DNA of 64,000 nt, taken from positions 33,216,001 to 33,280,000 of the forward strand of contig CP142451.1 of assembly GCA_038049695.1 (NCBI GenBank), given 5' to 3'. Made by a program: the position numbers and the translations under genes. Shown here one piece after another: positions 1 through 64,000 of the stretch. This stretch comes from Cinnamomum chago (Eukaryota > Streptophyta > Magnoliopsida > Laurales > Lauraceae). Numbering within the stretch: the first letter of the stretch is position 1; each line of letters starts with the position of its first letter. Under the pieces are notes generated by a model that saw only the letters and a program-made list of their open reading frames with translations, searched no databases and was not told where the DNA came from.

Positions 1-991
1 ATATTACTTGGCAATGCATGCAATTTCCAAAGTGTCCAAATCATATGAATTCAACTACTAAGATATCCATCAACCAACATAAAAGCAAGGAATGGATTTC
101 AAAGAGATTCATATGATTAAGAACACTACTTATGAAGTTGAAACATGTATAAGGATGACATCAAGAAAATCTACATGAATCAACATCATAACCATCCATA
201 AAGATATGACTATAAGGCATAGAGGATGGATTTGGGTTCTAGTATGGTTTCTACAAGTATAACTAAGATCACAACCATACATGGAACCAATAGTCATTTG
301 CATATAAAAAGAATAACTAAATAAGCAAAGATGCAAACAACATACATTTCCAATTCTAAGATAATGAAACCAAAAGAAAAGGAAATGATAATCATGGAAC
401 ATGCTTTGATGATTATAACTAATGATGTTATAGAGCAATTCCAATCATACAATCTTCAAATCATTTTGAAAAACAAAATCCAACAATGAGCATAAAAAGT
501 ATGATTTTGAAGATCAATTTTCAACATTGTATTTTAAAAGATATAACTTAAATGAAACACATACAAGTTGATTTTTTAAAACAATGTTCTCCATATAAAA
601 GTATAACTTAGAAATCTATGGAAAAACTTGAATTGATTCAAATCATTTGTTAAAAAAAAATTACTATGACATCTACACAAATGATTCAACAACAATTGAT
701 CATGAAAAAATTAGCTATGAAAGCTTTTAAAGACACAATCAATTAATCATGTAGAAATGCAATGCAAAACATATGAGTGCAACAAGCAAATCAAACATGA
801 TGAGATTATAACCAAATGATTTTGAAAACCATGATATGTAACTAGAAGGGTGCATGAAAACAAAATCAAATGATCATAAATAAGCAATGCATCTTAAGAA
901 ATGTAACTAAGAGAGAACAAAATGCAAATGCAACTTGACCAACAAGGAGATTTAACTATTAAGAATAGGTTGGTCAAGGGGGTTCAAGGCC

Positions 992-2578
992 TTAAGGTTT
1001 GACTAAGTAGATAACTTTTGGAATCCACCTAAGGTCTTGTGAGGGTTGAACTTTGAGGTCTATTTTGGACTTCTCACCAACTATAGGAGATTTAACTTGA
1101 TAAATTTTCAATTTGAACTTATCACCATGATATTTAGATTTTACTAAATTTGGCTTAGAATGGTGATTAGTCTTTTGATGTTGGTGAGTTTGTTTCTTTG
1201 GGGATTGTTTCACTTTTCTTTTCTTCTTACTTTCTCCCTTTACTTGACTTTTGAATTTTAGATTTAACTTAGCAACTTTCTTCAAAAGTTCTTTCATGGG
1301 TTCATATAAGGGAGGTAGGTTGAGAAGCTTTTTGTTCTTAGATTCTTTCAAGCTTGGTTTAACTTGTTTAACCTTTTTAGAATCTATCTTAGGAAACTCC
1401 ATTTTAAATGATTTTACTTGTTTAAGCTTTATGGAGTCTTCCTTGGTTTTTAGTGTCTTACCCTTCAAGTTTGATTTTACTTTCTTTGGTTCAAAGACGG
1501 GATTAGACACATTGCTTCTTCTTCTTAGTTTGCACTCAAACCTAAAGTGTCCTTCATTGCCACAATAATCACATTTTGTTTTAGGCAAAGGAGAAAGAGT
1601 GCTAGAGAAAGAGGACTCACCTTTCACAAAAGTGTTGGTGAATTTAGGGTCATATGACATATTCCTATCAAATCCAAGACCCGTCCTATCTCCATGAGAT
1701 TTACCCAATTTGAATAATTTTTCAAGTTTCTCTTCACTTTGGGTAAACTTGCACTCATACTTTTGTTTATAGCTTTCAAGTTGAGTGACTTTGGTTTTAA
1801 GGGTTGAATTTTCATGTTTAACTTTTGTTAGTTCATTTTCAATTCCCTTAAAATTGTTTAGCTCTTCATAGGCAAGTTTTAACTTAGATTTAAGCTCATT
1901 AACAACATTAGATCCAAGTTCTAAAGTTTTTACATTACTTTGTGCATTAGACAAGTTTTCATTTGAAATTGTCAACTTGGAATTTAAATAGTTAATGTTT
2001 TCATCTTGTCTTTTAATTGTATCTCTTAGGTTTAAATTTTCATTTTTAAGCTCATCACAATTTATCTTAATCTCATTTAATTCATCTTGAGTATTAGATA
2101 AATTTTCCTTAGAGATAGTCAATTTGGATTCAAGATTGTTAAAGTCTTTGTCTTGCCTTTTTATTTGATCTCTTAGATTTAAATTTTCCTTATTGACATT
2201 TTCATAATCCATCTTTAAATCTCCTAGTTCATCTTGAATGTTAGATAGATTATTTAAAGAGATCATGAACTTAGATTCTAAACAATTTATGACTTCTTCT
2301 TTCTCTCTAAGCTCATCTTTTGAAGAGACTAATTCTTTGTTTAGTCTTTTAGATTCTTCTCTTAACTTTTTGTTTCTCTTTTCAGTCTTTAAGGATAATT
2401 CATATAATTCCTCAAAGGCTTGTTGAAGATCTTCTTCATTTTCTTTAATTTCTTCTTCTTTTAATTCAATTTGAGATTCTTTTAATTGAATGATGGAATC
2501 TCCAATAGAAGGAAGAATGAGGGGTCTAGAAGAATCTACAAGATCTAGCATAGTGGAGTCCATTCTAATGATTTTCAT
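992..2578 (-). CDS. Copia-like gag protein with coiled coil and zinc knuckle (unit 1)
   Basis: This 528-residue ORF begins about 90 bases inside the primer-binding site. Residues about 30-295 are a lysine/glutamate-rich coiled coil. It holds three units starting LESK/LESK/LNSK at residues 100, 149 and 198, a spacing of exactly 49 residues or seven heptads. Residues 336-349 form a C-X2-C-X4-H-X4-C zinc knuckle (C336, C339, H344, C349), the nucleic-acid-binding motif of retroelement nucleocapsids. A very basic Lys-rich tail follows and ends near a WIPK motif, like the WVPK motifs of SIRE-type Copia gag proteins. The segment before the knuckle (GDRTGLGF) also resembles those gag proteins. The ORF is intact and identical to the second unit. 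Assignment to Copia rests on these motifs and on the primer site. Confidence 0.75.
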   Translation of the reverse strand: MKIIRMDSTMLDLVDSSRPLILPSIGDSIIQLKESQIELKEEEIKENEEDLQQAFEELYELSLKTEKRNKKLREESKRLNKELVSSKDELREKEEVINCLESKFMISLNNLSNIQDELGDLKMDYENVNKENLNLRDQIKRQDKDFNNLESKLTISKENLSNTQDELNEIKINCDELKNENLNLRDTIKRQDENINYLNSKLTISNENLSNAQSNVKTLELGSNVVNELKSKLKLAYEELNNFKGIENELTKVKHENSTLKTKVTQLESYKQKYECKFTQSEEKLEKLFKLGKSHGDRTGLGFDRNMSYDPKFTNTFVKGESSFSSTLSPLPKTKCDYCGNEGHFRFECKLRRRSNVSNPVFEPKKVKSNLKGKTLKTKEDSIKLKQVKSFKMEFPKIDSKKVKQVKPSLKESKNKKLLNLPPLYEPMKELLKKVAKLNLKFKSQVKGESKKKRKVKQSPKKQTHQHQKTNHHSKPNLVKSKYHGDKFKLKIYQVKSPIVGEKSKIDLKVQPSQDLRWIPKVIYLVKP

Positions 2579-2665
2579 ATAAAGGACAACTCTAGGGTTT
2601 TAACTCTAGGTTTTTACACCTAATCAAGAGTTCCAAACACTTGATCCTAAGGGATAGAGCACGAA

Positions 2666-2677
2666 GCTCTGATACCA
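2666..2677 (-). other. Primer-binding site (initiator Met tRNA)
   Basis: The minus strand reads TGGTATCAGAGC two bases inside the LTR end at 2680. This is the usual initiator-methionine tRNA primer site of plant Copia elements. The sequence after it (TTCGTGC) does not continue the match. Confidence 0.85.
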
Positions 2678-2679
2678 AT

Positions 2680-4586
2680 TGAAAGTCCACGAGGATCCTA
2701 ACCCTAGAGGGGGGGGTGAATAGGGTGAGCTACAACTATGACCAATTTAAAGCAATTTTAATTTCTTAAACAAAACTAGTCATATGTGATGATTAACAAT
2801 CAAAATGCGGAAGCTAAACAAAATCAATCACCACAAAGCATGCACCACAACACCAATGTTTATAGTGGTTCGGCCTCAATGCCTACATCCACTACCGGCT
2901 TGTGAATCCAATCACCCCACCGGATTTCCACTATTTATGCTTTTAACTAGGCTAAGCAATAACCCTTACAATGTGCTTTTAGAGGCTAAGCAATAACCTT
3001 TCAATATGCTTTTCTTAGGCTAAGCAATAACCTTACAATATGCTTTTCTTAGGCTAAGCAATAACCTTACAATATGCTTTTCAAAGGCTAAGCAATAACC
3101 TTACACAATGTAGATTTCTCTAAGAAGGTGTCTTTCCAAAAGATCACTCTAAGAGATACAAATTAAAGCTCAAAGAAATTGCCTCTTAAATAGGCGGATA
3201 TGAAAGTGTAATACAAACTCACACAAACACTCTATGTATGCAAAAGTGTATGCTCATGATGTGTGTGTGTGATGACTTCAATCAATTTTAAAATGAAGGC
3301 TCATTCATATGTATGCTCAAAGCATTTCAAAGTTTAAGACATATAAAAGATTTGAATGAAGTCTAATGCAAATCACATGTATGTTAAATAACTTGTTTAT
3401 GATATGAAAATCAAAAATCACAAGTTGTATGAAAATGACTAACTTAGAACATGTGATGCATGTGCAATGTTGTTTTCAAAAACAAATCAATTTAACTAAA
3501 GTTTAAATGTATGAAAACAACAAAGGAAGTTTCAACCAAGACAAAGAATCATGCATTAAAGGAAATCAAAGATTTTAGGCTAAGCATGATTAAGAAAGTT
3601 TTAAAAACAACTTGGATTGAAACCTAATGTGAAGAATCCAATCTTAATTAGACCAAAGATTAGAAGAAGAAAGGATTCTACACATCATAGTTATCATGTA
3701 CAAAACCATTTACCAATAGCTTAAGCAAAACATGAAAACTATGATTAACAAAAGGTAGAGCTTACTTGGTTGTTTAACTCATTGATCCAAGCTTTAGCTC
3801 TCCTAATGACCTTCTAGCCTTTCCAACTTCTTCCCCTTTGTTTTGCTCCAAAATGCTCTCAAAGGCTCATTTTTTCAACTCTTTGAGAAGTTGGAAATGA
3901 ATGGACTTTATAGGCAAAAAACAGTCCACGGGCTAGTTGTCTCGGTCGACCTAGAAGAGCTCGGTCGACCGGGACAACACAACGGTCATATTTCTGACCG
4001 TTGGGAAATTTCTGCACAGAAACTTCCCAGGGCCCTGCAGTGTCCTCGGTCGACCGAGACACAGGGCTCGGTCGACCGGCGACACTGCCGGGCGAGTCCC
4101 TGGGCCAAAAATCCACTTTTTTTCATTTTCAAAGTTTTTCTTTGGGGGATCTTTTTGGCCACTAAATCAAGCTTAAAAACATGTTTTAAAACATATAAAA
4201 ACATGAAACACACAAAGCCAAAATGATTCAAAGGTTTAAAACCAAAGGCTAGCTTGATTTGATAAAAACTCTTTTCAAGTGAACAAGCATACAAAAATGA
4301 TTCTTTTTGTAATGAATGCATGCAAAGCTCAAACCTAAATACCTAACATGATTTTCCAAATATAATGCACATGGAAATAGGTTTTCAAAAAGAGTTTGGG
4401 TTCTAAAACCAATGCATCCAAGATTCGAACCAAAACATGCATAAACCAAAAACTTTTTCAAAACTAAAAACTAATGCATGTATAAAACTAGATTTCAAGA
4501 TATTTTAAATCAATGCATGTGTGTGAATTCAAATGATGCCAATATGCAAATGCATCCACCAAATTGCAAAAACAAAATACCTAACA
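2680..4586 (-). repeat. LTR (shared middle LTR) of the gag-only Copia-like element
   Basis: This 1907-bp LTR has TG...CA ends on the minus strand. It is bounded above by the polypurine tract of the upstream unit and below by the primer-binding site of the next unit, so it serves as 3' LTR for one unit and 5' LTR for the other. It contains four GGTCGACC palindromes (3944, 3963, 4048, 4070). It also has a run of AGGCTAAGCAATAACC-like words near 2948-3105, which is a short tandem repeat of about 40-45 bp. Confidence 0.85.
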
Positions 4587-4587
4587 A

Positions 4588-4600
4588 TCTCCCCCTTTGC
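4588..4600 (-). other. Polypurine tract next to the 3' LTR
   Basis: The minus strand reads GCAAAGGGGGAGAT directly before the LTR start TGTTAGG at 4586. This is the expected position of the plus-strand primer of an LTR element. Confidence 0.8.
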
Positions 4601-4836
4601 AATTTGATGGCAACTTACTCATCATTGAAATTACACACTTTGTCTTCAGCTCCTCCTCAGCTGGACAAGTCTTGAAATCTTCTTCTTGGATGCTCCTTCT
4701 CTTAGCTTGGGCTCTTGGGCTCTTTTCTTCAATCTTCTTGATGCTTGGAGCTTGATCATTCTTCAAGCTTTCTTTTCATCTTCCTCTCTTTGGCCAAGCA
4801 TCTTCTTTAGCTCCAAGCTTTCTTTCTTCTATTTGC

Positions 4837-5000
4837 TCTCCCCCTTTGACCATGCCTCTCTCTTCCTCGAGAGAACTTGAAGGCTTTCTCCCCCTTTGAT
4901 GGATAGGAGATCTTCGAGTACTTGAACTCTCGAACTCTCTCCCCCTTTGAAGAGTAGGAGATCTTTGAGTCACACTTGAACTCTCTCTCCCCCTTTGACA
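4837..5000 (-). repeat. Array of additional polypurine-tract-like motifs
   Basis: The motif AAAGGGGGAGA (plus strand TCTCCCCCTTT) recurs four more times, near 4839, 4889, 4939 and 4988. The last three are about 50 bp apart, inside a short GA/CT-rich tandem repeat. It lies 250-400 bp upstream of the true tract at 4588. Confidence 0.65.
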
Positions 5001-6992
5001 TTAAATTGCAAAGGTACCTACACACATGAGACAAGGAAAATACCTTTAGTAGCACCTGTTTAACAAATGAAATCGAAAATGAATTACATATCAGGCTATC
5101 ATGTATGGAAGTTAGCTCTAAGGGTTCAAAGGCAATCCAAGGGTAAATTTGATCAAACTAATACTTCCTATGAAAGTTTACACTCCCCCTCAATCCATTC
5201 TCTTCTTTTGTCAAGCTTTTGACAAGATATAACTATTAGATTCAAGAAGTAGATGGTTTAACCAAGTGAGGGTTAACTTCAAGGAAAGGATTAGATTCAT
5301 TTAACTATTAAGCACAATATGATCAAATTACCAAAAGAGAGCTAGGTCTAATGGGAGAAGCAATCATGGATATCAATTGAAACAAACATATCAATTGAGA
5401 TTAAAGGATGTGACTATAAAATCAATCACTCTAAAATGGATTTAAAAGTATAACTATTATGAGAAATCCAAATTAGAGCTATCCATGATGTGGGGTTTAC
5501 TCAAACATAGCATCAATCAATATTACTTATGAAAATCATATGCTATGTAAGATTTTGAAAATCATTTCATTCAATCAATAAATATGACTTATTAAAGTGC
5601 ATGAATGAGTGAAATGAAATTCAATCATGAAGCCAACCTCAACTAATAACCATCCAATATTATGAACACATAAACATGGTGGTCATGAGATATACCTATA
5701 AGAGCAAAGGAGGTGACAATCATGAGCATTATGATGCTAATGGTGTGTGACATGGAACAATCATATAACTATCAAGTTCAATCCAATGTACACATGGTCT
5801 ATCACATACACAAGATAAGATATCAATTGGATATGAAATCAATGGAAAGTTATACCAAATGAGACCAATTGAATATGATAACATGAATAAAAGCAAGGAT
5901 GTGACAAACTTCCATCAAGCATCATAAATGCATATTCATCACTTTTAATGATATAACTATTGAGCATAGTGATGAACAATGGTAAATTGCAATGCAAAAG
6001 AATATTACTTGGCAATGCATGCAATTTCCAAAGTGTCCAAATCATATGAATTCAACTACTAAGATATCCATCAACCAACATAAAAGCAAGGAATGGATTT
6101 CAAAGAGATTCATATGATTAAGAACACTACTTATGAAGTTGAAACATGTATAAGGATGACATCAAGAAAATCTACATGAATCAACATCATAACCATCCAT
6201 AAAGATATGACTATAAGGCATAGAGGATGGATTTGGGTTCTAGTATGGTTTCTACAAGTATAACTAAGATCACAACCATACATGGAACCAATAGTCATTT
6301 GCATATAAAAAGAATAACTAAATAAGCAAAGATGCAAACAACATACATTTCCAATTCTAAGATAATGAAACCAAAAGAAAAGGAAATGATAATCATGGAA
6401 CATGCTTTGATGATTATAACTAATGATGTTATAGAGCAATTCCAATCATACAATCTTCAAATCATTTTGAAAAACAAAATCCAACAATGAGCATAAAAAG
6501 TATGATTTTGAAGATCAATTTTCAACATTGTATTTTAAAAGATATAACTTAAATGAAACACATACAAGTTGATTTTTTAAAACAATGTTCTCCATATAAA
6601 AGTATAACTTAGAAATCTATGGAAAAACTTGAATTGATTCAAATCATTTGTTAAAAAAAAATTACTATGACATCTACACAAATGATTCAACAACAATTGA
6701 TCATGAAAAAATTAGCTATGAAAGCTTTTAAAGACACAATCAATTAATCATGTAGAAATGCAATGCAAAACATATGAGTGCAACAAGCAAATCAAACATG
6801 ATGAGATTATAACCAAATGATTTTGAAAACCATGATATGTAACTAGAAGGGTGCATGAAAACAAAATCAAATGATCATAAATAAGCAATGCATCTTAAGA
6901 AATGTAACTAAGAGAGAACAAAATGCAAATGCAACTTGACCAACAAGGAGATTTAACTATTAAGAATAGGTTGGTCAAGGGGGTTCAAGGCC

Positions 6993-8579
6993 TTAAGGTT
7001 TGACTAAGTAGATAACTTTTGGAATCCACCTAAGGTCTTGTGAGGGTTGAACTTTGAGGTCTATTTTGGACTTCTCACCAACTATAGGAGATTTAACTTG
7101 ATAAATTTTCAATTTGAACTTATCACCATGATATTTAGATTTTACTAAATTTGGCTTAGAATGGTGATTAGTCTTTTGATGTTGGTGAGTTTGTTTCTTT
7201 GGGGATTGTTTCACTTTTCTTTTCTTCTTACTTTCTCCCTTTACTTGACTTTTGAATTTTAGATTTAACTTAGCAACTTTCTTCAAAAGTTCTTTCATGG
7301 GTTCATATAAGGGAGGTAGGTTGAGAAGCTTTTTGTTCTTAGATTCTTTCAAGCTTGGTTTAACTTGTTTAACCTTTTTAGAATCTATCTTAGGAAACTC
7401 CATTTTAAATGATTTTACTTGTTTAAGCTTTATGGAGTCTTCCTTGGTTTTTAGTGTCTTACCCTTCAAGTTTGATTTTACTTTCTTTGGTTCAAAGACG
7501 GGATTAGACACATTGCTTCTTCTTCTTAGTTTGCACTCAAACCTAAAGTGTCCTTCATTGCCACAATAATCACATTTTGTTTTAGGCAAAGGAGAAAGAG
7601 TGCTAGAGAAAGAGGACTCACCTTTCACAAAAGTGTTGGTGAATTTAGGGTCATATGACATATTCCTATCAAATCCAAGACCCGTCCTATCTCCATGAGA
7701 TTTACCCAATTTGAATAATTTTTCAAGTTTCTCTTCACTTTGGGTAAACTTGCACTCATACTTTTGTTTATAGCTTTCAAGTTGAGTGACTTTGGTTTTA
7801 AGGGTTGAATTTTCATGTTTAACTTTTGTTAGTTCATTTTCAATTCCCTTAAAATTGTTTAGCTCTTCATAGGCAAGTTTTAACTTAGATTTAAGCTCAT
7901 TAACAACATTAGATCCAAGTTCTAAAGTTTTTACATTACTTTGTGCATTAGACAAGTTTTCATTTGAAATTGTCAACTTGGAATTTAAATAGTTAATGTT
8001 TTCATCTTGTCTTTTAATTGTATCTCTTAGGTTTAAATTTTCATTTTTAAGCTCATCACAATTTATCTTAATCTCATTTAATTCATCTTGAGTATTAGAT
8101 AAATTTTCCTTAGAGATAGTCAATTTGGATTCAAGATTGTTAAAGTCTTTGTCTTGCCTTTTTATTTGATCTCTTAGATTTAAATTTTCCTTATTGACAT
8201 TTTCATAATCCATCTTTAAATCTCCTAGTTCATCTTGAATGTTAGATAGATTATTTAAAGAGATCATGAACTTAGATTCTAAACAATTTATGACTTCTTC
8301 TTTCTCTCTAAGCTCATCTTTTGAAGAGACTAATTCTTTGTTTAGTCTTTTAGATTCTTCTCTTAACTTTTTGTTTCTCTTTTCAGTCTTTAAGGATAAT
8401 TCATATAATTCCTCAAAGGCTTGTTGAAGATCTTCTTCATTTTCTTTAATTTCTTCTTCTTTTAATTCAATTTGAGATTCTTTTAATTGAATGATGGAAT
8501 CTCCAATAGAAGGAAGAATGAGGGGTCTAGAAGAATCTACAAGATCTAGCATAGTGGAGTCCATTCTAATGATTTTCAT
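6993..8579 (-). CDS. Copia-like gag protein with coiled coil and zinc knuckle (unit 2)
   Basis: This second copy is identical in protein sequence to the ORF at 992-2578, with the same 49-residue coiled-coil repeats and CCHC knuckle. It belongs to the complete unit bounded by LTRs 8681-10587 and 2680-4586. Two intact identical copies imply a very recent insertion or tandem duplication, or an assembly duplication. Confidence 0.75.
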   Translation of the reverse strand: MKIIRMDSTMLDLVDSSRPLILPSIGDSIIQLKESQIELKEEEIKENEEDLQQAFEELYELSLKTEKRNKKLREESKRLNKELVSSKDELREKEEVINCLESKFMISLNNLSNIQDELGDLKMDYENVNKENLNLRDQIKRQDKDFNNLESKLTISKENLSNTQDELNEIKINCDELKNENLNLRDTIKRQDENINYLNSKLTISNENLSNAQSNVKTLELGSNVVNELKSKLKLAYEELNNFKGIENELTKVKHENSTLKTKVTQLESYKQKYECKFTQSEEKLEKLFKLGKSHGDRTGLGFDRNMSYDPKFTNTFVKGESSFSSTLSPLPKTKCDYCGNEGHFRFECKLRRRSNVSNPVFEPKKVKSNLKGKTLKTKEDSIKLKQVKSFKMEFPKIDSKKVKQVKPSLKESKNKKLLNLPPLYEPMKELLKKVAKLNLKFKSQVKGESKKKRKVKQSPKKQTHQHQKTNHHSKPNLVKSKYHGDKFKLKIYQVKSPIVGEKSKIDLKVQPSQDLRWIPKVIYLVKP

Positions 8580-8666
8580 ATAAAGGACAACTCTAGGGTT
8601 TTAACTCTAGGTTTTTACACCTAATCAAGAGTTCCAAACACTTGATCCTAAGGGATAGAGCACGAA

Positions 8667-8678
8667 GCTCTGATACCA
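8667..8678 (-). other. Primer-binding site (initiator Met tRNA), second unit
   Basis: This is the same TGGTATCAGAGC site two bases inside the LTR end at 8681. It starts the internal region that carries the gag ORF at 6993-8579. Confidence 0.85.
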
Positions 8679-8680
8679 AT

Positions 8681-10587
8681 TGAAAGTCCACGAGGATCCT
8701 AACCCTAGAGGGGGGGGTGAATAGGGTGAGCTACAACTATGACCAATTTAAAGCAATTTTAATTTCTTAAACAAAACTAGTCATATGTGATGATTAACAA
8801 TCAAAATGCGGAAGCTAAACAAAATCAATCACCACAAAGCATGCACCACAACACCAATGTTTATAGTGGTTCGGCCTCAATGCCTACATCCACTACCGGC
8901 TTGTGAATCCAATCACCCCACCGGATTTCCACTATTTATGCTTTTAACTAGGCTAAGCAATAACCCTTACAATGTGCTTTTAGAGGCTAAGCAATAACCT
9001 TTCAATATGCTTTTCTTAGGCTAAGCAATAACCTTACAATATGCTTTTCTTAGGCTAAGCAATAACCTTACAATATGCTTTTCAAAGGCTAAGCAATAAC
9101 CTTACACAATGTAGATTTCTCTAAGAAGGTGTCTTTCCAAAAGATCACTCTAAGAGATACAAATTAAAGCTCAAAGAAATTGCCTCTTAAATAGGCGGAT
9201 ATGAAAGTGTAATACAAACTCACACAAACACTCTATGTATGCAAAAGTGTATGCTCATGATGTGTGTGTGTGATGACTTCAATCAATTTTAAAATGAAGG
9301 CTCATTCATATGTATGCTCAAAGCATTTCAAAGTTTAAGACATATAAAAGATTTGAATGAAGTCTAATGCAAATCACATGTATGTTAAATAACTTGTTTA
9401 TGATATGAAAATCAAAAATCACAAGTTGTATGAAAATGACTAACTTAGAACATGTGATGCATGTGCAATGTTGTTTTCAAAAACAAATCAATTTAACTAA
9501 AGTTTAAATGTATGAAAACAACAAAGGAAGTTTCAACCAAGACAAAGAATCATGCATTAAAGGAAATCAAAGATTTTAGGCTAAGCATGATTAAGAAAGT
9601 TTTAAAAACAACTTGGATTGAAACCTAATGTGAAGAATCCAATCTTAATTAGACCAAAGATTAGAAGAAGAAAGGATTCTACACATCATAGTTATCATGT
9701 ACAAAACCATTTACCAATAGCTTAAGCAAAACATGAAAACTATGATTAACAAAAGGTAGAGCTTACTTGGTTGTTTAACTCATTGATCCAAGCTTTAGCT
9801 CTCCTAATGACCTTCTAGCCTTTCCAACTTCTTCCCCTTTGTTTTGCTCCAAAATGCTCTCAAAGGCTCATTTTTTCAACTCTTTGAGAAGTTGGAAATG
9901 AATGGACTTTATAGGCAAAAAACAGTCCACGGGCTAGTTGTCTCGGTCGACCTAGAAGAGCTCGGTCGACCGGGACAACACAACGGTCATATTTCTGACC
10001 GTTGGGAAATTTCTGCACAGAAACTTCCCAGGGCCCTGCAGTGTCCTCGGTCGACCGAGACACAGGGCTCGGTCGACCGGCGACACTGCCGGGCGAGTCC
10101 CTGGGCCAAAAATCCACTTTTTTTCATTTTCAAAGTTTTTCTTTGGGGGATCTTTTTGGCCACTAAATCAAGCTTAAAAACATGTTTTAAAACATATAAA
10201 AACATGAAACACACAAAGCCAAAATGATTCAAAGGTTTAAAACCAAAGGCTAGCTTGATTTGATAAAAACTCTTTTCAAGTGAACAAGCATACAAAAATG
10301 ATTCTTTTTGTAATGAATGCATGCAAAGCTCAAACCTAAATACCTAACATGATTTTCCAAATATAATGCACATGGAAATAGGTTTTCAAAAAGAGTTTGG
10401 GTTCTAAAACCAATGCATCCAAGATTCGAACCAAAACATGCATAAACCAAAAACTTTTCCAAAACTAAAAACTAATGCATGTATAAAACTAGATTTCAAG
10501 ATATTTTAAATCAATGCATGTGTGTGAATTCAAATGATGCCAATATGCAAATGCATCCACCAAATTGCAAAAACAAAATACCTAACA
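8681..10587 (-). repeat. LTR (outer 5' LTR) of the gag-only Copia-like element
   Basis: This is the 1907-bp copy of the LTR at 2680-4586 and is essentially identical to it. Sequence homology to the first copy stops abruptly at 10587, where unrelated DNA begins. That is the outer end of the insertion. Confidence 0.87.
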
Positions 10588-10956
10588 GATATCACCGCTT
10601 GTCCAAAAAAATATAAAAAGAAATAAACAAACAAAAGAAAAAGGCCCATTGGACCGCTATAGTGGATACATATCTTTGGGTCCTTTTTTTTTTTTTTTTC
10701 CTATAATGACTCGGGGGATTCTTTCAGTAAAATCTTCTAGTTTATAACATGAAAAAAGTTGAGCCCCATTAGGAAGAGCAAATGTGATTATACTCTGTAG
10801 TAGGTGTGGCACACTAATGACAATGCTAACATTCCTTCTATGACTGGAAAGGCTTTGAATGCACTACAACAATGAGCTCTTTCTTTCGTTCTTTCTTATG
10901 TTTTTAGTTTTTTTTTTTATCCTTTCTTTCATTCTTTCTTTTCTATAATAAAATAA
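10588..10956. other. Short spacer, no gene
   Basis: This is AT-rich sequence between the Copia-like element and the MULE-like element. It has an 18-base T run near 10686. The words around 10702-10737 loosely resemble the MULE end at 10945-10980 (both read CTATAAT...GGGGATT), so it may be an older end fragment of the same family. No coding potential is seen. Confidence 0.5.
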
Positions 10957-11250
10957 GGGGATTTTATCAGAAAAATCCCATTTGGCTCACTGCAAAGTAA
11001 AAAGGCCTTAGAAGATATGAAATGACCGTAGTAGTCCCAATTTTTTTGTTGTTTCGCCAAGCAGCGATATCCCCCCTCACCTGCATATACGAGCGGGCTC
11101 ACTCATTTATTCCTCTTCTTCCTCTTCCTCCTCTTTCCTCCAACTCCTTCCACCTCTACCAACTAATCAATTACCCCTTATATCCAACTTTGATGGCATC
11201 TGTGAGTGTGACGCCCCGGAGTCCCACATGCAGACCTAATGGGGGTGGAA

Positions 11251-11432
11251 TGTGATGCATCGGAGTCCCACATCGATTATAGAGAGGAAAGTGAATGGAG
11301 TTATATGTAAGAGCTTACACCATTACCTTGCATGAGGCCTTTTGATGGGTTGAGGCCGATTAGAAGCAAAACCATGAGGCCCGTGGGCCAAAGCGGACAA
11401 TATCATGCATGCGTGAAGGGTGGGGCGTTACA
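11251..11432 (+). repeat. TRIM LTR (middle)
   Basis: This 182-bp LTR ends GGGGCGTTACA directly before the primer-binding site. It differs from the right LTR mainly by lacking one 27-bp duplicated block. Confidence 0.8.
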
Positions 11433-11575
11433 AATGGTATCAGAGCCAAATCTTGACTAGTTCGAGTGTGGGTCCCCTGCCGTGGCTTGGTACAAGCGGG
11501 CGGGTCTCCATGTGGGCGGGCCAAGAGGGCTGGCAGGCTACTGCACAGGGACGTGCAGCCCTAAGGGGGGTGGAA

Positions 11576-11784
11576 TGTGACGCCCCGGAGTCCCACATCG
11601 ACTATAGAGAGGAAAGTGAATGGAGCGACTATAGAGAGGAAAGTGAATGGAGTTATATGTAAGAGCTTACACCCTTACCTTGCATGAGGCTTTTTGATGG
11701 GTTGAGGCCCATCAGAAGCAAAACCGTGAGGCCCGTGGGCCAAAGCGGATAATATCATGCATGCGTGAAGGGTGGGGCGTTACA
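11576..11784 (+). repeat. TRIM LTR (right)
   Basis: This 209-bp LTR carries an internal 27-bp tandem duplication around CGACTATAGAGAGGAAAG, which accounts exactly for its extra length over the 182-bp copy. Its end adjoins the right target duplication GTGAG. Confidence 0.8.
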
Positions 11785-12976
11785 GTGAGAGCCTGCTTCC
11801 AATGCAGTTTTATAGGTGAAAATAAAGATGAAGCCCACCAAGGCAGTGACTGGCATTCATCTGGGGTGAATAGACTGCTGCTCATGCACCGAAGGGAGCT
11901 GGAGATCTCAAGGTAAGCACCCTAACAAGTGTTTTGTGACCTTCATTTTTTCACTGCTTAACTGCATCTTTATTAGTGTTGTGGCCATTGATGGTTGGGC
12001 ATTCAAAGATCCTGATTGGAGGAAAAAGAAACCTGAACAATAAGTTACATCGTGACATACTGGGAAGGATCTTTACTTGGATCTCCAAGGTTCTTGAATG
12101 GAGTTAAAAGAAACCCTGAAGTTACAAAGTGACAATTATGAAGGATTTTGGTTCTCCATTGTTTGGGAAGAATTTCTAGGTTTGCATTGTTCTGACCTTT
12201 GAAATAAATGATCAGGGATGGGTAGTGCCTGGCTTCTAACCATCTTGATCACCTCGTTTTCTGATAGGGCCGCTTTGACACCTACTTTTGCTTGACCATT
12301 GTAGTACTTTTTATGATTTGGCGGATGGCTCTTGCCTAAGCAATTGCTCCCTGTGATTGGTCACAGATAACAGAAGCTTCAGCTGTAGGATAGAGACAAG
12401 AAGAGACATGGTTATCAACTAAATGAGGATTTGGTCATTGCATAATGGTTTAGGTAGAGGTACCAAATATTTGGTAGTCCCTAAAATGATTTGCTTCGGC
12501 CCATTTTCGTCATTCGCATCAAAGTTGGATATAAAGGGTAATTGATTATAAGGGTAGAGGTGGAAGGAGTTGGAGGACGAAAGAGGAAGAATAAAAGAGT
12601 GAGAGGGAATATCGCCACTTAACTATGAAGAAGAGAAACCACTTAACTTTGAAGGAGAAGAAAAAAATGAGTAGGGATATCGCCGTTCGGTGAGACAAAA
12701 AAGAAAAGAATTGAAAAGGGCACCTGCGACTACTATGGTCATTTCATATCTTCTAAAGCCCTTTTGCCCTATAGTGAGTCTAATGGGATTTTTCCAATAA
12801 ATTTCTCTTAGAATAATATAAATAATCACGACAGACATGGGGTTAGCTATTGTTAAAAATCCCTTTTGTTTTGGAGACTTATACTTAATTGACTGAAACA
12901 GTCTTGATCCATTGATTGAGAGTTTGCTAAGTGATTGAGAGATTTTAGAGACTGTAATTGAGAGAATTGTAAATTG

Positions 12977-12993
12977 ATGTGTGTGTGTGTGTG

Positions 12994-13033
<40 letters not shown>
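12977..13033. repeat. Compound GT/CT/AT microsatellite
   Basis: A run of GT is followed by CT and then AT dinucleotides, directly abutting MITE A at 13034. Confidence 0.95.
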
Positions 13034-13277
13034 GGGGCCAGCTCTCCTAAGTTGAAGCTTACCTTATCTTAAGCTGAAACAGTGCTGGTTCTACAAATCA
13101 AAGTCGATTATTGTTGTTTTTTGTATGATGATCGTCTTCAAAATCAAGATAAATCTAATCAGAACTGGATTTTCCAGTTCCATCATGCAAAATATATATA
13201 TAATCAACTTTGATTTGTGGGACCGACACTATTCCAACTTATGATAAGGTAAGCTTCAGCTTAAGAGAGCCTTGCTC
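13034..13277. mobile_element. MITE A in a TA microsatellite
   Basis: The inverted ends are about 50 bp. The left end, GGCCAGCTCTCCTAAGTTG, pairs with the right end, whose complement starts GAGCAAGGCTCTCTTAAGC. Both continue into AAGCTTACCTTATC. TA repeats flank both sides (13007-13033 and 13278-13286). The same end family recurs at 59609-60000. There is no ORF. Confidence 0.75.
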
Positions 13278-13286
13278 ATATATATA

Positions 13287-13417
13287 GGGCTATGCTCACA
13301 CAAGCTGCAGCCTACCTTATTACAAGCTGGAGCGTGTGAGACCTAGGTGAGGCCTAACTGTGCTTATGAGGATCCAGCTTGTAATAAGGTAGGCTGCAGC
13401 TTGTGTAAGCATAGCCC
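13287..13417. mobile_element. MITE B, near-perfect hairpin in a TA microsatellite
   Basis: It is 131 bp with 45-bp inverted arms (13287-13331 and 13373-13417) that differ at one base. The arms start GGGCTATGCTCACACAAGC. TA repeats lie on both sides, and the left repeat is shared with MITE A. Confidence 0.85.
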
Positions 13418-13489
13418 ATATATATATATTGCTCATCGTAATTTTGTGAGCAATTAAACTCCTTAAATTGATGGAGTGGCTCTCACCCT

Positions 13490-13990
13490 TGCTCGGAGTT
13501 TCTCAATGACGATAAGGGTGTACCGACATCAGTCATCAATCCAGCGTATGAGCACTGGATGAAGTTACTCATTTTTCATCAGATCCATAGTATGCTCACA
13601 ACACTAATCCTTCAACGCTTATTTGGACTCCGAACTTCCCATGGGTTACTTAAAGGCTTCATTGGAGCTATTTCATCTTATCTAAAATTGATCTTGTGAG
13701 TTTCAATTGAAGCAAGCAACAATTTCACAACCTAAAGAAAGGTGGCCTCTATCTACTTGAAAGATGGGTTTGCAAATTCTCTTGAAGCTATTAAACATTT
13801 AATTTTAGACTATGATTTATGTTACTAAATTTTTAATGGTATCTAAACAACTGTAACTAAAAATTTATCAAAAGATATCAATCTCTTTATTTAAAACCAA
13901 ATTTGAATGTCAAATCTCAAGCTAACTCTATCTCATCTAGAAACCACGTATATTTCTTTACTAAAAAACTAAATTTTATATTTTTCCTCT
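13490..13990 (+). pseudogene. Decayed Copia gag remnant
   Basis: Conceptual reading near 13535-13600 gives NPAYEHWMK followed by a leucine-rich stretch and then LRTSHG. This resembles the capsid (UBN2-type) region of Copia gag proteins. The fragment is old and broken, and no LTRs are recognised for it. Confidence 0.5.
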
Positions 13991-14776
13991 TAGCATTGAT
14001 TTTTAACACACCGCTTCAATGCTAACTCCCATCCACTTATACCATTTTAGGTACAAACTTAAAAAATTTCTAAGTTCACCAATCTGTTCATTGTTCAATA
14101 TTATTGTAAGTTTAATCAAGGGCGGAACCCGAAATTTTGTTAAGGAGGGGCCAAAGAAAAAAAACTTTAAAAAATTAAAAAATTAAGTAAGAAAAAACAC
14201 AATAATCAAATTATTGAAGCTATGCTTGGAGTTCTCTCATTGAGTTGAAATCATCAATTATTGTGTTAGTATTGAGTTTTTCTGTAATTTCTTTTTCAAT
14301 ATATACAATCAAATAATATCTAGAAGAAATTCATCGTCCATATCAATTGATACAAGGGAAGATGTCTGACTTTTCCATTTCCATTAATCCTAGGCAGAGT
14401 TCATATATAGTTCATGAGATAAAGTATCGGTACCAAGGGTGAAATTGTATTATCCTCTAAATTGAACAACTTTTCTTTTAAAATATGAATCAATCATTGA
14501 TGATTTAACCATGGTCAACACCCCTATAAGGAACGAGAGATTAAAGATATATTATTTTTTTAGAGAATTGGTGATAACTACAATAAATTAGGCAAACTCA
14601 AATCATTACTATAACATAAACGAATTACGCAGAGATACCCATGCCTAATTTATATCATATATTTAATGACTATTGCGTAGAAAAGTCAGTCTTAGAAATT
14701 CACTCATAGCATTTATTAAGTAGTAATCAAGTGATATTGTGGATTATTAATTGAGAACATTTAAGTGTGCTCATTG
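13991..14776. other. AT-rich sequence without a gene
   Basis: No convincing ORF is seen. The stretch near 14120-14150 (GGGCGGAACCCG...GGAGGGGCC) resembles ends of a common plant repeat also hinted at near 56690 and 58438. Confidence 0.4.
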
Positions 14777-14803
14777 ATATATATATATATATATATATAT
14801 ATA

Positions 14804-14885
14804 GGGAAATGTTTAAGTGCAAAAAAGGGAAAGTGCCCTATGCCCTCACCCTATGGTGAGGGATGTATGCACTTGAACATTTTCC
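14804..14885. mobile_element. MITE C, 82 bp, in TA/GT microsatellites
   Basis: The ends GGGAAATGTTTAAGTGCA and the complement of TGCACTTGAACATTTTCC form inverted arms. An inner hairpin CCTCACCCTATGGTGAGG is present. It is flanked by TA repeats (to 14803 and 14886-14895). Confidence 0.75.

Positions 14886-14894
<9 letters not shown>

Positions 14895-14950
<56 letters not shown>
14895..14950. repeat. GT microsatellite
   Basis: About 27 consecutive GT units directly follow the TA repeat that flanks MITE C. Confidence 0.97.
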
Positions 14951-14952
<2 letters not shown>

Positions 14953-15004
14953 TTGGACCCACATTTAAAACCTAAGCATTTCAAAAGCACAATCCCATTA
15001 TTTT

Positions 15005-15228
15005 TTTTTGTCTCCATTTAAGAACTTACTTCAATTAGATTCGTTCTCATATAAATAATCACAAGAAGATAAATTTTTCATATTTATTCATGGTAGATAA
15101 ACTCTGTTTGGATTAAGAATTTGCGTAATAGTGGAAAACAAAAAAAGAAGTGATTTTGAGCGGGTTAGATTTCAAGTATAAGCATCAATAATTGAATAAC
15201 AAAATAATGTATAGTGCATTAGTAAATC
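15005..15228. repeat. Diverged direct repeat, copy 1
   Basis: It starts at TTGTCTCCATTTAAG and ends at the TA repeat before MITE D. It is similar in order and wording to 15788-16025; for example, GGTTAGATTTCAAGTATAAG compares with GGATTAGATTTCAATATAAG. This suggests that MITE D and about 160 bp lie between two copies of an older duplication. Confidence 0.55.
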
Positions 15229-15248
15229 TCATATATATATATATATAT

Positions 15249-15622
15249 GGAAAATATTTACGCGCTTCCATCCCTCGCCATATTAGGTGAGGGCCAACAT
15301 AGTAGGGCCAACTACATCCGAACTATCTACACACATAGGACCCCTGAATTACATTGGACCCAATGAGTTTTCACCTATCTGAATGGATTGGACTGTTGGA
15401 TCGAGAGTCGGATTTTTTCCTTTAACATAAAGTTGTTAAGTTTGTAGGCCACAGATGAAAGGGTTAGAGGCATGTGATTGACCCCCAAACTTAGTATATG
15501 GGCTCATCCAAGGTGTCTCTTTCCATCCCCCCAAGTCCCATGATTAGTGGGGTCCCAAGTGGGCCCCATTAAGTTTGTCCTTCGCCATTTGGGGAGGGAA
15601 GGATGCATATGAATGCCCTCCT
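15249..15622. mobile_element. MITE D in a TA microsatellite
   Basis: The left end reads GGAAAATATTTACGCGCTTC and then CATCCCTCGCC. The right end, complemented, reads GGAGGGCATTCATATGCATC followed by CTTCCCTCCCC. TA repeats flank it (to 15248, and TATATATT from 15623). The ends resemble MITE H at 60350, so this is a longer, more diverged member. Confidence 0.6.
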
Positions 15623-15787
15623 ATATATTAAAGCATAAAATGATTCTAAAGATGGTGCAGGACCTTTCATATACATCTAACTTATAAGCTAAACTTCGAA
15701 ACTTTTTTATTCAAAAGCATAAAGAAAATCAATAAGAGTGCACCATATCTACAATCCAAACCATTCAAATACATGGTCCGACTTGTT

Positions 15788-16025
15788 TTTGTCTCCTTAA
15801 ATAAATTTCTTGTATTGGGTTTATTTTAACATTGATTATAATAATTACAAGACAAAAACACAACTAAAGTTGTTTATCCATGATGGATAAAAAACCGGTT
15901 AAGAATTTATGAAATAATAGAACGCAAATAAAAATTGATTTAGAGTGGATTAGATTTCAATATAAGTCACAAAGATTGAAAATACATAATAACCTATAGT
16001 GTAACAGTACATCTACCCAATGTAT
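15788..16025. repeat. Diverged direct repeat, copy 2
   Basis: This is the second copy of the unit at 15005-15228, with the same orientation and order of words. There is no coding potential. Confidence 0.55.
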
Positions 16026-16407
16026 ATAAATAAAATTTTGCTTGCAAAAGAGAAGTGGGTTCTTTGTTTCTTCTTCTTTTTTACTTGTACCTAGGTGTCG
16101 GGCTCTCTGCAACCTACAAGTCTTTCTCCACCAAGCCGTAGTCTCTGTGTCTCTCCTCTTCTGCTCTTTTATCACAATATTTGGGGTTATCACAATATTT
16201 ACGGGAAGTGTAGATAGTTTTTTAGTTTTTAATGATTATTTTCTCCTCCAATCTCCAATCAAGCCTTTTGTATTTATCCTCCTTTTCTTCCTTTCTTGTC
16301 TTTATTCATTTCAAGTTTTCCCCAAAATCAATGCTTTTGTTTCCTTCTCCCTTCCCGAGTTCCAATCTGCTTATTACCCAGTGCTTGCCACAATTGTACA
16401 TAGTAAC

Positions 16408-16974
16408 TGTAAGGGCTCCAAACTCAAGCCAAGTCTGGGTCGAAACCGACCCAACCTGCGAGGCAAGTCCGACCTGCAGAACAAGTCAAGGCTCGAATCA
16501 AGGTCGGCCCAACCTGCGAAATTGATCCAGGCTCAAACTGAGCCCAGCCTGACCTGTAGAACTAGTCCAGGCTAACCCAAACCACTTGACGCAGGGAATG
16601 GAGAAACAAGGGACAGTTAGCGGAACCAGAGGAATAAAATACGGAATGGGGCGATGCATTCCTCCCACGATGGGAGGACACGAACGCCTCAGTTGCCATG
16701 ATCGAAGGTTTATTCTAAGGGTAGAGAGGATCCGGAAAAATCCAGGTAAAACATGATAAAAGGGGAATAAATGGTGATTAATGGGGATTGGATTCTAACA
16801 AAAGCATTGGAGAAAGTTCGGTCGGACCTACCGATCGAGTTTCACAGTGTTCTTTTCTTCTTAAATAGATATCTCATTCAAGAGAGGGGATTCTGCTCGG
16901 AGAAAAAGAGTAAACATCGCATTGAGAAGTAAGGTTGTTCCATCTTATCCTTTCTCCTCAAAACTGACCTTACA
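16408..16974 (+). repeat. 5' LTR of the Tat element
   Basis: The 567-bp LTR begins TGTAAGGGCTCC and ends CTGACCTTACA. It contains short direct repeats of CCAACCTGCGA near 16455 and 16508. Confidence 0.9.
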
Positions 16975-16975
16975 A

Positions 16976-16995
16976 TTGACGCCGTCTGTGGGAAG
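16976..16995 (+). other. Primer-binding site region of the Tat element
   Basis: The sequence TTGACGCCGTCTGTGGGAA follows the LTR. It resembles the GGCGCCGT...TGTGGGAA primer sites usual in Tat/Athila-type gypsy elements. Confidence 0.65.
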
Positions 16996-17025
16996 CGGGG
17001 AGATAAAATTCACTCACGCTCCTCT

Positions 17026-18860
17026 TTGCTAAGGATAATGTCTGAGAAGGAACAAAGCCCGGGATCACCGCCCCGGACTAAATGGCCTCCTCCTCAGGCA
17101 GAAAAAGCACGACCCAAAGGCAACGAAGGGTTGGGTAAAGACCCCCTGACTAATCACTCCGATGGGGTAGACTTCGAGTATGTCCCATGCACGGAGAGTG
17201 ACCGGACTGTTCCATCCGGAGAAAGAAACGAGCGGGTTCGATTGGAGGTTCATCGCGCGGGCCCAAGCCGAACGGTAGTTTCACCCTCTATGGAAAAATT
17301 GTTGGAAGAAACGTACCAAAGACAAAGTAGTGGACCCCGAAGACGAAACCGGTCGCATAATACATACGACCATCTCGAATAGGCTTGCAGAGACGCTGTT
17401 CGGGATATGGCCGAAGGAGTCAAATGACAAAAAGAGAAAATTAGTTGTCTGTTGCAGGAGTTGGGGAAAGCAAAAAGAGAAAAAAGACATTCCCTTAGTC
17501 CGGAAGATATTCTTGAAGCACGGGAGAGGAGGCGCTAAGGGCGGACGACGGTGCAACAATTAAGGAATCAGCGCTCTAGGCCAAGACCACAGCATACCCA
17601 TGTGAGGACTGGGACAGGCGATGAAGGAAGCAGAACTTCGAGCTCCCAACCTTGGAGAGAAGAAATGATGAAGCCCAAACACGAAGCACGAGGAACGACG
17701 TAGCCCCAAGGAGAAGGGCGTCTTAGCGGGGTCTTGCCGAAAAAGATGTCCAAGCTCTCATAGAAAGGACATTGACTAACCGAAAGCTCCCACCAGAAAA
17801 TCCGAACAAACCAAGGTGCTTGAGGAACGCTCAGAATTTCGAATCTCCATTTTCGGGAGAGATAGAAAAGGCGGAACCACCTCGGCGGTTCACTATTCCT
17901 AAGCTAAGGGTCTATGACGGGACCTCGGACCCTGCCGACCATGTCCAGCACTTCCAGCATTCCATGGCGTTGTGGATAGGGAATGAACCATTGATATGTA
18001 AGGTGTTCCCATCGAGCCTGGGAGACCTCGCCTTAAAGTGGTTCTCCCGCCTGAAACCAAGATTGATCCACAACTTTCAGGAGCTTGCCGGATCTTTTGT
18101 CACACGATTCATGATAAATTCCAAGCAGCTGAAGGATGTTGTTGGGCGTTGTTGTCTCTCAAGAAGCAAAGCTCAGAAAGCGTAAAAGGGTTTAGCGTTC
18201 GTTACTGGCAACTCTATAATGAAGTAGAAGGGAACAATGAACAGGTGGCAGTGGCGACTTTCAAACTCAAATTGCCAAAAGAGAGCCAGCCTTGCCAATC
18301 ACTGACGAAGCGCTTCCCTACTACCCTAGGAGAGTTGATGGAGCGAATCGAGGAGTTTATAAAGTTGGAAGAAGACATGGGCACAACAGATGCAAGATGG
18401 GATCACCCGACAGAGGAAGGAACCAGGAGAAAAAGAAGAAGAGGGGTCGGAGAGAGGAAAACAGCCTGAGCTGAACCCACAAGATAAACCTATGAAGGAG
18501 TGTTCACCATCTTTAAGGATCCGATCTATAAGATCCGGACTCAGATCAAGGATAAGTCGTACTTCAGGAGACCTTCGAAGATGGTCAGTGACCCAGGGCG
18601 CCAGAATTCTAACCTCTTGTGTTCTTACCACCAGGAACACGTGCATTTGATGGAGAACTGTAGAATGCTCAAACAACACCTGGAGGACCTCGTAAAAGAG
18701 GGACACCTAAAAGAATATGTGGAGGATTCACAGGCGAAAAAGACTCCAGGTAACTCGGCTCTAAAAGAGTTGAACGGCGACCTAGAGAAAGAGACACCTG
18801 TGGGGGTGATAGATGTAGTGCATGGGGACATCAGCCTAGCCGAGGTAACAACTTGATCTG
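17026..18860 (+). pseudogene. gag region of the Tat element
   Basis: The region around 17878-18180 contains the retrotransposon gag core, recognisable by FTIPKLRVYDGTSDPADHV and ALKWFSRLKP. A zinc-finger-like segment near 18620-18730 has the pattern YHQEH...ENC.MLK..LEDLVKEGHL, typical of Tat-lineage gag C-termini. The region as a whole is broken, so no intact gag is present. Confidence 0.8.
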
Positions 18861-19029
18861 TCAGAAACCAGAGGAAAGTTTGGCCGCTCACCTGAAACAG
18901 CTATTCGGATGACAATCGAGCCAAGCATTGTCAATGAAGTCGGAAGAAGAAAGGGGGAGATCTCGTTCACAGATGAGGATCTCTGAGATGTGGTTCAACC
19001 TCACAACGATGCGCTGGTACTAACTCTAT

Positions 19030-19480
19030 GGGTGCAAGGGTATGATGTCTGAAGAATGTTGATAGACTCGGGGAGCTCATCAGAAATCATGTACGTTGAG
19101 TTATTTGATAAGCTCCGTTTAAAATGGTCATATTTAAGGCCAACTTCATACCTTTGTTCGGTTTCAACGGGCAAGCTGTATACCCAATGGGTCTTATCAC
19201 TGTGCAGATCGAGGGAGGGCATGTTCGCTTGGACGTAGAGTTCCTCGTGGTCAACGTACCATCCCCCTACAATGCCATTATGGGACAAATATGGATCCAT
19301 CGTATGAAGGCAGTCCCATCGACCTACCATCAGAGGATTTGTTTTCTGACACTGAAAGGGACAATAGAAATCAGGGGGGATCAAGTGGTTTCCAGGAGTT
19401 TCTTAATCGCTGCGATCAAAGGGAAGGCAAGAAAAGTGGAGGAAGAAAGCAATTGCCCGAGCAAAAAGACGGACCAAAAA
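19030..19480 (+). pseudogene. Aspartic protease region of the Tat element
   Basis: The active-site motif LIDSGSSSEIMY lies near 19056, followed by a strand pattern ending in YNAIMGQIWIH near 19270. Both are standard for gypsy retropepsins (DSGS catalytic motif and the later hydrophobic-Gly flap region). It is a fossil. Confidence 0.75.
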
Positions 19481-19679
19481 TAGCAATCACGGTTGGGTTG
19501 GTCGAAAGGCAGAGATCAATAGGCCGACCAGACCAGTATGGCGGTGGAGGAGTTGAAAAACACTGCGGTTCAAAAGGGAGGTGTGCCATCTTCCGAGTGT
19601 GCCATCTCCCGAGCAATACTGGAAGATTAGAAAATCAATGACCGAGGAAGAGCAGGATAACTTGGCTCGACTCCTCGAC

Positions 19680-20810
19680 CAAAACACTGATGCTTTCACT
19701 GGGCCCCACATGAGATGCCAGGAGTCGACCCTAAGGTTATTAGCCATAGATTAGGCTTGGACCCGAGAGCCAAACTGGTGGTGCAGAAGCAGAGGAAGCT
19801 CACCCCAGATTGCTGAGCAGCAGTAAACGAAGAAGTCGACAGGATGCTAGAAGCAGATGCCATTCGGGAGGTACATTACCTCGAGTGGTTGTCCAACACT
19901 GTCTTGTGCCAAAGAAGGACAAGAAGGGGAGGGTGTGTGTGGACTTCATTGACATGAACAAAGCATGTCCTAAGGATAGTTTCCCACTCCAAAAAGTTGA
20001 TGAACTCGTGGATTCCACGACGGGATATGAACGGATGAGCTTCTTGGACGCATACCGGGGGTATCACTAGATCGCAATGGAGGAAGCTGACCAAGAGAAA
20101 ACAACATTCATAACGCCAAAGGGGACCTTCTGTTACGAAAAGAATGCCATTTGTACTTAAGAATAGAGGGGCAAAATTCCAAAGGTTAATTACAAAAATA
20201 TTTTAGGATCTGATCGGAAGAACGGTGGAAGCCTATGTTGATGATATGGTAATAAAAAGCAAGGAAAAGATCACTCATGAAGAGGATTTGAAGATGGTGT
20301 CCAATATCTTACGGAAATACAAGCTGAAGTTGAACACCTCGAAATGTTCATTCGGGTTAGCTCGGGAAAGTTCCTGGGATATATTGTGACTCATAGGGGA
20401 ATAGAGGCCAACCCCGACCAAGTGGCGGCTGTGCAAAGGGTGGAACGACCTAGTTCAAGGAAGGAAGTGCAGAAGTTGACAGGTATGCTCGCTGCCCTGC
20501 ATCACTTTATAGCTAAGAGTTCAGACAGGTTCCGACCAATGTTTCTCGCCCAAAAGAAAAGGGCAGAGAAAGTGTGGGATGAAAAATGTGATGAAGCACT
20601 CGCACAACTCAAGCAATATTTGAGCTCCCCTCCCATCCTTTCCATGCCAAACCATGGGGAAGAGTTGGTGTTGTACTTGGCGGTATCTCAGCACGCAGTC
20701 AGCGCAGCCTTGATGACGGAGCGGGGGGAAGTAGCATCAGCCGATCTACTTCATCAGCAAAACCCTGCTGGATGCCGAAACAAGATACTTACCGCTTGAG
20801 AAGCTCACCC
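19680..20810 (+). pseudogene. Reverse transcriptase region of the Tat element
   Basis: Motifs seen are VPKKDKKGRVCVDFIDMNKA near 19910, the catalytic YVDDMVIKS near 20235, and GIEANPDQVAAV near 20400. All are typical of gypsy reverse transcriptases and the connection domain. It is a fossil. Confidence 0.85.
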
Positions 20811-21500
20811 TGGCCCTGGTGTGTGCAGCTCGGAAGCTAACGCACTACTTTCAGGCCCATACGATCAAGGTCCTGACTGAACATCCACTTCGGTCGATTC
20901 TTCAAAAGGCCGCCCTTTCCGGGAGGCTAGTGAAGTGGGCAATAGAGCTCAGCGAACATGACATCAAAATAGTTCCCAAGAGGGCAATAAAGGGTCAGAT
21001 GGTGGCCAACTTCATAGCGGAGTTCACTCACAGGGGAACACCCGAACAAAGTGAGTCAGATTGGTGGATGGATGGAACAAAGACTAATCAACAATGGCAA
21101 CTATATGTGGACGGAGTATCCAACTCCTGAGGATCAGGCACCGGAGTGGTGCTCATAATGCCAGAAGGGGCGATAATTGAACGAGCTGTCACAATGGGAT
21201 TTGACGCAACGAACAATGAAGCAGAGTATGAGGCATTACTGTCCGGACTCAGGATGGCTTGGGAACTTGGAGTTGGGAAATTGGCGACTCATTGCGACTC
21301 ACAGCCAGTCGCCAACCAGTTAACTGGAGAATATGCAGCTCGAGATGATCGGATGGCTGCATATGTCTCCGAAGCAAAGCAATTGATCCATGAAATAGGG
21401 AATGTTGAGGTGAAACAAATCGGTCGGGAGCAGAATTCGCATGCCGATAGTTTAGCTAGCTTGGCTACTGCAGTGAAATCCGAGCTGAGGAGAGAGATCA
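20811..21500 (+). pseudogene. Two RNase H regions of the Tat element
   Basis: A first RNase H tail (LTEHPLRSILQK...GRLVKWAIELSEHDI) is followed by a second, archaeal-like RNase H. The second begins at YVDGVSNS and has NNEAEYEALLSGLRMA, HCDSQPVANQL and HADSLASLATAV. The second domain is what separates Tat-lineage elements from other gypsy elements. Confidence 0.8.
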
Positions 21501-21739
21501 TCATTGATTATCAGGCAGAGCCGAGCATTGTGGGGCAACAAGTCATGTGCGCCAATCTAGATGATGAAGTACCGAGCTGGGTGACGGTAATTGCGTACTT
21601 AAAGGATGGTACTCTTTCGGAAGACCTCAAGGAAAGCTTGAAGATCATAAGAAAGGCTGCAAAAGTTCTGGTTGTTGCCAACCAACAAGCTCTATCGGTG
21701 GTCTTATTTAGGACCATATCTACAGTGCGTCAACCTAGT

Positions 21740-22813
21740 CGATGTTCCGAGCTTGTTGTGGGAGATCCACGAGAGATGCTGTGGGGGTCACATTGGAGGT
21801 CGGAGCTTGGCCCACCGGGCTATGTCGCAAGGTTGTTGGTGGCTGTACATGCAAAAAGATGCCCTACAGTTCGTCCAAAAGTGCGAAAGACGTCATTGCT
21901 TCGGCAAGGATATCTATCAACCCGTTGAGCAGCTGAATACGATTGCGAGTGCTTGGCCGTTTGATAAATGGGGGATCGGCATTGTTGGGCCTATGCCCAA
22001 AGCAACAAGTAACTTTAGGTTTCTTATAGTAGCCACTGAAAATTTTACTAAATGGATAGAAGCGGAACCTTTAATCCACATCAGAGAAAGTGATGCCGAG
22101 AGGTTTGTATAGAAAAACATCATAACCAGATTTGGGATACCTCGAGCATTAGTAACGGATAATGGGAAGTAGTTTGAAGGAAAATTTTTCAAGAACCTAT
22201 GTGAGTGATTCAACATCAGCTACTACTTCTTGACCCTAGTCTACCCACAAAGTAATGGCCAAGCTGAAAGCTCCAACAAAACATTACTCGATGGTATAAA
22301 AGAAGGTTGGACGAGGTCAAAGGAGCATGGGTGAGCGAACTCCCTAGTGTCTTGTGGGCCTACCGAACAACCTCGAGATGGTCTACTGGTGAGACCCCAT
22401 TCTCCTTAGCGTATGGAATGGAAGAGGTGATCCCCCTGGAGGTTGAGCTGCCGACCACGAGGACAGAGGCTTACAACCATGAGCGAAACGGGGAGACAAT
22501 TGCTAACCAACTTGATATGATAGAGGAACGAAGGGAATGAGCACTAATCAAATTAGCCAGAAACCAGCAGTGATTTGCACAAAGCTTCCAAAAGACAGTC
22601 CGACCAAAAGTTTTTCAGGTCGGAGACTTGGTCCTGAGAAGGGTAATCCTAGGCACTAAAGACCCTAGCCATGGCAAACTGGGACCAAATTGGGAGGGTC
22701 CTTACAGGGTCACCTCTATAGGAGGAACAGGAGCATACCACCTAGAAACACTTGAGGGGAAAGCATTGCCAAGACACTGGAATGTGGCGAATTTGAAAAA
22801 AATTTATTTTTAA
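21740..22813 (+). pseudogene. Integrase region of the Tat element
   Basis: The catalytic core is recognisable from WPFDKWGIGIVGPMP through KWIEAEPL to the PQSNGQAE region. It is followed by the C-terminal domain with GPNWEGPYRVTSI and WNVANLKKIYF ending at 22813. No chromodomain is seen, as expected for Tat. It is a fossil. Confidence 0.82.
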
Positions 22814-25402
22814 CTTTTGTATCCAAGAAGTTATCGTCTTTGTATTTTGCATTTTATCTACGAAAGTTGCTTTACGATCTTGTGCCAAGGAGTAAATTAC
22901 CTATGACTTGTATAAGGGCAAGGACCCGCAGTAGGAATAATTTCCTACCGAGACAACCGCCATGATAAGGCTAAGGACTAAAAATAGAAGGTAGTAACAG
23001 ACTCATTACTTCGTGCCGTAAGGAAAAAAAATCCTAACTGGGAGCGTTTCAAGCTAGGTATACTGCATTGATCTTCCTTTAATCAATGTCTTGGCATGAC
23101 GATGCAAACATTGATTTAAAGGGAGTTCGGACAAAGGCTGACAGTGGCAGTAGGCATGGATAACATTGATTCAACAAAAGAGATACACAAGAGATGAGCA
23201 TTTCATTTAAAAGCGCAAAAGAAGGAACATTAAAAGGGGTGTTGTGTCTGGCCCACAGGTTGAGCGATTCATTAAAACCAAAATACACCAAAAGGGGAGG
23301 GGGGGGGGGGGGAGAATTTTTCAATTCTTCAAACAACTTTAGGGACATTAGGAGCAAGAGCGGTAGGGTCGGCAGTAGGAGAAGCACCTTCGTCACCGAC
23401 CACAGGCGAGCTGGACCTTCCTACAGGATCCTGAGTAGGGGCTTTAGCAGGCAATGGCTGAGTTGGAGAAGTGTTGGCTGAACTGTGTGCTTGGCCCAGA
23501 GGGAAGAGTCTCTCGGAACACCAGCATCATTTAAACCCACGTTATACCTCCGCTTGAACACGAGGGCTTTCATCCGCTAATCCTGGTCAAGATAAATCGC
23601 CTCGACCTCCTCGAACGCTGCATCCTTTGACTGTTCCATAGCAGGGAACAAATTTTCCTAACTGTAGCGCCACCGACGGGAAGTCATCTACTCCCTCACC
23701 CAAAGAAGAATGGGACCCAGGAAGAGAGCTCGGCGAACTCTTACGCCCTAGAGAAGGGCTTGGTTGAGGAGGCAGAGGAGGCAAACTGTCTTCCAACCAA
23801 ATAGAGAGCGGGTCCGAATCATCGACCAACTGGGCCGATGATTTACCCTTCGTCTTTTTCGGGCCAAGGTCACGAGGAGAATCGACTAGAGTTCTTTTGC
23901 CAAGGACAGAGGGAGGATCTTGAAGGGGAACCTTACCTATCTCAGAAGAGGGAAGATCGCCGAGATTGCCAAGTAAGTTCTTCGCCTTACGCTTGGACAT
24001 GGTGGAGAATGGTCTATCGAGATCTGAAGAAGAGGAGTCGTCCGATATGTCTTAAGACTAAAGCCTGCTTTGAATAGGAAGAGGAAGAAGTACTAGACTG
24101 AGACGACCTCCTAAGACCTCGCCTCCGACCAGGGGTAGTTTGCTCGGCAGTAGGCGATGGACCAGAAGATCACTGGGAGGCTGAAGAATAAGCATTGATC
24201 GTTCCACCCCGGCTTGAAGACCTTGGCGTCTTTACAGCTGGAATCTTCCTCCATAGTGGACGATGGATGGGCTCCCCTAGATTGTCTCCGGGATTATGCC
24301 AAGACGGAATTGCTAGAAAACTGTCGTAGGATCGCTCATACCCAAGCAGAATATGAGCAGCCCAACCCCAACCATGTAACTCGGGAGGACCACAGTAGTC
24401 AAGAAATGTATTTAGATCATTAGTCCGAAGAAGAGATTGGGGAACCTGGTTGATTACTGAATCTACAGATAAAGATAGGGTAAGAAGCTGAGTAAAAGAG
24501 AAAAATCGGTACATAGGGAGAGAAAAATTGATGCAGGAGGGGGCCGACTTGGGAAACCTAGGACTTGGGGGACTTCTCGACTGACCCCGCCCCAGGTGGT
24601 CGATGCCTCCCAGTTGCCGCTAACAATGGTAAAATCTCCCTTGCTAGGCTTGTTCGAATCTGGGAGATAGTGAACAAGAAGCCTATTTTGGTCGTGAGAT
24701 TTCAGATAGAAAACCGTTTTTTGATTGTTAAGGGGAACAAGGGAGTAACGGGAAAGACTATCAAATACTCTGATATTGGTGTCGAGCAGTTTGTTCAGCG
24801 CGGCCACCCCCGTCACGATGCGGAATAAGTTAGGGGCGCATTGAAGGGGAAAAAGATTTGTGAAAGAAAGGAAGCGAATGAGGAGAGGATTCAAGGGGAA
24901 ACGGAAACCACCTTCCACGATGGCAATTGTAAGGAAGGGCATGGCCTCACGGGAACCACTGTCGAGGGATTCTCAGAGAAACGGCGCGCGGATTTGAACA
25001 TCCGGGGGGTATCATATTTACACCTAAATTCAGTGAGCCCCTCTGGGTTGTTGAGAAGTCCCCTCAGATTACCCATTCTAAAAGAGAGAAGATAAAAGAG
25101 AGCAAGAGGGAGAGAAGGACTTACAGTCAAGAAAGCGGAAGCGAAGGAAAAGAATGAGGATTGGAGCTTTCATGGATAAGGAAGAGATGAGACGGTTTGC
25201 AAGAGGCAGAATGAATGGGATGCATTTTCCTTAGATGGGTTATGAGATTCCGCAAGAGGCACGAAGGGTAAAGATGGAAGGACGCCGGGCGGCTTGCATA
25301 CAAGGTGGTGACTCCAGAAGCTCCTAGTGGATACAGAGGTACTACTGCAAGCCTCCTTTCTCCTCGGAAAACGGAGAGGAAAAAGGATGCTTGGGGGGCA
25401 AT
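22814..25402 (-). other. Tat 3' region with antisense ORFs
   Basis: Between pol and the 3' LTR the longest open stretches lie on the minus strand: 23587-24000, 24170-24514, 24463-24942 and 25170-25625, the last reaching into the LTR. The one at 24463-24942 (159 residues) has FRFPLNPLLIRFLSF, LAPLQ-like and KGDFTIVSGNWE motifs. These recall the plant transposon-associated protein found as an antisense accessory ORF in several Tat elements. Its function is unknown. An 18-base G-rich run lies at 23296-23313. Confidence 0.6.
25389..25402 (+). other. Polypurine tract of the Tat element
   Basis: The sequence GCTTGGGGGGCAAT directly precedes the 3' LTR start TGTAAGGG. The G run is the probable plus-strand primer. 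Confidence 0.65.
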
Positions 25403-25972
25403 TGTAAGGGCTCCAAACTCGAGTCAGGTCTGAGTCGAAACCGACCCAACCTACGAGGCAAGTCCGACTTGCAGAACCAGTCAAGGATCGGATCACGGTC
25501 GGCCCAACCTGCGAAATTGATCCAGGCTCAAACCGATCCCAGCCCGACCTACGGAACAGGTCCAGGCTACACTCGACGCAGGGAATGGAGAAACATGGGA
25601 CAGCTGGGGGAACCAGAGGAATCAAAATACGGAATGGGGCGATGCATTCCTCCCACGATGGGAGGACATGAATAGGAACACGAACGCCTCAGTCGCCATG
25701 ATCGAAGGTTGATTTTAGGGGTAGAGAGGATCCGGGAATCTAGGTAAAATAGGATAAAAGGGGAAAATTTGGTGATTAATGGGGATTGAATTCTAACAAA
25801 AGCATCGGAGAAAGTTTGGTCGGAGCTACTGATCGAGTTTCACTATGTTCTTTTTTTCTTAAACAGATATCTCATTCAAGAGAGGGGATTCTGCTCGGAG
25901 AAGAAGAGTAAACATCGCATTGAGAAGTAAGGTTGTTCCATCTTATCCTTTCTCCTTAAAACTGACCTTATA
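25403..25972 (+). repeat. 3' LTR of the Tat element
   Basis: The 570-bp LTR aligns along its length with 16408-16974, apart from roughly 40 differences and a few small indels. It ends ACTGACCTTATA. Confidence 0.88.
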
Positions 25973-26520
25973 GTACCATGTGCATTCTTAAGTTTCCATT
26001 ATTGTAAATGATACTCTACTTCAATTATGGACAATGTACTCGGATGGTTTCTGCTTACTATACCGGGAGATGGCTTTGATCCACCATTGACCATATAATT
26101 CCCTAGTTTAACCTGCATATATATTGGTCATTTGCATGGCTAGTATCACCGCAATTATTTGTTTCAAATATTGAGGAGTGGGCTCCACCGGAGGGATAGT
26201 ATTGAAAAATATTTATGCTGGTTCTACTAATGCCTCAAGGTTTTGACAGGAATTGTTATTAGAGAAAGCTTAATGAGGTATCGGAGCCTGTTGTTCTCGA
26301 GTTCTAATCCTAAGAGGAATAACTCGAAGCTACAAAAAAAAAAATTTGGTTGTCAAAAGTGTGCCGACCAGGTTCTACTTTGTTGAGGAGTGGCATCCAT
26401 TTGAGGGGGAGTATTGAAACGTATTTATGCTGTCTCTAATAATGCCTTGAGGTTTTGGTGGTATTAATTAGCACTAGTGGAGGAAATTTAATATCAAACA
26501 ACATCTTTTTTCATTGACCT
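25973..26520. repeat. Non-coding sequence with an internal direct repeat
   Basis: The stretch 26172-26250 (TTGAGGAGTGGGCTCC...) recurs in diverged form at 26383-26461 (TTGAGGAGTGGCATCC...). Both contain GAGGG...AGTATTGAAA and TTTATGCTG. The GGGGGAGTATTGAAA wording resembles a Copia polypurine tract plus LTR start, so these may be old LTR-edge fragments. There is no gene. Confidence 0.45.
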
Positions 26521-27628
26521 CAACTACAAAAAAGAGGCTTTTAGCAACGGTTTTTTTCATTGCTGAAAGTTTTTTTTTTTTCATGACACAAAATGCTTTT
26601 CATTGCTAAAAGGTTATTTTTATGTTAGATGGTTGATTTTGAGTATAAAATGGCACTTTAGCAACGATTTGAAAAAACCGTCACTAAAAATTTCTTTCTT
26701 GTTTGGGAAATTCTAAATGCACCCACATAACTTGCTGAGCACACCTACATTCTGAGCTCACCACAAAAAAAATATAAAGGATCTCTTTTTGCCAAGCCCA
26801 CCCACAGTAATTCCCAAACTGCCCTCTTCTCCTCTCTCCTTTTTCTCCTCTTTTTCTGAAAACGGAAGGGAATCTATGCAAATGGAATGAAGGGTGGGTT
26901 GCAATTGGGAGGGAAACACCATTTAATGGAAGGGATGGAAGAGAAGAGAAGGAAAATCCCAAACATAGTGAAACCCAAAAAAAAATTGTTCGCGTTATGC
27001 ACGGAAACGCAGAGCCATGCACATAAAAACGTGAACGGCGACTCCAAGTCGTGCACAATTTTTTTTGCACGCCATATGAAAACCGTGCAAGACGCAACTC
27101 CATGGATGGCCGATCACTGTCACATTGCACGGCTTATGATGGCAGAGCACAACATATGATGCACGGTTATGCAATTCCGTGCAGGACGCGAACGGAAAGA
27201 AAAAAAAACAATGTGTTAAAAAAAACGATACATTCTCTTCATAGATGGTCATATGCTGGTCCATATTAGTGATGGTTTCTCTAAAACACAATGTGGTGCT
27301 TAAGATTGGAGGTGTGGTAGATTATATGGGGAAATTGAGAGGTGGATTAGGAGATGAATTCTTCCAAGAACTAATGGTGGGAGCTTTATGATGATGAGAA
27401 TAAGAAGAAGAAGAAGAAGAAGCATAGTGATGAAGGGAAAGAAGTGCAGAAGAAGAAGAAATCACTTGAAGAGAGGAAGAAGAAGAAATCGGCTAAAGAG
27501 GAAGATGAAGTCAGGGGTACTTTCAGTATTTCACATATGGGTATTTTGGTAATAATAAAAAAAATTAAAATGTGGGTGTGCTTAGCAAATTACGTGGGTA
27601 CATTTAGAATTTCTCTTCTTGTTTAGTG
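26521..27628. mobile_element. CACTA-like MITE split by a MULE
   Basis: The left end, CAACTACAAAAAAGAGGC, continues into TTTTAGCAACGGTTTTTT. The right end, read as complement, is CACTAAACAAGAAAG and continues into TTTTTAGTGACGGTTTTTTC. Ends of CACTA type with AGCAACGG/AGTGACGG inner repeats are typical of plant CACTA miniatures. The element is interrupted by the MULE at 26705-27615, whose target duplication lies in its right end. No matching 3-bp target duplication is visible, so the outer limits are uncertain. Confidence 0.5.
26705..27615. mobile_element. MULE, non-autonomous, with 9-bp target duplication
   Basis: The 911-bp element is flanked by perfect TTCTTGTTT repeats (26696-26704 and 27616-27624). 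The inverted ends start GGGAAATTCTAAATGCACCC (left) and GAGAAATTCTAAATGTACCC (right, complement) and continue into TTGCT(G/A)AGCACACC. A 9-bp duplication is the Mutator signature. No transposase is visible. The interior has an AAG/GAA-rich block (27405-27500) and a cluster of GCACG words (26995-27190). Confidence 0.85.
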
Positions 27629-30548
27629 AAATAACCAGCACTATTAATATATATTATAGACGTAGGCATTGATTTCGAAATTGGAGTCCTATTTCGCAAT
27701 CGATTGAGAAATTGGACCCTAATCTCAAATCAATTTGAGAAATTGGATCTCAAATCAATTTTAAGAGATAAGCTTTATCAATCAATTCAGAGTCCACTTT
27801 TGTTAAACTTCTTTATGTGAATTCGAATTTTAATATATATCTATCATGTATAGGTGATTAAAGAGTCCAGATGAAAAAATCCACCTTACTTAATAATTCT
27901 ATCTATCCAAGTTAAAATGAGTATTCTTTAGGTGGATTTAGAATTTTAATATATCTATTATGATTAGAAAATCCTTAATGTTTGTTATTTTTAAAAGTTG
28001 ATCCTTGATAGTAATTTATACATATGGGCTCCACATACAATAAACTTTTTTTAAAGTGGGCATCTTATTCTAATTCCTAAAAACGGGGCCACATGCAATT
28101 TTGCAATTGATTGTTTGATTTAGATTTTAATATTGACTTTATTTTATTTTCTTTTTAAAAAATAGAGATATATCTTATCCGTTAGGATTTCTCTTATGAA
28201 GAGATCCATTCTCTAATAAAGATAAGATTTGAATTTTTATCAAAGAAGCATGTCCCACTTTCAGATCGGTCCAGCCATGCCGTGCCGTACCCCAATTAGG
28301 CCAGCCGGTGCCACCCACGAGCTGACCCACATACCCATCCTAATCTTTTATTTTTAAATTTGCTTATATAAATTAAAAGAGACTTTATGGGCTTTTAGGG
28401 TTTTCAACTTGAAATAAAGTTGAAATTACTAAAATAAATACATAAACATTATGTTAATTTAAATAAGACTTGAAGTTTCATACTAATTTATATAAAAAGT
28501 AATATATATTTTGTATAAATGTCGAGCTGCACCATGCTTCGAACCGAAATAAATGGTATATTTGTTTGTTTTATATTTATTTTCATACTTGTTTGTTTTA
28601 TATTTATTTTCTCATTAATTAATATCTTATAAAATAGCCACAAATTGGACCTTTTTTTTTAGGCCCGGGCTTAGCGTGGACATGCTTTGCTAGTTGAAAT
28701 ATTACAATATTTGATGAACTATACATCTATGTGGAGCTTCTCTGAAGCCTCCCTAAATTGACGGAAAATACGTACTCCACATATACTCTCTAGAATTTTC
28801 AAGTCTTTTTTAATCTCTTGTTCACAATAAGTGGAATTGATATTGCAATTGGTCATGTCGAACTTTTCCAACACATAGTTGCATATTTCTTTTGACACTA
28901 AAGTAAGCTCTTAGGCCCATAGCTCACCTCAAAACGTAAGAAGTGTGTAAGCTCTTAGGCTCCTTTATCTTAAATTTGGCAGAAAAATGCTTATGGATAG
29001 GTTCGGTTTCTTCTTTATCTTTTGTGAGTATGCGATCATGGTTGGAGATTTTCAAAATAGTAAAGAACCTTTTAAATTTCATTACTAGAATCTGACATCG
29101 GATATTATTGAAAATAAAATACATTTATTTATGGTTCTTAGTATTACTCTATTTGAGTTAGTATGGAAGGGTGTGGGCTTGGGCTTGGGCTTGGGATTGG
29201 GAACTCATTGAGGAGCCTTGTCTTTTGCCATTTATTGAGGCTAATTGGGTTGACCCGACACCCAATATCTATTTGAGTTGGATTGGCTTCCTTCTTCCTT
29301 TAGTGCTAGTTTGACAATTTACTAACATAGTAAAAGTCAGGTAAGGTAAAGCTACTATTTTTCAGATAAAATATCACATCAAAAGCAATTTAATTCAAAA
29401 CTCCCTCCACCCTTAAAAAAAAAAGTAAAAAAGCAATCATCTTTATCCACTAAAATACAAAAAAAACCTCCACTTTCTATACAAAAAGTCAAAAAGATTC
29501 CACAACAAACAACTAAAAACAAAATACCATCTTAACCTACTTATATTTTATTTTTTCTTCATAATCAACTTTACTTCACTTGACTCTATTAGTAGAGTTG
29601 CCAGAATGAATAATGGGTCGGGTAGCCAATTGTGGAATTCAAATCTCCAACCTATAAAAGAAGGAAAAATGGGACGGGAAGCCAAATGTGGAATTCAAAT
29701 CTCCAAGAGTCATTTAAAGATTGACGAAAAGCTACAAATCACATTATCAAGATCAAAGAGCTACTTAAAAGTAAAACAAATTTATTAGTGCATTATTTTA
29801 TATCATAGTCCACTAGTGGTTAAAGGATCTAAATCATTGTAACTAAAGGACAATGAACTGTGTGGGTTTGAATGATCAAAATTAAGTTCATTAGAAGAAA
29901 CAGAAACAACTAAGCTTACAACCGAAAAAAGAAAAGATCTGATGCTGTCCTCAAGATGGTGTAAGACAGCAACTTACCATCTTAATTGTCACATGTGTGC
30001 AGTACCTTTACTCCACCAAAGAACGCATATCAAACACCATTTTACAACTTCTATCATCAATCCAATCTCCTTGTATTCACTACCTCCATGAATTGGAGTT
30101 CAACCATGTCCGACTCTAATCTTAATCATATTCATCTTGCTTTGAACTTCATTAAAAAAAGAAAAAAAAAAAAAAGAAGGAAAAATACTATAAAACCTTT
30201 TAAGTGCCTATGATGATCTGCTTGAGATGACTTCTTTCCTTCTTTTATTTCCTCAAAGTCCAGGTCATCATATTGTCCTCCATGGTATCAAAGTAAAAAA
30301 TTTAAGCCAGAAAATATACATGGTTTTGCACCCACTGTAGATTAAATCAAATGGACCATATCTCAGTCCATATAAAAACAAACAAACATTATCATGTAAT
30401 CAATACTCAGTATAACCCTCCAAAAGTGTCACAAAGAAAGAGAAAGCAAGTAACAAGAAAATTGGTAAAGAATCCTCAGGCGGCCGGATATCAAAATGCG
30501 TTTCCGGCAAGTGAAAGCTAATATTTATGGACCTATGGCATGCTCAAA
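27629..30548. other. AT-rich intergenic sequence, no gene recognised
   Basis: No ORF with a recognisable domain is seen on either strand. Small features are AATTGGA-type short repeats at 27675-27780, TTTTATATTTATTTTC direct repeats near 28568 and 28600, and three GGGCTT words at 29175-29192. The end nearest 30548 would be the 3' flank of the minus-strand DUF579 gene. Confidence 0.6.
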
Positions 30549-31397
30549 TCAGCAGAAGTTGGAGAAGCTCCGGGAGCCATTACTCCCCGGCGAGATCGCG
30601 AAATGCCAGAGCCTCCGGACAGCGTTAACCCGATTCTTCCGACACAGAAACTCCTCGGCATAAACCCTCTCCACCCTCCGATTCACATCGTGCAAGAACA
30701 CGTGCGTCACCCCCTCCCCCTTCCGACTCCTCGCCATCACCGCCGCCGAGTAGATCGCACCCATCCTCCCCGGCAAGTCTCCGGCGTAGCCCCTCGGCGC
30801 ATCGATCATGATCAGATCCCACTCCGTCTCATACACCTCCTCCGGCAGGTCGCTGAGCGCCAGCTGGCACCGGACATTGCCCCTGAGGGCGGCGGCGGAG
30901 GCGGAGGGGAGGAGGCAGGAGGGCTCGGAGCGGTAGGCGGAGAGGAGGCGGTTGGCGTCGGAGAGGCGCGTACGATAGCGGACAGTGTGGGCATGGAGGG
31001 ACGGGGCGTCTTTTAGCACGGACTGGACCCACTTGGGGTCCTCCTCGAGGAATAGGGTGGTGCCACGTGGATTGAAGGAGGACCACATGAGGGAGTCGTG
31101 GCCGAGGCCGAAGACGAGGAAGTTGCAGGGGGAGAGGCGGCGGAGGACGTCGAAGGAGACGCGGATCTCCGCCAGGGACTGCTGGGGGACGGTGGCGGAG
31201 GTGGCGTAGTGGAGGACGGCGTCACGCTGGAGTGAGGTGGCAGCAGTACTGGGATCTGTGGAGGAGGAAAAGGAGGAGCAGACGAATGGACCGTCGGATG
31301 TGAGCTTGGAGATGGAGAGGATGAGGGACCCACCTAGGAGGCTAAAGGTTGCTAGGGCTAGGAACCATGGTTTCTCAGCTAGGGTGAGACGAATCAT
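30549..31397 (-). CDS. AGM1-like: DUF579 glucuronic-acid 4-O-methyltransferase, arabinogalactan type
   Basis: This intact single-exon gene encodes 282 residues, the usual size for plant DUF579 proteins (about 280-320). Residues about 10-29 form a signal anchor for the Golgi membrane. Family motifs appear in order: CNFLVFGLGHDSLMW (91-105, the SAM-binding glycine motif), TLFLEEDPKWVQ (114-125), WDLIMIDAPRGY (193-204), GRMGAIYSAAVMARSRKG (210-227), VFLHDVNRRVE (233-243) and EEFLCRK (248-254). The family methylates glucuronic acid on xylan (GXM) or arabinogalactan (AGM), and IRX15 members affect xylan structure. The NPRGTTLFLEEDPKW and HAHTVRYRT wording fits my memory of the AGM clade best. The start is chosen because it directly precedes the anchor. 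Local GC is far higher than in the flanks, especially residues 150-230. There are no operon-like neighbours, and no promoter element is identified with confidence. Confidence 0.88.
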   Translation of the reverse strand: MIRLTLAEKPWFLALATFSLLGGSLILSISKLTSDGPFVCSSFSSSTDPSTAATSLQRDAVLHYATSATVPQQSLAEIRVSFDVLRRLSPCNFLVFGLGHDSLMWSSFNPRGTTLFLEEDPKWVQSVLKDAPSLHAHTVRYRTRLSDANRLLSAYRSEPSCLLPSASAAALRGNVRCQLALSDLPEEVYETEWDLIMIDAPRGYAGDLPGRMGAIYSAAVMARSRKGEGVTHVFLHDVNRRVERVYAEEFLCRKNRVNAVRRLWHFAISPGSNGSRSFSNFC

Positions 31398-34300
31398 GAT
31401 CTCTCTCTGATCCTTGTTGCTGCTATGTGACTTGTTTTGGGTTCCCTCTCCCTCTTCCTCTCTTCCTTTTTCTCACTTTAACTTTGTACTCGTGAGTGGT
31501 TTTAGGGTGGGGAGCTTTTGTCAATGATAAGACTCCCCCCCAACAGAGAAGATGATAAGGGCTCCATTTATGGTTTCAAGGTGGACCGTCTTGTTCTTCT
31601 CCTCTTCTTCTCTTGTCCCCTTCTCTTCTCTATTATGGAAAAGTCCACTTGGAAATACCGGGATCCAGCGGTTGTGAGGGGGACAATTCGGTCCCCCCAG
31701 TATGTCCAAACCCTGCTCTATTATTGGATGAACATGGCTCTACCTTCTACATGAAATATATATATATATATATATATGTATATTAAAAGGGATGTAATTT
31801 GGGTTGGGACAAAATTGAAATTGGATGACCCAATCAAGACGAAAATAAGTTTTGGTTCAGCCCCAATTTGGATATGGCATGGACAAGGATATTTTTAGCG
31901 TCCATTAATAGAGTTGCAAATTCATATCCAGTTATCCACAAAGTCTTTGACTCTTATTAACAAAGTCTTTCGCTCTGATTAAAGAAGTCATGGAACCTAC
32001 TTTTTGGATACGATGGAAAGTTGAATTCAAATCTAGATCTAAGCGCATGGAAGTGAGAACACTCTGGAACTAGATTCTAATTTTTGTTAGTCCCAACTCT
32101 ATGATCAATATTTAGGACAATTGCATCCACATATCCGAAATAAATAAGTTTTATGGACTTTTTAGCTTCACAATATTTATAGTTGAGAATCTACTTAATT
32201 AGCTTTAATTATTTCTTATTTAACGGTATCACTTGTGTATTTAAAAATTTAATTTTGAAGCCCTTTTAAACCACTAAACATACTATATGGATCTGATCAT
32301 GATTGAGTGATAGATAGAGATATAAACAAACCCAGGGCGATGAGCAAAATGCATACTGTTTATATGTGTTCCAACTCATTGAACCCACCGAGAAGAATTC
32401 CAATAATGGGCATGAAAGCAAAAGGGTGCAAAGGATTTGACACACTTTATATGACAAGAACTCTGTCTTCTGGCCTCCACCATCCATTTTCCTTGAGCAT
32501 TGATGGAGGGGCGACTTACTACATCAACTCAGTTGAGGCATCCCTACCACCTCATTTTCTTCATTATTACTAGCCCATTTCTAGTACATTAATAGCCGCA
32601 GCTTCAAATATAATACACCAAGTGTCAATATAAGCCACTGGCACTAATTTATTCAGAACATTTTTTATGTTGGCTGATGCTGCTTCCTTGGTGGTATTGG
32701 ATTAGAAACAAAGGATCCACATCTTGTGCTGCAGGAATATTACAATACTCCATGACCCTTTTAGAATGTGCAACTTGTAATAGTTAATCTAATCGGTCAT
32801 GTCCTATCAAATCTGAAAAGATCTAGTATTTATATTTATCCAATAAAACAGATCCGATTAATTAGGTTGACAGCTATTCATAGAAACTTGATTTTTTATA
32901 TACTGATGTTCCAATTATTAGTTTGGAATTAGACAGCCAATTGGGAATAGAGGGCTGGCCTTATGGATGAGACACCCGCAAATCTGGTGAGAGTCATTTA
33001 CTTTCTATGTCTTGGCTATTGGGCCAATCTAATTTGGGGGTTTGCCGTTTGAAAACTTTAAGAAATAAGCTCTTGATTGATGAATTAGAGCTTATTTGAG
33101 GATGTGGTTTTAGAGCTTATTTGTAAATTGGAGACTTTGCCTCCAAAAAAGGAAAAAAAAAAGTGAAGGGAACATGCTTTTTTTAAAGAGCTTTTTTGGA
33201 TAAAGGAGATGGACATGATTAGTGCAAATTTTTGGATGAAAATGACGCCATAAAATTTTCAAAAATGCTACAAATGGAGGGTTCTACATTTTAATTTTTA
33301 AAAAGTGGGCCCAATTATTACAATTATGAAAGGTGGGCCTAAATACCTCATGAATTAAGAGTTTTCTTTTCTTTAAACTTAACCAAATATAGTAATAATT
33401 ATAAATTAGATTTTAAAAACTAGATTTTTTATTTTAGGTCCAAACTCATGAAAAATTTGGTGAGGCTTCTCAATGTACCCCACTTATGAGGACCTAAATT
33501 CTAAAGGGCTCAAAGTAAATGCCCCTTTCTTTTATAGGTTTTTTTTCCAAAACTTACTATAATACGAGCTAGGTCTACCATCATATTGATCACTTATAAA
33601 ATATGTGATTTAAAACTAATAAAAAAATATCAATTATTTTATAGTAATCAATCTAACGGAGAGCCCAACTCCTATTGAAATGAAACTTATAGAAAGAGAG
33701 GCCAACATTTATATTAAGCGGTTTAAATATTCATAAGTAGATCACATTCAAAAGCATTGGGAATTACTCATGAATCTAGACCAGAGCCCGAAAAAGACAA
33801 TTCGACCTAACCCGCACATGACCCACATGACCCACATAATTAGGGTTAATCCGTTTAACTCACAGAACTCATTTTTCCTTTTTTTGCAACTAAAACTTAA
33901 ACTCAATACTTAATTCCCTGGTGTGTAACTTTTTATTTTGGTATGATTTTTTTTTTAATGAAATCTTTATCTTATTTCTATTAGTTTTATTATTCTATTT
34001 CTATAATCGCTATTTAAAATATATATACCAACTTAAGGCATAAAATAATTCATTCTCTTTCTTTTTATCTCAAGTAAGCCCTTTGTTAGCTGCTTAAGAA
34101 CATTTCATTGTCCTCTTTCCTCTTACGAGGATGGTGGTTATGAGGAAATGGATATGACATAAACAACATAAATAATCAAGTAAGGGCTGAGTTCATGCTA
34201 GTTTCCACATTACTTTCTCATTAAGCTGCAAAAAATAAGAGAAAAGGCCAATAGTGGGATCATGATCCAAGTTTGAGACCAAATTCCCAACACAATATCG

Positions 34301-35229
34301 GTCGAGACTAGGTTTGGTTTAAGATTCTATATGAAGCAAATCAACGTTAGGCTCATCATAACTCACACGGAGCTTGTCCATATTGCCTATCATTATATAT
34401 TTTAAATTGCATCAATAGGATTTAGAAAGTTAAGGATTGTTCATTTATATCTAATCTCATTTTTACGAATTAACTTATTGATTTGGGTGTAATTTAAAAT
34501 TTAGATATGGTTAGAGCCATAGAGGACTCTTGTTAAAAAAAATTACGTTTTGATGTAGGTTATGCGGGTTAACCAGGTGGGTCGGGCTAGGTTGACCTGC
34601 AGCGGGCGCAGGTTAGGAGTATCCGGTTTGTTTAATAAATCGGTTTAACCCGTTTAGCCCGACCCAACCTGTTTGCTACCTCTAAATAGGGTCAACAGCA
34701 ATCTTTATTAGATTAAAAAGATGCATAGCGCCTTGGACCTGAGTTGGGATCCTCAACGGTTATAAAGCAATTATGTAACACTTTTCTGGAACTCCATCTT
34801 AAGGCCCACGAATAGATAATCTAGACTGTTCAAGATGAATGTCATCTCTTCTACTACCAATATATCTTCAACGTTCAGTCCAAATGGAGTGGGTCCCGCC
34901 GTATAATTAAGCACCATGACAAGGCCACATCAGCGCCATCATGTTTCTTGCACATACCTGTTTTTTCAATCCCGTCATCCCTTCATGGTTGGCACTCATC
35001 AAGGTGGGCCATCTCACCATCTCGCCTTAACATTTCTCTACTCATGTATAAATATAAAGAACTTTGTTTAGGCGTGAACCGTCTGCACAAAAAGATACAG
35101 CCTTTGGCCTATGGGCTGGCCCACATGTGGTCATGCCGATCATTGGGAGGGTGAGAGAGATAGAAAATTGTGCAATTAGAGTCCCCAAGAATATATTTTT
35201 AAGGGCAGAACTACACTGCATGGTAGTAT
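31398..35229. other. Intergenic sequence, no gene recognised
   Basis: A pyrimidine/purine-rich leader lies just upstream of the DUF579 start (31398-31500). A TA repeat is at 31757-31785. Stretches near 33790-33870 and 34555-34690 are rich in CCCGACCC/GGGTTAACC words and end in GCTACCTCTAAA, like ends of plant hAT-type repeats, but no element can be bounded. Nothing codes convincingly. Confidence 0.55.
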
Positions 35230-35593
35230 GGTGCAGTGCCCATGTCAAAAACATGGGTGGGGCCCACCTTTGGAAAATCCAAACCTCTTATTAGCTCTAG
35301 TATGATTGTAGTGATCAAATGATAAATTATTATTCAAATTAGTGACATGGCCACCGTTGGATCAACTAAACTTGAAATCTGTGATTAACTTTCTTTACTT
35401 TTCTATTTTTAATGGGTAAAAAATGGAAGGAGCCTCTTATGTGTGAAATTTGGTGATCAATCCATCGATTGGCCCATTGAAATAGACTTTGAATATTCAA
35501 ATACAAACCATACAATGGGTCTTAGGGCTGTGGAGCGGTTTGGATTTTCCAAATGTGGGCCCCACCCATGTTTTTGACATGGGCGCTGGCACC
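35230..35593. mobile_element. MITE with about 55-bp inverted arms
   Basis: The arm at 35232-35290 (CAGTGCCCATGTCAAAAACA... to GGAAAATCCAAACC) is nearly the exact reverse complement of 35536-35590. There is no ORF and no clear target duplication, so the superfamily is undetermined. Confidence 0.7.
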
Positions 35594-36934
35594 TATTTTT
35601 AAAGTGCACGGGTCCCACTGACCCCAATAAAGGGGAAGGTTTCCATTTGTGTAAGTTCTTTCTCTGGGTGTGTATAGGCTCTTTTCCCATGTGTGTGGGC
35701 TCTCTCGTTGATCCAGCCTTTGACTGAAGTTAAAAAACAAAGGAAAATGAAATGATTGGAGGGAGGGTGACTGCCCTATGGGGCTCACTTGATATTTTGA
35801 TTTTCTTATTAGATGCTTCTCTCTATTTCAAAGCTGTGCACAAAGCAATAAGTAGTCTCGTAGCAGAAAAGAGGAGAAAAGAAGAAAAGGGCAGGAAGAT
35901 AAAAAGACTCCAGTGAGGAATCCCAATCGTCCAAGAACCCCATAAGCAGACAGCACGCTGTGCCCATGAGTCATGACCGGAAAGATTTTAACCTGTAAGC
36001 AGACAGCACATTCTGCATATGAGTTCCAGCTTGTGGGGCCAAACTTTGATGCTATCATATAATTAAAGGGTAGGGCAGATGGAATGGAATATTTTTAGGT
36101 GGAATTCTAAAAAAGGCTCATCCTTTTTGTCTCTATGTTTTTAGTGCCTGGAGCCCATCTTCAGCCAATTCAATTATTTCACACGGACTATTCTGTGAAT
36201 TGGGATAAAGCATAAATTTGGGTTGGATTGAAATCACAAAAAAATGATGCTAAAATCATTAGACTTTGGGGCCATGGTTTGAGAGGTTAGTATGATCTAA
36301 TGAGGTTGAAATTTTTTACATAAGTTGATCTCATGTAAATTATTCAATTCAACAGCATTCCATAGTTGTTGTACACGGGAGGGGTACTTTTTGTATATAA
36401 AAGAAAAAAAAACCCTCCCGCCCCCCCTCCCCAGGAAGTTTTCTAGCGCTCATCATCTTTTACTATTACTTTTCACGTGAATCTTAGGTCCATCAAATTA
36501 TCCTAGCCCTTAATTACATAATTTTAAATTTCAATTTTTTTTTAAGCTCGATACAATTCAATGGTAAGTAAAAGTTGAATCAACATTAAACTATTCCAGA
36601 TCACAGGCAATTAGAAGGGAAAGGTAAGCCCTCCCAGAGAAAATTCTTCACACTGACTGTACATGAACTTTTTGACCAGGGGAACTTTCTCCTAGGCCTG
36701 CCGTGAATTTAGGAGGGTCCTGGGCGCCATACCTTTCTGACGGACGGATCAAAAAGAACATCCACATATGAGAATTTCTCACTTCATAACTGGTGGGGCA
36801 CAATGCCATCCACTGGCTGAAAACCCTAAGAACAGGCAGCCGTTTGATCAAAACAAATGTTTATATACAGCAGAATATTAAGAAGAGTACCATCCAAATG
36901 TCTTACTTTTTTAAACATGCGGCCCCTTCTATGA
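35594..36934. other. Intergenic sequence, no gene recognised
   Basis: No recognisable coding region is seen. A CCCTCCCGCCCCCCCTCC run lies near 36412-36431. The stretch 35930-36030 contains AGCAGACAGCAC twice (35944 and 35999). Confidence 0.5.
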
Positions 36935-37925
36935 ATCTCTGTTGAACTGTCATAAATCCCAAATTTGAAAATTTGATACTCTTCGAACCACCACCACTAT
37001 CATCATTACAGCATTTTCCCAACATGTTGGGATTGACTACACAAATTATGTTTCTCAATTTCGATTTATCTTGAGCCAAATTCTCAGATAAGTTATACTT
37101 CCTCATATCTATTTTTACCACATCCATCCATGTCCTCTTTGGCCTACCCATTTCCTTTGGTGGGCAATCAACCTTTATGACCAAACTTTTACTTACAGGC
37201 GTTGTTAGCGGCATACATTGTACATGCCCAAACCATCTCAAATAGGTTTCTCTAATATTATCCCCTATTGTTGCTACCCCTAAATGCTCTCGAAAGCGCT
37301 CATTTATAGTTTAACTATACATTCATCTCAACGTTCTCATATCTGCTACATCCATTTTGTACATATGCTGCTCCTTGATTGGCCAACGTTCTACTCCATA
37401 GGTCATAACCGATCTAATCGCCGTCCTGTTTGATTTTCCTTTCAATATTATTGGCATTTGTCAATCACAAAGAACTTTAGAAGTAAGTCTCCACTTCAAC
37501 CATCCCGCTTTTATCATATTTTCGACATTTTCATCAATCTCCCCATCATTACCAATTATAGAACCAAAGTAGCGTAAAGAATCACTTTCTGGTATCTCAT
37601 GGTCTTCAATTCTCATAGTTGTTTCAGCCCTTTCTATATGCCCATTTAAGTTACAATTCATATATTTCATCTTTGTACAACTTATTCTAAAGCCTTTGGA
37701 TTCTAAAGTCTTCCGTCATATCTCGAGTTTTGCATTCACACTCTTGATTTATCTACCAACACAATATCATCTACAAATAATATACACCAAGGTACATCTT
37801 CTTGAATATGAACAGTTAACTTATTCATTATCAGTGCAAAGAGATACTGGTTTAGGACTGACCTCTGATGCAAACCTATGGTCACTGGATACTCTTCTAA
37901 CCGTTAGTCATTATTCAATTTAAAT
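36935..37925 (-). pseudogene. RTE-type LINE remnant (3' part of reverse transcriptase ORF)
   Basis: Reading the minus strand gives SLRYFGSIIGNDGEIDENV then MIKAGWLKWR (about 37500-37600), and MRWFGHVQ...GRPKRTW (about 37130-37241). Both are characteristic of the C-terminal part of RTE-clade LINE polymerases in plants. The reading frame is interrupted between and around these segments, and the 5' part (endonuclease, RT core) is absent. It is a dead, 5'-truncated copy. Confidence 0.75.
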
Positions 37926-38624
37926 CTAAAAATGATTTATCTTTAAAAATTATTAAACTTGAGGGCCCTAGGGCCCCAAGCTGTTGGTTGGGATATAGGT
38001 ATGTGAGCAAGAGTTAGTGTGTTTTCCAATGTAGCCAGGCGTAGATTAAGAAATTCCAATAATGTAGTGAGGTCGATAATTTGCATTCCATACCAATAGG
38101 TAGGGTTGCAAATGGATCTTTGATCCTCTGGTGCCTGTTATCCGAATAAATCAAGTCTGAAACTCAATTTTGGTTTAGATAGATATAATTGGGTCCAGAT
38201 TGGAAACCTTTTTCGGATACATTTAGAGATCGAGTCCTAATCCAGATCTACACAAGTTCGAGCCTAATGACCCGAAACCTAACTCATCTTTCAAATAAGG
38301 GCAGACTAGCCGTTTAAAGACTTGAGAGGCCTATAAGCTCTTGAGGTTTTGTGTATTTTGTGACCTGTTTTCCTTTTTTCACAATTTAAATTGAGCTGGA
38401 TATGGGCATAGTAAACAAATTCCTTCCATTCCAACCAAAAAAAAATAGAAAAATTCCTTCCATATCATTTTATTTATTACTATTAACGTAGTTGGACTTT
38501 GGAAGGTAATCAAGCAAATTGATTGTTGATTCATCGGTTCATTACAGTCTAGACTATTATATGGATTATCAATACAAAGGAGGGACTTATTATATTAAAC
38601 TGGTCTACTGCTTCTTTCTTAGTG
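37926..38624. other. Intergenic sequence, no gene recognised
   Basis: The sequence is non-coding. The words TAGGGTTGCAAATGGATC at 38100 and, in complement, AGACCTCTTTGCAAACAGGT near 38905 could be the two ends of an old hAT-type element of about 0.8 kb, but they are too diverged to call. Confidence 0.4.
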
Positions 38625-38700
38625 AAAAAAAAAAAAAAAAAAAAATCATCATCATCATCAAACCTTATCCCAATTATGTTGAATCAGCTATCAGAACTAC
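38625..38700 (-). mobile_element. RTE LINE 3'-end fragment with (GAT)n tail
   Basis: On the minus strand the stretch CAACATAATTGGGATAAGG is followed by TTTGATGATGATGATGA and a 25-base T run. This is the usual 3' end of plant RTE elements. It is a separate short copy from that at 36935-37925. Confidence 0.65.
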
Positions 38701-38933
38701 AAAATTGTTAGAAATTTGGACCCAAAACCTTTAACTGAATTTGAAACTAAAACCGAGTCCAGAAACTTTTTAACTACAATTGGGACGGGATCCTGAAACA
38801 TCAAATTCGCTGTCTCTGAATCGGATTTGGATCCGTATCCATCTTTTACAAAAATGGATTTGGATTAGGATACAACATGGTTCCGCTCCAAACCCGACCT
38901 GTTTGCAAAGAGGTCTAGATTGGCATGGGCCCA

Positions 38934-38935
<2 letters not shown>

Positions 38936-38973
<38 letters not shown>
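38936..38973. repeat. CT microsatellite
   Basis: Nineteen TC/CT units without interruption. Confidence 0.97.
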
Positions 38974-38975
<2 letters not shown>

Positions 38976-39918
38976 ATAAAAAGATCCTTCTTCTTAAGGC
39001 TCGGGGACCTATTTTGAGCCCTGCAGAAACAACCCCAACTTCAGATCTTATATCAAAACTTTCCTTCATTTTATATGGTCTATATAAGGATACTAGTGCA
39101 TCTCTTTGGATCTGAAATGCAACTAAACCTGCACCAATCCATTAGTGCCAGAGCAGCCTGACAGAGATCATGCATCTCGATGGGCAACATAGCTCAGGAG
39201 ATTATAACCATATACACAAGCACATCCATACAAGTCTTTTTTAAGGAGAGGTCCAGCCTCTTAAGGCCCTACAAGGCCCTCCTTGGGATCAATATATACT
39301 CGCCACCCCATCCCACCCCCCAGGCCACCTCTTCAACTGCCACCATTACTCAGGTATGCAATGGAGTCACGTATGTGTTTAAATATCAGATGTTACATGT
39401 GTTATTCAAATCTATCCTATGTATTATATAGATCCAATTAAAGATATGTCAGTAGCAAACTAACAAAACTACCCCATGAATCCAAACCAAAAATCTCCTT
39501 GAGATGCAATCTCATTCCCAACCTTTCAATCAATGGTTTTTTTTGTAAGCTTACACCATGTATCCACATTCAAGCAGATTCTGAAGGGTTACCGGTGCAA
39601 AAGACAATTTAGGCCATCCCATCACCACCACTTGCAATGCAGATCGATCCCAGGAATAAATATGTTAGCAGAAGTACAGTTTATAATCAAATTACCCCGC
39701 TCTTTGTGCATTACCTGAGATTAAATGATATGAGTGGAGGATATTTTCTGCGCACTAAAAAAAAAGTACAAGCAATGGAATCTTACTTACTGCAGAAACT
39801 TACCCAAAAAAGAAAACCCGAAACATGTATCTGACAAGAATTCCATCCACTGAAAGTCTTGGGGGCTTCTTATTTCTTCAGACACCTCCCAAATGAGTAA
39901 AAGGTACACAAAATGAAC

Positions 39919-40295
39919 TTAAAGAGGAATTCCAAGAGACTTCTTCATCTTCTCTACTTCCAAATACACAGTGGAGTATGGGAGGAACTCATTGAAATGG
40001 CTGCGACTGAGGTCATTAATTGCAACAGCAAGTTTGGGTATCTCTGTGATCTCATCATAGGTCAAACTACGAACAAACCTGGCTGGATTACCAGCCCAGA
40101 GTTCACCAGTTGGGATCCTCCGGCCCGGGGGAACTACAGACCCAGCTTCAAGGATGGAGTGGGTTTCTACCAATGAACCTTCCATAAGGATGGAGTGCTG
40201 ACCGATGATGCACTCTGGCTCAATGGTGCAGGATCTCAGGAGACTGTAAGCCCCTATCGTCACAAACCTCTCAATGGATGTCTCCGCTGGAAGTC
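39919..40295 (-). CDS. GAMMACAL: gamma-CAL exon 2
   Basis: This exon follows the acceptor TTTTCTGCCAG and completes codon 122 to read TGLPAETSIERFVTIGAYS across the junction, which matches the family without gap. It encodes the second half of the beta-helix, the PPGRRIPTGELWAGNPARF turn, and the C-terminal helix ending KKSLGIPL and a stop. The 3' UTR lies below 39919; no poly(A) signal is assigned. Confidence 0.9.
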
Positions 40296-43200
40296 CTGGC
40301 AGAAAAGTGCAAACCAGAGATGAGAGCTACCAAATAACACTCATTTGATACTGAAAACATTACACAAGGAACACATCAGCTGAGCCTTAAAATAGCAGAG
40401 ATGCAAATGGAACCTTCAAATACAGCACAACTATGACCTCCTGGATGCAAGGTAGGTCCCATCAGATCAATAACAAAACCAAACCAAGGTCCTGACTTGT
40501 ACCATTCGATGTGAGCACACTCTAATGCTCAGAGCCTTATTTCCAAAAATTTGAAAACTACTTCGAAGTCCAAGTTTCAAATGCGGCCAAAAATTGGACT
40601 CAAGGAAAGGTAACTCAATACTGTAATTGATATATAAGGATAAATAATGGCCATTACTAAAGCAACATCATCAATGGAAAAGGAAATATGTGAAAACTAA
40701 CACTGACATTGTGACCTCTGTGTTTTCTCTGTTCCGGCTTGAAAGTTGTAAGACAACAACAACATGCAGGCTCAAATCAATCCAGTAAATTTAACTTGAT
40801 TGCCTCAAATCAGTTGAGCTTCTTGAGTCACCAAATTTTTGAACAATATGAAACAGCAACAACATGCAGGCTCAAATCAATCCAGTAAATTTAACTTGAT
40901 TGCCTCAAATCAGTTGAGCTTCTTGAGTCACCAAATTTTTGAACAACATGAATAATCAATTAATCTTGTTCTTCAGAACCAGCAAGGATCATTCTGCCAG
41001 TCAATTTTATTTTAAAGTTGCTGAACTGATCAAACTCCATCCACAAAAAACATCAGTTAATTTAAGTAAATAACGTCAATTGTCAAGCACCTTGCAACCA
41101 CTCTAACTTTCCTGACTTAAGAAGATTCTCCATTCATGCAATATAAACAAACTGAAAGGGCTAAAAAAGCAAGTATCTTCCAAGCTTTTCATCAGCACCA
41201 CCAAATTATGGGAGTGGAAGATTGAAGCACCTATCTAGATCAGTTCAATGCACTCCAAAGCCTACTTTTAGTATGATATTATGACAGATGATCCCTGTCA
41301 AGTGCACCAGGACAGTTGAAGCTGGAAAGGTTTGCTGGAGAAGATGGGTATAGTCTAGAACACATGTGAAGATGCAAAATAAATTCCATAACCACTTAGG
41401 AAGTGCAGCCCAAGTTCAGGCTCAATCCAAGTCGAAGTCCAAGGTCCACTAGTCAACCAGCCAGCCTGAGGATTGAGGGGCTCACAGTTCACTTGAAGTG
41501 AACAAAATCTAATGTGCATGAAATGATTTATAAGGGCAAATCGTTTCAAGGATAGGCTCACACCCAAATTTCCCAAATCTTTCATTTTGAGCAAGTTTTC
41601 TTATTATTGATTTGCTTAAAGATTTTTAGTAAGGTATCACCACTAAAAGGTTAAAATAAAAAATATATGTATATATATATATATATAAATTGTGAGTTTC
41701 AGGTTACTTAAAGTTTCTGTTTCAAGCACTTTCTTTTCCATGAATTATACACAATTACAACTGTTCTTGCTGCTATTTTCTTTTTGTACTGCAGCCAAAT
41801 TGCTCCCAGTCTCCCACCCAAAAGCTCCAAATTCCCTTCACCCCAATTGACCCTAGAACAGAAACCCAAGCCTTCCCTAATTTACCCCTACCCAATTTCC
41901 CAAAGATGAAAATTTTCCATTTCCCAAAGATTAAATCCCTAATGGTCTATATTTTTCATGGAATGGATTCCTAGGAATTCTAAGAAATTTCCTACTAGTG
42001 GTTAAAATTGGAGAAACAAAGGTGAAGATCAATTCAACCCTTTAATGGAAAATGAATTAAAGGGAGATGATAAATGAATAACCAGCCATCACCATAGCAC
42101 ATAAAATTCTAGGAAAGCAAGGGCTGCATCGACATATCCACCTTATATCCTTCTTCCCTCACCTCTTTAATAAGCCTTATGTTGAAACTCATTTTTCCAT
42201 TAATACTTGGGAATTCAATTCCAAGCAACCAAACAGGACCTAAATTTTCAGCTTTTCACCCTCAACTCCCCAAGCCATAGAGCCCCATCAAGTCAGAAAA
42301 AATCAAGAGAGCCCAAAAACCTATCAAGATTCCATCAATAGAGAATCCTTTTTATTGGTATTCCATCATGCAGGCCTGAGGGCTAGGGCTTGCATAAGAA
42401 GTGCTGAAGCATGATACTACGTCTCCACAGAGGCTTTTACAATGAGGACACACCTTAAAAGGGAAAAAAAACCCACAAATTCTATTAATCATCCCTAGAG
42501 GAACCCTTACGAAGAATCCCTTACTCAACAAGAATCAAGAAACTTCCTCAATATTTTTTTTTCTTTTTTTCGAGTAGTAAATTTCCCCAATATTCCCAAT
42601 TTCACTACTTCAAAATCACCCCCAGATTACTCCATCAAAATCCAGACACAATTTATTACCCCATAAAGAGCCAAAGCAAACACCAATCAAATTCCTAAAA
42701 CTTTCGCCTTGAAAACCTGATTTTAACATCAAACTGAAGCTGATGTGGAGATCCTAATCATTTGCAATCAATTTCCCAAAATTAAGGAGTGTTATAATAC
42801 TTATTCTTCTAAATCAATCAGGGACTCTTTGTAATGCAATAAACAGCAGGCTCTATGTTATAAATTCATAGAACGTCAGGGAATTTTTTGTAATTCTGAA
42901 AGAAGCCAGTAATAAGTATAAATGCATGGCATTATATAGATATATAAATAAATGGGGAATTTCTCATGCGCACGTTCTTGCATCCGAACGTCCACGTTGT
43001 CACAGTGTGTACCATAAAATTCAAGGAGGGGGGCTTTTTTTTTCTTTAGAGATGGGCAAATTCATGAGCCAAATGATGTGTGAATTACATGAAACTAGGT
43101 GTATCTCATGAATTACTTAATTAAGTGTGCGATGAACCAAAGATTTTGCAGTTCTGACATGATTTGAAGTTTTTTTTAATTACAACGGTAAATTTTATTA

Positions 43201-43638
43201 AAGAAAAGAACCCAATGAAACAGGAAATGGGCTAAAGAAAGAGAAACAAAATATCTAAACATCAAAAGAAATATTTAACTGAACTCCTTCCCTCATCTAG
43301 ACCATCCGGCATATCATTTGCTTCACACAGAATGTGATTAAAAGAAGCCCCTAACTGAGTGGAGATATGTTGTACCCCCCTCTACTAAATCTGCCAATCT
43401 CCATGGGAAAGGAGAATTTTTTCCAGAGCCCTATTGAATTGCTGAAAATGAGTAACCTTCAATTATTGCTTTGTAGCCTCCCAACTTACGCAACTCACAG
43501 CGGCCAACAAGGGTAAACTTCAGCACCATTGGAATTTTATGAGCTTACTAGATCAATTTTTTTTTCACAACCACCCCTGAAGAGTCCAGGTCCAGAATAA
43601 CACCTCCAATCCAAACAACCCACCCCCCCCACCACCCA

Positions 43639-43678
<40 letters not shown>

Positions 43679-46600
43679 GATATGCTTGAAGAAGCTGCCA
43701 TCAAAACTCAACTTGAGGAGACCCCCCCCCCCCCCGGGATATGCTTGAAGAAGCTGCCATCAAAACTCAACTTGAGGAGACCTGCTGGTGGATGGTTCAT
43801 GGTTCCACTTGATTCTTCGCACAATCTTAGGGTGATATCTTCTATTAAATTGGCTGCCCAAGATCTATTCAAATCTTCCAAAGAAATTCCTACAAATTCG
43901 AACTTTTTACTAGCTCACTCCGAAACATTCCAAACAATTGACCTAACGATCTCATCAGCAGATTTGCTTTTATTTCTGAAAATTCTATTATTTCTCTCCA
44001 ACCAAATCTTCCAAAGACCAGCATGAAGAGACAACTGTTGTCATAATATACGACCTTGGATTGAACTAGCCCTATATTTCCACCGTTGGAAAAGCTACAT
44101 AACAGTACAAGGCATAGCCCAACTCATGTCAAACATATCAATAATTGAAACCCACACTTTATGTGCATACTTGGAATGAATCAACAAATGATAAGTCGTT
44201 TCCTCCTCATTTAAACACAAAGGGCATTTGTTGACAATGATATGGTTTTTCCTTCTCACTTGATCCACCCAACAAAAAGCCAGAAATCTTGGAGGAACGT
44301 AAGAATTCCAAAAATGCCTCCAATCAACCATCCTAACATCAGCACCAGCCAAGACATTATAAAAGGACTTAACCAAAAATTGACCCTTAGCATCAGGCAT
44401 AATCTTTCATCCCTTCTTCTTACAGAAAGATGAACCCCCTCTAGCAAAGAAAGTAAGTTATAGCCCATTTATTCACATGATGTTATCTATATATGAATTT
44501 TAATCTTCCTACAAGTTGTTGCAAAGAATCCCTTTCTATACAGAATGTAACTCCTTATATTTTCACACAATTGAATGAAATTTTCTTTTTTATGCATTAA
44601 CTGTTGTGTGTTTTAAGAATCTCTTTTCCATGTGTGAAGACTCACTGGGCCAAAGTGGTCTATAGAAGGATGTAAATTCATATATTTTCACACAATTGAA
44701 TGAAATTTTCTCTGTTATGCATTGCCTAATGTAAATTAAAGAATCTCTCTCCTATGTGTGATGACTTGTTGGGAAACTTCCTGAATGATGATTCAAGGAT
44801 GGAGAACTTGAAGAAGATTGTCCCACTCTATGTGTGTACACTTGTTTGTGTGTGTGTGTGAGCGAATTAGCAAACCAGAGTTGATAGTGAAATCTCACTA
44901 GCTTCCCATAACGGACAATAAAAAAGGGGGTTTTGCTAATTAATATTTGTTATGCGCTGGTTATGATTTGATCAGACGTGTCAATTATCTATTATAGGTC
45001 TGTCATAATCCACATCACCATCACCTTAACCCATCTAATCAGAGTTTCCTTCATGATATTTGCCCCTCCATTTGATCCCTATTAGAAGCCATGCTCTTTA
45101 TTAACTCACAAATATTTCCTTTCACTACTTCACCTAAGATCTATGTTAGTCTCCCCCTTCTGTTAGTTCCCTGAAATATAATCCTCAAGCAATAATCCTT
45201 GAGTGTTTTTATAGTTGCTATCCTTAATTTTCTCATATGTACTCATTACAAATTCTATCCTTTCCTGTAACTCAAAATGGTTCTCACCATGCAGTTTTGT
45301 CAACACAAAATGGTTGTATAAAACCTATAGCTTGTCATTGTTTAATAACCAAATAGTGGACTCTTAAGAATATTCTATCTATATTGCTGCATGTTTAGAC
45401 AACAACCGAACCCATCATATAACCAATGATGCAAATACTTGTATAAGCCTAGTGTACCTTCGATATGATGTGTAATGGATATTGCACAAAATTGTAGGAT
45501 AAAGCATATCCTCATGTACAAAGTCCATTATTTCATACAATTATAGTAGTTTCATTACTTTCCATAGGAAACAATGTAAATAGCCATATTTCATAACTTT
45601 ATAAATTTCTAAAGAAAAAAGTGTGATAAAACCAGCACTAATGCATCGGATTCATCAGAACTTTGATGTAAAACAAAGGAGAAAGTAATACTAGATGGGC
45701 AACCTCCCAAGAATTCCTATATTCACCCCTTTTTAATCAAAAAGGCTTGGAGAAATTCTTTGGTCGCCATTTCAAAGAAATCTTACAGATGTCTACATTG
45801 GATGCCATCTTTCTACCGGCTTTAATAAATTATCACCATACACAGAGGTTTGACTGTCTTAAAAGTTTTCCAAATAAGTATCTAGATTACCATTTAGGAA
45901 TTGAGACTACAGAAAGGAGGATTTTCAGGAAGGATTAAGGCTCCCCTCAGGATATTGCACTATGTTGGAAAATTTTCATGAAAAGATCCTGGAGTAGATT
46001 ATCTTTGCAACTGGAAGCATATCATAATAAAGGATAGTATTTTGTGTTTAGAGGAATGCAAAGAATGTTCACATCTCGATCCATTGCTCATTTACCTCAG
46101 AAAATGGGTATTGGCAAAAACAATGAAGTTGTTTGCAGCTTGGTGGATTTATTACAACTCAGGTCAAGGTTGTAGAAGCATATCTGCATCTAGAATTTAG
46201 TGATGAGGCAGTGTTGCATAAATCTCATACTAGAAGTAAATAATAAGACATTAGTGAGGTCATGCATGCAAAAGCAAGCATGTTTCCCCTTTCTCCCCTC
46301 TTTCTCTTGTTCCTTCTTTTTCATATTCTATTATCCCTTCCTTTCCATTGTCAAATGTCTAAATCAACGTGGTACCATGCTCAATCCAGAAGGTTCTTCC
46401 TATCGTAACTGGTTTAGGGCTGTCGTCAGTTAACATACCACTGAAGTTAGCAAGGAACGCTTAGATCTAAACAAGTTGATAACCTCACCTCATGAATTGT
46501 CCGGGAAATTGCATATTTGATTTTCACCTCTTTCTTTTTAGGAGCATTTGGAGAGTGAAAATTCCCAGTTCTCTTGAATAAAAAAAAGGTTTCATGATAT

Positions 46601-49600
46601 GAGCAAGCATCTGAAAATTCCATTAATCTAATTTCATGATTGTTGGGAGATTGTTTTTTATGCCAAATCTAATGAAAACACATTATGGTTCGATAATGTT
46701 ATTGAAGTTTCTACACCCTCTATGCCTTAGTAGTGATGCCAACGCCGCCTTCTTCATTAGTTCATTTAGATTCAATCATTGATAAAAAATTGTTACAACA
46801 CCAGTGGAGGATTTCTTTAGATGTTTGCAATCTCTTACAATGTATTTTAAGTCATTCTAGCAGAATAAAGTTGTATAACCCTTACGAATAGAGTTTGTAC
46901 CTTGATTGAGATCTTATCTAATGGTAATTATTGGTTCAACAAAGTGGTGGTATTGGCGCTGCAGTACGGGTATCAGGAAGTTTTATTTGTGGAGAAACTA
47001 GGCGTGTTAATGGGATGGATCAGGACAGCCTGAGGCATATCCAAACTCGTCCCAAATTTAGAAACACAGGTCCGTATCCAACACAAGCCCAGCCCAGCCT
47101 GTCTCAAACATGTCAGGCTCAAGCCAGCCCATTTAGTTAATTTGGCCAGCCTAGGCCCGGCTTTCTATCAGTTGTCCGGTGTTTCTATCACTTATTTGGA
47201 CAAATCGGTCACTAAACTACAAGTACTACTTATTCAGCAGGTCCAGGCCAGGCTTCAAGCTTTCTATCACTTAATCCAAGCTCATCCCAAATAATCTACT
47301 CAAAGTTTGGCCCACAAGCACCACTAGCAAAAACTGTATTGCGACTCAAGAAGAGTCCCATGACATGAGTTATCCACATAGCTCTATCATGACTCTCAAA
47401 TATGTGGTTGAAGCAAGGTTATAAAACTCGGATTCAGGGGAATGTGGTGACTTGGTAAACCTCGAGTTGAGTTGACTCGGCTGAATCAAACTGAGTCTCC
47501 CCTAAGCCCAACAACTTTTACAAAAAAAAGGAAATAAATATCAAAAGATAATAAAATAGAAAACTATTTTCTATTAATTTAGGGACAAGGTCAAGCTCGG
47601 ATGGCCTGGCCCATGAGCACCCCCAAGAGAAGCTGTATTTTGTTATGTTTACTGAAGAAGAGTCCTATGACTTGAGTTATTCACATAGCTCTGCCATGAC
47701 TCTCAAATAAGAGGTTGAAGCAAGGTTTTAAAACTCAGATTCAGGGGGTGTGGGGACTTGCTCACCCTCAAGTTGAGTTGACTTGGCCAAGTCAAATTAA
47801 GTCTCTACAAAGCGCAACAAACTTCATAAAAATGAAATAAATAGCAAAAAAATAAAATTTAAAATTATTTTCTCATGCTGGATAATCTTCATCAGCATTG
47901 TTTGATGGTTGTTAACACTTGCCTTGCCTTTCTGCTGAAGAATCTGTGGATCACCTGTTGCTAAACTGCTTGGCAGCACAAGCCATTTCGAACGTTGTCA
48001 TTATTTGGTTTGAGTGTCGTTGAATTCTCTCTCGTTCCCTTAATGACCTCTTTGTTGCCTAGAAGCCGGCTGTGGGAACAATGAGAGGAAGGATTACATG
48101 TCAATCCTCTTTCCTGGGTGGCATTTGGGTTATTTGGAAGGAAAGGAATCTAAGATGTTTTGAACGCAAACCATCTATACCATTTCAGACGTGACTGATA
48201 GGACGAGTTTCGCCTTTGTCTCATGGGTCCCCATCCTCTCATTTGTGCTTACCATTTGAACTCATCTTGATGAGCTAGAGGGAAAGTAGTCTTTCATTAG
48301 CTATGTCCCCTCTTCTTTTTGTGTTGTTTGTTTCCATGGCTGCTTTTCTTTGTTTCCCAGTGGTTTTTGTTCTGGGCATCTTTTTGTTTGCTTGTTAGTA
48401 TCTCTCTCTTGTACTACATAGCTTTTGATTAATCAAGGTTACCATTCAATTAAAAAAAAAAATAGAATTCTAAGATTTGTCATATTTTACTAATTAATAA
48501 TGAAATTAAGTAGCAACAAGCTCCCCCATTTATGTCTTAATCAGCTGGATTGATGGTACCTCTGATCTTAAATGCTCAGATTTTCTAAAAACCGTGATTT
48601 TGATATTCTAGAATCAATGCAAAATGCTTCTCGAAGCCTTCCAAAGCTTTTCCCAACAAAAAATTGAGAAATAGAGCAAATTGGGACTGAAAACCAATAG
48701 GACTCAACCTCCTATGACTTTTATTATTGTTATTATTTTTTTGTGATGGTGATGGTGGCGGCCAGGGTGGCTGAATTTTAAAAGGAAGAGTTGAAGATCT
48801 TTGTGATCAACTCATGGCCCTCGAAGAAGGTTCATTTATTACACCTTTTAACTTTTCCCATTGTATATGGTATACATACCCATTCTCATCTCATGCCTTC
48901 TACCATGAGTCCATACCAGATCATTGATGCTGGAGGAACAGATCATTGATGCTGGTGGAACAGACCATATGACTGGTATGAGTTCTTCTTTCGTGTCTTA
49001 ATCTCCTCTTTATAGTGGTGGATTCAAGATTGTTGATGGCTCTCATACCCATGTTGAGGGAACTGGAATTACTTCTATTTCTTCTTCATTATCTTTATCA
49101 TCTGCTTTCCATTTTTATTTTTGTTGACCAGTGACATGACTCGAACCCACAGCCTCAACATTGCAACAGTAAGCACCTTCCATTTCTTTATCATCTACTT
49201 TTCATGCTCCTAAATTGTCTGCAAACTTGTCATATCTGAGTAGCCAACCAAATCTTTTAATTGCGCTATCACTTTCTATCCCACTCATTGTGTCATTCAG
49301 GATTTGGTGAGTGGATGGAAAATTGGTGGACATGAAAGTGGTGAATACCTAATTCAACCTAGAGTAGAGACTGATGCTTCTTCCCCATTCAGTTCAAAAA
49401 TACGAGTTATATATCGGCAATTCAGCATGATCATCTTGGACACATACCTTTACCTCATCTAGAAATTGTGACTTTCCTCAATTTCTAGTTTGAGTAGATA
49501 TCTTAGGTTATACTCTTATAAATAGCCATTGGCTATTCTTAATGAATTAACCAAAGAAAAATTAGTTCAAATTGTTCTGTCAAGATGTAGACTTAAATTT

Positions 49601-50558
49601 CAACCGTTTTATCTAAAAGGACGTCCATCTTGGATCTCTTCACTTTCTTATCGACCATTTTCACTCAAATGTAAGACAAATCACTAAACCCTTATCAAGA
49701 AAATTACCATTCAAAAATAATAACAATAACCTACATTGTGCTATAATTTTAAAATTCTTACAATTGATCGAACTATACATTTGAGCAAATCAAGAAACAT
49801 TCTAGGCCGTTTGTTTGCGTGGTTCCTAGGAATTCATATTCAAAGGGGCTCCAATAAAGGAACATTAAAGAGCATAGGGGTGAAGGATATAAGGTGGAAA
49901 TGGAGAGGGGACCCTCACTCTCTTAGGAGTTGAATTGCTAGGGCAATGGCTTGGTATTCATTTGGATTCATTTTCCATTAAAGGGGAGACAATTTGACAA
50001 TCAATTTTGGGTCTTTCGCCTTTGTTTCTTCAGTTTTAATCACTTTTAGAACTACAATTCTTAGACTTCCTAAAACCCAAATTACATGAAACAAATGTGC
50101 CCCTCTACAAATCCAAGAAAAACACAGAAGCTGATAATCAATCATGAAAGCAAATTGAGAAGAAGAACCAAAAAAAAAAAAAGAGAAGCCTAACCAGTGG
50201 GGGATGACCAGGCAGCGTGGAGGACGCATCGCTCCTGGACGTTGGAGCAGAAGCCGACAGTGATCTTGTTGAGATCGCCGCGAAGAACGGCGCCGTTCCA
50301 GACGGAGGATCCGTCGTAGACGGTGACCTGGCCTGCGAGAACTACGTTGGGAGCCACGTAGGCGTCGACGGCGATCTTGGGGAGCCACTGGCCCAAGGGG
50401 ATGATCCTCCTCTGGCCTCTGTAGTCCCAATTCACGCGTTCTGGGTCTGGAGTTATTGGTTTGGGATCTGCTGTGGAGAAATGAAGGCGTGAGAGGAAGA
50501 GAGATGGAGAGGGTTTTAGGGCTAGGGTTTTGCGAGAGAAGCGAAGTAGAGTCGCCAT
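39919..50558 (-). CDS. GAMMACAL: Mitochondrial gamma-carbonic-anhydrase-like subunit of complex I (gamma-CAL), two exons
   Basis: The exons are 50558-50195 (364 nt) and 40295-39919 (377 nt), joined across a 9899-bp GT-AG intron. Together they encode 246 residues, close to the 252-256 of Arabidopsis gamma-CAL1/2. Residues 1-30 are an Arg/Ser-rich mitochondrial presequence. Residues about 60-200 form the left-handed beta-helix of hexapeptide repeats typical of gamma carbonic anhydrases. H114 (VLHAAW) is kept, but the other two zinc ligands of active gamma-CAs are A136 and R141 (IGAYSLLRSC), so it should not be a working anhydrase. This matches the CAL paralogues, which sit in the matrix-side carbonic-anhydrase domain of plant complex I. 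The start at 50558 has a good context (AAAATGG) and gives the presequence. An in-frame upstream ATG at 50750 would add 64 residues and is less likely. Confidence 0.9.
40761..40952. repeat. 100-bp tandem duplication in the gamma-CAL intron
   Basis: Copy 1 (40761-40860) and copy 2 (40861-40952 and partly beyond) start AACATGCAGGCTCAAATC. They differ at about one base in the first 90, so the duplication is recent. Confidence 0.9.
43171..44470 (-). pseudogene. L1-type LINE 3' remnant with zinc-binding and RNase H regions
   Basis: The minus strand encodes the reverse-transcriptase zinc-binding domain (44095-44400): FWNSYVPPRFLAFCW, CPLCLNEEETTYHLLIHS and HKVW. Downstream is the linker with KIWLERNNRIFR and the start of an RNase H domain (LKLSFDGSFFKHIP, about 43680-43790), as in plant L1 elements. 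The frame is broken by a G/C homopolymer and a 59-bp duplication. The 3' end is marked by the T run at 43171-43179 (poly-A on the minus strand). The 5' part is missing. Confidence 0.78.
43640..43735. repeat. 37-base C run with a 59-bp duplication and a second C run
   Basis: Thirty-seven C at 43640-43676 are followed by GGGATATGCTTGAAGAAGC; 14 C at 43722-43735 are followed by the same sequence. It lies in the LINE RNase H region. The long homopolymer may be miscounted in the assembly. Confidence 0.85.
47309..47877. repeat. 300-bp direct duplication in the gamma-CAL intron
   Basis: The stretch 47309-47580 recurs at 47608-47877 with an offset of about 299 bp. For example, GAGTTATCCACATAGCTCT compares with GAGTTATTCACATAGCTCT. 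The copies are clearly diverged. The block contains CTCAAGTTGAGTTGACT-type short inverted words. Its origin is unknown. Confidence 0.75.
47878..48468 (+). pseudogene. L1-type LINE 3' end, plus strand
   Basis: The reading AEESVDHLLLNCLAAQAIS followed by WFE, and later GGIWVIWKERNLRCFERK, match the zinc-binding tail of plant L1 ORF2. A 3' UTR with a GTTTGCTTGTTAGT-like end runs to an 11-base A tail at 48455. It is 5'-truncated and broken, and no clear target duplication was found. Confidence 0.7.
48900..49470 (+). pseudogene. Copia pol remnant (protease to gag-pre-integrase region)
   Basis: Readable pieces include IIDAGGTDHMTGMSSSF (the Copia protease motif, usually DSGATDHMT) and IVDGSHTHVEGTG, then THCVIQDLVSGWKIGGHESG. 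These fit the protease and pre-integrase part of Copia pol. It is a broken fossil, and no LTRs are recognised nearby. Confidence 0.7.
50195..50558 (-). CDS. GAMMACAL: gamma-CAL exon 1
   Basis: This exon encodes residues 1-121 and the first base of codon 122: presequence, WDYRGQRRIIPLGQWLP and the first half of the beta-helix including RGDLNKITVGFCSNVQ. The donor GTTAGG starts at 50194, giving a phase-1 junction. GC-rich coding sequence ends exactly at the AT-rich intron. Confidence 0.9.
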
Positions 50559-50774
50559 TTTCTCTTTCTTTCTTTCTGGGGTTTCTGATTTCTTGAGGAA
50601 TTGATTGATGTGGTTCTGGAGTCGATTTGAGACGACTTGTTTTGAAATTAGGGATGTGGAGGAGGAGGAGGAGGAGGAAGAAAGTGGGGAAATGGTGGGC
50701 CTGGACTTGAGACTACATATATACCCGGCCCAAAACAAGATTAAGATCAAATCGAAATATATTGCAATTTTTTT
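50559..50774 (-). promoter_or_regulatory. gamma-CAL 5' UTR and proximal promoter region
   Basis: The stretch between the gamma-CAL start codon and the Pack-MULE-like element is only about 216 bp. On the minus strand it carries a CTCCTCC-type pyrimidine-rich leader (about 50650-50690) and an ATATATGT TATA-like stretch near 50716. A transcription start cannot be fixed, but any longer promoter must lie inside the transposon. Confidence 0.45.
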
Positions 50775-50845
50775 AGAGAGATGCTAAATGCACACACAAC
50801 TTTGATCACTACACACTGCAAATTTCTTTAACCAAAATAACCACA

Positions 50846-51121
50846 TTATAATATATTAAGTTTGGAGGTTTTGACTTCAATTTTGACCGTGGTTATAATT
50901 TTGAAAGACGGTTATGTAACTACTGATGTAACTATCGACTCATTTTTCCATCAAACCATCATGGTTCAATTGTTCCTATGTAACTATACCCTATTTCCTC
51001 CAATTTCTCTATTTCTATTTTATTCAACTTGTCTTATAAAAAGAGATAATTTTTTTTAATATGTGATTATTTATTTTACAATGCAAGGAGATACCGTGCT
51101 GAGCACCGGTTATTGGGCTAG
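50846..51121 (+). mobile_element. Mini-Helitron 1
   Basis: The 3' end is a hairpin ACCGTGCTGAGCACCGGT followed by TATTGGGCTAG, the Helitron CTAG terminus with T next. The start TATAATATATTAAGTTTGG parallels the start of the next copy. There is no coding sequence. Confidence 0.6.
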
Positions 51122-51496
51122 TTATACTATATTAAAGAGGAAGATTTTTGCTTTAATTTTGATTGTCAGTTAGAATTTTGACGGTAAGTTATTCAGTTTT
51201 CAAATCTTCGCTCCCATTTATGCAACTACATACTTTATCTAATTATAATAAAAAAAACACTTGTAACCACTCCCACTTCTATTTTACTACAAAAACTCCA
51301 TTTCAATCCAAATTCTACAATTCTCTTTCTACTCAAACTCTCATCTTTCTACCACTAGCTCTTGGATTGCATAATCAAGTACTCTCTTATTCTTTTCTCT
51401 TTTTTTTTTCCTTCGAAATCTATGAATTTCTTAATGTATGAATATTTAAATTGCAATGTTGGTCATATCTGTGCTGAGCACGGGTTATTATGCTAG
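51122..51496 (+). mobile_element. Mini-Helitron 2, directly adjoining
   Basis: It starts TTATACTATATTAAAGAGG, close to the common plant Helitron start TCTATACTATTATTAAAG, and follows copy 1 without a gap. It ends in hairpin GTGCTGAGCACGGG plus TTATTATGCTAG, then T. Head-to-tail Helitrons of the same family are inferred. Confidence 0.65.
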
Positions 51497-51619
51497 TATA
51501 AAATTACGTAAAAGAACTTCTATAAAAAGTCTCTCCCTCCCCAACTTCCTTATGCACTCACCCACTCTCATCCACCCCAACCCCACCCAACACCGCCCCT
51601 TCAGGCAAATCCATAGTTG

Positions 51620-51997
51620 CTTCTCCTCTCCATCACTACCTCTCCTCCATCCCTCCTCCCTCCCCTCTCCAACTCCTCTCCACCTTCAAAGACCGCTCCA
51701 ACCTCCCTCCCATTCATTTATCATCCTCATCCTCTTCTCCTTTGATCCCGTCTCCTCTGCTTTCCTTTCCTCTGACTTCGACTACGCCCATTTCTCCTCA
51801 CAAGCCCTCAGCTTCGGCTCCACCGCCGCCCGCGTCGAGAAGCTCGAGGATGGTTTTCTTCTCCTCGGAAAAGCAGCTCCACTCCGAAGTCCTCTCTAGC
51901 CACGATGACTTCTTCGCCCATCTCTCTTCCCTTAAAGACGCCGAATCCACCTTCTTCGTCGTTCGCTCCAGTATCTCCACCCTTTAGTCCTCCGTTC
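51620..51997 (+). pseudogene. COG5: Captured fragment of COG5 exon 1
   Basis: Frames in sequence read DPVSSAFLSSDFDYAHFSSQALSFGS (split here for length: DPVSSAFLSSDF then DYAHFSSQALSFGS) and ARVEKLEDGFLLL, and then in another frame LHSEVLSSHDDFFAHLSSL and KDAESTFFVVRSSISTL. This order matches the N-terminal region of plant COG5, a subunit of the conserved oligomeric Golgi tethering complex. The two halves are in different frames (a shift around 51870), and a TAG replaces the expected Gln codon at 51986-51988. The similarity stops at a GA microsatellite. No intron remains, and a functional protein is not expected. Confidence 0.7.
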
Positions 51998-51998
51998 G

Positions 51999-51999
51999 T

Positions 52000-52033
<34 letters not shown>

Positions 52034-52056
52034 AGGGAGAGGGAGAGGGAGAGAGA
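51999..52056. repeat. GA microsatellite with G run
   Basis: About 16 GA units are followed by nine G and imperfect GGGAGA units. It directly abuts the COG5 fragment. Confidence 0.9.
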
Positions 52057-52233
52057 CCGGAACGGCCGGCAAGTAGGAGAGGGAGAGAGATGGAGTGTAG
52101 AGAGAACTTGATAGAGTTTATTGAGAGTATTTTAGGAAATGAGTTGTGTAGAAAGTAATTTTGGTATTAAGTGTTGGGTCTAGAGATAAGCAATGTGCCG
52201 AGAGCAAATTGTGAGTGCATTTAGCATCTCTCT

Positions 52234-53251
52234 TTTTTTTTACTCCATCCCCTGAGATAGTATCCCCTCCGACAATTAAAACAATCCCTCCATTCCTAGA
52301 TATATGATACCCACTCTTGGATTGTACCCAGGGTTTGATCTTTTGAAGCTAAGGCGAGAAGTGGTTTCCAAATCAATTGTTCGACCTCTTGTTCTCAAAA
52401 TATTTTGTAAAATTAGTTAAGTGGTGTCTACATCTCCCTGCCATAGGGAAACTCAAGATCATTGCTTGGATCGCTAGGTTATAGTCTCACATCCCGGTAG
52501 GCCTATCAATTGAGCCTATTAAGATGGGCACCCGCCCCAGCCTAATCCAAGTCTGAAAATACAGGGCTTTTAAAAAAAACTCGAGCCCGGCGAGCTGGAC
52601 TTGGACAATGGTTTTAAAGCCCGGCTAAAATGGGAGTGGGAATGGGCAAAACAGGCCTGGCTGCAATTACATTTCACTCATACTCACTTAAATAAGCACT
52701 CCTTTAAAAAATATATATCATTATTCTTTGGGGCCTCAAAGTGCATATGTAACATAATCCAATTGCTTTGTTTTCCAAGGAATCCACAAACCCCTCACAT
52801 TGGATTGAAAGTTGAAACACCCATTTTTTTCCTATTTTATTCCATTTTCCTTTGGGACCTCAAAATCCAAATCAATAATAATCCAGTTACTTTGATTTTC
52901 AAGGCATCCATAATCTATGCATAGAAATTTGTGCATTCAGGTAATCTGACAATAGTTATAATGTGAACAAAACCCATGAATCAAAAGAACAAGTGAGAAG
53001 CCCAGTATTTAAATTAGAAAAAAGGACATCCCTTAAAAATAAATCATTTCCATATATCCTCAACTGATGAATGCCAATATTACTAGAAATCAATCAAAGG
53101 ATGAAATGAGATGCTACAAGAGTTAATCATCAATAAAAGGAGATGGGGGTACCATTTAAAAAAAAAAGAAAAGAAAAGAAAAGAGATGGGTTAAAAAAAC
53201 AGAAAAGAGGAAAAGCAAGAATTATGGGGTTTGCACGTACGTTTGGAATAT

Positions 53252-53310
<59 letters not shown>

Positions 53311-54112
53311 ATGGAATGAAAATCTCCACGACGGCTGTCTTTTTAGTGTGGTCTTAATTTCATTACACACGGTAGGTTTTCAGATGTCGGTCCTTTTTGC
53401 CAAATCTTCATGAAGAAAAAAAGATCGTGCTAAGCCCTGGTCCGACCTGGGATGGGATTTGACGTAGGCCCATTTATTTTAAGATCATGTTTGGAAAACC
53501 CCTGGCAGGCCCACCCAATATTTGAGATGGAATTAGACAGCCCAAGCCCAAGCACGGCCCAACCCATTGTCAGGAGTGCATCCGGTCCAATTATCAAAAC
53601 TCTTCACACTTCCCACTTCTTTAGCCCACCTCCTTAAGAATTCTCTTACTAGAGTGTGGTTACCTAAAAAGAAGATCCCATGAAATGTGGGTTTTCATTT
53701 TCAAGAGGGAGAGAGAAATTTTTGGTTCTTACCTCTTCTACAAAATTGGAAATCCTCTCTATTAAGAAAAAACAATTCATTTTTTTTTTCTTTTCCATGT
53801 AGAAAAGTTCACGGTGAGAGAACTTTTATTTATTTATTGAGCCTCCCTTACTTGAGCACCAATGCTAATGATAAGGATATCATCATTTTTTTTGGAATCA
53901 TCTGCCCCCTCCCATTCAACACATACCTGTATATAGTGATAAAGGCTTGAATTATCATCCCAACCACTTGATGAATGCCAATAAGTTTTCACGGTCCAAA
54001 ACAAGCATACAATTGATCCAACACCTCAAGTGATTACCTAGGTAGATTAGGATCCCACTCTCTCCTCCATCGGAAATAGAGCCGTCCTCAACTCGATACC
54101 ATTCTGTGACGA
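52234..54112. other. Intergenic sequence, no gene recognised
   Basis: A perfect CT microsatellite (28 units) fills 53253-53308. GCCCGGC/GGCCCAACCC-rich stretches lie near 52555-52640 and 53520-53560. No ORF has a recognisable domain. Confidence 0.6.
53253..53308. repeat. CT microsatellite
   Basis: Twenty-eight uninterrupted TC units. Confidence 0.97.
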
Positions 54113-54280
54113 CCCGAGACCACTATCAACATGATATTGTCCGCTTTGACTCATGGGATTTAACTCAATCTTGCCAAACAGTTTAAAAGGCCTAGTGTGT
54201 GGGGTTAAGGCCAGGTCATACATTATAAGCCTAACGTCAGGACTTGAATATTTTTGATGCGGACTTGGACAAAGCCTCAA
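54113..54280 (-). mobile_element. TRIM LTR remnant
   Basis: The stretch TGTGACGACCCGAG...CATGATATTGTCCGCTTTG with AAAAGGCCT at 54186 matches, in order, the reverse complement of the TRIM LTR at 11576-11784 (TGTAACGCCCC...CATGATATTATCCGCTTTG). It is a diverged fragment in the opposite orientation. Its exact right end is unclear. Confidence 0.6.
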
Positions 54281-54728
54281 GGTACTAACCGAAGTACTAC
54301 ACCTTTATCCCTGTGGATTCCCCTTTTTTGGCTCACGGTATCACTTGACCTTATCTTGCCACAAGGGATCACTTAGGTGAGTTAGGATCTCACAATGAAT
54401 TAGTGTCAACCTCGGAATCGGTCACTATCAAGGGGGTCTGTTTTATGGTCTGCTCGGGATGTATCACCAAGTGGGCCCCACTAGTTATTTAGGTACGCGG
54501 TGATCACCTTATTGTGAGTACCAATTCTCACATGAGGTTTTTCCTTATTTATTTATTTATTTGGCGAAGGAACTTTTATGTTTAGATGGAATGGAGGAAA
54601 GAGCTTAAATGTACGTCCCATGGTTTTTCAAATACAAGCAATCTCCAGTGAGCAATGCAAACTTTTTCTCTTACAACCAAAATCCAATGATTTAATGATA
54701 GAAATAAAAAGGAAGTAAATACACTATA

Positions 54729-56313
54729 TGTTAGATTGTATGGACTCGATCCATCAAATGATGTAATAAATTAATTAATTTCTTTATTTATCAATAAAAT
54801 CATACTTTCCTTTCATGAGATGAATGATGTTTTATTACTTAATACACATGACCAATACATATGACATGATGGTTCATTAGATAAACCGGGTCTCATTAGT
54901 ATATTAGATGTGATATATGTATATGGATGAGATCCACATACGGGAGACATGTGTCACAAATCTTATATTTAAATATCTTCACAACCAGCGATGAGACTAA
55001 GCATTTCATCTGATAAGCTTGTAACACTTTGATCACTATGAGATAGTGTGATTTGTCTCGATCATCAGAATGTAAGATTCTAAATCATGGTGCTGGTACA
55101 TTTGATGTATTGAAGGACCATGAGAAGCACCTTATGGAATACTATCTCGATTTTAAGGTCCGTTCTCATAATTCCCTAGCAATAGGCTCTCAATCCTAAG
55201 ACATTGATGAACTCAAGTTTCTATCTATTCATTTGCTTTGAGTCACCAATGAGTGAGGCCAACTGTAGGTCAACACCTCAGTGTCTTTGGTACGTGGTAG
55301 TAGGACTGTGGGAACATCCAATGGTCAAGATGGAATCTATCTATATTATCCCCTTGTGCCAATTAATGGATTTGTCATTAATAAGTGCGCACCCATCTTG
55401 ATTAAGAGTTAATTAGATGGTACAGATGATCATTGTGATTAATTGGGACTCAAAGAGAATAAGATGTGGATTTAAGATTGGAAGGGACATATTTATTCCA
55501 ATTGATCCATGGATATTGATAGAAGGGCCTACTTGTGGTAATTGAAAAGTTTAGGGTCTTCATTGTAATTTATTCCAAAGACTGGAGTGTAATTGCATTT
55601 ATATAGTAGTGTTATTTGCAATTAATTGTGGGCTCGGATTGCACATGAGATGTGGGGTCGCGGTGTCCCAGTTGGAGCCAACTTTCCATGGAATCCCTAG
55701 TGGTCCCCACGCTAGCCCAAGTTATTAGAAAGATAATAATCATACTTGAACTCCAAAAGGAATGAATTAGAAAGTTATTATTTCTATTTGAAGTGGGACT
55801 TCTAATAGTGGTAATAGTAAGTTACTAATTGTTGTGGAAGTGGGACTTCTATAATAATTAGAAATGAGAAAGTTACTAATTATTTTGGAAGTAGGACTTC
55901 TATTTAATTAGTAACAACAGGAGGTTTGAAAAGCTATAAAAGGAGACAAAAGGGGGCAGGATGTCCCACCTTGGAATTCATGCCCAGCCCCCTTCTTTTG
56001 TGCAATAGTTGCACCCCTCTCTCTCATCTCTTTCTCTTCTAGTTCTTTGGAGTTTCTAGTAGGGTTTTCTCTTGGAGTTTCCCCCAATCTTCTTGAGAAA
56101 AGAGATCTGATAGTGGGTCATAGCGTGGAAAACAACAAGGTTTTGGAGATCCTAATTTGCTTCAAGAAGATTTCTTGTTCAAACTAATTATCTTATTCTC
56201 CATTAGAGTACTGCCGGGCTTCAAAGGTATAATCTACTCTATTTGTTGTGGATTGTTTTTGGATGCATGGTGTTGCTGATTTTTATCTTTTAGATAGGTT
56301 TTATTACTGTACA
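54729..56313 (+). repeat. Candidate Copia solo LTR
   Basis: A 1.6-kb non-coding stretch starts TGTTAGATTGTATGG and may end CTGTACA. It carries a clear TATA box with downstream leader (CTATAAAAGGAGACAAAAG at 55935), and a CT-rich, exon-like leader after it. It also has a thrice-repeated GTTACTAATT...GGAAGTGGGACTTCT motif (about 55790-55920). The layout is that of a long Copia LTR. No flanking target duplication was found, so a solo LTR is an inference. Confidence 0.45.
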
Positions 56314-58084
56314 TGATTGATGAGATGGAGGGATTGCATCCTGCATATGGTTTATGGCCTTATGAGTACTTGATCTCTGAGTCAAGTGGGTCAAAAGTTT
56401 TGAAAATATGTCCACGAGGCCCACCTACTTCCAACACTATATACAAGTTATGTTTGAGTTTCTTCAAAATCCAGTATACTTTATACTGGTGTAGTAATGA
56501 ATCCTCTTATACGAAGTGAGTTCACCATATCCAATTTGAGCCCAACAAGTCCTACTTGGTCGGTATGAGAACATCAAGCCCAGCTAGGCCTGTCTGAGCC
56601 TGATAAGCTCATCTAGGATCAACTCAAACCAATCTGGAAATGAAGATCTCCATAAAATCAACAAGAATTTCACTCTCAGACAAAAGCAGGGGTGGACCTA
56701 AGTATTGCTACGCGGGTGCACGCGCACTCGTGAGATTGGAGAAACTCCTTAATAATACCTTAAAAAAATTTCTTTTCTCATTTGACTTCTTAACTTGACC
56801 ATTGTCCGCACCACCCAAATGAAAATCCTAGGTCCGCCACAAAAGCTACCAAATAGTTCACAAAACTGCCTTCTCAAAGCTTGAAAGCAGATGCGTCGGG
56901 TCTTTAAAGTCTGAGTTGGAGGTGTGGAGATTTGTGTAGTTTATGTTCTAGTTAGCAACTTGATGTCAAGGGAGAAATATGCCATGTAGATCCATTAGGG
57001 CATATTGATAGGGGTGAATCAAAGAATGGCTTATTTTTGACAAAAAAATACATATTGATTGATAGCTGTAAAAGATTGGAGCAATAATTAGCTAGCCCAT
57101 ACAAAGGGTACATCAATCTCTAGGAAAGCCTAGGAAAAATCCAAATAAGAGGCAAGTGAAGTGAGTCAATTGCTGCCGAAACTGTTTGTGGGATCGATTG
57201 TTTTCATAAAATATATAGGAACCGAATACATTAGAATTTATGGTCAAATGAGCTCTAAAGATCAGGTGAGGCATAAAAGATGTGAGGTAGTAATACAGAT
57301 ACAACCCTCACTTTTCCCAAGACTGTAGGAGTCAATGCCGATGTATTAAATTATATGAAACAAATATACCCTAAATGCTTGATTGGAAAAGGTGAAAGAT
57401 GATAGCGAAGGTGAATTTGCTAGCAAGGACACAAACAATAAAGACAAGATAATAGTTCCTTTTGGGAAATTAATGGTTCCATGCATGACTGTAGAACCCA
57501 TTACTATATGTTCATTTTCAAAACCATGCAACTATATAGAGGAGCATTTTACCAATTTGCACCATTGGATCTCCAACGTGGTTGTCAATTTCATTTTAGA
57601 TTAGATCTCGTTCCAATTTGGCTCCAAACTAGAATGTTTTTGGTTGAATCGAAATTTCAATATATATTTCAGAGTCTTTTTTAGAAAAATATTTAAAAAT
57701 TAAAAAATATATATAAGAACTAAAATTCCAACCTAACAAATAAGTTGTATACATTTAATTTAATCGATTATATCAATAGTGCATATTTCTACAACCCAAA
57801 TCATGAACAATTTGTTAACCATGTGTGCATGCAGTGAAATAAGACATTTCTCAAATCTCAACTCATAATATTCAATTTAAACCCAACCCAACTCAGACTA
57901 AGGTTGTGAAATGGACTTATGGAAAGTCTTTGATCAAACAATTGGCCATATTCAATTAACAAAAAAAAAAACTCTCAGTAGTTATTCCTCAAATCCCTCT
58001 GTATATGTATATGGTAGAGCCATGGGTCTCATTAGTCAATCAGGCATCTTATTTTAAAAAGTAGCTTCTAACTAAAAATGGCTC
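56314..58084. other. Intergenic sequence, no gene recognised
   Basis: No recognisable coding sequence is seen. The stretch AGGGGTGGACCTAAGT near 56694 resembles ends of a common plant repeat, seen again near 58438. Confidence 0.5.
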
Positions 58085-58128
58085 AGCATCATCCTCATCA
58101 TCAAAGCTTTTTCCAACTATGTCAGTTA
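58085..58128 (-). mobile_element. RTE LINE 3'-end fragment
   Basis: On the minus strand GACATAGTTGGAAAAAGC is followed by TTTGATGATGAGGATGATG, the RTE-type 3' end, as at 38625-38700. It lies next to the target duplication of the following MULE. Confidence 0.5.
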
Positions 58129-58138
58129 GTTCACATTA

Positions 58139-59161
58139 GAGATTTTTGTATATACCCCCCCTAAGGTTTGTAGGATTTGTATAGAGGCCCCTGAGGTTTT
58201 AGTATTTGTAAATAGGCCCTTCATTTTCCTTTTTAATACCCTTCATGTCCCCAAAATCAACATTCCTAACAAGAATGGGCAGCCACCATGGGATTTGTGT
58301 TGGATTTTTATATAAATGACAACTTTGCCCTTACATCCATAAAATAAAAATGAGTATATTATTATTTACAAAAACACCATTATTTTATCTCAAGTCCTAA
58401 TGACTTCTTTCAATATCTCTCTCATGCACATGACCAGGGGTGGACCCAAGTACAAGGCCTAGGGACTAGAGCCCCCACCCATCTCTGAAAAAAGTTTAAC
58501 AAACCCCAACCCCCCCCGCCCCACCCCCCGCGCAAATTCTAAAAACTAATACTTTTTTTTCTTTTACATTTGCCCATTGCCCCAATATTACTTTTATATA
58601 GAGCCAAACCATCACAACCACCACCACCACCACCACCACCCCACCCCACCCCATCCCCCCTTTCCTAATTTCTAAAACTTTTATATTTGCCCGTTCCCTA
58701 ATATTTCCTTTACACCCCCTACACATGAAGCATAATCATGTATTTTAAAACTTTAATCAATCCAATGGTGGGCCATATATGGATTGGATAAATGATAACC
58801 GGTTATAAGTACAGGAGTTGATTGTTGTCATGATCAATTTGGATTTAATGAAATGAGCCCCATATTGATAAGAAAAAATGAATTTATGTTGGGTTATTCT
58901 ATCACACTAAGTGCAATTGTTAATGTTACATGCTTTATAAAAAAAATCAAGTCCAAGCTTTTCAAATAATGCACATAAAGATAAAAGAGAAGGACAAAAG
59001 TGTCATTTCACTCTAAAAACCTATGGTGGTTGGAAGACTATTGATTTTAGGGACACAAAAGGTAATAAAATGAAGATGCATGGCCCTATTTGTTAATATT
59101 AAAACCTTAGGAGCCTATTTACAAATCCTACAAATCTTAGGGGGGTATATACAAAAACCTC
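58139..59161. mobile_element. MULE, non-autonomous, with perfect 9-bp target duplication
   Basis: The 1023-bp element is flanked by TTCACATTA on both sides (58130-58138 and 59162-59170). Inverted ends of about 110 bp start GAGATTTTTGTATATACCCC (left) and GAGGTTTTTGTATATACCCC (right, complement). Both continue through AGGTTTGTAGGATTTGTA-like words to TTTTAGGGACA / TGTCCCCAAAA. No transposase is present. The interior holds C-rich runs (58505-58530) and a CCA repeat (58617-58650). Confidence 0.88.
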
Positions 59162-59242
59162 TTCACATTATAGTTGTGATAAATGTTTTATATCAGTTGT
59201 CAACTTTTATTTGGTGCAACCCTCCTCTTTTTTTTATATATA

Positions 59243-59397
59243 GGGAGATGCTCCTATGAGAGATGCTCTCACCATACTATGAGAGATAAGGTGGAGGTCA
59301 TCACATTCATATCTAATACCAACAACTTAAATGTGAGGGCCCCCACTCCTATCTCTCATATAAGGTGAGAGATATGTTTCATATGAACATCTCCCCC
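59243..59397. mobile_element. MITE E in a TA microsatellite
   Basis: It is 155 bp. The left end GGGAGATGCTCCTATGAGAG and right end (complement) GGGGGAGATGTTCATATGAA are inverted relatives with an inner CTCTCACC...TATGAGAGATA segment on both arms. TA repeats lie at 59235-59242 and 59398-59412. Confidence 0.7.
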
Positions 59398-59608
59398 ATA
59401 TATATATATATATGAGTTATGCTACAAAACTCCCCGGGCCCTTTTTTCTTTTAGCCAATAAAAGTTATTCGATTCTCTCTACTAAATATTTTCCTACAAA
59501 GGTGAATCTCTTAAAATATTAACAAATCATTGGCTATTAGATAGGGGCAGAAACTCCCCTTTTGAGATATGAGAGTTTTTGAGAATTTTCTATATATATA
59601 TTTATATA

Positions 59609-60000
59609 GAGAACAAGGCTCTCATAAGCTGAAACTTAGGATAAGGTAAGTTGAAGTAAGCTCAATTGTGTGGTGGGGTCCACCTGAGGACCCACATGGG
59701 GATGGGGGTGGGGAGGATTTTAAAGACTCTCTAGGACCCTCCTTCCTGCAAAAAATCAGCCCTAACTGTGGTTTCTATCATCTCCATTGGGCACCAAAAG
59801 TTTCATGGTCAATGATCCATTCGGATCGGTACACAGTCGATCCAACAGTCTAGTAAATTTGGATTTGACCAAAAGTTGGTGGGTATGTGCAATTTAGGGG
59901 GGTAGTGTGTTTGGTCCATTTGGATGGACCAAGGATGGGTTCCAGAATCGTTAGCTTACGGAATCTTATTCTAAGCTTAAGCTTAGGAGAGCCGTGCTCA
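59609..60000 (+). mobile_element. MITE F in a TA microsatellite
   Basis: It is 392 bp. The ends GAACAAGGCTCTCATAAGC and, in complement, GAGCACGGCTCTCCTAAGC are inverted and of the same family as MITE A. The interior includes GGACCCTCCTTCCTGC and TGTTTGGTCCATTTGGATG. TA repeats lie on both sides. Confidence 0.72.
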
Positions 60001-60011
60001 TATATATATAT

Positions 60012-60305
60012 AAAGCTTAGGATAAAATCCCGTAAGCTCGCACTTGTGGGGCCCACCCTTGGTTCATCCAAATGGACCAAACACATGACCCCCCTATATT
60101 GCACATGTCCATCAAGTTTTGGTCAGATCTGAATTTACTGGACCATTGGATCGACTGTATACCGATTTCAATGGACTGTTGACCATTAAAATTTTAGGGC
60201 CCGGATGAAGATGATAAAAACCACGGTTGGGGGCTGAATTTTTGTACAGAGGAGGGTCCTAGGGAGTCCTTGAAACCAATGATAAAAGCTTAGTATGTGT
60301 TGTGC

Positions 60306-60314
<9 letters not shown>
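60012..60314 (-). mobile_element. MITE G, inverted copy of F
   Basis: The reverse complement of this stretch follows MITE F word for word in order: GGACCCTCC, GTGGTTTTTATCATC, ACAGTCGATCCAA, TGTGTTTGGTCCATTTGG, GTAAGC...TAAGCTT. The two copies face each other across an 11-bp TA repeat. The end nearest F has lost about 20 bp, and the far end merges into GT/TA repeats. Confidence 0.7.
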
Positions 60315-60349
<35 letters not shown>

Positions 60350-60351
<2 letters not shown>

Positions 60352-60519
60352 GGAATGTTCATATGCATCCATCCCTCACCATGGGGTGAGGGATGCTTCC
60401 ATAAATAGGGGGTTTCAAGTACAAAAGGGAAATTTCAAGTACATAGGGTGTACTTGAAACCCCTCATTTATAGAAGCATCCCTCACCCCATGGTGAGGGA
60501 TGGATGCATATGAACATTC

Positions 60520-60522
<3 letters not shown>
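60350..60522. mobile_element. MITE H, near-perfect hairpin in a TA microsatellite
   Basis: It is 173 bp. Arms of about 70 bp start GGGGAATGTTCATATGCATC on both sides, then CATCCCTCACCATGGGGTGA. They pair almost without mismatch and leave a short loop. TA repeats of about 35 bp flank both sides (60315-60349 and 60523-60560). Confidence 0.85.
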
Positions 60523-60560
<38 letters not shown>

Positions 60561-60563
<3 letters not shown>

Positions 60564-60984
60564 GCTTTGGGACCGAGCACTTATAGAAAATGGCACATAT
60601 TTGAGGCAAGATTAAGGTTTATTTGGATATGGTTCCATTTACGATGGAATAGATCCCTCTCTATAATCCACCTCCAACATGGATCTTATGTGTTTCGAAC
60701 AAATCTAATATTGACTAAGGTAGTGTTTGAAAAGTCTTAATTTTATCTCTTATTGACTTAAAACGGTTTCAAACCGCTTTTAGAGTGTTTGGTTCTGCTT
60801 TTCACATGCCTTTCTCAATAGGAGAATAGACATGAAAGTGTCTTTTCCAAGAATCAATGAAATTGCTAAGATTTGAAGTAGACATCCCAGGCCACGCTGA
60901 AGCGGATAGACTTCATAGCTACAGTGCATTTGACGTTATCACAGGGCAATCCAATTTTTCCTCTTTTTTTTAAAAAAAATTTTT
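60561..60984. other. Spacer without a gene
   Basis: No feature is recognised apart from T/A runs at 60963-60985. Confidence 0.5.
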
Positions 60985-61620
60985 GGCCCCTTAAGCCCTA
61001 TCCAAACCGTTGGATAGATTTATAAGATCAAACACGACTATGGGTCAAATTTTCAACCGTTGGATGCTCATATATTTTGAGATATTTGTAATAAACCCTC
61101 TAAGCTTATATTATCATTTCTGACTTTTGTGGGCCCCATACTCAAGATCTGAATCGTTCATCCTATTTGGAAGGATAAACACGGCTACTACCCCAAATTT
61201 TGTTGACTAATTCATTTTGGATCACAAGAAATTAGCAAAAAACTATAGACCGTTGATTATTATATGCTTAATTGACAAAGTTTTGGACATTGTCCACACA
61301 ATCCCCTTTTTTTCGTTTTTCTTTAATTGTGGGACCCTAGTTTACAATCTGAACCGTAAAATCTCTTAAGAAGACTAAAAATGGCTATCACACAAATTTC
61401 AACCGTTGATCCTTCACCAATCTTTGAATATTTGCAGACAAATGTGAACTACTTGATGTTATCTTCTAAATATTTTGGGCCCCTATATTAAGATCCACAC
61501 CGTTGATCCTCTTTGAAAGGCTAAACATAATTATGGTGTTGAATTTCAGCCCCTGATTCTTTGTAAATCTCAAGATATTTGCAAAAAACCTATCGACCAT
61601 TGATTTAAAAAATTCTATTT
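60985..61620. repeat. Four-copy diverged tandem repeat
   Basis: Units start at GGCCCC/GGACCC words at 60985, 61132, 61332 and 61478. Each continues with a CC...ATCT-GAACCGTT-like line, an AGACTAAAxATGGCTA-like line, and a CAAATTTCAACCGTTGATCC-like line. The spacings are 147, 200 and 146 bp, which suggests a duplicated two-unit block. There is no ORF. Confidence 0.6.
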
Positions 61621-61885
61621 TAATCAGTTTTTTTGTCTTACCAAACAAACTTTTTCTGTAGCATCTATTTCAATTAGGGCCATTTGAAATAGATCTGCTT
61701 CATGCAAATCAGTATCATATAGATAAGATTTGCCCAATAAGGGCTAAAAAGTCAATAATGATTTGAAAACCAAGGCCAGTATCAATATACTTGGGTTAAT
61801 GAACTGTTGAGAATATAAGTGGGACTTAAGGATATGATGCAACCTTTATATACTTTCGAAAGAGCATTATAATCTATGTTTCTTT

Positions 61886-64000
61886 TGTGAGGCCCCACTC
61901 CTGGTGGACCCTCAATTTGAATTTGAATACTATATTTTAGCCCAAGAGTATTTATATATACTAATTATTGAGTTTAGTAAGGGTAGTTAGTATTTTCCTA
62001 AGTTTTAGTTAGATTAGTCTAGTTGTGTTATTTGTAGAATTAATAAAGAGTCTTTTATAATTTCTAGAGTTAGTTAGTGAGTTAAAGGCCCTAGTTAGAT
62101 ATTAGTAATTACTATAAGGGGGTCTCCACTTGAGAAGCTTCTAGATTCCCACCTAAAGACCAAACTATCCTAACCCAAACCCTAATTCTATGTTAATTAA
62201 AAGGGCCTTTTAGTACTTAGCCACTCAACCTCACCCTATATAACTCTTTCCTCCCATTTTCCCTACGTTGGCTACCATCTCACTCTCATTTCCTTCAAGT
62301 CTCTTCTCTCATTTCCCTCCAACACTCTCTCATTTTCCTCCAATTCTTTCCTCCTCTCTTCCTCTCTCTAAAACCCTAGATCTAGGACTTCAAGAAGAAG
62401 AAGGCTATCTACCACAATTCCAGCAGCAACTTATCCTAAGAATCTTCATCTCTATCTTACTAGTCTCTCATTTCTCTTCAAATCAAGGTATGAGCCCTTT
62501 CCTAGTGCAATTTCATTAGAAAGCCCTCTTTCTCTCTCTAGATTCCTCTTCCTTATAGCAATTCTCTATGGATGTGGGAATAGGAGTAGAGATCTTTTCT
62601 AGATCTGAGATTTTGGACTGGTTTTGTGGTTGGGAAGACTATAGGAGCTTTGGATTGCTTTTATATAGCTTGGATCTTTCTTCTCTCTCTCTCTCTACAA
62701 TCTTGCATTTCGATTAAGGCAAGTACAATATACTTATTTAGCATAGAATGTATGTTTTCCTTTACATTGATTTTGTAATTTCAATTCAATTGACGTACAT
62801 ATGTTAGATCTACCTTTGAGCTTAGTTTTGATGGATTTTGGCCATTGATGGATGAGTTCTCTCTTTTGGAAGATCAATGGCCCAATTTGATGATGGATGG
62901 TGACAGATTGAAGTGTATTTGTAGTCTTTTATGTTTATGTGATGAATGGTGTGGATTGGAGATGATTTAGAGGAATCCTGGTTCGAAATTGGTTGGAAGA
63001 GGCAGAATTCTAGAAATTATAACAGGCGTGTGTACTCGGTCGACCGACCTGCAAGGAGGTTGATCGAAGACACTGTATTTTGGGAAAATCCAAGTCCCAG
63101 TTATCTTCCTGTGGAATTTTCAATCCCGTGTACTCGGTCGACCGAAGACACAGGATCTGCAAGGGAATAACTGAGAGCTGGGAATTTCTAACAGACTCAG
63201 AAACCAGTATTCCCGATCGACCGACCCCTGTGCCAGGTCGACCGAGGACACTGAAAATCACAAGTTCTGAGATATGACCTGTACCCTGTCTGACCCAGGT
63301 AAATCTGTGTACCGGGTCGACCGGCTGACCACCCGGTCGATTGGATACACTGTAAATCTCAGAGTACAAATCAGATTTCAATTCCTGATCTGCAGCATAG
63401 CAGGTCGACCCGACCCTTGCTAGGTCGACCTACCACACTGCATATAGACTGCAGGTTGACCCGACCCTTGCTAGGTCGACCTGCCACACCGCAGATAGAC
63501 ATTTCTGGGTTCAACCTATTTTGGGGACTTTGATCGTTTGTGGGGCCCATTGACCATCCAAATGAACCTTTATTGATGTGCCAAGGCCGAGTCAATGGTG
63601 TGGCTCAACCTTGACTCGTGTGGACTACCAAGTAGGGTCTTGGTTGTTTAATCTACGTTGATCCGATCCTTAAACGTTGTCAATGATGCCTGTAACTTCA
63701 GGAGCACCAAACACAGTATCCATTGACATCATATCAAATTACCTGAGATGAACCTGGACCCGAATGTGGATCATTACCTAGGTTGGATTATTGATATTTT
63801 CCTGTTGATTTTTGTACTTGGAGTTCTTACTTTACTTATCATATTACTGTCACTCTTGTATCCTTACTATAGCTTATAACTATTAATTAAATGGGAAATG
63901 GATGACCTGAACCTAGGACTACTTAGAGGTGACCCGATGGTGTGATTGGGAGAACACTGACTCGTGTCTGTGGCTAGGCGGGCCCCTTTTATGGCCTTAG
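61886..64000 (+). repeat. Probable gypsy-type LTR, cut by the window edge
   Basis: It starts TGTGAGGCCCCACTCC. A TATATAA box lies at 62237, followed by a CT-rich transcribed-leader-like stretch (62280-62400). A block with seven perfect GGTCGACC palindromes follows at 63038-63480. It resembles long LTRs of plant gypsy elements, but the other end and any internal region are outside the window. No coding region is seen. Confidence 0.4.

Follow-up and report, generated by a model that had tools for sequence, protein, structure and literature searches.

In the present study, seven TA-flanked elements (A, B, C, D, E, F and H) that form two clusters in a stretch of the Cinnamomum chago genome are very probably non-autonomous Mutator-like elements (MULE-derived MITEs), set into TA tracts by a 9-bp staggered cut. 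Several observations carry this reading. First, TIRs and long hairpins are bounded by TA runs in this stretch. Second, the TA runs on the two sides of an element stand mostly in odd phase to each other. Third, copies of H and B that lie outside TA repeats elsewhere in the genome have 9-bp duplications, and different elements are stacked side by side in the stretch analysed. The elements are best read as the kind of published microsatellite-targeting MULE MITE to which MuTAnT, SaTar, Ac-mMITE and Micron belong; the families are new, and the kind is already known.

Results

The DNA analysed, hereafter the window, comprises 64,000 nt of C. chago (GCA_038049695.1, CP142451.1, positions 33,216,001-33,280,000, forward strand), and copies were sought in the 1.06-Gb assembly of 14 contigs. 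The features are collected in Table 1. An earlier note on this DNA had named eight elements, A to H, all flanked by TA; the positions hold, but G is an inverted copy of F that has lost its ends. The spacer ATATATATA between A and B equals the length of one 9-bp target duplication. The interval F0 was considered as a further element and is at most a doubtful candidate, since 40 of 200 shuffled sequences fold as well and its ends form no clear TIR.

Table 1. TA runs, elements and intervals in the two clusters (window positions).
Feature	Position	Strand	Description
TA run left of A	13008..13033		(TA)13, preceded by TG and TC runs
Element A	13034..13277		244 bp; group I; long imperfect hairpin; TIR score 52; DNA fold z -10.4; ends akin to B and F
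A-B spacer	13278..13286		ATATATATA; exactly 9 bp; sole DNA separating A from B
Element B	13287..13417		131 bp; group I; hairpin with 45-base arms and one differing base; z -13.5
TA run right of B	13418..13429
TA run left of C	14777..14803		27 bp
Element C	14804..14885		82 bp; group II; TIR score 26; z -6.8; ends akin to D and H
TA run right of C	14886..14895		continues into (TG)28
TA run left of D	15231..15248
Element D	15249..15621		373 bp; group II; diverged TIRs, TIR score 20; ends akin to C and H
Right flank of D	15622..15628		TATATAT
TA run left of E	59235..59242
Element E	59243..59397		155 bp; group II via H only; z -7.2
TA run right of E	59398..59413
Interval F0	59414..59590		between E and F, TA runs on either side; motif-like ends; no convincing TIR or hairpin (z -0.8)
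TA run left of F	59591..59608		imperfect
Element F	59609..59999	+	391 bp; group I; TIR score 40; ends akin to A, weakly to B
TA run between F and G	60000..60012
Element G	60013..60314	-	inverted F copy, 81% over 263 bp, without either end
TA run left of H	60315..60349		35 bp
Element H	60350..60522		173 bp; group II; long hairpin; z -18.7
TA run right of H	60523..60561		39 bp

The association of TA runs with inverted repeats was assessed from the 73 TA runs of at least 6 bp in the window, which gave 215 pairs lying 60-1500 bp apart; the inner flanks of each pair were scored for inverted similarity, and 60000 random position pairs provided the chance level. Scores of at least 26 were obtained for 9 of the 215 pairs against 0.37 expected, and scores of at least 40 for 7 against 0.05, which bears out the earlier remark that TA-flanked hairpins are far beyond chance here. 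The nine pairs correspond to H, B, A, E, F and C, together with F paired with a second run, a cross pair from A to B, and an internal TATATA of an element designated M58; counted as separate TA-bounded elements, six reach 26 and five of these at least 40. The long TIRs that characterize the MULE superfamily are strong in A, B, E, F and H (40-90), stand at 26 in C and are weak in D (20), and the hairpin folds of A, B, C, E and H have z values from -6.8 to -18.7. Other anchors in the window were scored for comparison. With six A/T 6-mers, no pair reached 26; with dinucleotide runs other than TA, 4 of 478 did, though none reached 40; and with A/T homopolymers the counts were 4 of 653 for runs of at least 6 bp and 4 of 189 for runs of at least 7 bp, one of the latter, element X, reaching 40. 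At the threshold of 26, TA runs of at least 6 bp therefore exceed homopolymers of at least 7 bp by only about twofold; TA runs of at least 7 bp give 7 of 58 pairs. An end of A, B, C, D, E, F or H is adjoined by 8 of the 10 TA runs of at least 12 bp and by 10 of the 16 of at least 9 bp. The window is richer in such elements than the genome average: at a score of at least 30, the scan returned five elements in these 64 kb versus two hits in a 200-kb sample made up of 20 10-kb stretches; both hits fall in a single stretch (L053), and one has doubtful boundaries.

Relationships among the elements were examined through their 40-base ends, scored against 3000 random 40-mers of the window. None of the random 40-mers was as good as the links A-B (31) and A-F (41), or as H-C (52), H-D (38), H-E (32) and C-D (33). 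The link B-F scored just 18, with 16 to 46 of the 3000 as good, and the ends of E are weakly tied to C (19) and D (16); between the two sets the best score was at most 15, a weak likeness. Because of these scores, two end groups are recognized, A/B/F/G (group I) and C/D/E/H (group II), instead of the three or more end families first supposed. A small inverted repeat of the type ATCCCTCACC..GGTGAGGGAT mostly lies next inward of the group II ends. The ends read GGG..ATGyT in four elements (B, C, E and H), and those of A and F show GAGCA.GGCTCTC in diverged form. With up to two mismatches, the motif TATATAGGGnnATGyT occurs six times in the window against 0.98 expected, and the four exact occurrences are those of B, C, E and H.

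In a TA tract the length of a target duplication is hidden, but its parity survives and can be read by comparing the base before the element with the base after it. A duplication of odd length makes these edge bases equal, and a duplication of even length, or TA belonging to the inverted repeat, makes them differ. The edge bases are equal in all seven of A, B, C, D, E, F and H, and in eight of eight when F0 is added; in G, which lacks its ends, they differ. The match across the element is exact over 9 bp in A, B, C and H (and F0), over 7 bp in D and E, and over 5 bp in F, after which the TA run is broken. Among other TA-bounded elements found by scanning, with uncurated boundaries, the edge bases were equal in five and different in two near H copies (n=7), and equal in one and different in one in the L053 stretch of the 200-kb sample. 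The odd phase in TA runs mostly agrees with a 9-bp target duplication.

The genome contained 1308 candidate places for H and 275 for B; the best 40 of each were scored, and the 39 besides H itself and the 39 besides B were analysed, so that these copies are the most similar ones and not a random sample. The boundary of a copy was fixed on the element sequence, and a flank was called TA when TA/AT accounted for 88% or more of the dinucleotide steps in the 10 bp next to the element. TA was found on both sides in 22 H copies, on one side in 4 and on neither in 13; the corresponding numbers for B were 29, 4 and 6. Most of these best-scoring copies are accordingly flanked on both sides by the microsatellite (22/39 and 29/39), as is usual for microsatellite MULEs. 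In the TA-bounded B copies the edge bases were equal in 29/29, and 28/29 showed no mismatch over 9 bp. In the TA-bounded H copies they were equal in 17/22, 20/22 are compatible with a 9-bp duplication when one mismatch is allowed, and two copies (L026 and L043) fit an even length only; with the boundary placed at the last G/C instead of the fixed position, 15 were equal and 5 different.

Outside TA, the duplication can be seen directly. An exact 9-bp duplication borders 8 of the 13 H copies without TA (seven events, as L018 and L024 have common flanks and represent one), and one more has a single mismatch; in B, five of six are exact and the sixth has one mismatch. Among all 27 H and B copies that lack TA on at least one side, the flanks agreed over 9 bp in 19 copies when no more than one mismatch was allowed; the corresponding numbers were 3 for 7 bp, 2 for 8 bp, none for 10 bp and 2 for 11 bp. 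The duplications of both families thus fall within the 8-11 bp of MULEs, and within the 9-10 bp of microsatellite MULEs found outside microsatellites. Stacking of different families through microsatellites, without nesting, is seen in the window (A-B; E-F-G-H), and at 4 of 39 H loci an E-like element, incomplete in one case, is the neighbour of H, separated from it by a TA-rich gap of 15-69 bp.

A TA target is strongly preferred among the H and B copies seen. In the 200-kb sample, drawn as 20 stretches of 10 kb, pure alternating TA 9-mers account for 0.107% of all positions, far below the TA-bounded share of H (22/39) and B (29/39), an enrichment of several hundredfold among the copies seen. 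Insertions are accordingly far from equally frequent outside TA, where 13/39 H and 6/39 B copies have no TA flank and four of each family have one. The 14 non-TA target 9-mers are A+T-rich (84% versus 61% in the background) and contain 1.36 TA steps per 9-mer versus 0.53, but they are not more purine-pyrimidine-alternating than the background (0.46 versus 0.44).

Insertions of the MULE type also occur elsewhere in the window, as exact 9-bp duplications border two more inverted-repeat elements, at 26705-27615 (TTCTTGTTT; element I26) and 58139-59161 (TTCACATTA). A scan of the window for duplications gave 12 hits at 9 bp, seven of which are the TA-flanked ones; of the five others, those at 26705 and 58139 were kept. 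The three dropped were an A+T-rich pair, present twice via a 6-kb duplication, and one hit spanning that duplication. The hits at 8, 10 and 11 bp are TA-flanked, span the duplication or lie in a stretch inside B. In a 12-bp profile of the ends, those of X (50776) ranked joint third and those of I26 31 and 127 among 124430 positions; leaving F0 out lowered these ranks to 72 for X and to 59 and 616 for I26. With a 16-bp profile all four ends ranked lower still (270-3679 with F0, 1444-7018 without). The TA elements may be akin to I26 and X, for which we make no firm claim: the likeness was spotted before testing, and the pairwise end links are weak.

MULE transposase domains are plentiful in the genome; 150 of 3015 candidates were scored, and all 150 exceeded the curated cut-off. 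At three of these 150 loci, covering 5.8 kb each, no autonomous element with the ends described here was found, and one of them (L108) has inverted repeats of its own. Pfam named no MULE transposase in 20 of the 35 reading frames of at least 120 codons in the window. It did reveal a gene with an IRX15/GXM domain, which we take to be a plant cell-wall family. An exact-pattern search for the group ends in viral and prokaryote contigs returned no match. The joined flanks of the 39 H copies, compared with approximately 355 kb of DNA, yielded no empty site; one alignment (L046 with L106) that barely spans the junction was considered and is read as common TA-rich repeat sequence.

Discussion

The phase of the flanks and the duplications outside TA together bear on how these elements reached their sites. 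The TA target and the ease with which TA runs grow would suit Stowaway MITEs of the Tc1/mariner superfamily, with a 2-bp TA duplication later grown into runs, but such a duplication predicts opposite edge bases, and these are equal in 7/7 elements of the window, 29/29 B copies and 17/22 H copies, while H and B copies outside TA have 9-bp duplications; we give membership of Stowaway practically no credence. The 3-bp duplication of Tourist elements (PIF/Harbinger) was likewise rejected, and here the exclusion rests on the 9-bp matches of the non-TA copies, because the odd phase by itself would not rule out 3 bp. It had also been suggested that the elements carry TA at their own ends or generate the runs. 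Most of the copies seen do have TA at both ends, but TIRs ending in TA predict mirror symmetry, with A at the left edge and T at the right, whereas the runs mostly stand in direct, odd-length register, and neither side has a TA run in 13/39 H and 6/39 B copies; the suggestion has become most improbable.

Two further readings concern the route and the fate of the insertions. For guayule SaTar, circular intermediates with microsatellite filler and homologous recombination have been suggested for microsatellite insertions (PMC5907723), and a separate route of this kind could draw on the stacked arrays, which are also present here, and on the possibility that a circle from an odd-phased donor inherits the phase. 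Against it, H and B make 9-bp duplications outside TA, and their TA insertions are mostly in the phase of that cut. Since the duplications outside TA and the phase inside TA match, one mechanism suffices, and we regard the separate route as very unlikely for the elements described here. A broad A+T-directed insertion, in which TA sites merely survive better because they are harmless, would agree with the A+T-rich composition of the 14 non-TA targets (84% versus 61%) and with their alternation, which is no higher than background. The several-hundredfold enrichment of TA among the copies seen nevertheless appears large for survival alone, and we consider this explanation unlikely.

Herein, we propose that a MULE transposase supplied in trans would bind the ends given above (GGG..ATGyT or the diverged GAGCA.GGCTCTC), cut the element out and join it to a staggered cut, giving rise to a 9-bp duplication. 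Alternating TA tracts would be strongly preferred by the transposase, and other A+T-rich 9-mers would also be used. An inserted element would keep TA on both sides and so offer a fresh target beside it, and in this way elements would come to be stacked side by side without nesting, as in A-B and E-F-G-H. Slippage may later lengthen or shorten the TA runs, and as its steps are of 2 bp, the phase would be kept. We infer that a transposase and its target preference, and not selection after insertion, are the cause, and the families of A, C, D and F presumably behave like those of H and B. As no empty site was seen, what these loci looked like before insertion is reconstructed from the occupied sites. 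We lean towards the view that these MULE MITEs enter microsatellites without the help of a special recombination pathway, a single 9-bp staggered cut serving ordinary and TA sites alike, and that this can be read from the odd phase.

Micron of rice was reportedly described by Akagi in 2001. By its published description it is, as here, a MITE in (TA)n (PMC5907723, PMC4486113, PMC12550479), its TIRs are reported to be common to a rice MULE (PMC5907723), and a 207-plant survey also describes Micron-like MITEs of the same kind as the present elements (PMC12550479). The earlier note had compared the present elements with Micron and supposed a wider set of elements with a common TA-microsatellite target; the TA flanks in the window agree with this, and such a set has been published before (PMC4486113, PMC5907723, PMC8449440). 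MuTAnT of Medicago truncatula is described, like the elements here, as foldback MULE MITEs in TA microsatellites, mostly of 200-300 bp, with 9-bp duplications outside perfect microsatellites and a variable number of terminal G (PMC4486113). Its TIR mask GGGGTTTGCTAGAACA matches the B end GGGCTATGCTCACACA at 11 of 16 positions, a comparison by eye that carries no significance value. A putative autonomous element was identified for MuTAnT (PMC4486113), whereas none was found here at the three MULE-domain loci. In pineapple, Ac-mMITE is described as comprising clustered, non-nested MITEs in TA microsatellites, with 9/10-bp duplications outside TA and no autonomous element found, as here; unlike the present elements, its ends are mostly GA/TC, and 53,014 elements are reported (PMC8449440).

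The comparison with SaTar bears most directly on the route. SaTar elements are described as short non-autonomous MULEs of guayule, rice, sorghum and citrus with microsatellite flanks, and they resemble the present elements in their TIRs, TA flanks, non-nested arrays of different families and, in some copies, 9-10 bp duplications (PMC5907723). Their flanks include TA and other microsatellite types, and their duplications are given as 10 bp in guayule and 9 or 10 bp in citrus (PMC5907723), versus 9 bp in most copies here. The same report considers many flanks inconsistent with cut-and-paste (PMC5907723), whereas the phase here is mostly consistent with it. Words beginning with 'phase' or 'odd' are absent from the main text of PMC5907723; our literature search was not aimed at the phase test, and no priority is claimed for it.

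Conclusions

The present results add one more genome in which Mutator-type MITEs land in TA microsatellites. The TA-phase test is a cheap way, requiring nothing beyond sequence, to recover the parity of a duplication where TA repeats mask it, and it bears on the open question of how such elements enter microsatellites. If the pattern observed in C. chago is general, counting phases in the guayule, rice and pineapple elements would help to choose between circles with recombination and cut-and-paste.

Other repeats and reading frames of the window

Several inverted-repeat elements other than the TA-run-bounded elements A-H were observed in the window, together with two reading frames (table). 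A relationship between the ends of the 911-bp and 1457-bp elements was revealed by comparison within the window. An exact target duplication was looked for at the 1457-bp element and none was found, the flanking T runs blurring it. The 1023-bp element lies 81 bp to the left of E, one of the TA elements, and no relationship was found when its ends were compared with those of the TA elements. The TAT at both ends of the 364-bp element is possibly a 3-bp duplication.

Inverted-repeat elements and reading frames located in the window
Feature	Position	Strand	Ends and flanks
Inverted-repeat element, 911 bp	26705-27615		exact 9-bp duplication TTCTTGTTT
Element, 364 bp	35230-35593		60-bp TIRs, 93%; TAT adjoins both ends
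Inverted-repeat element, 1457 bp	50776-52232		ends GAGAGATGCTAAATGC; T runs on either side
Element, 1023 bp	58139-59161		TIRs of about 124 bp (82%); exact 9-bp duplication TTCACATTA
IRX15/GXM domain reading frame	30552-31472	-	
Hexapeptide-repeat fragment	39922-40326	-	

Direct repeats with 88% identity (16405-16972 and 25400-25970) enclose reading frames for RT_RNaseH_2 and RVT_3. The arrangement has the appearance of an old, probably Gypsy-type, LTR retrotransposon. A further direct duplication of 4,586 bp (1-4586 and 6002-10587, 99.98% identity) touches the left edge of the window and represents either a recent tandem duplication or an assembly artefact.

Related copies and MULE domains elsewhere in the genome

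Among the MULE-domain matches listed (150 of 3015 candidates), rows of near-equal score and length recur. One such domain locus, L107, carries an intronless MULE-domain reading frame of 754 aa (2009-4273), which presumably resembles FAR1/FHY3-type proteins. The fetched copies of the TA element H at two genome loci on contig C2, L018 and L024, lie inside one larger repeat with flanks 93-97% identical, and these two copies are a single insertion event that was duplicated along with its surroundings. In addition, one E-type and one H-type element were observed adjacent to each other, joined by a 6-bp TA run, at 7064-7427 of L053, a 10-kb stretch picked by position only.
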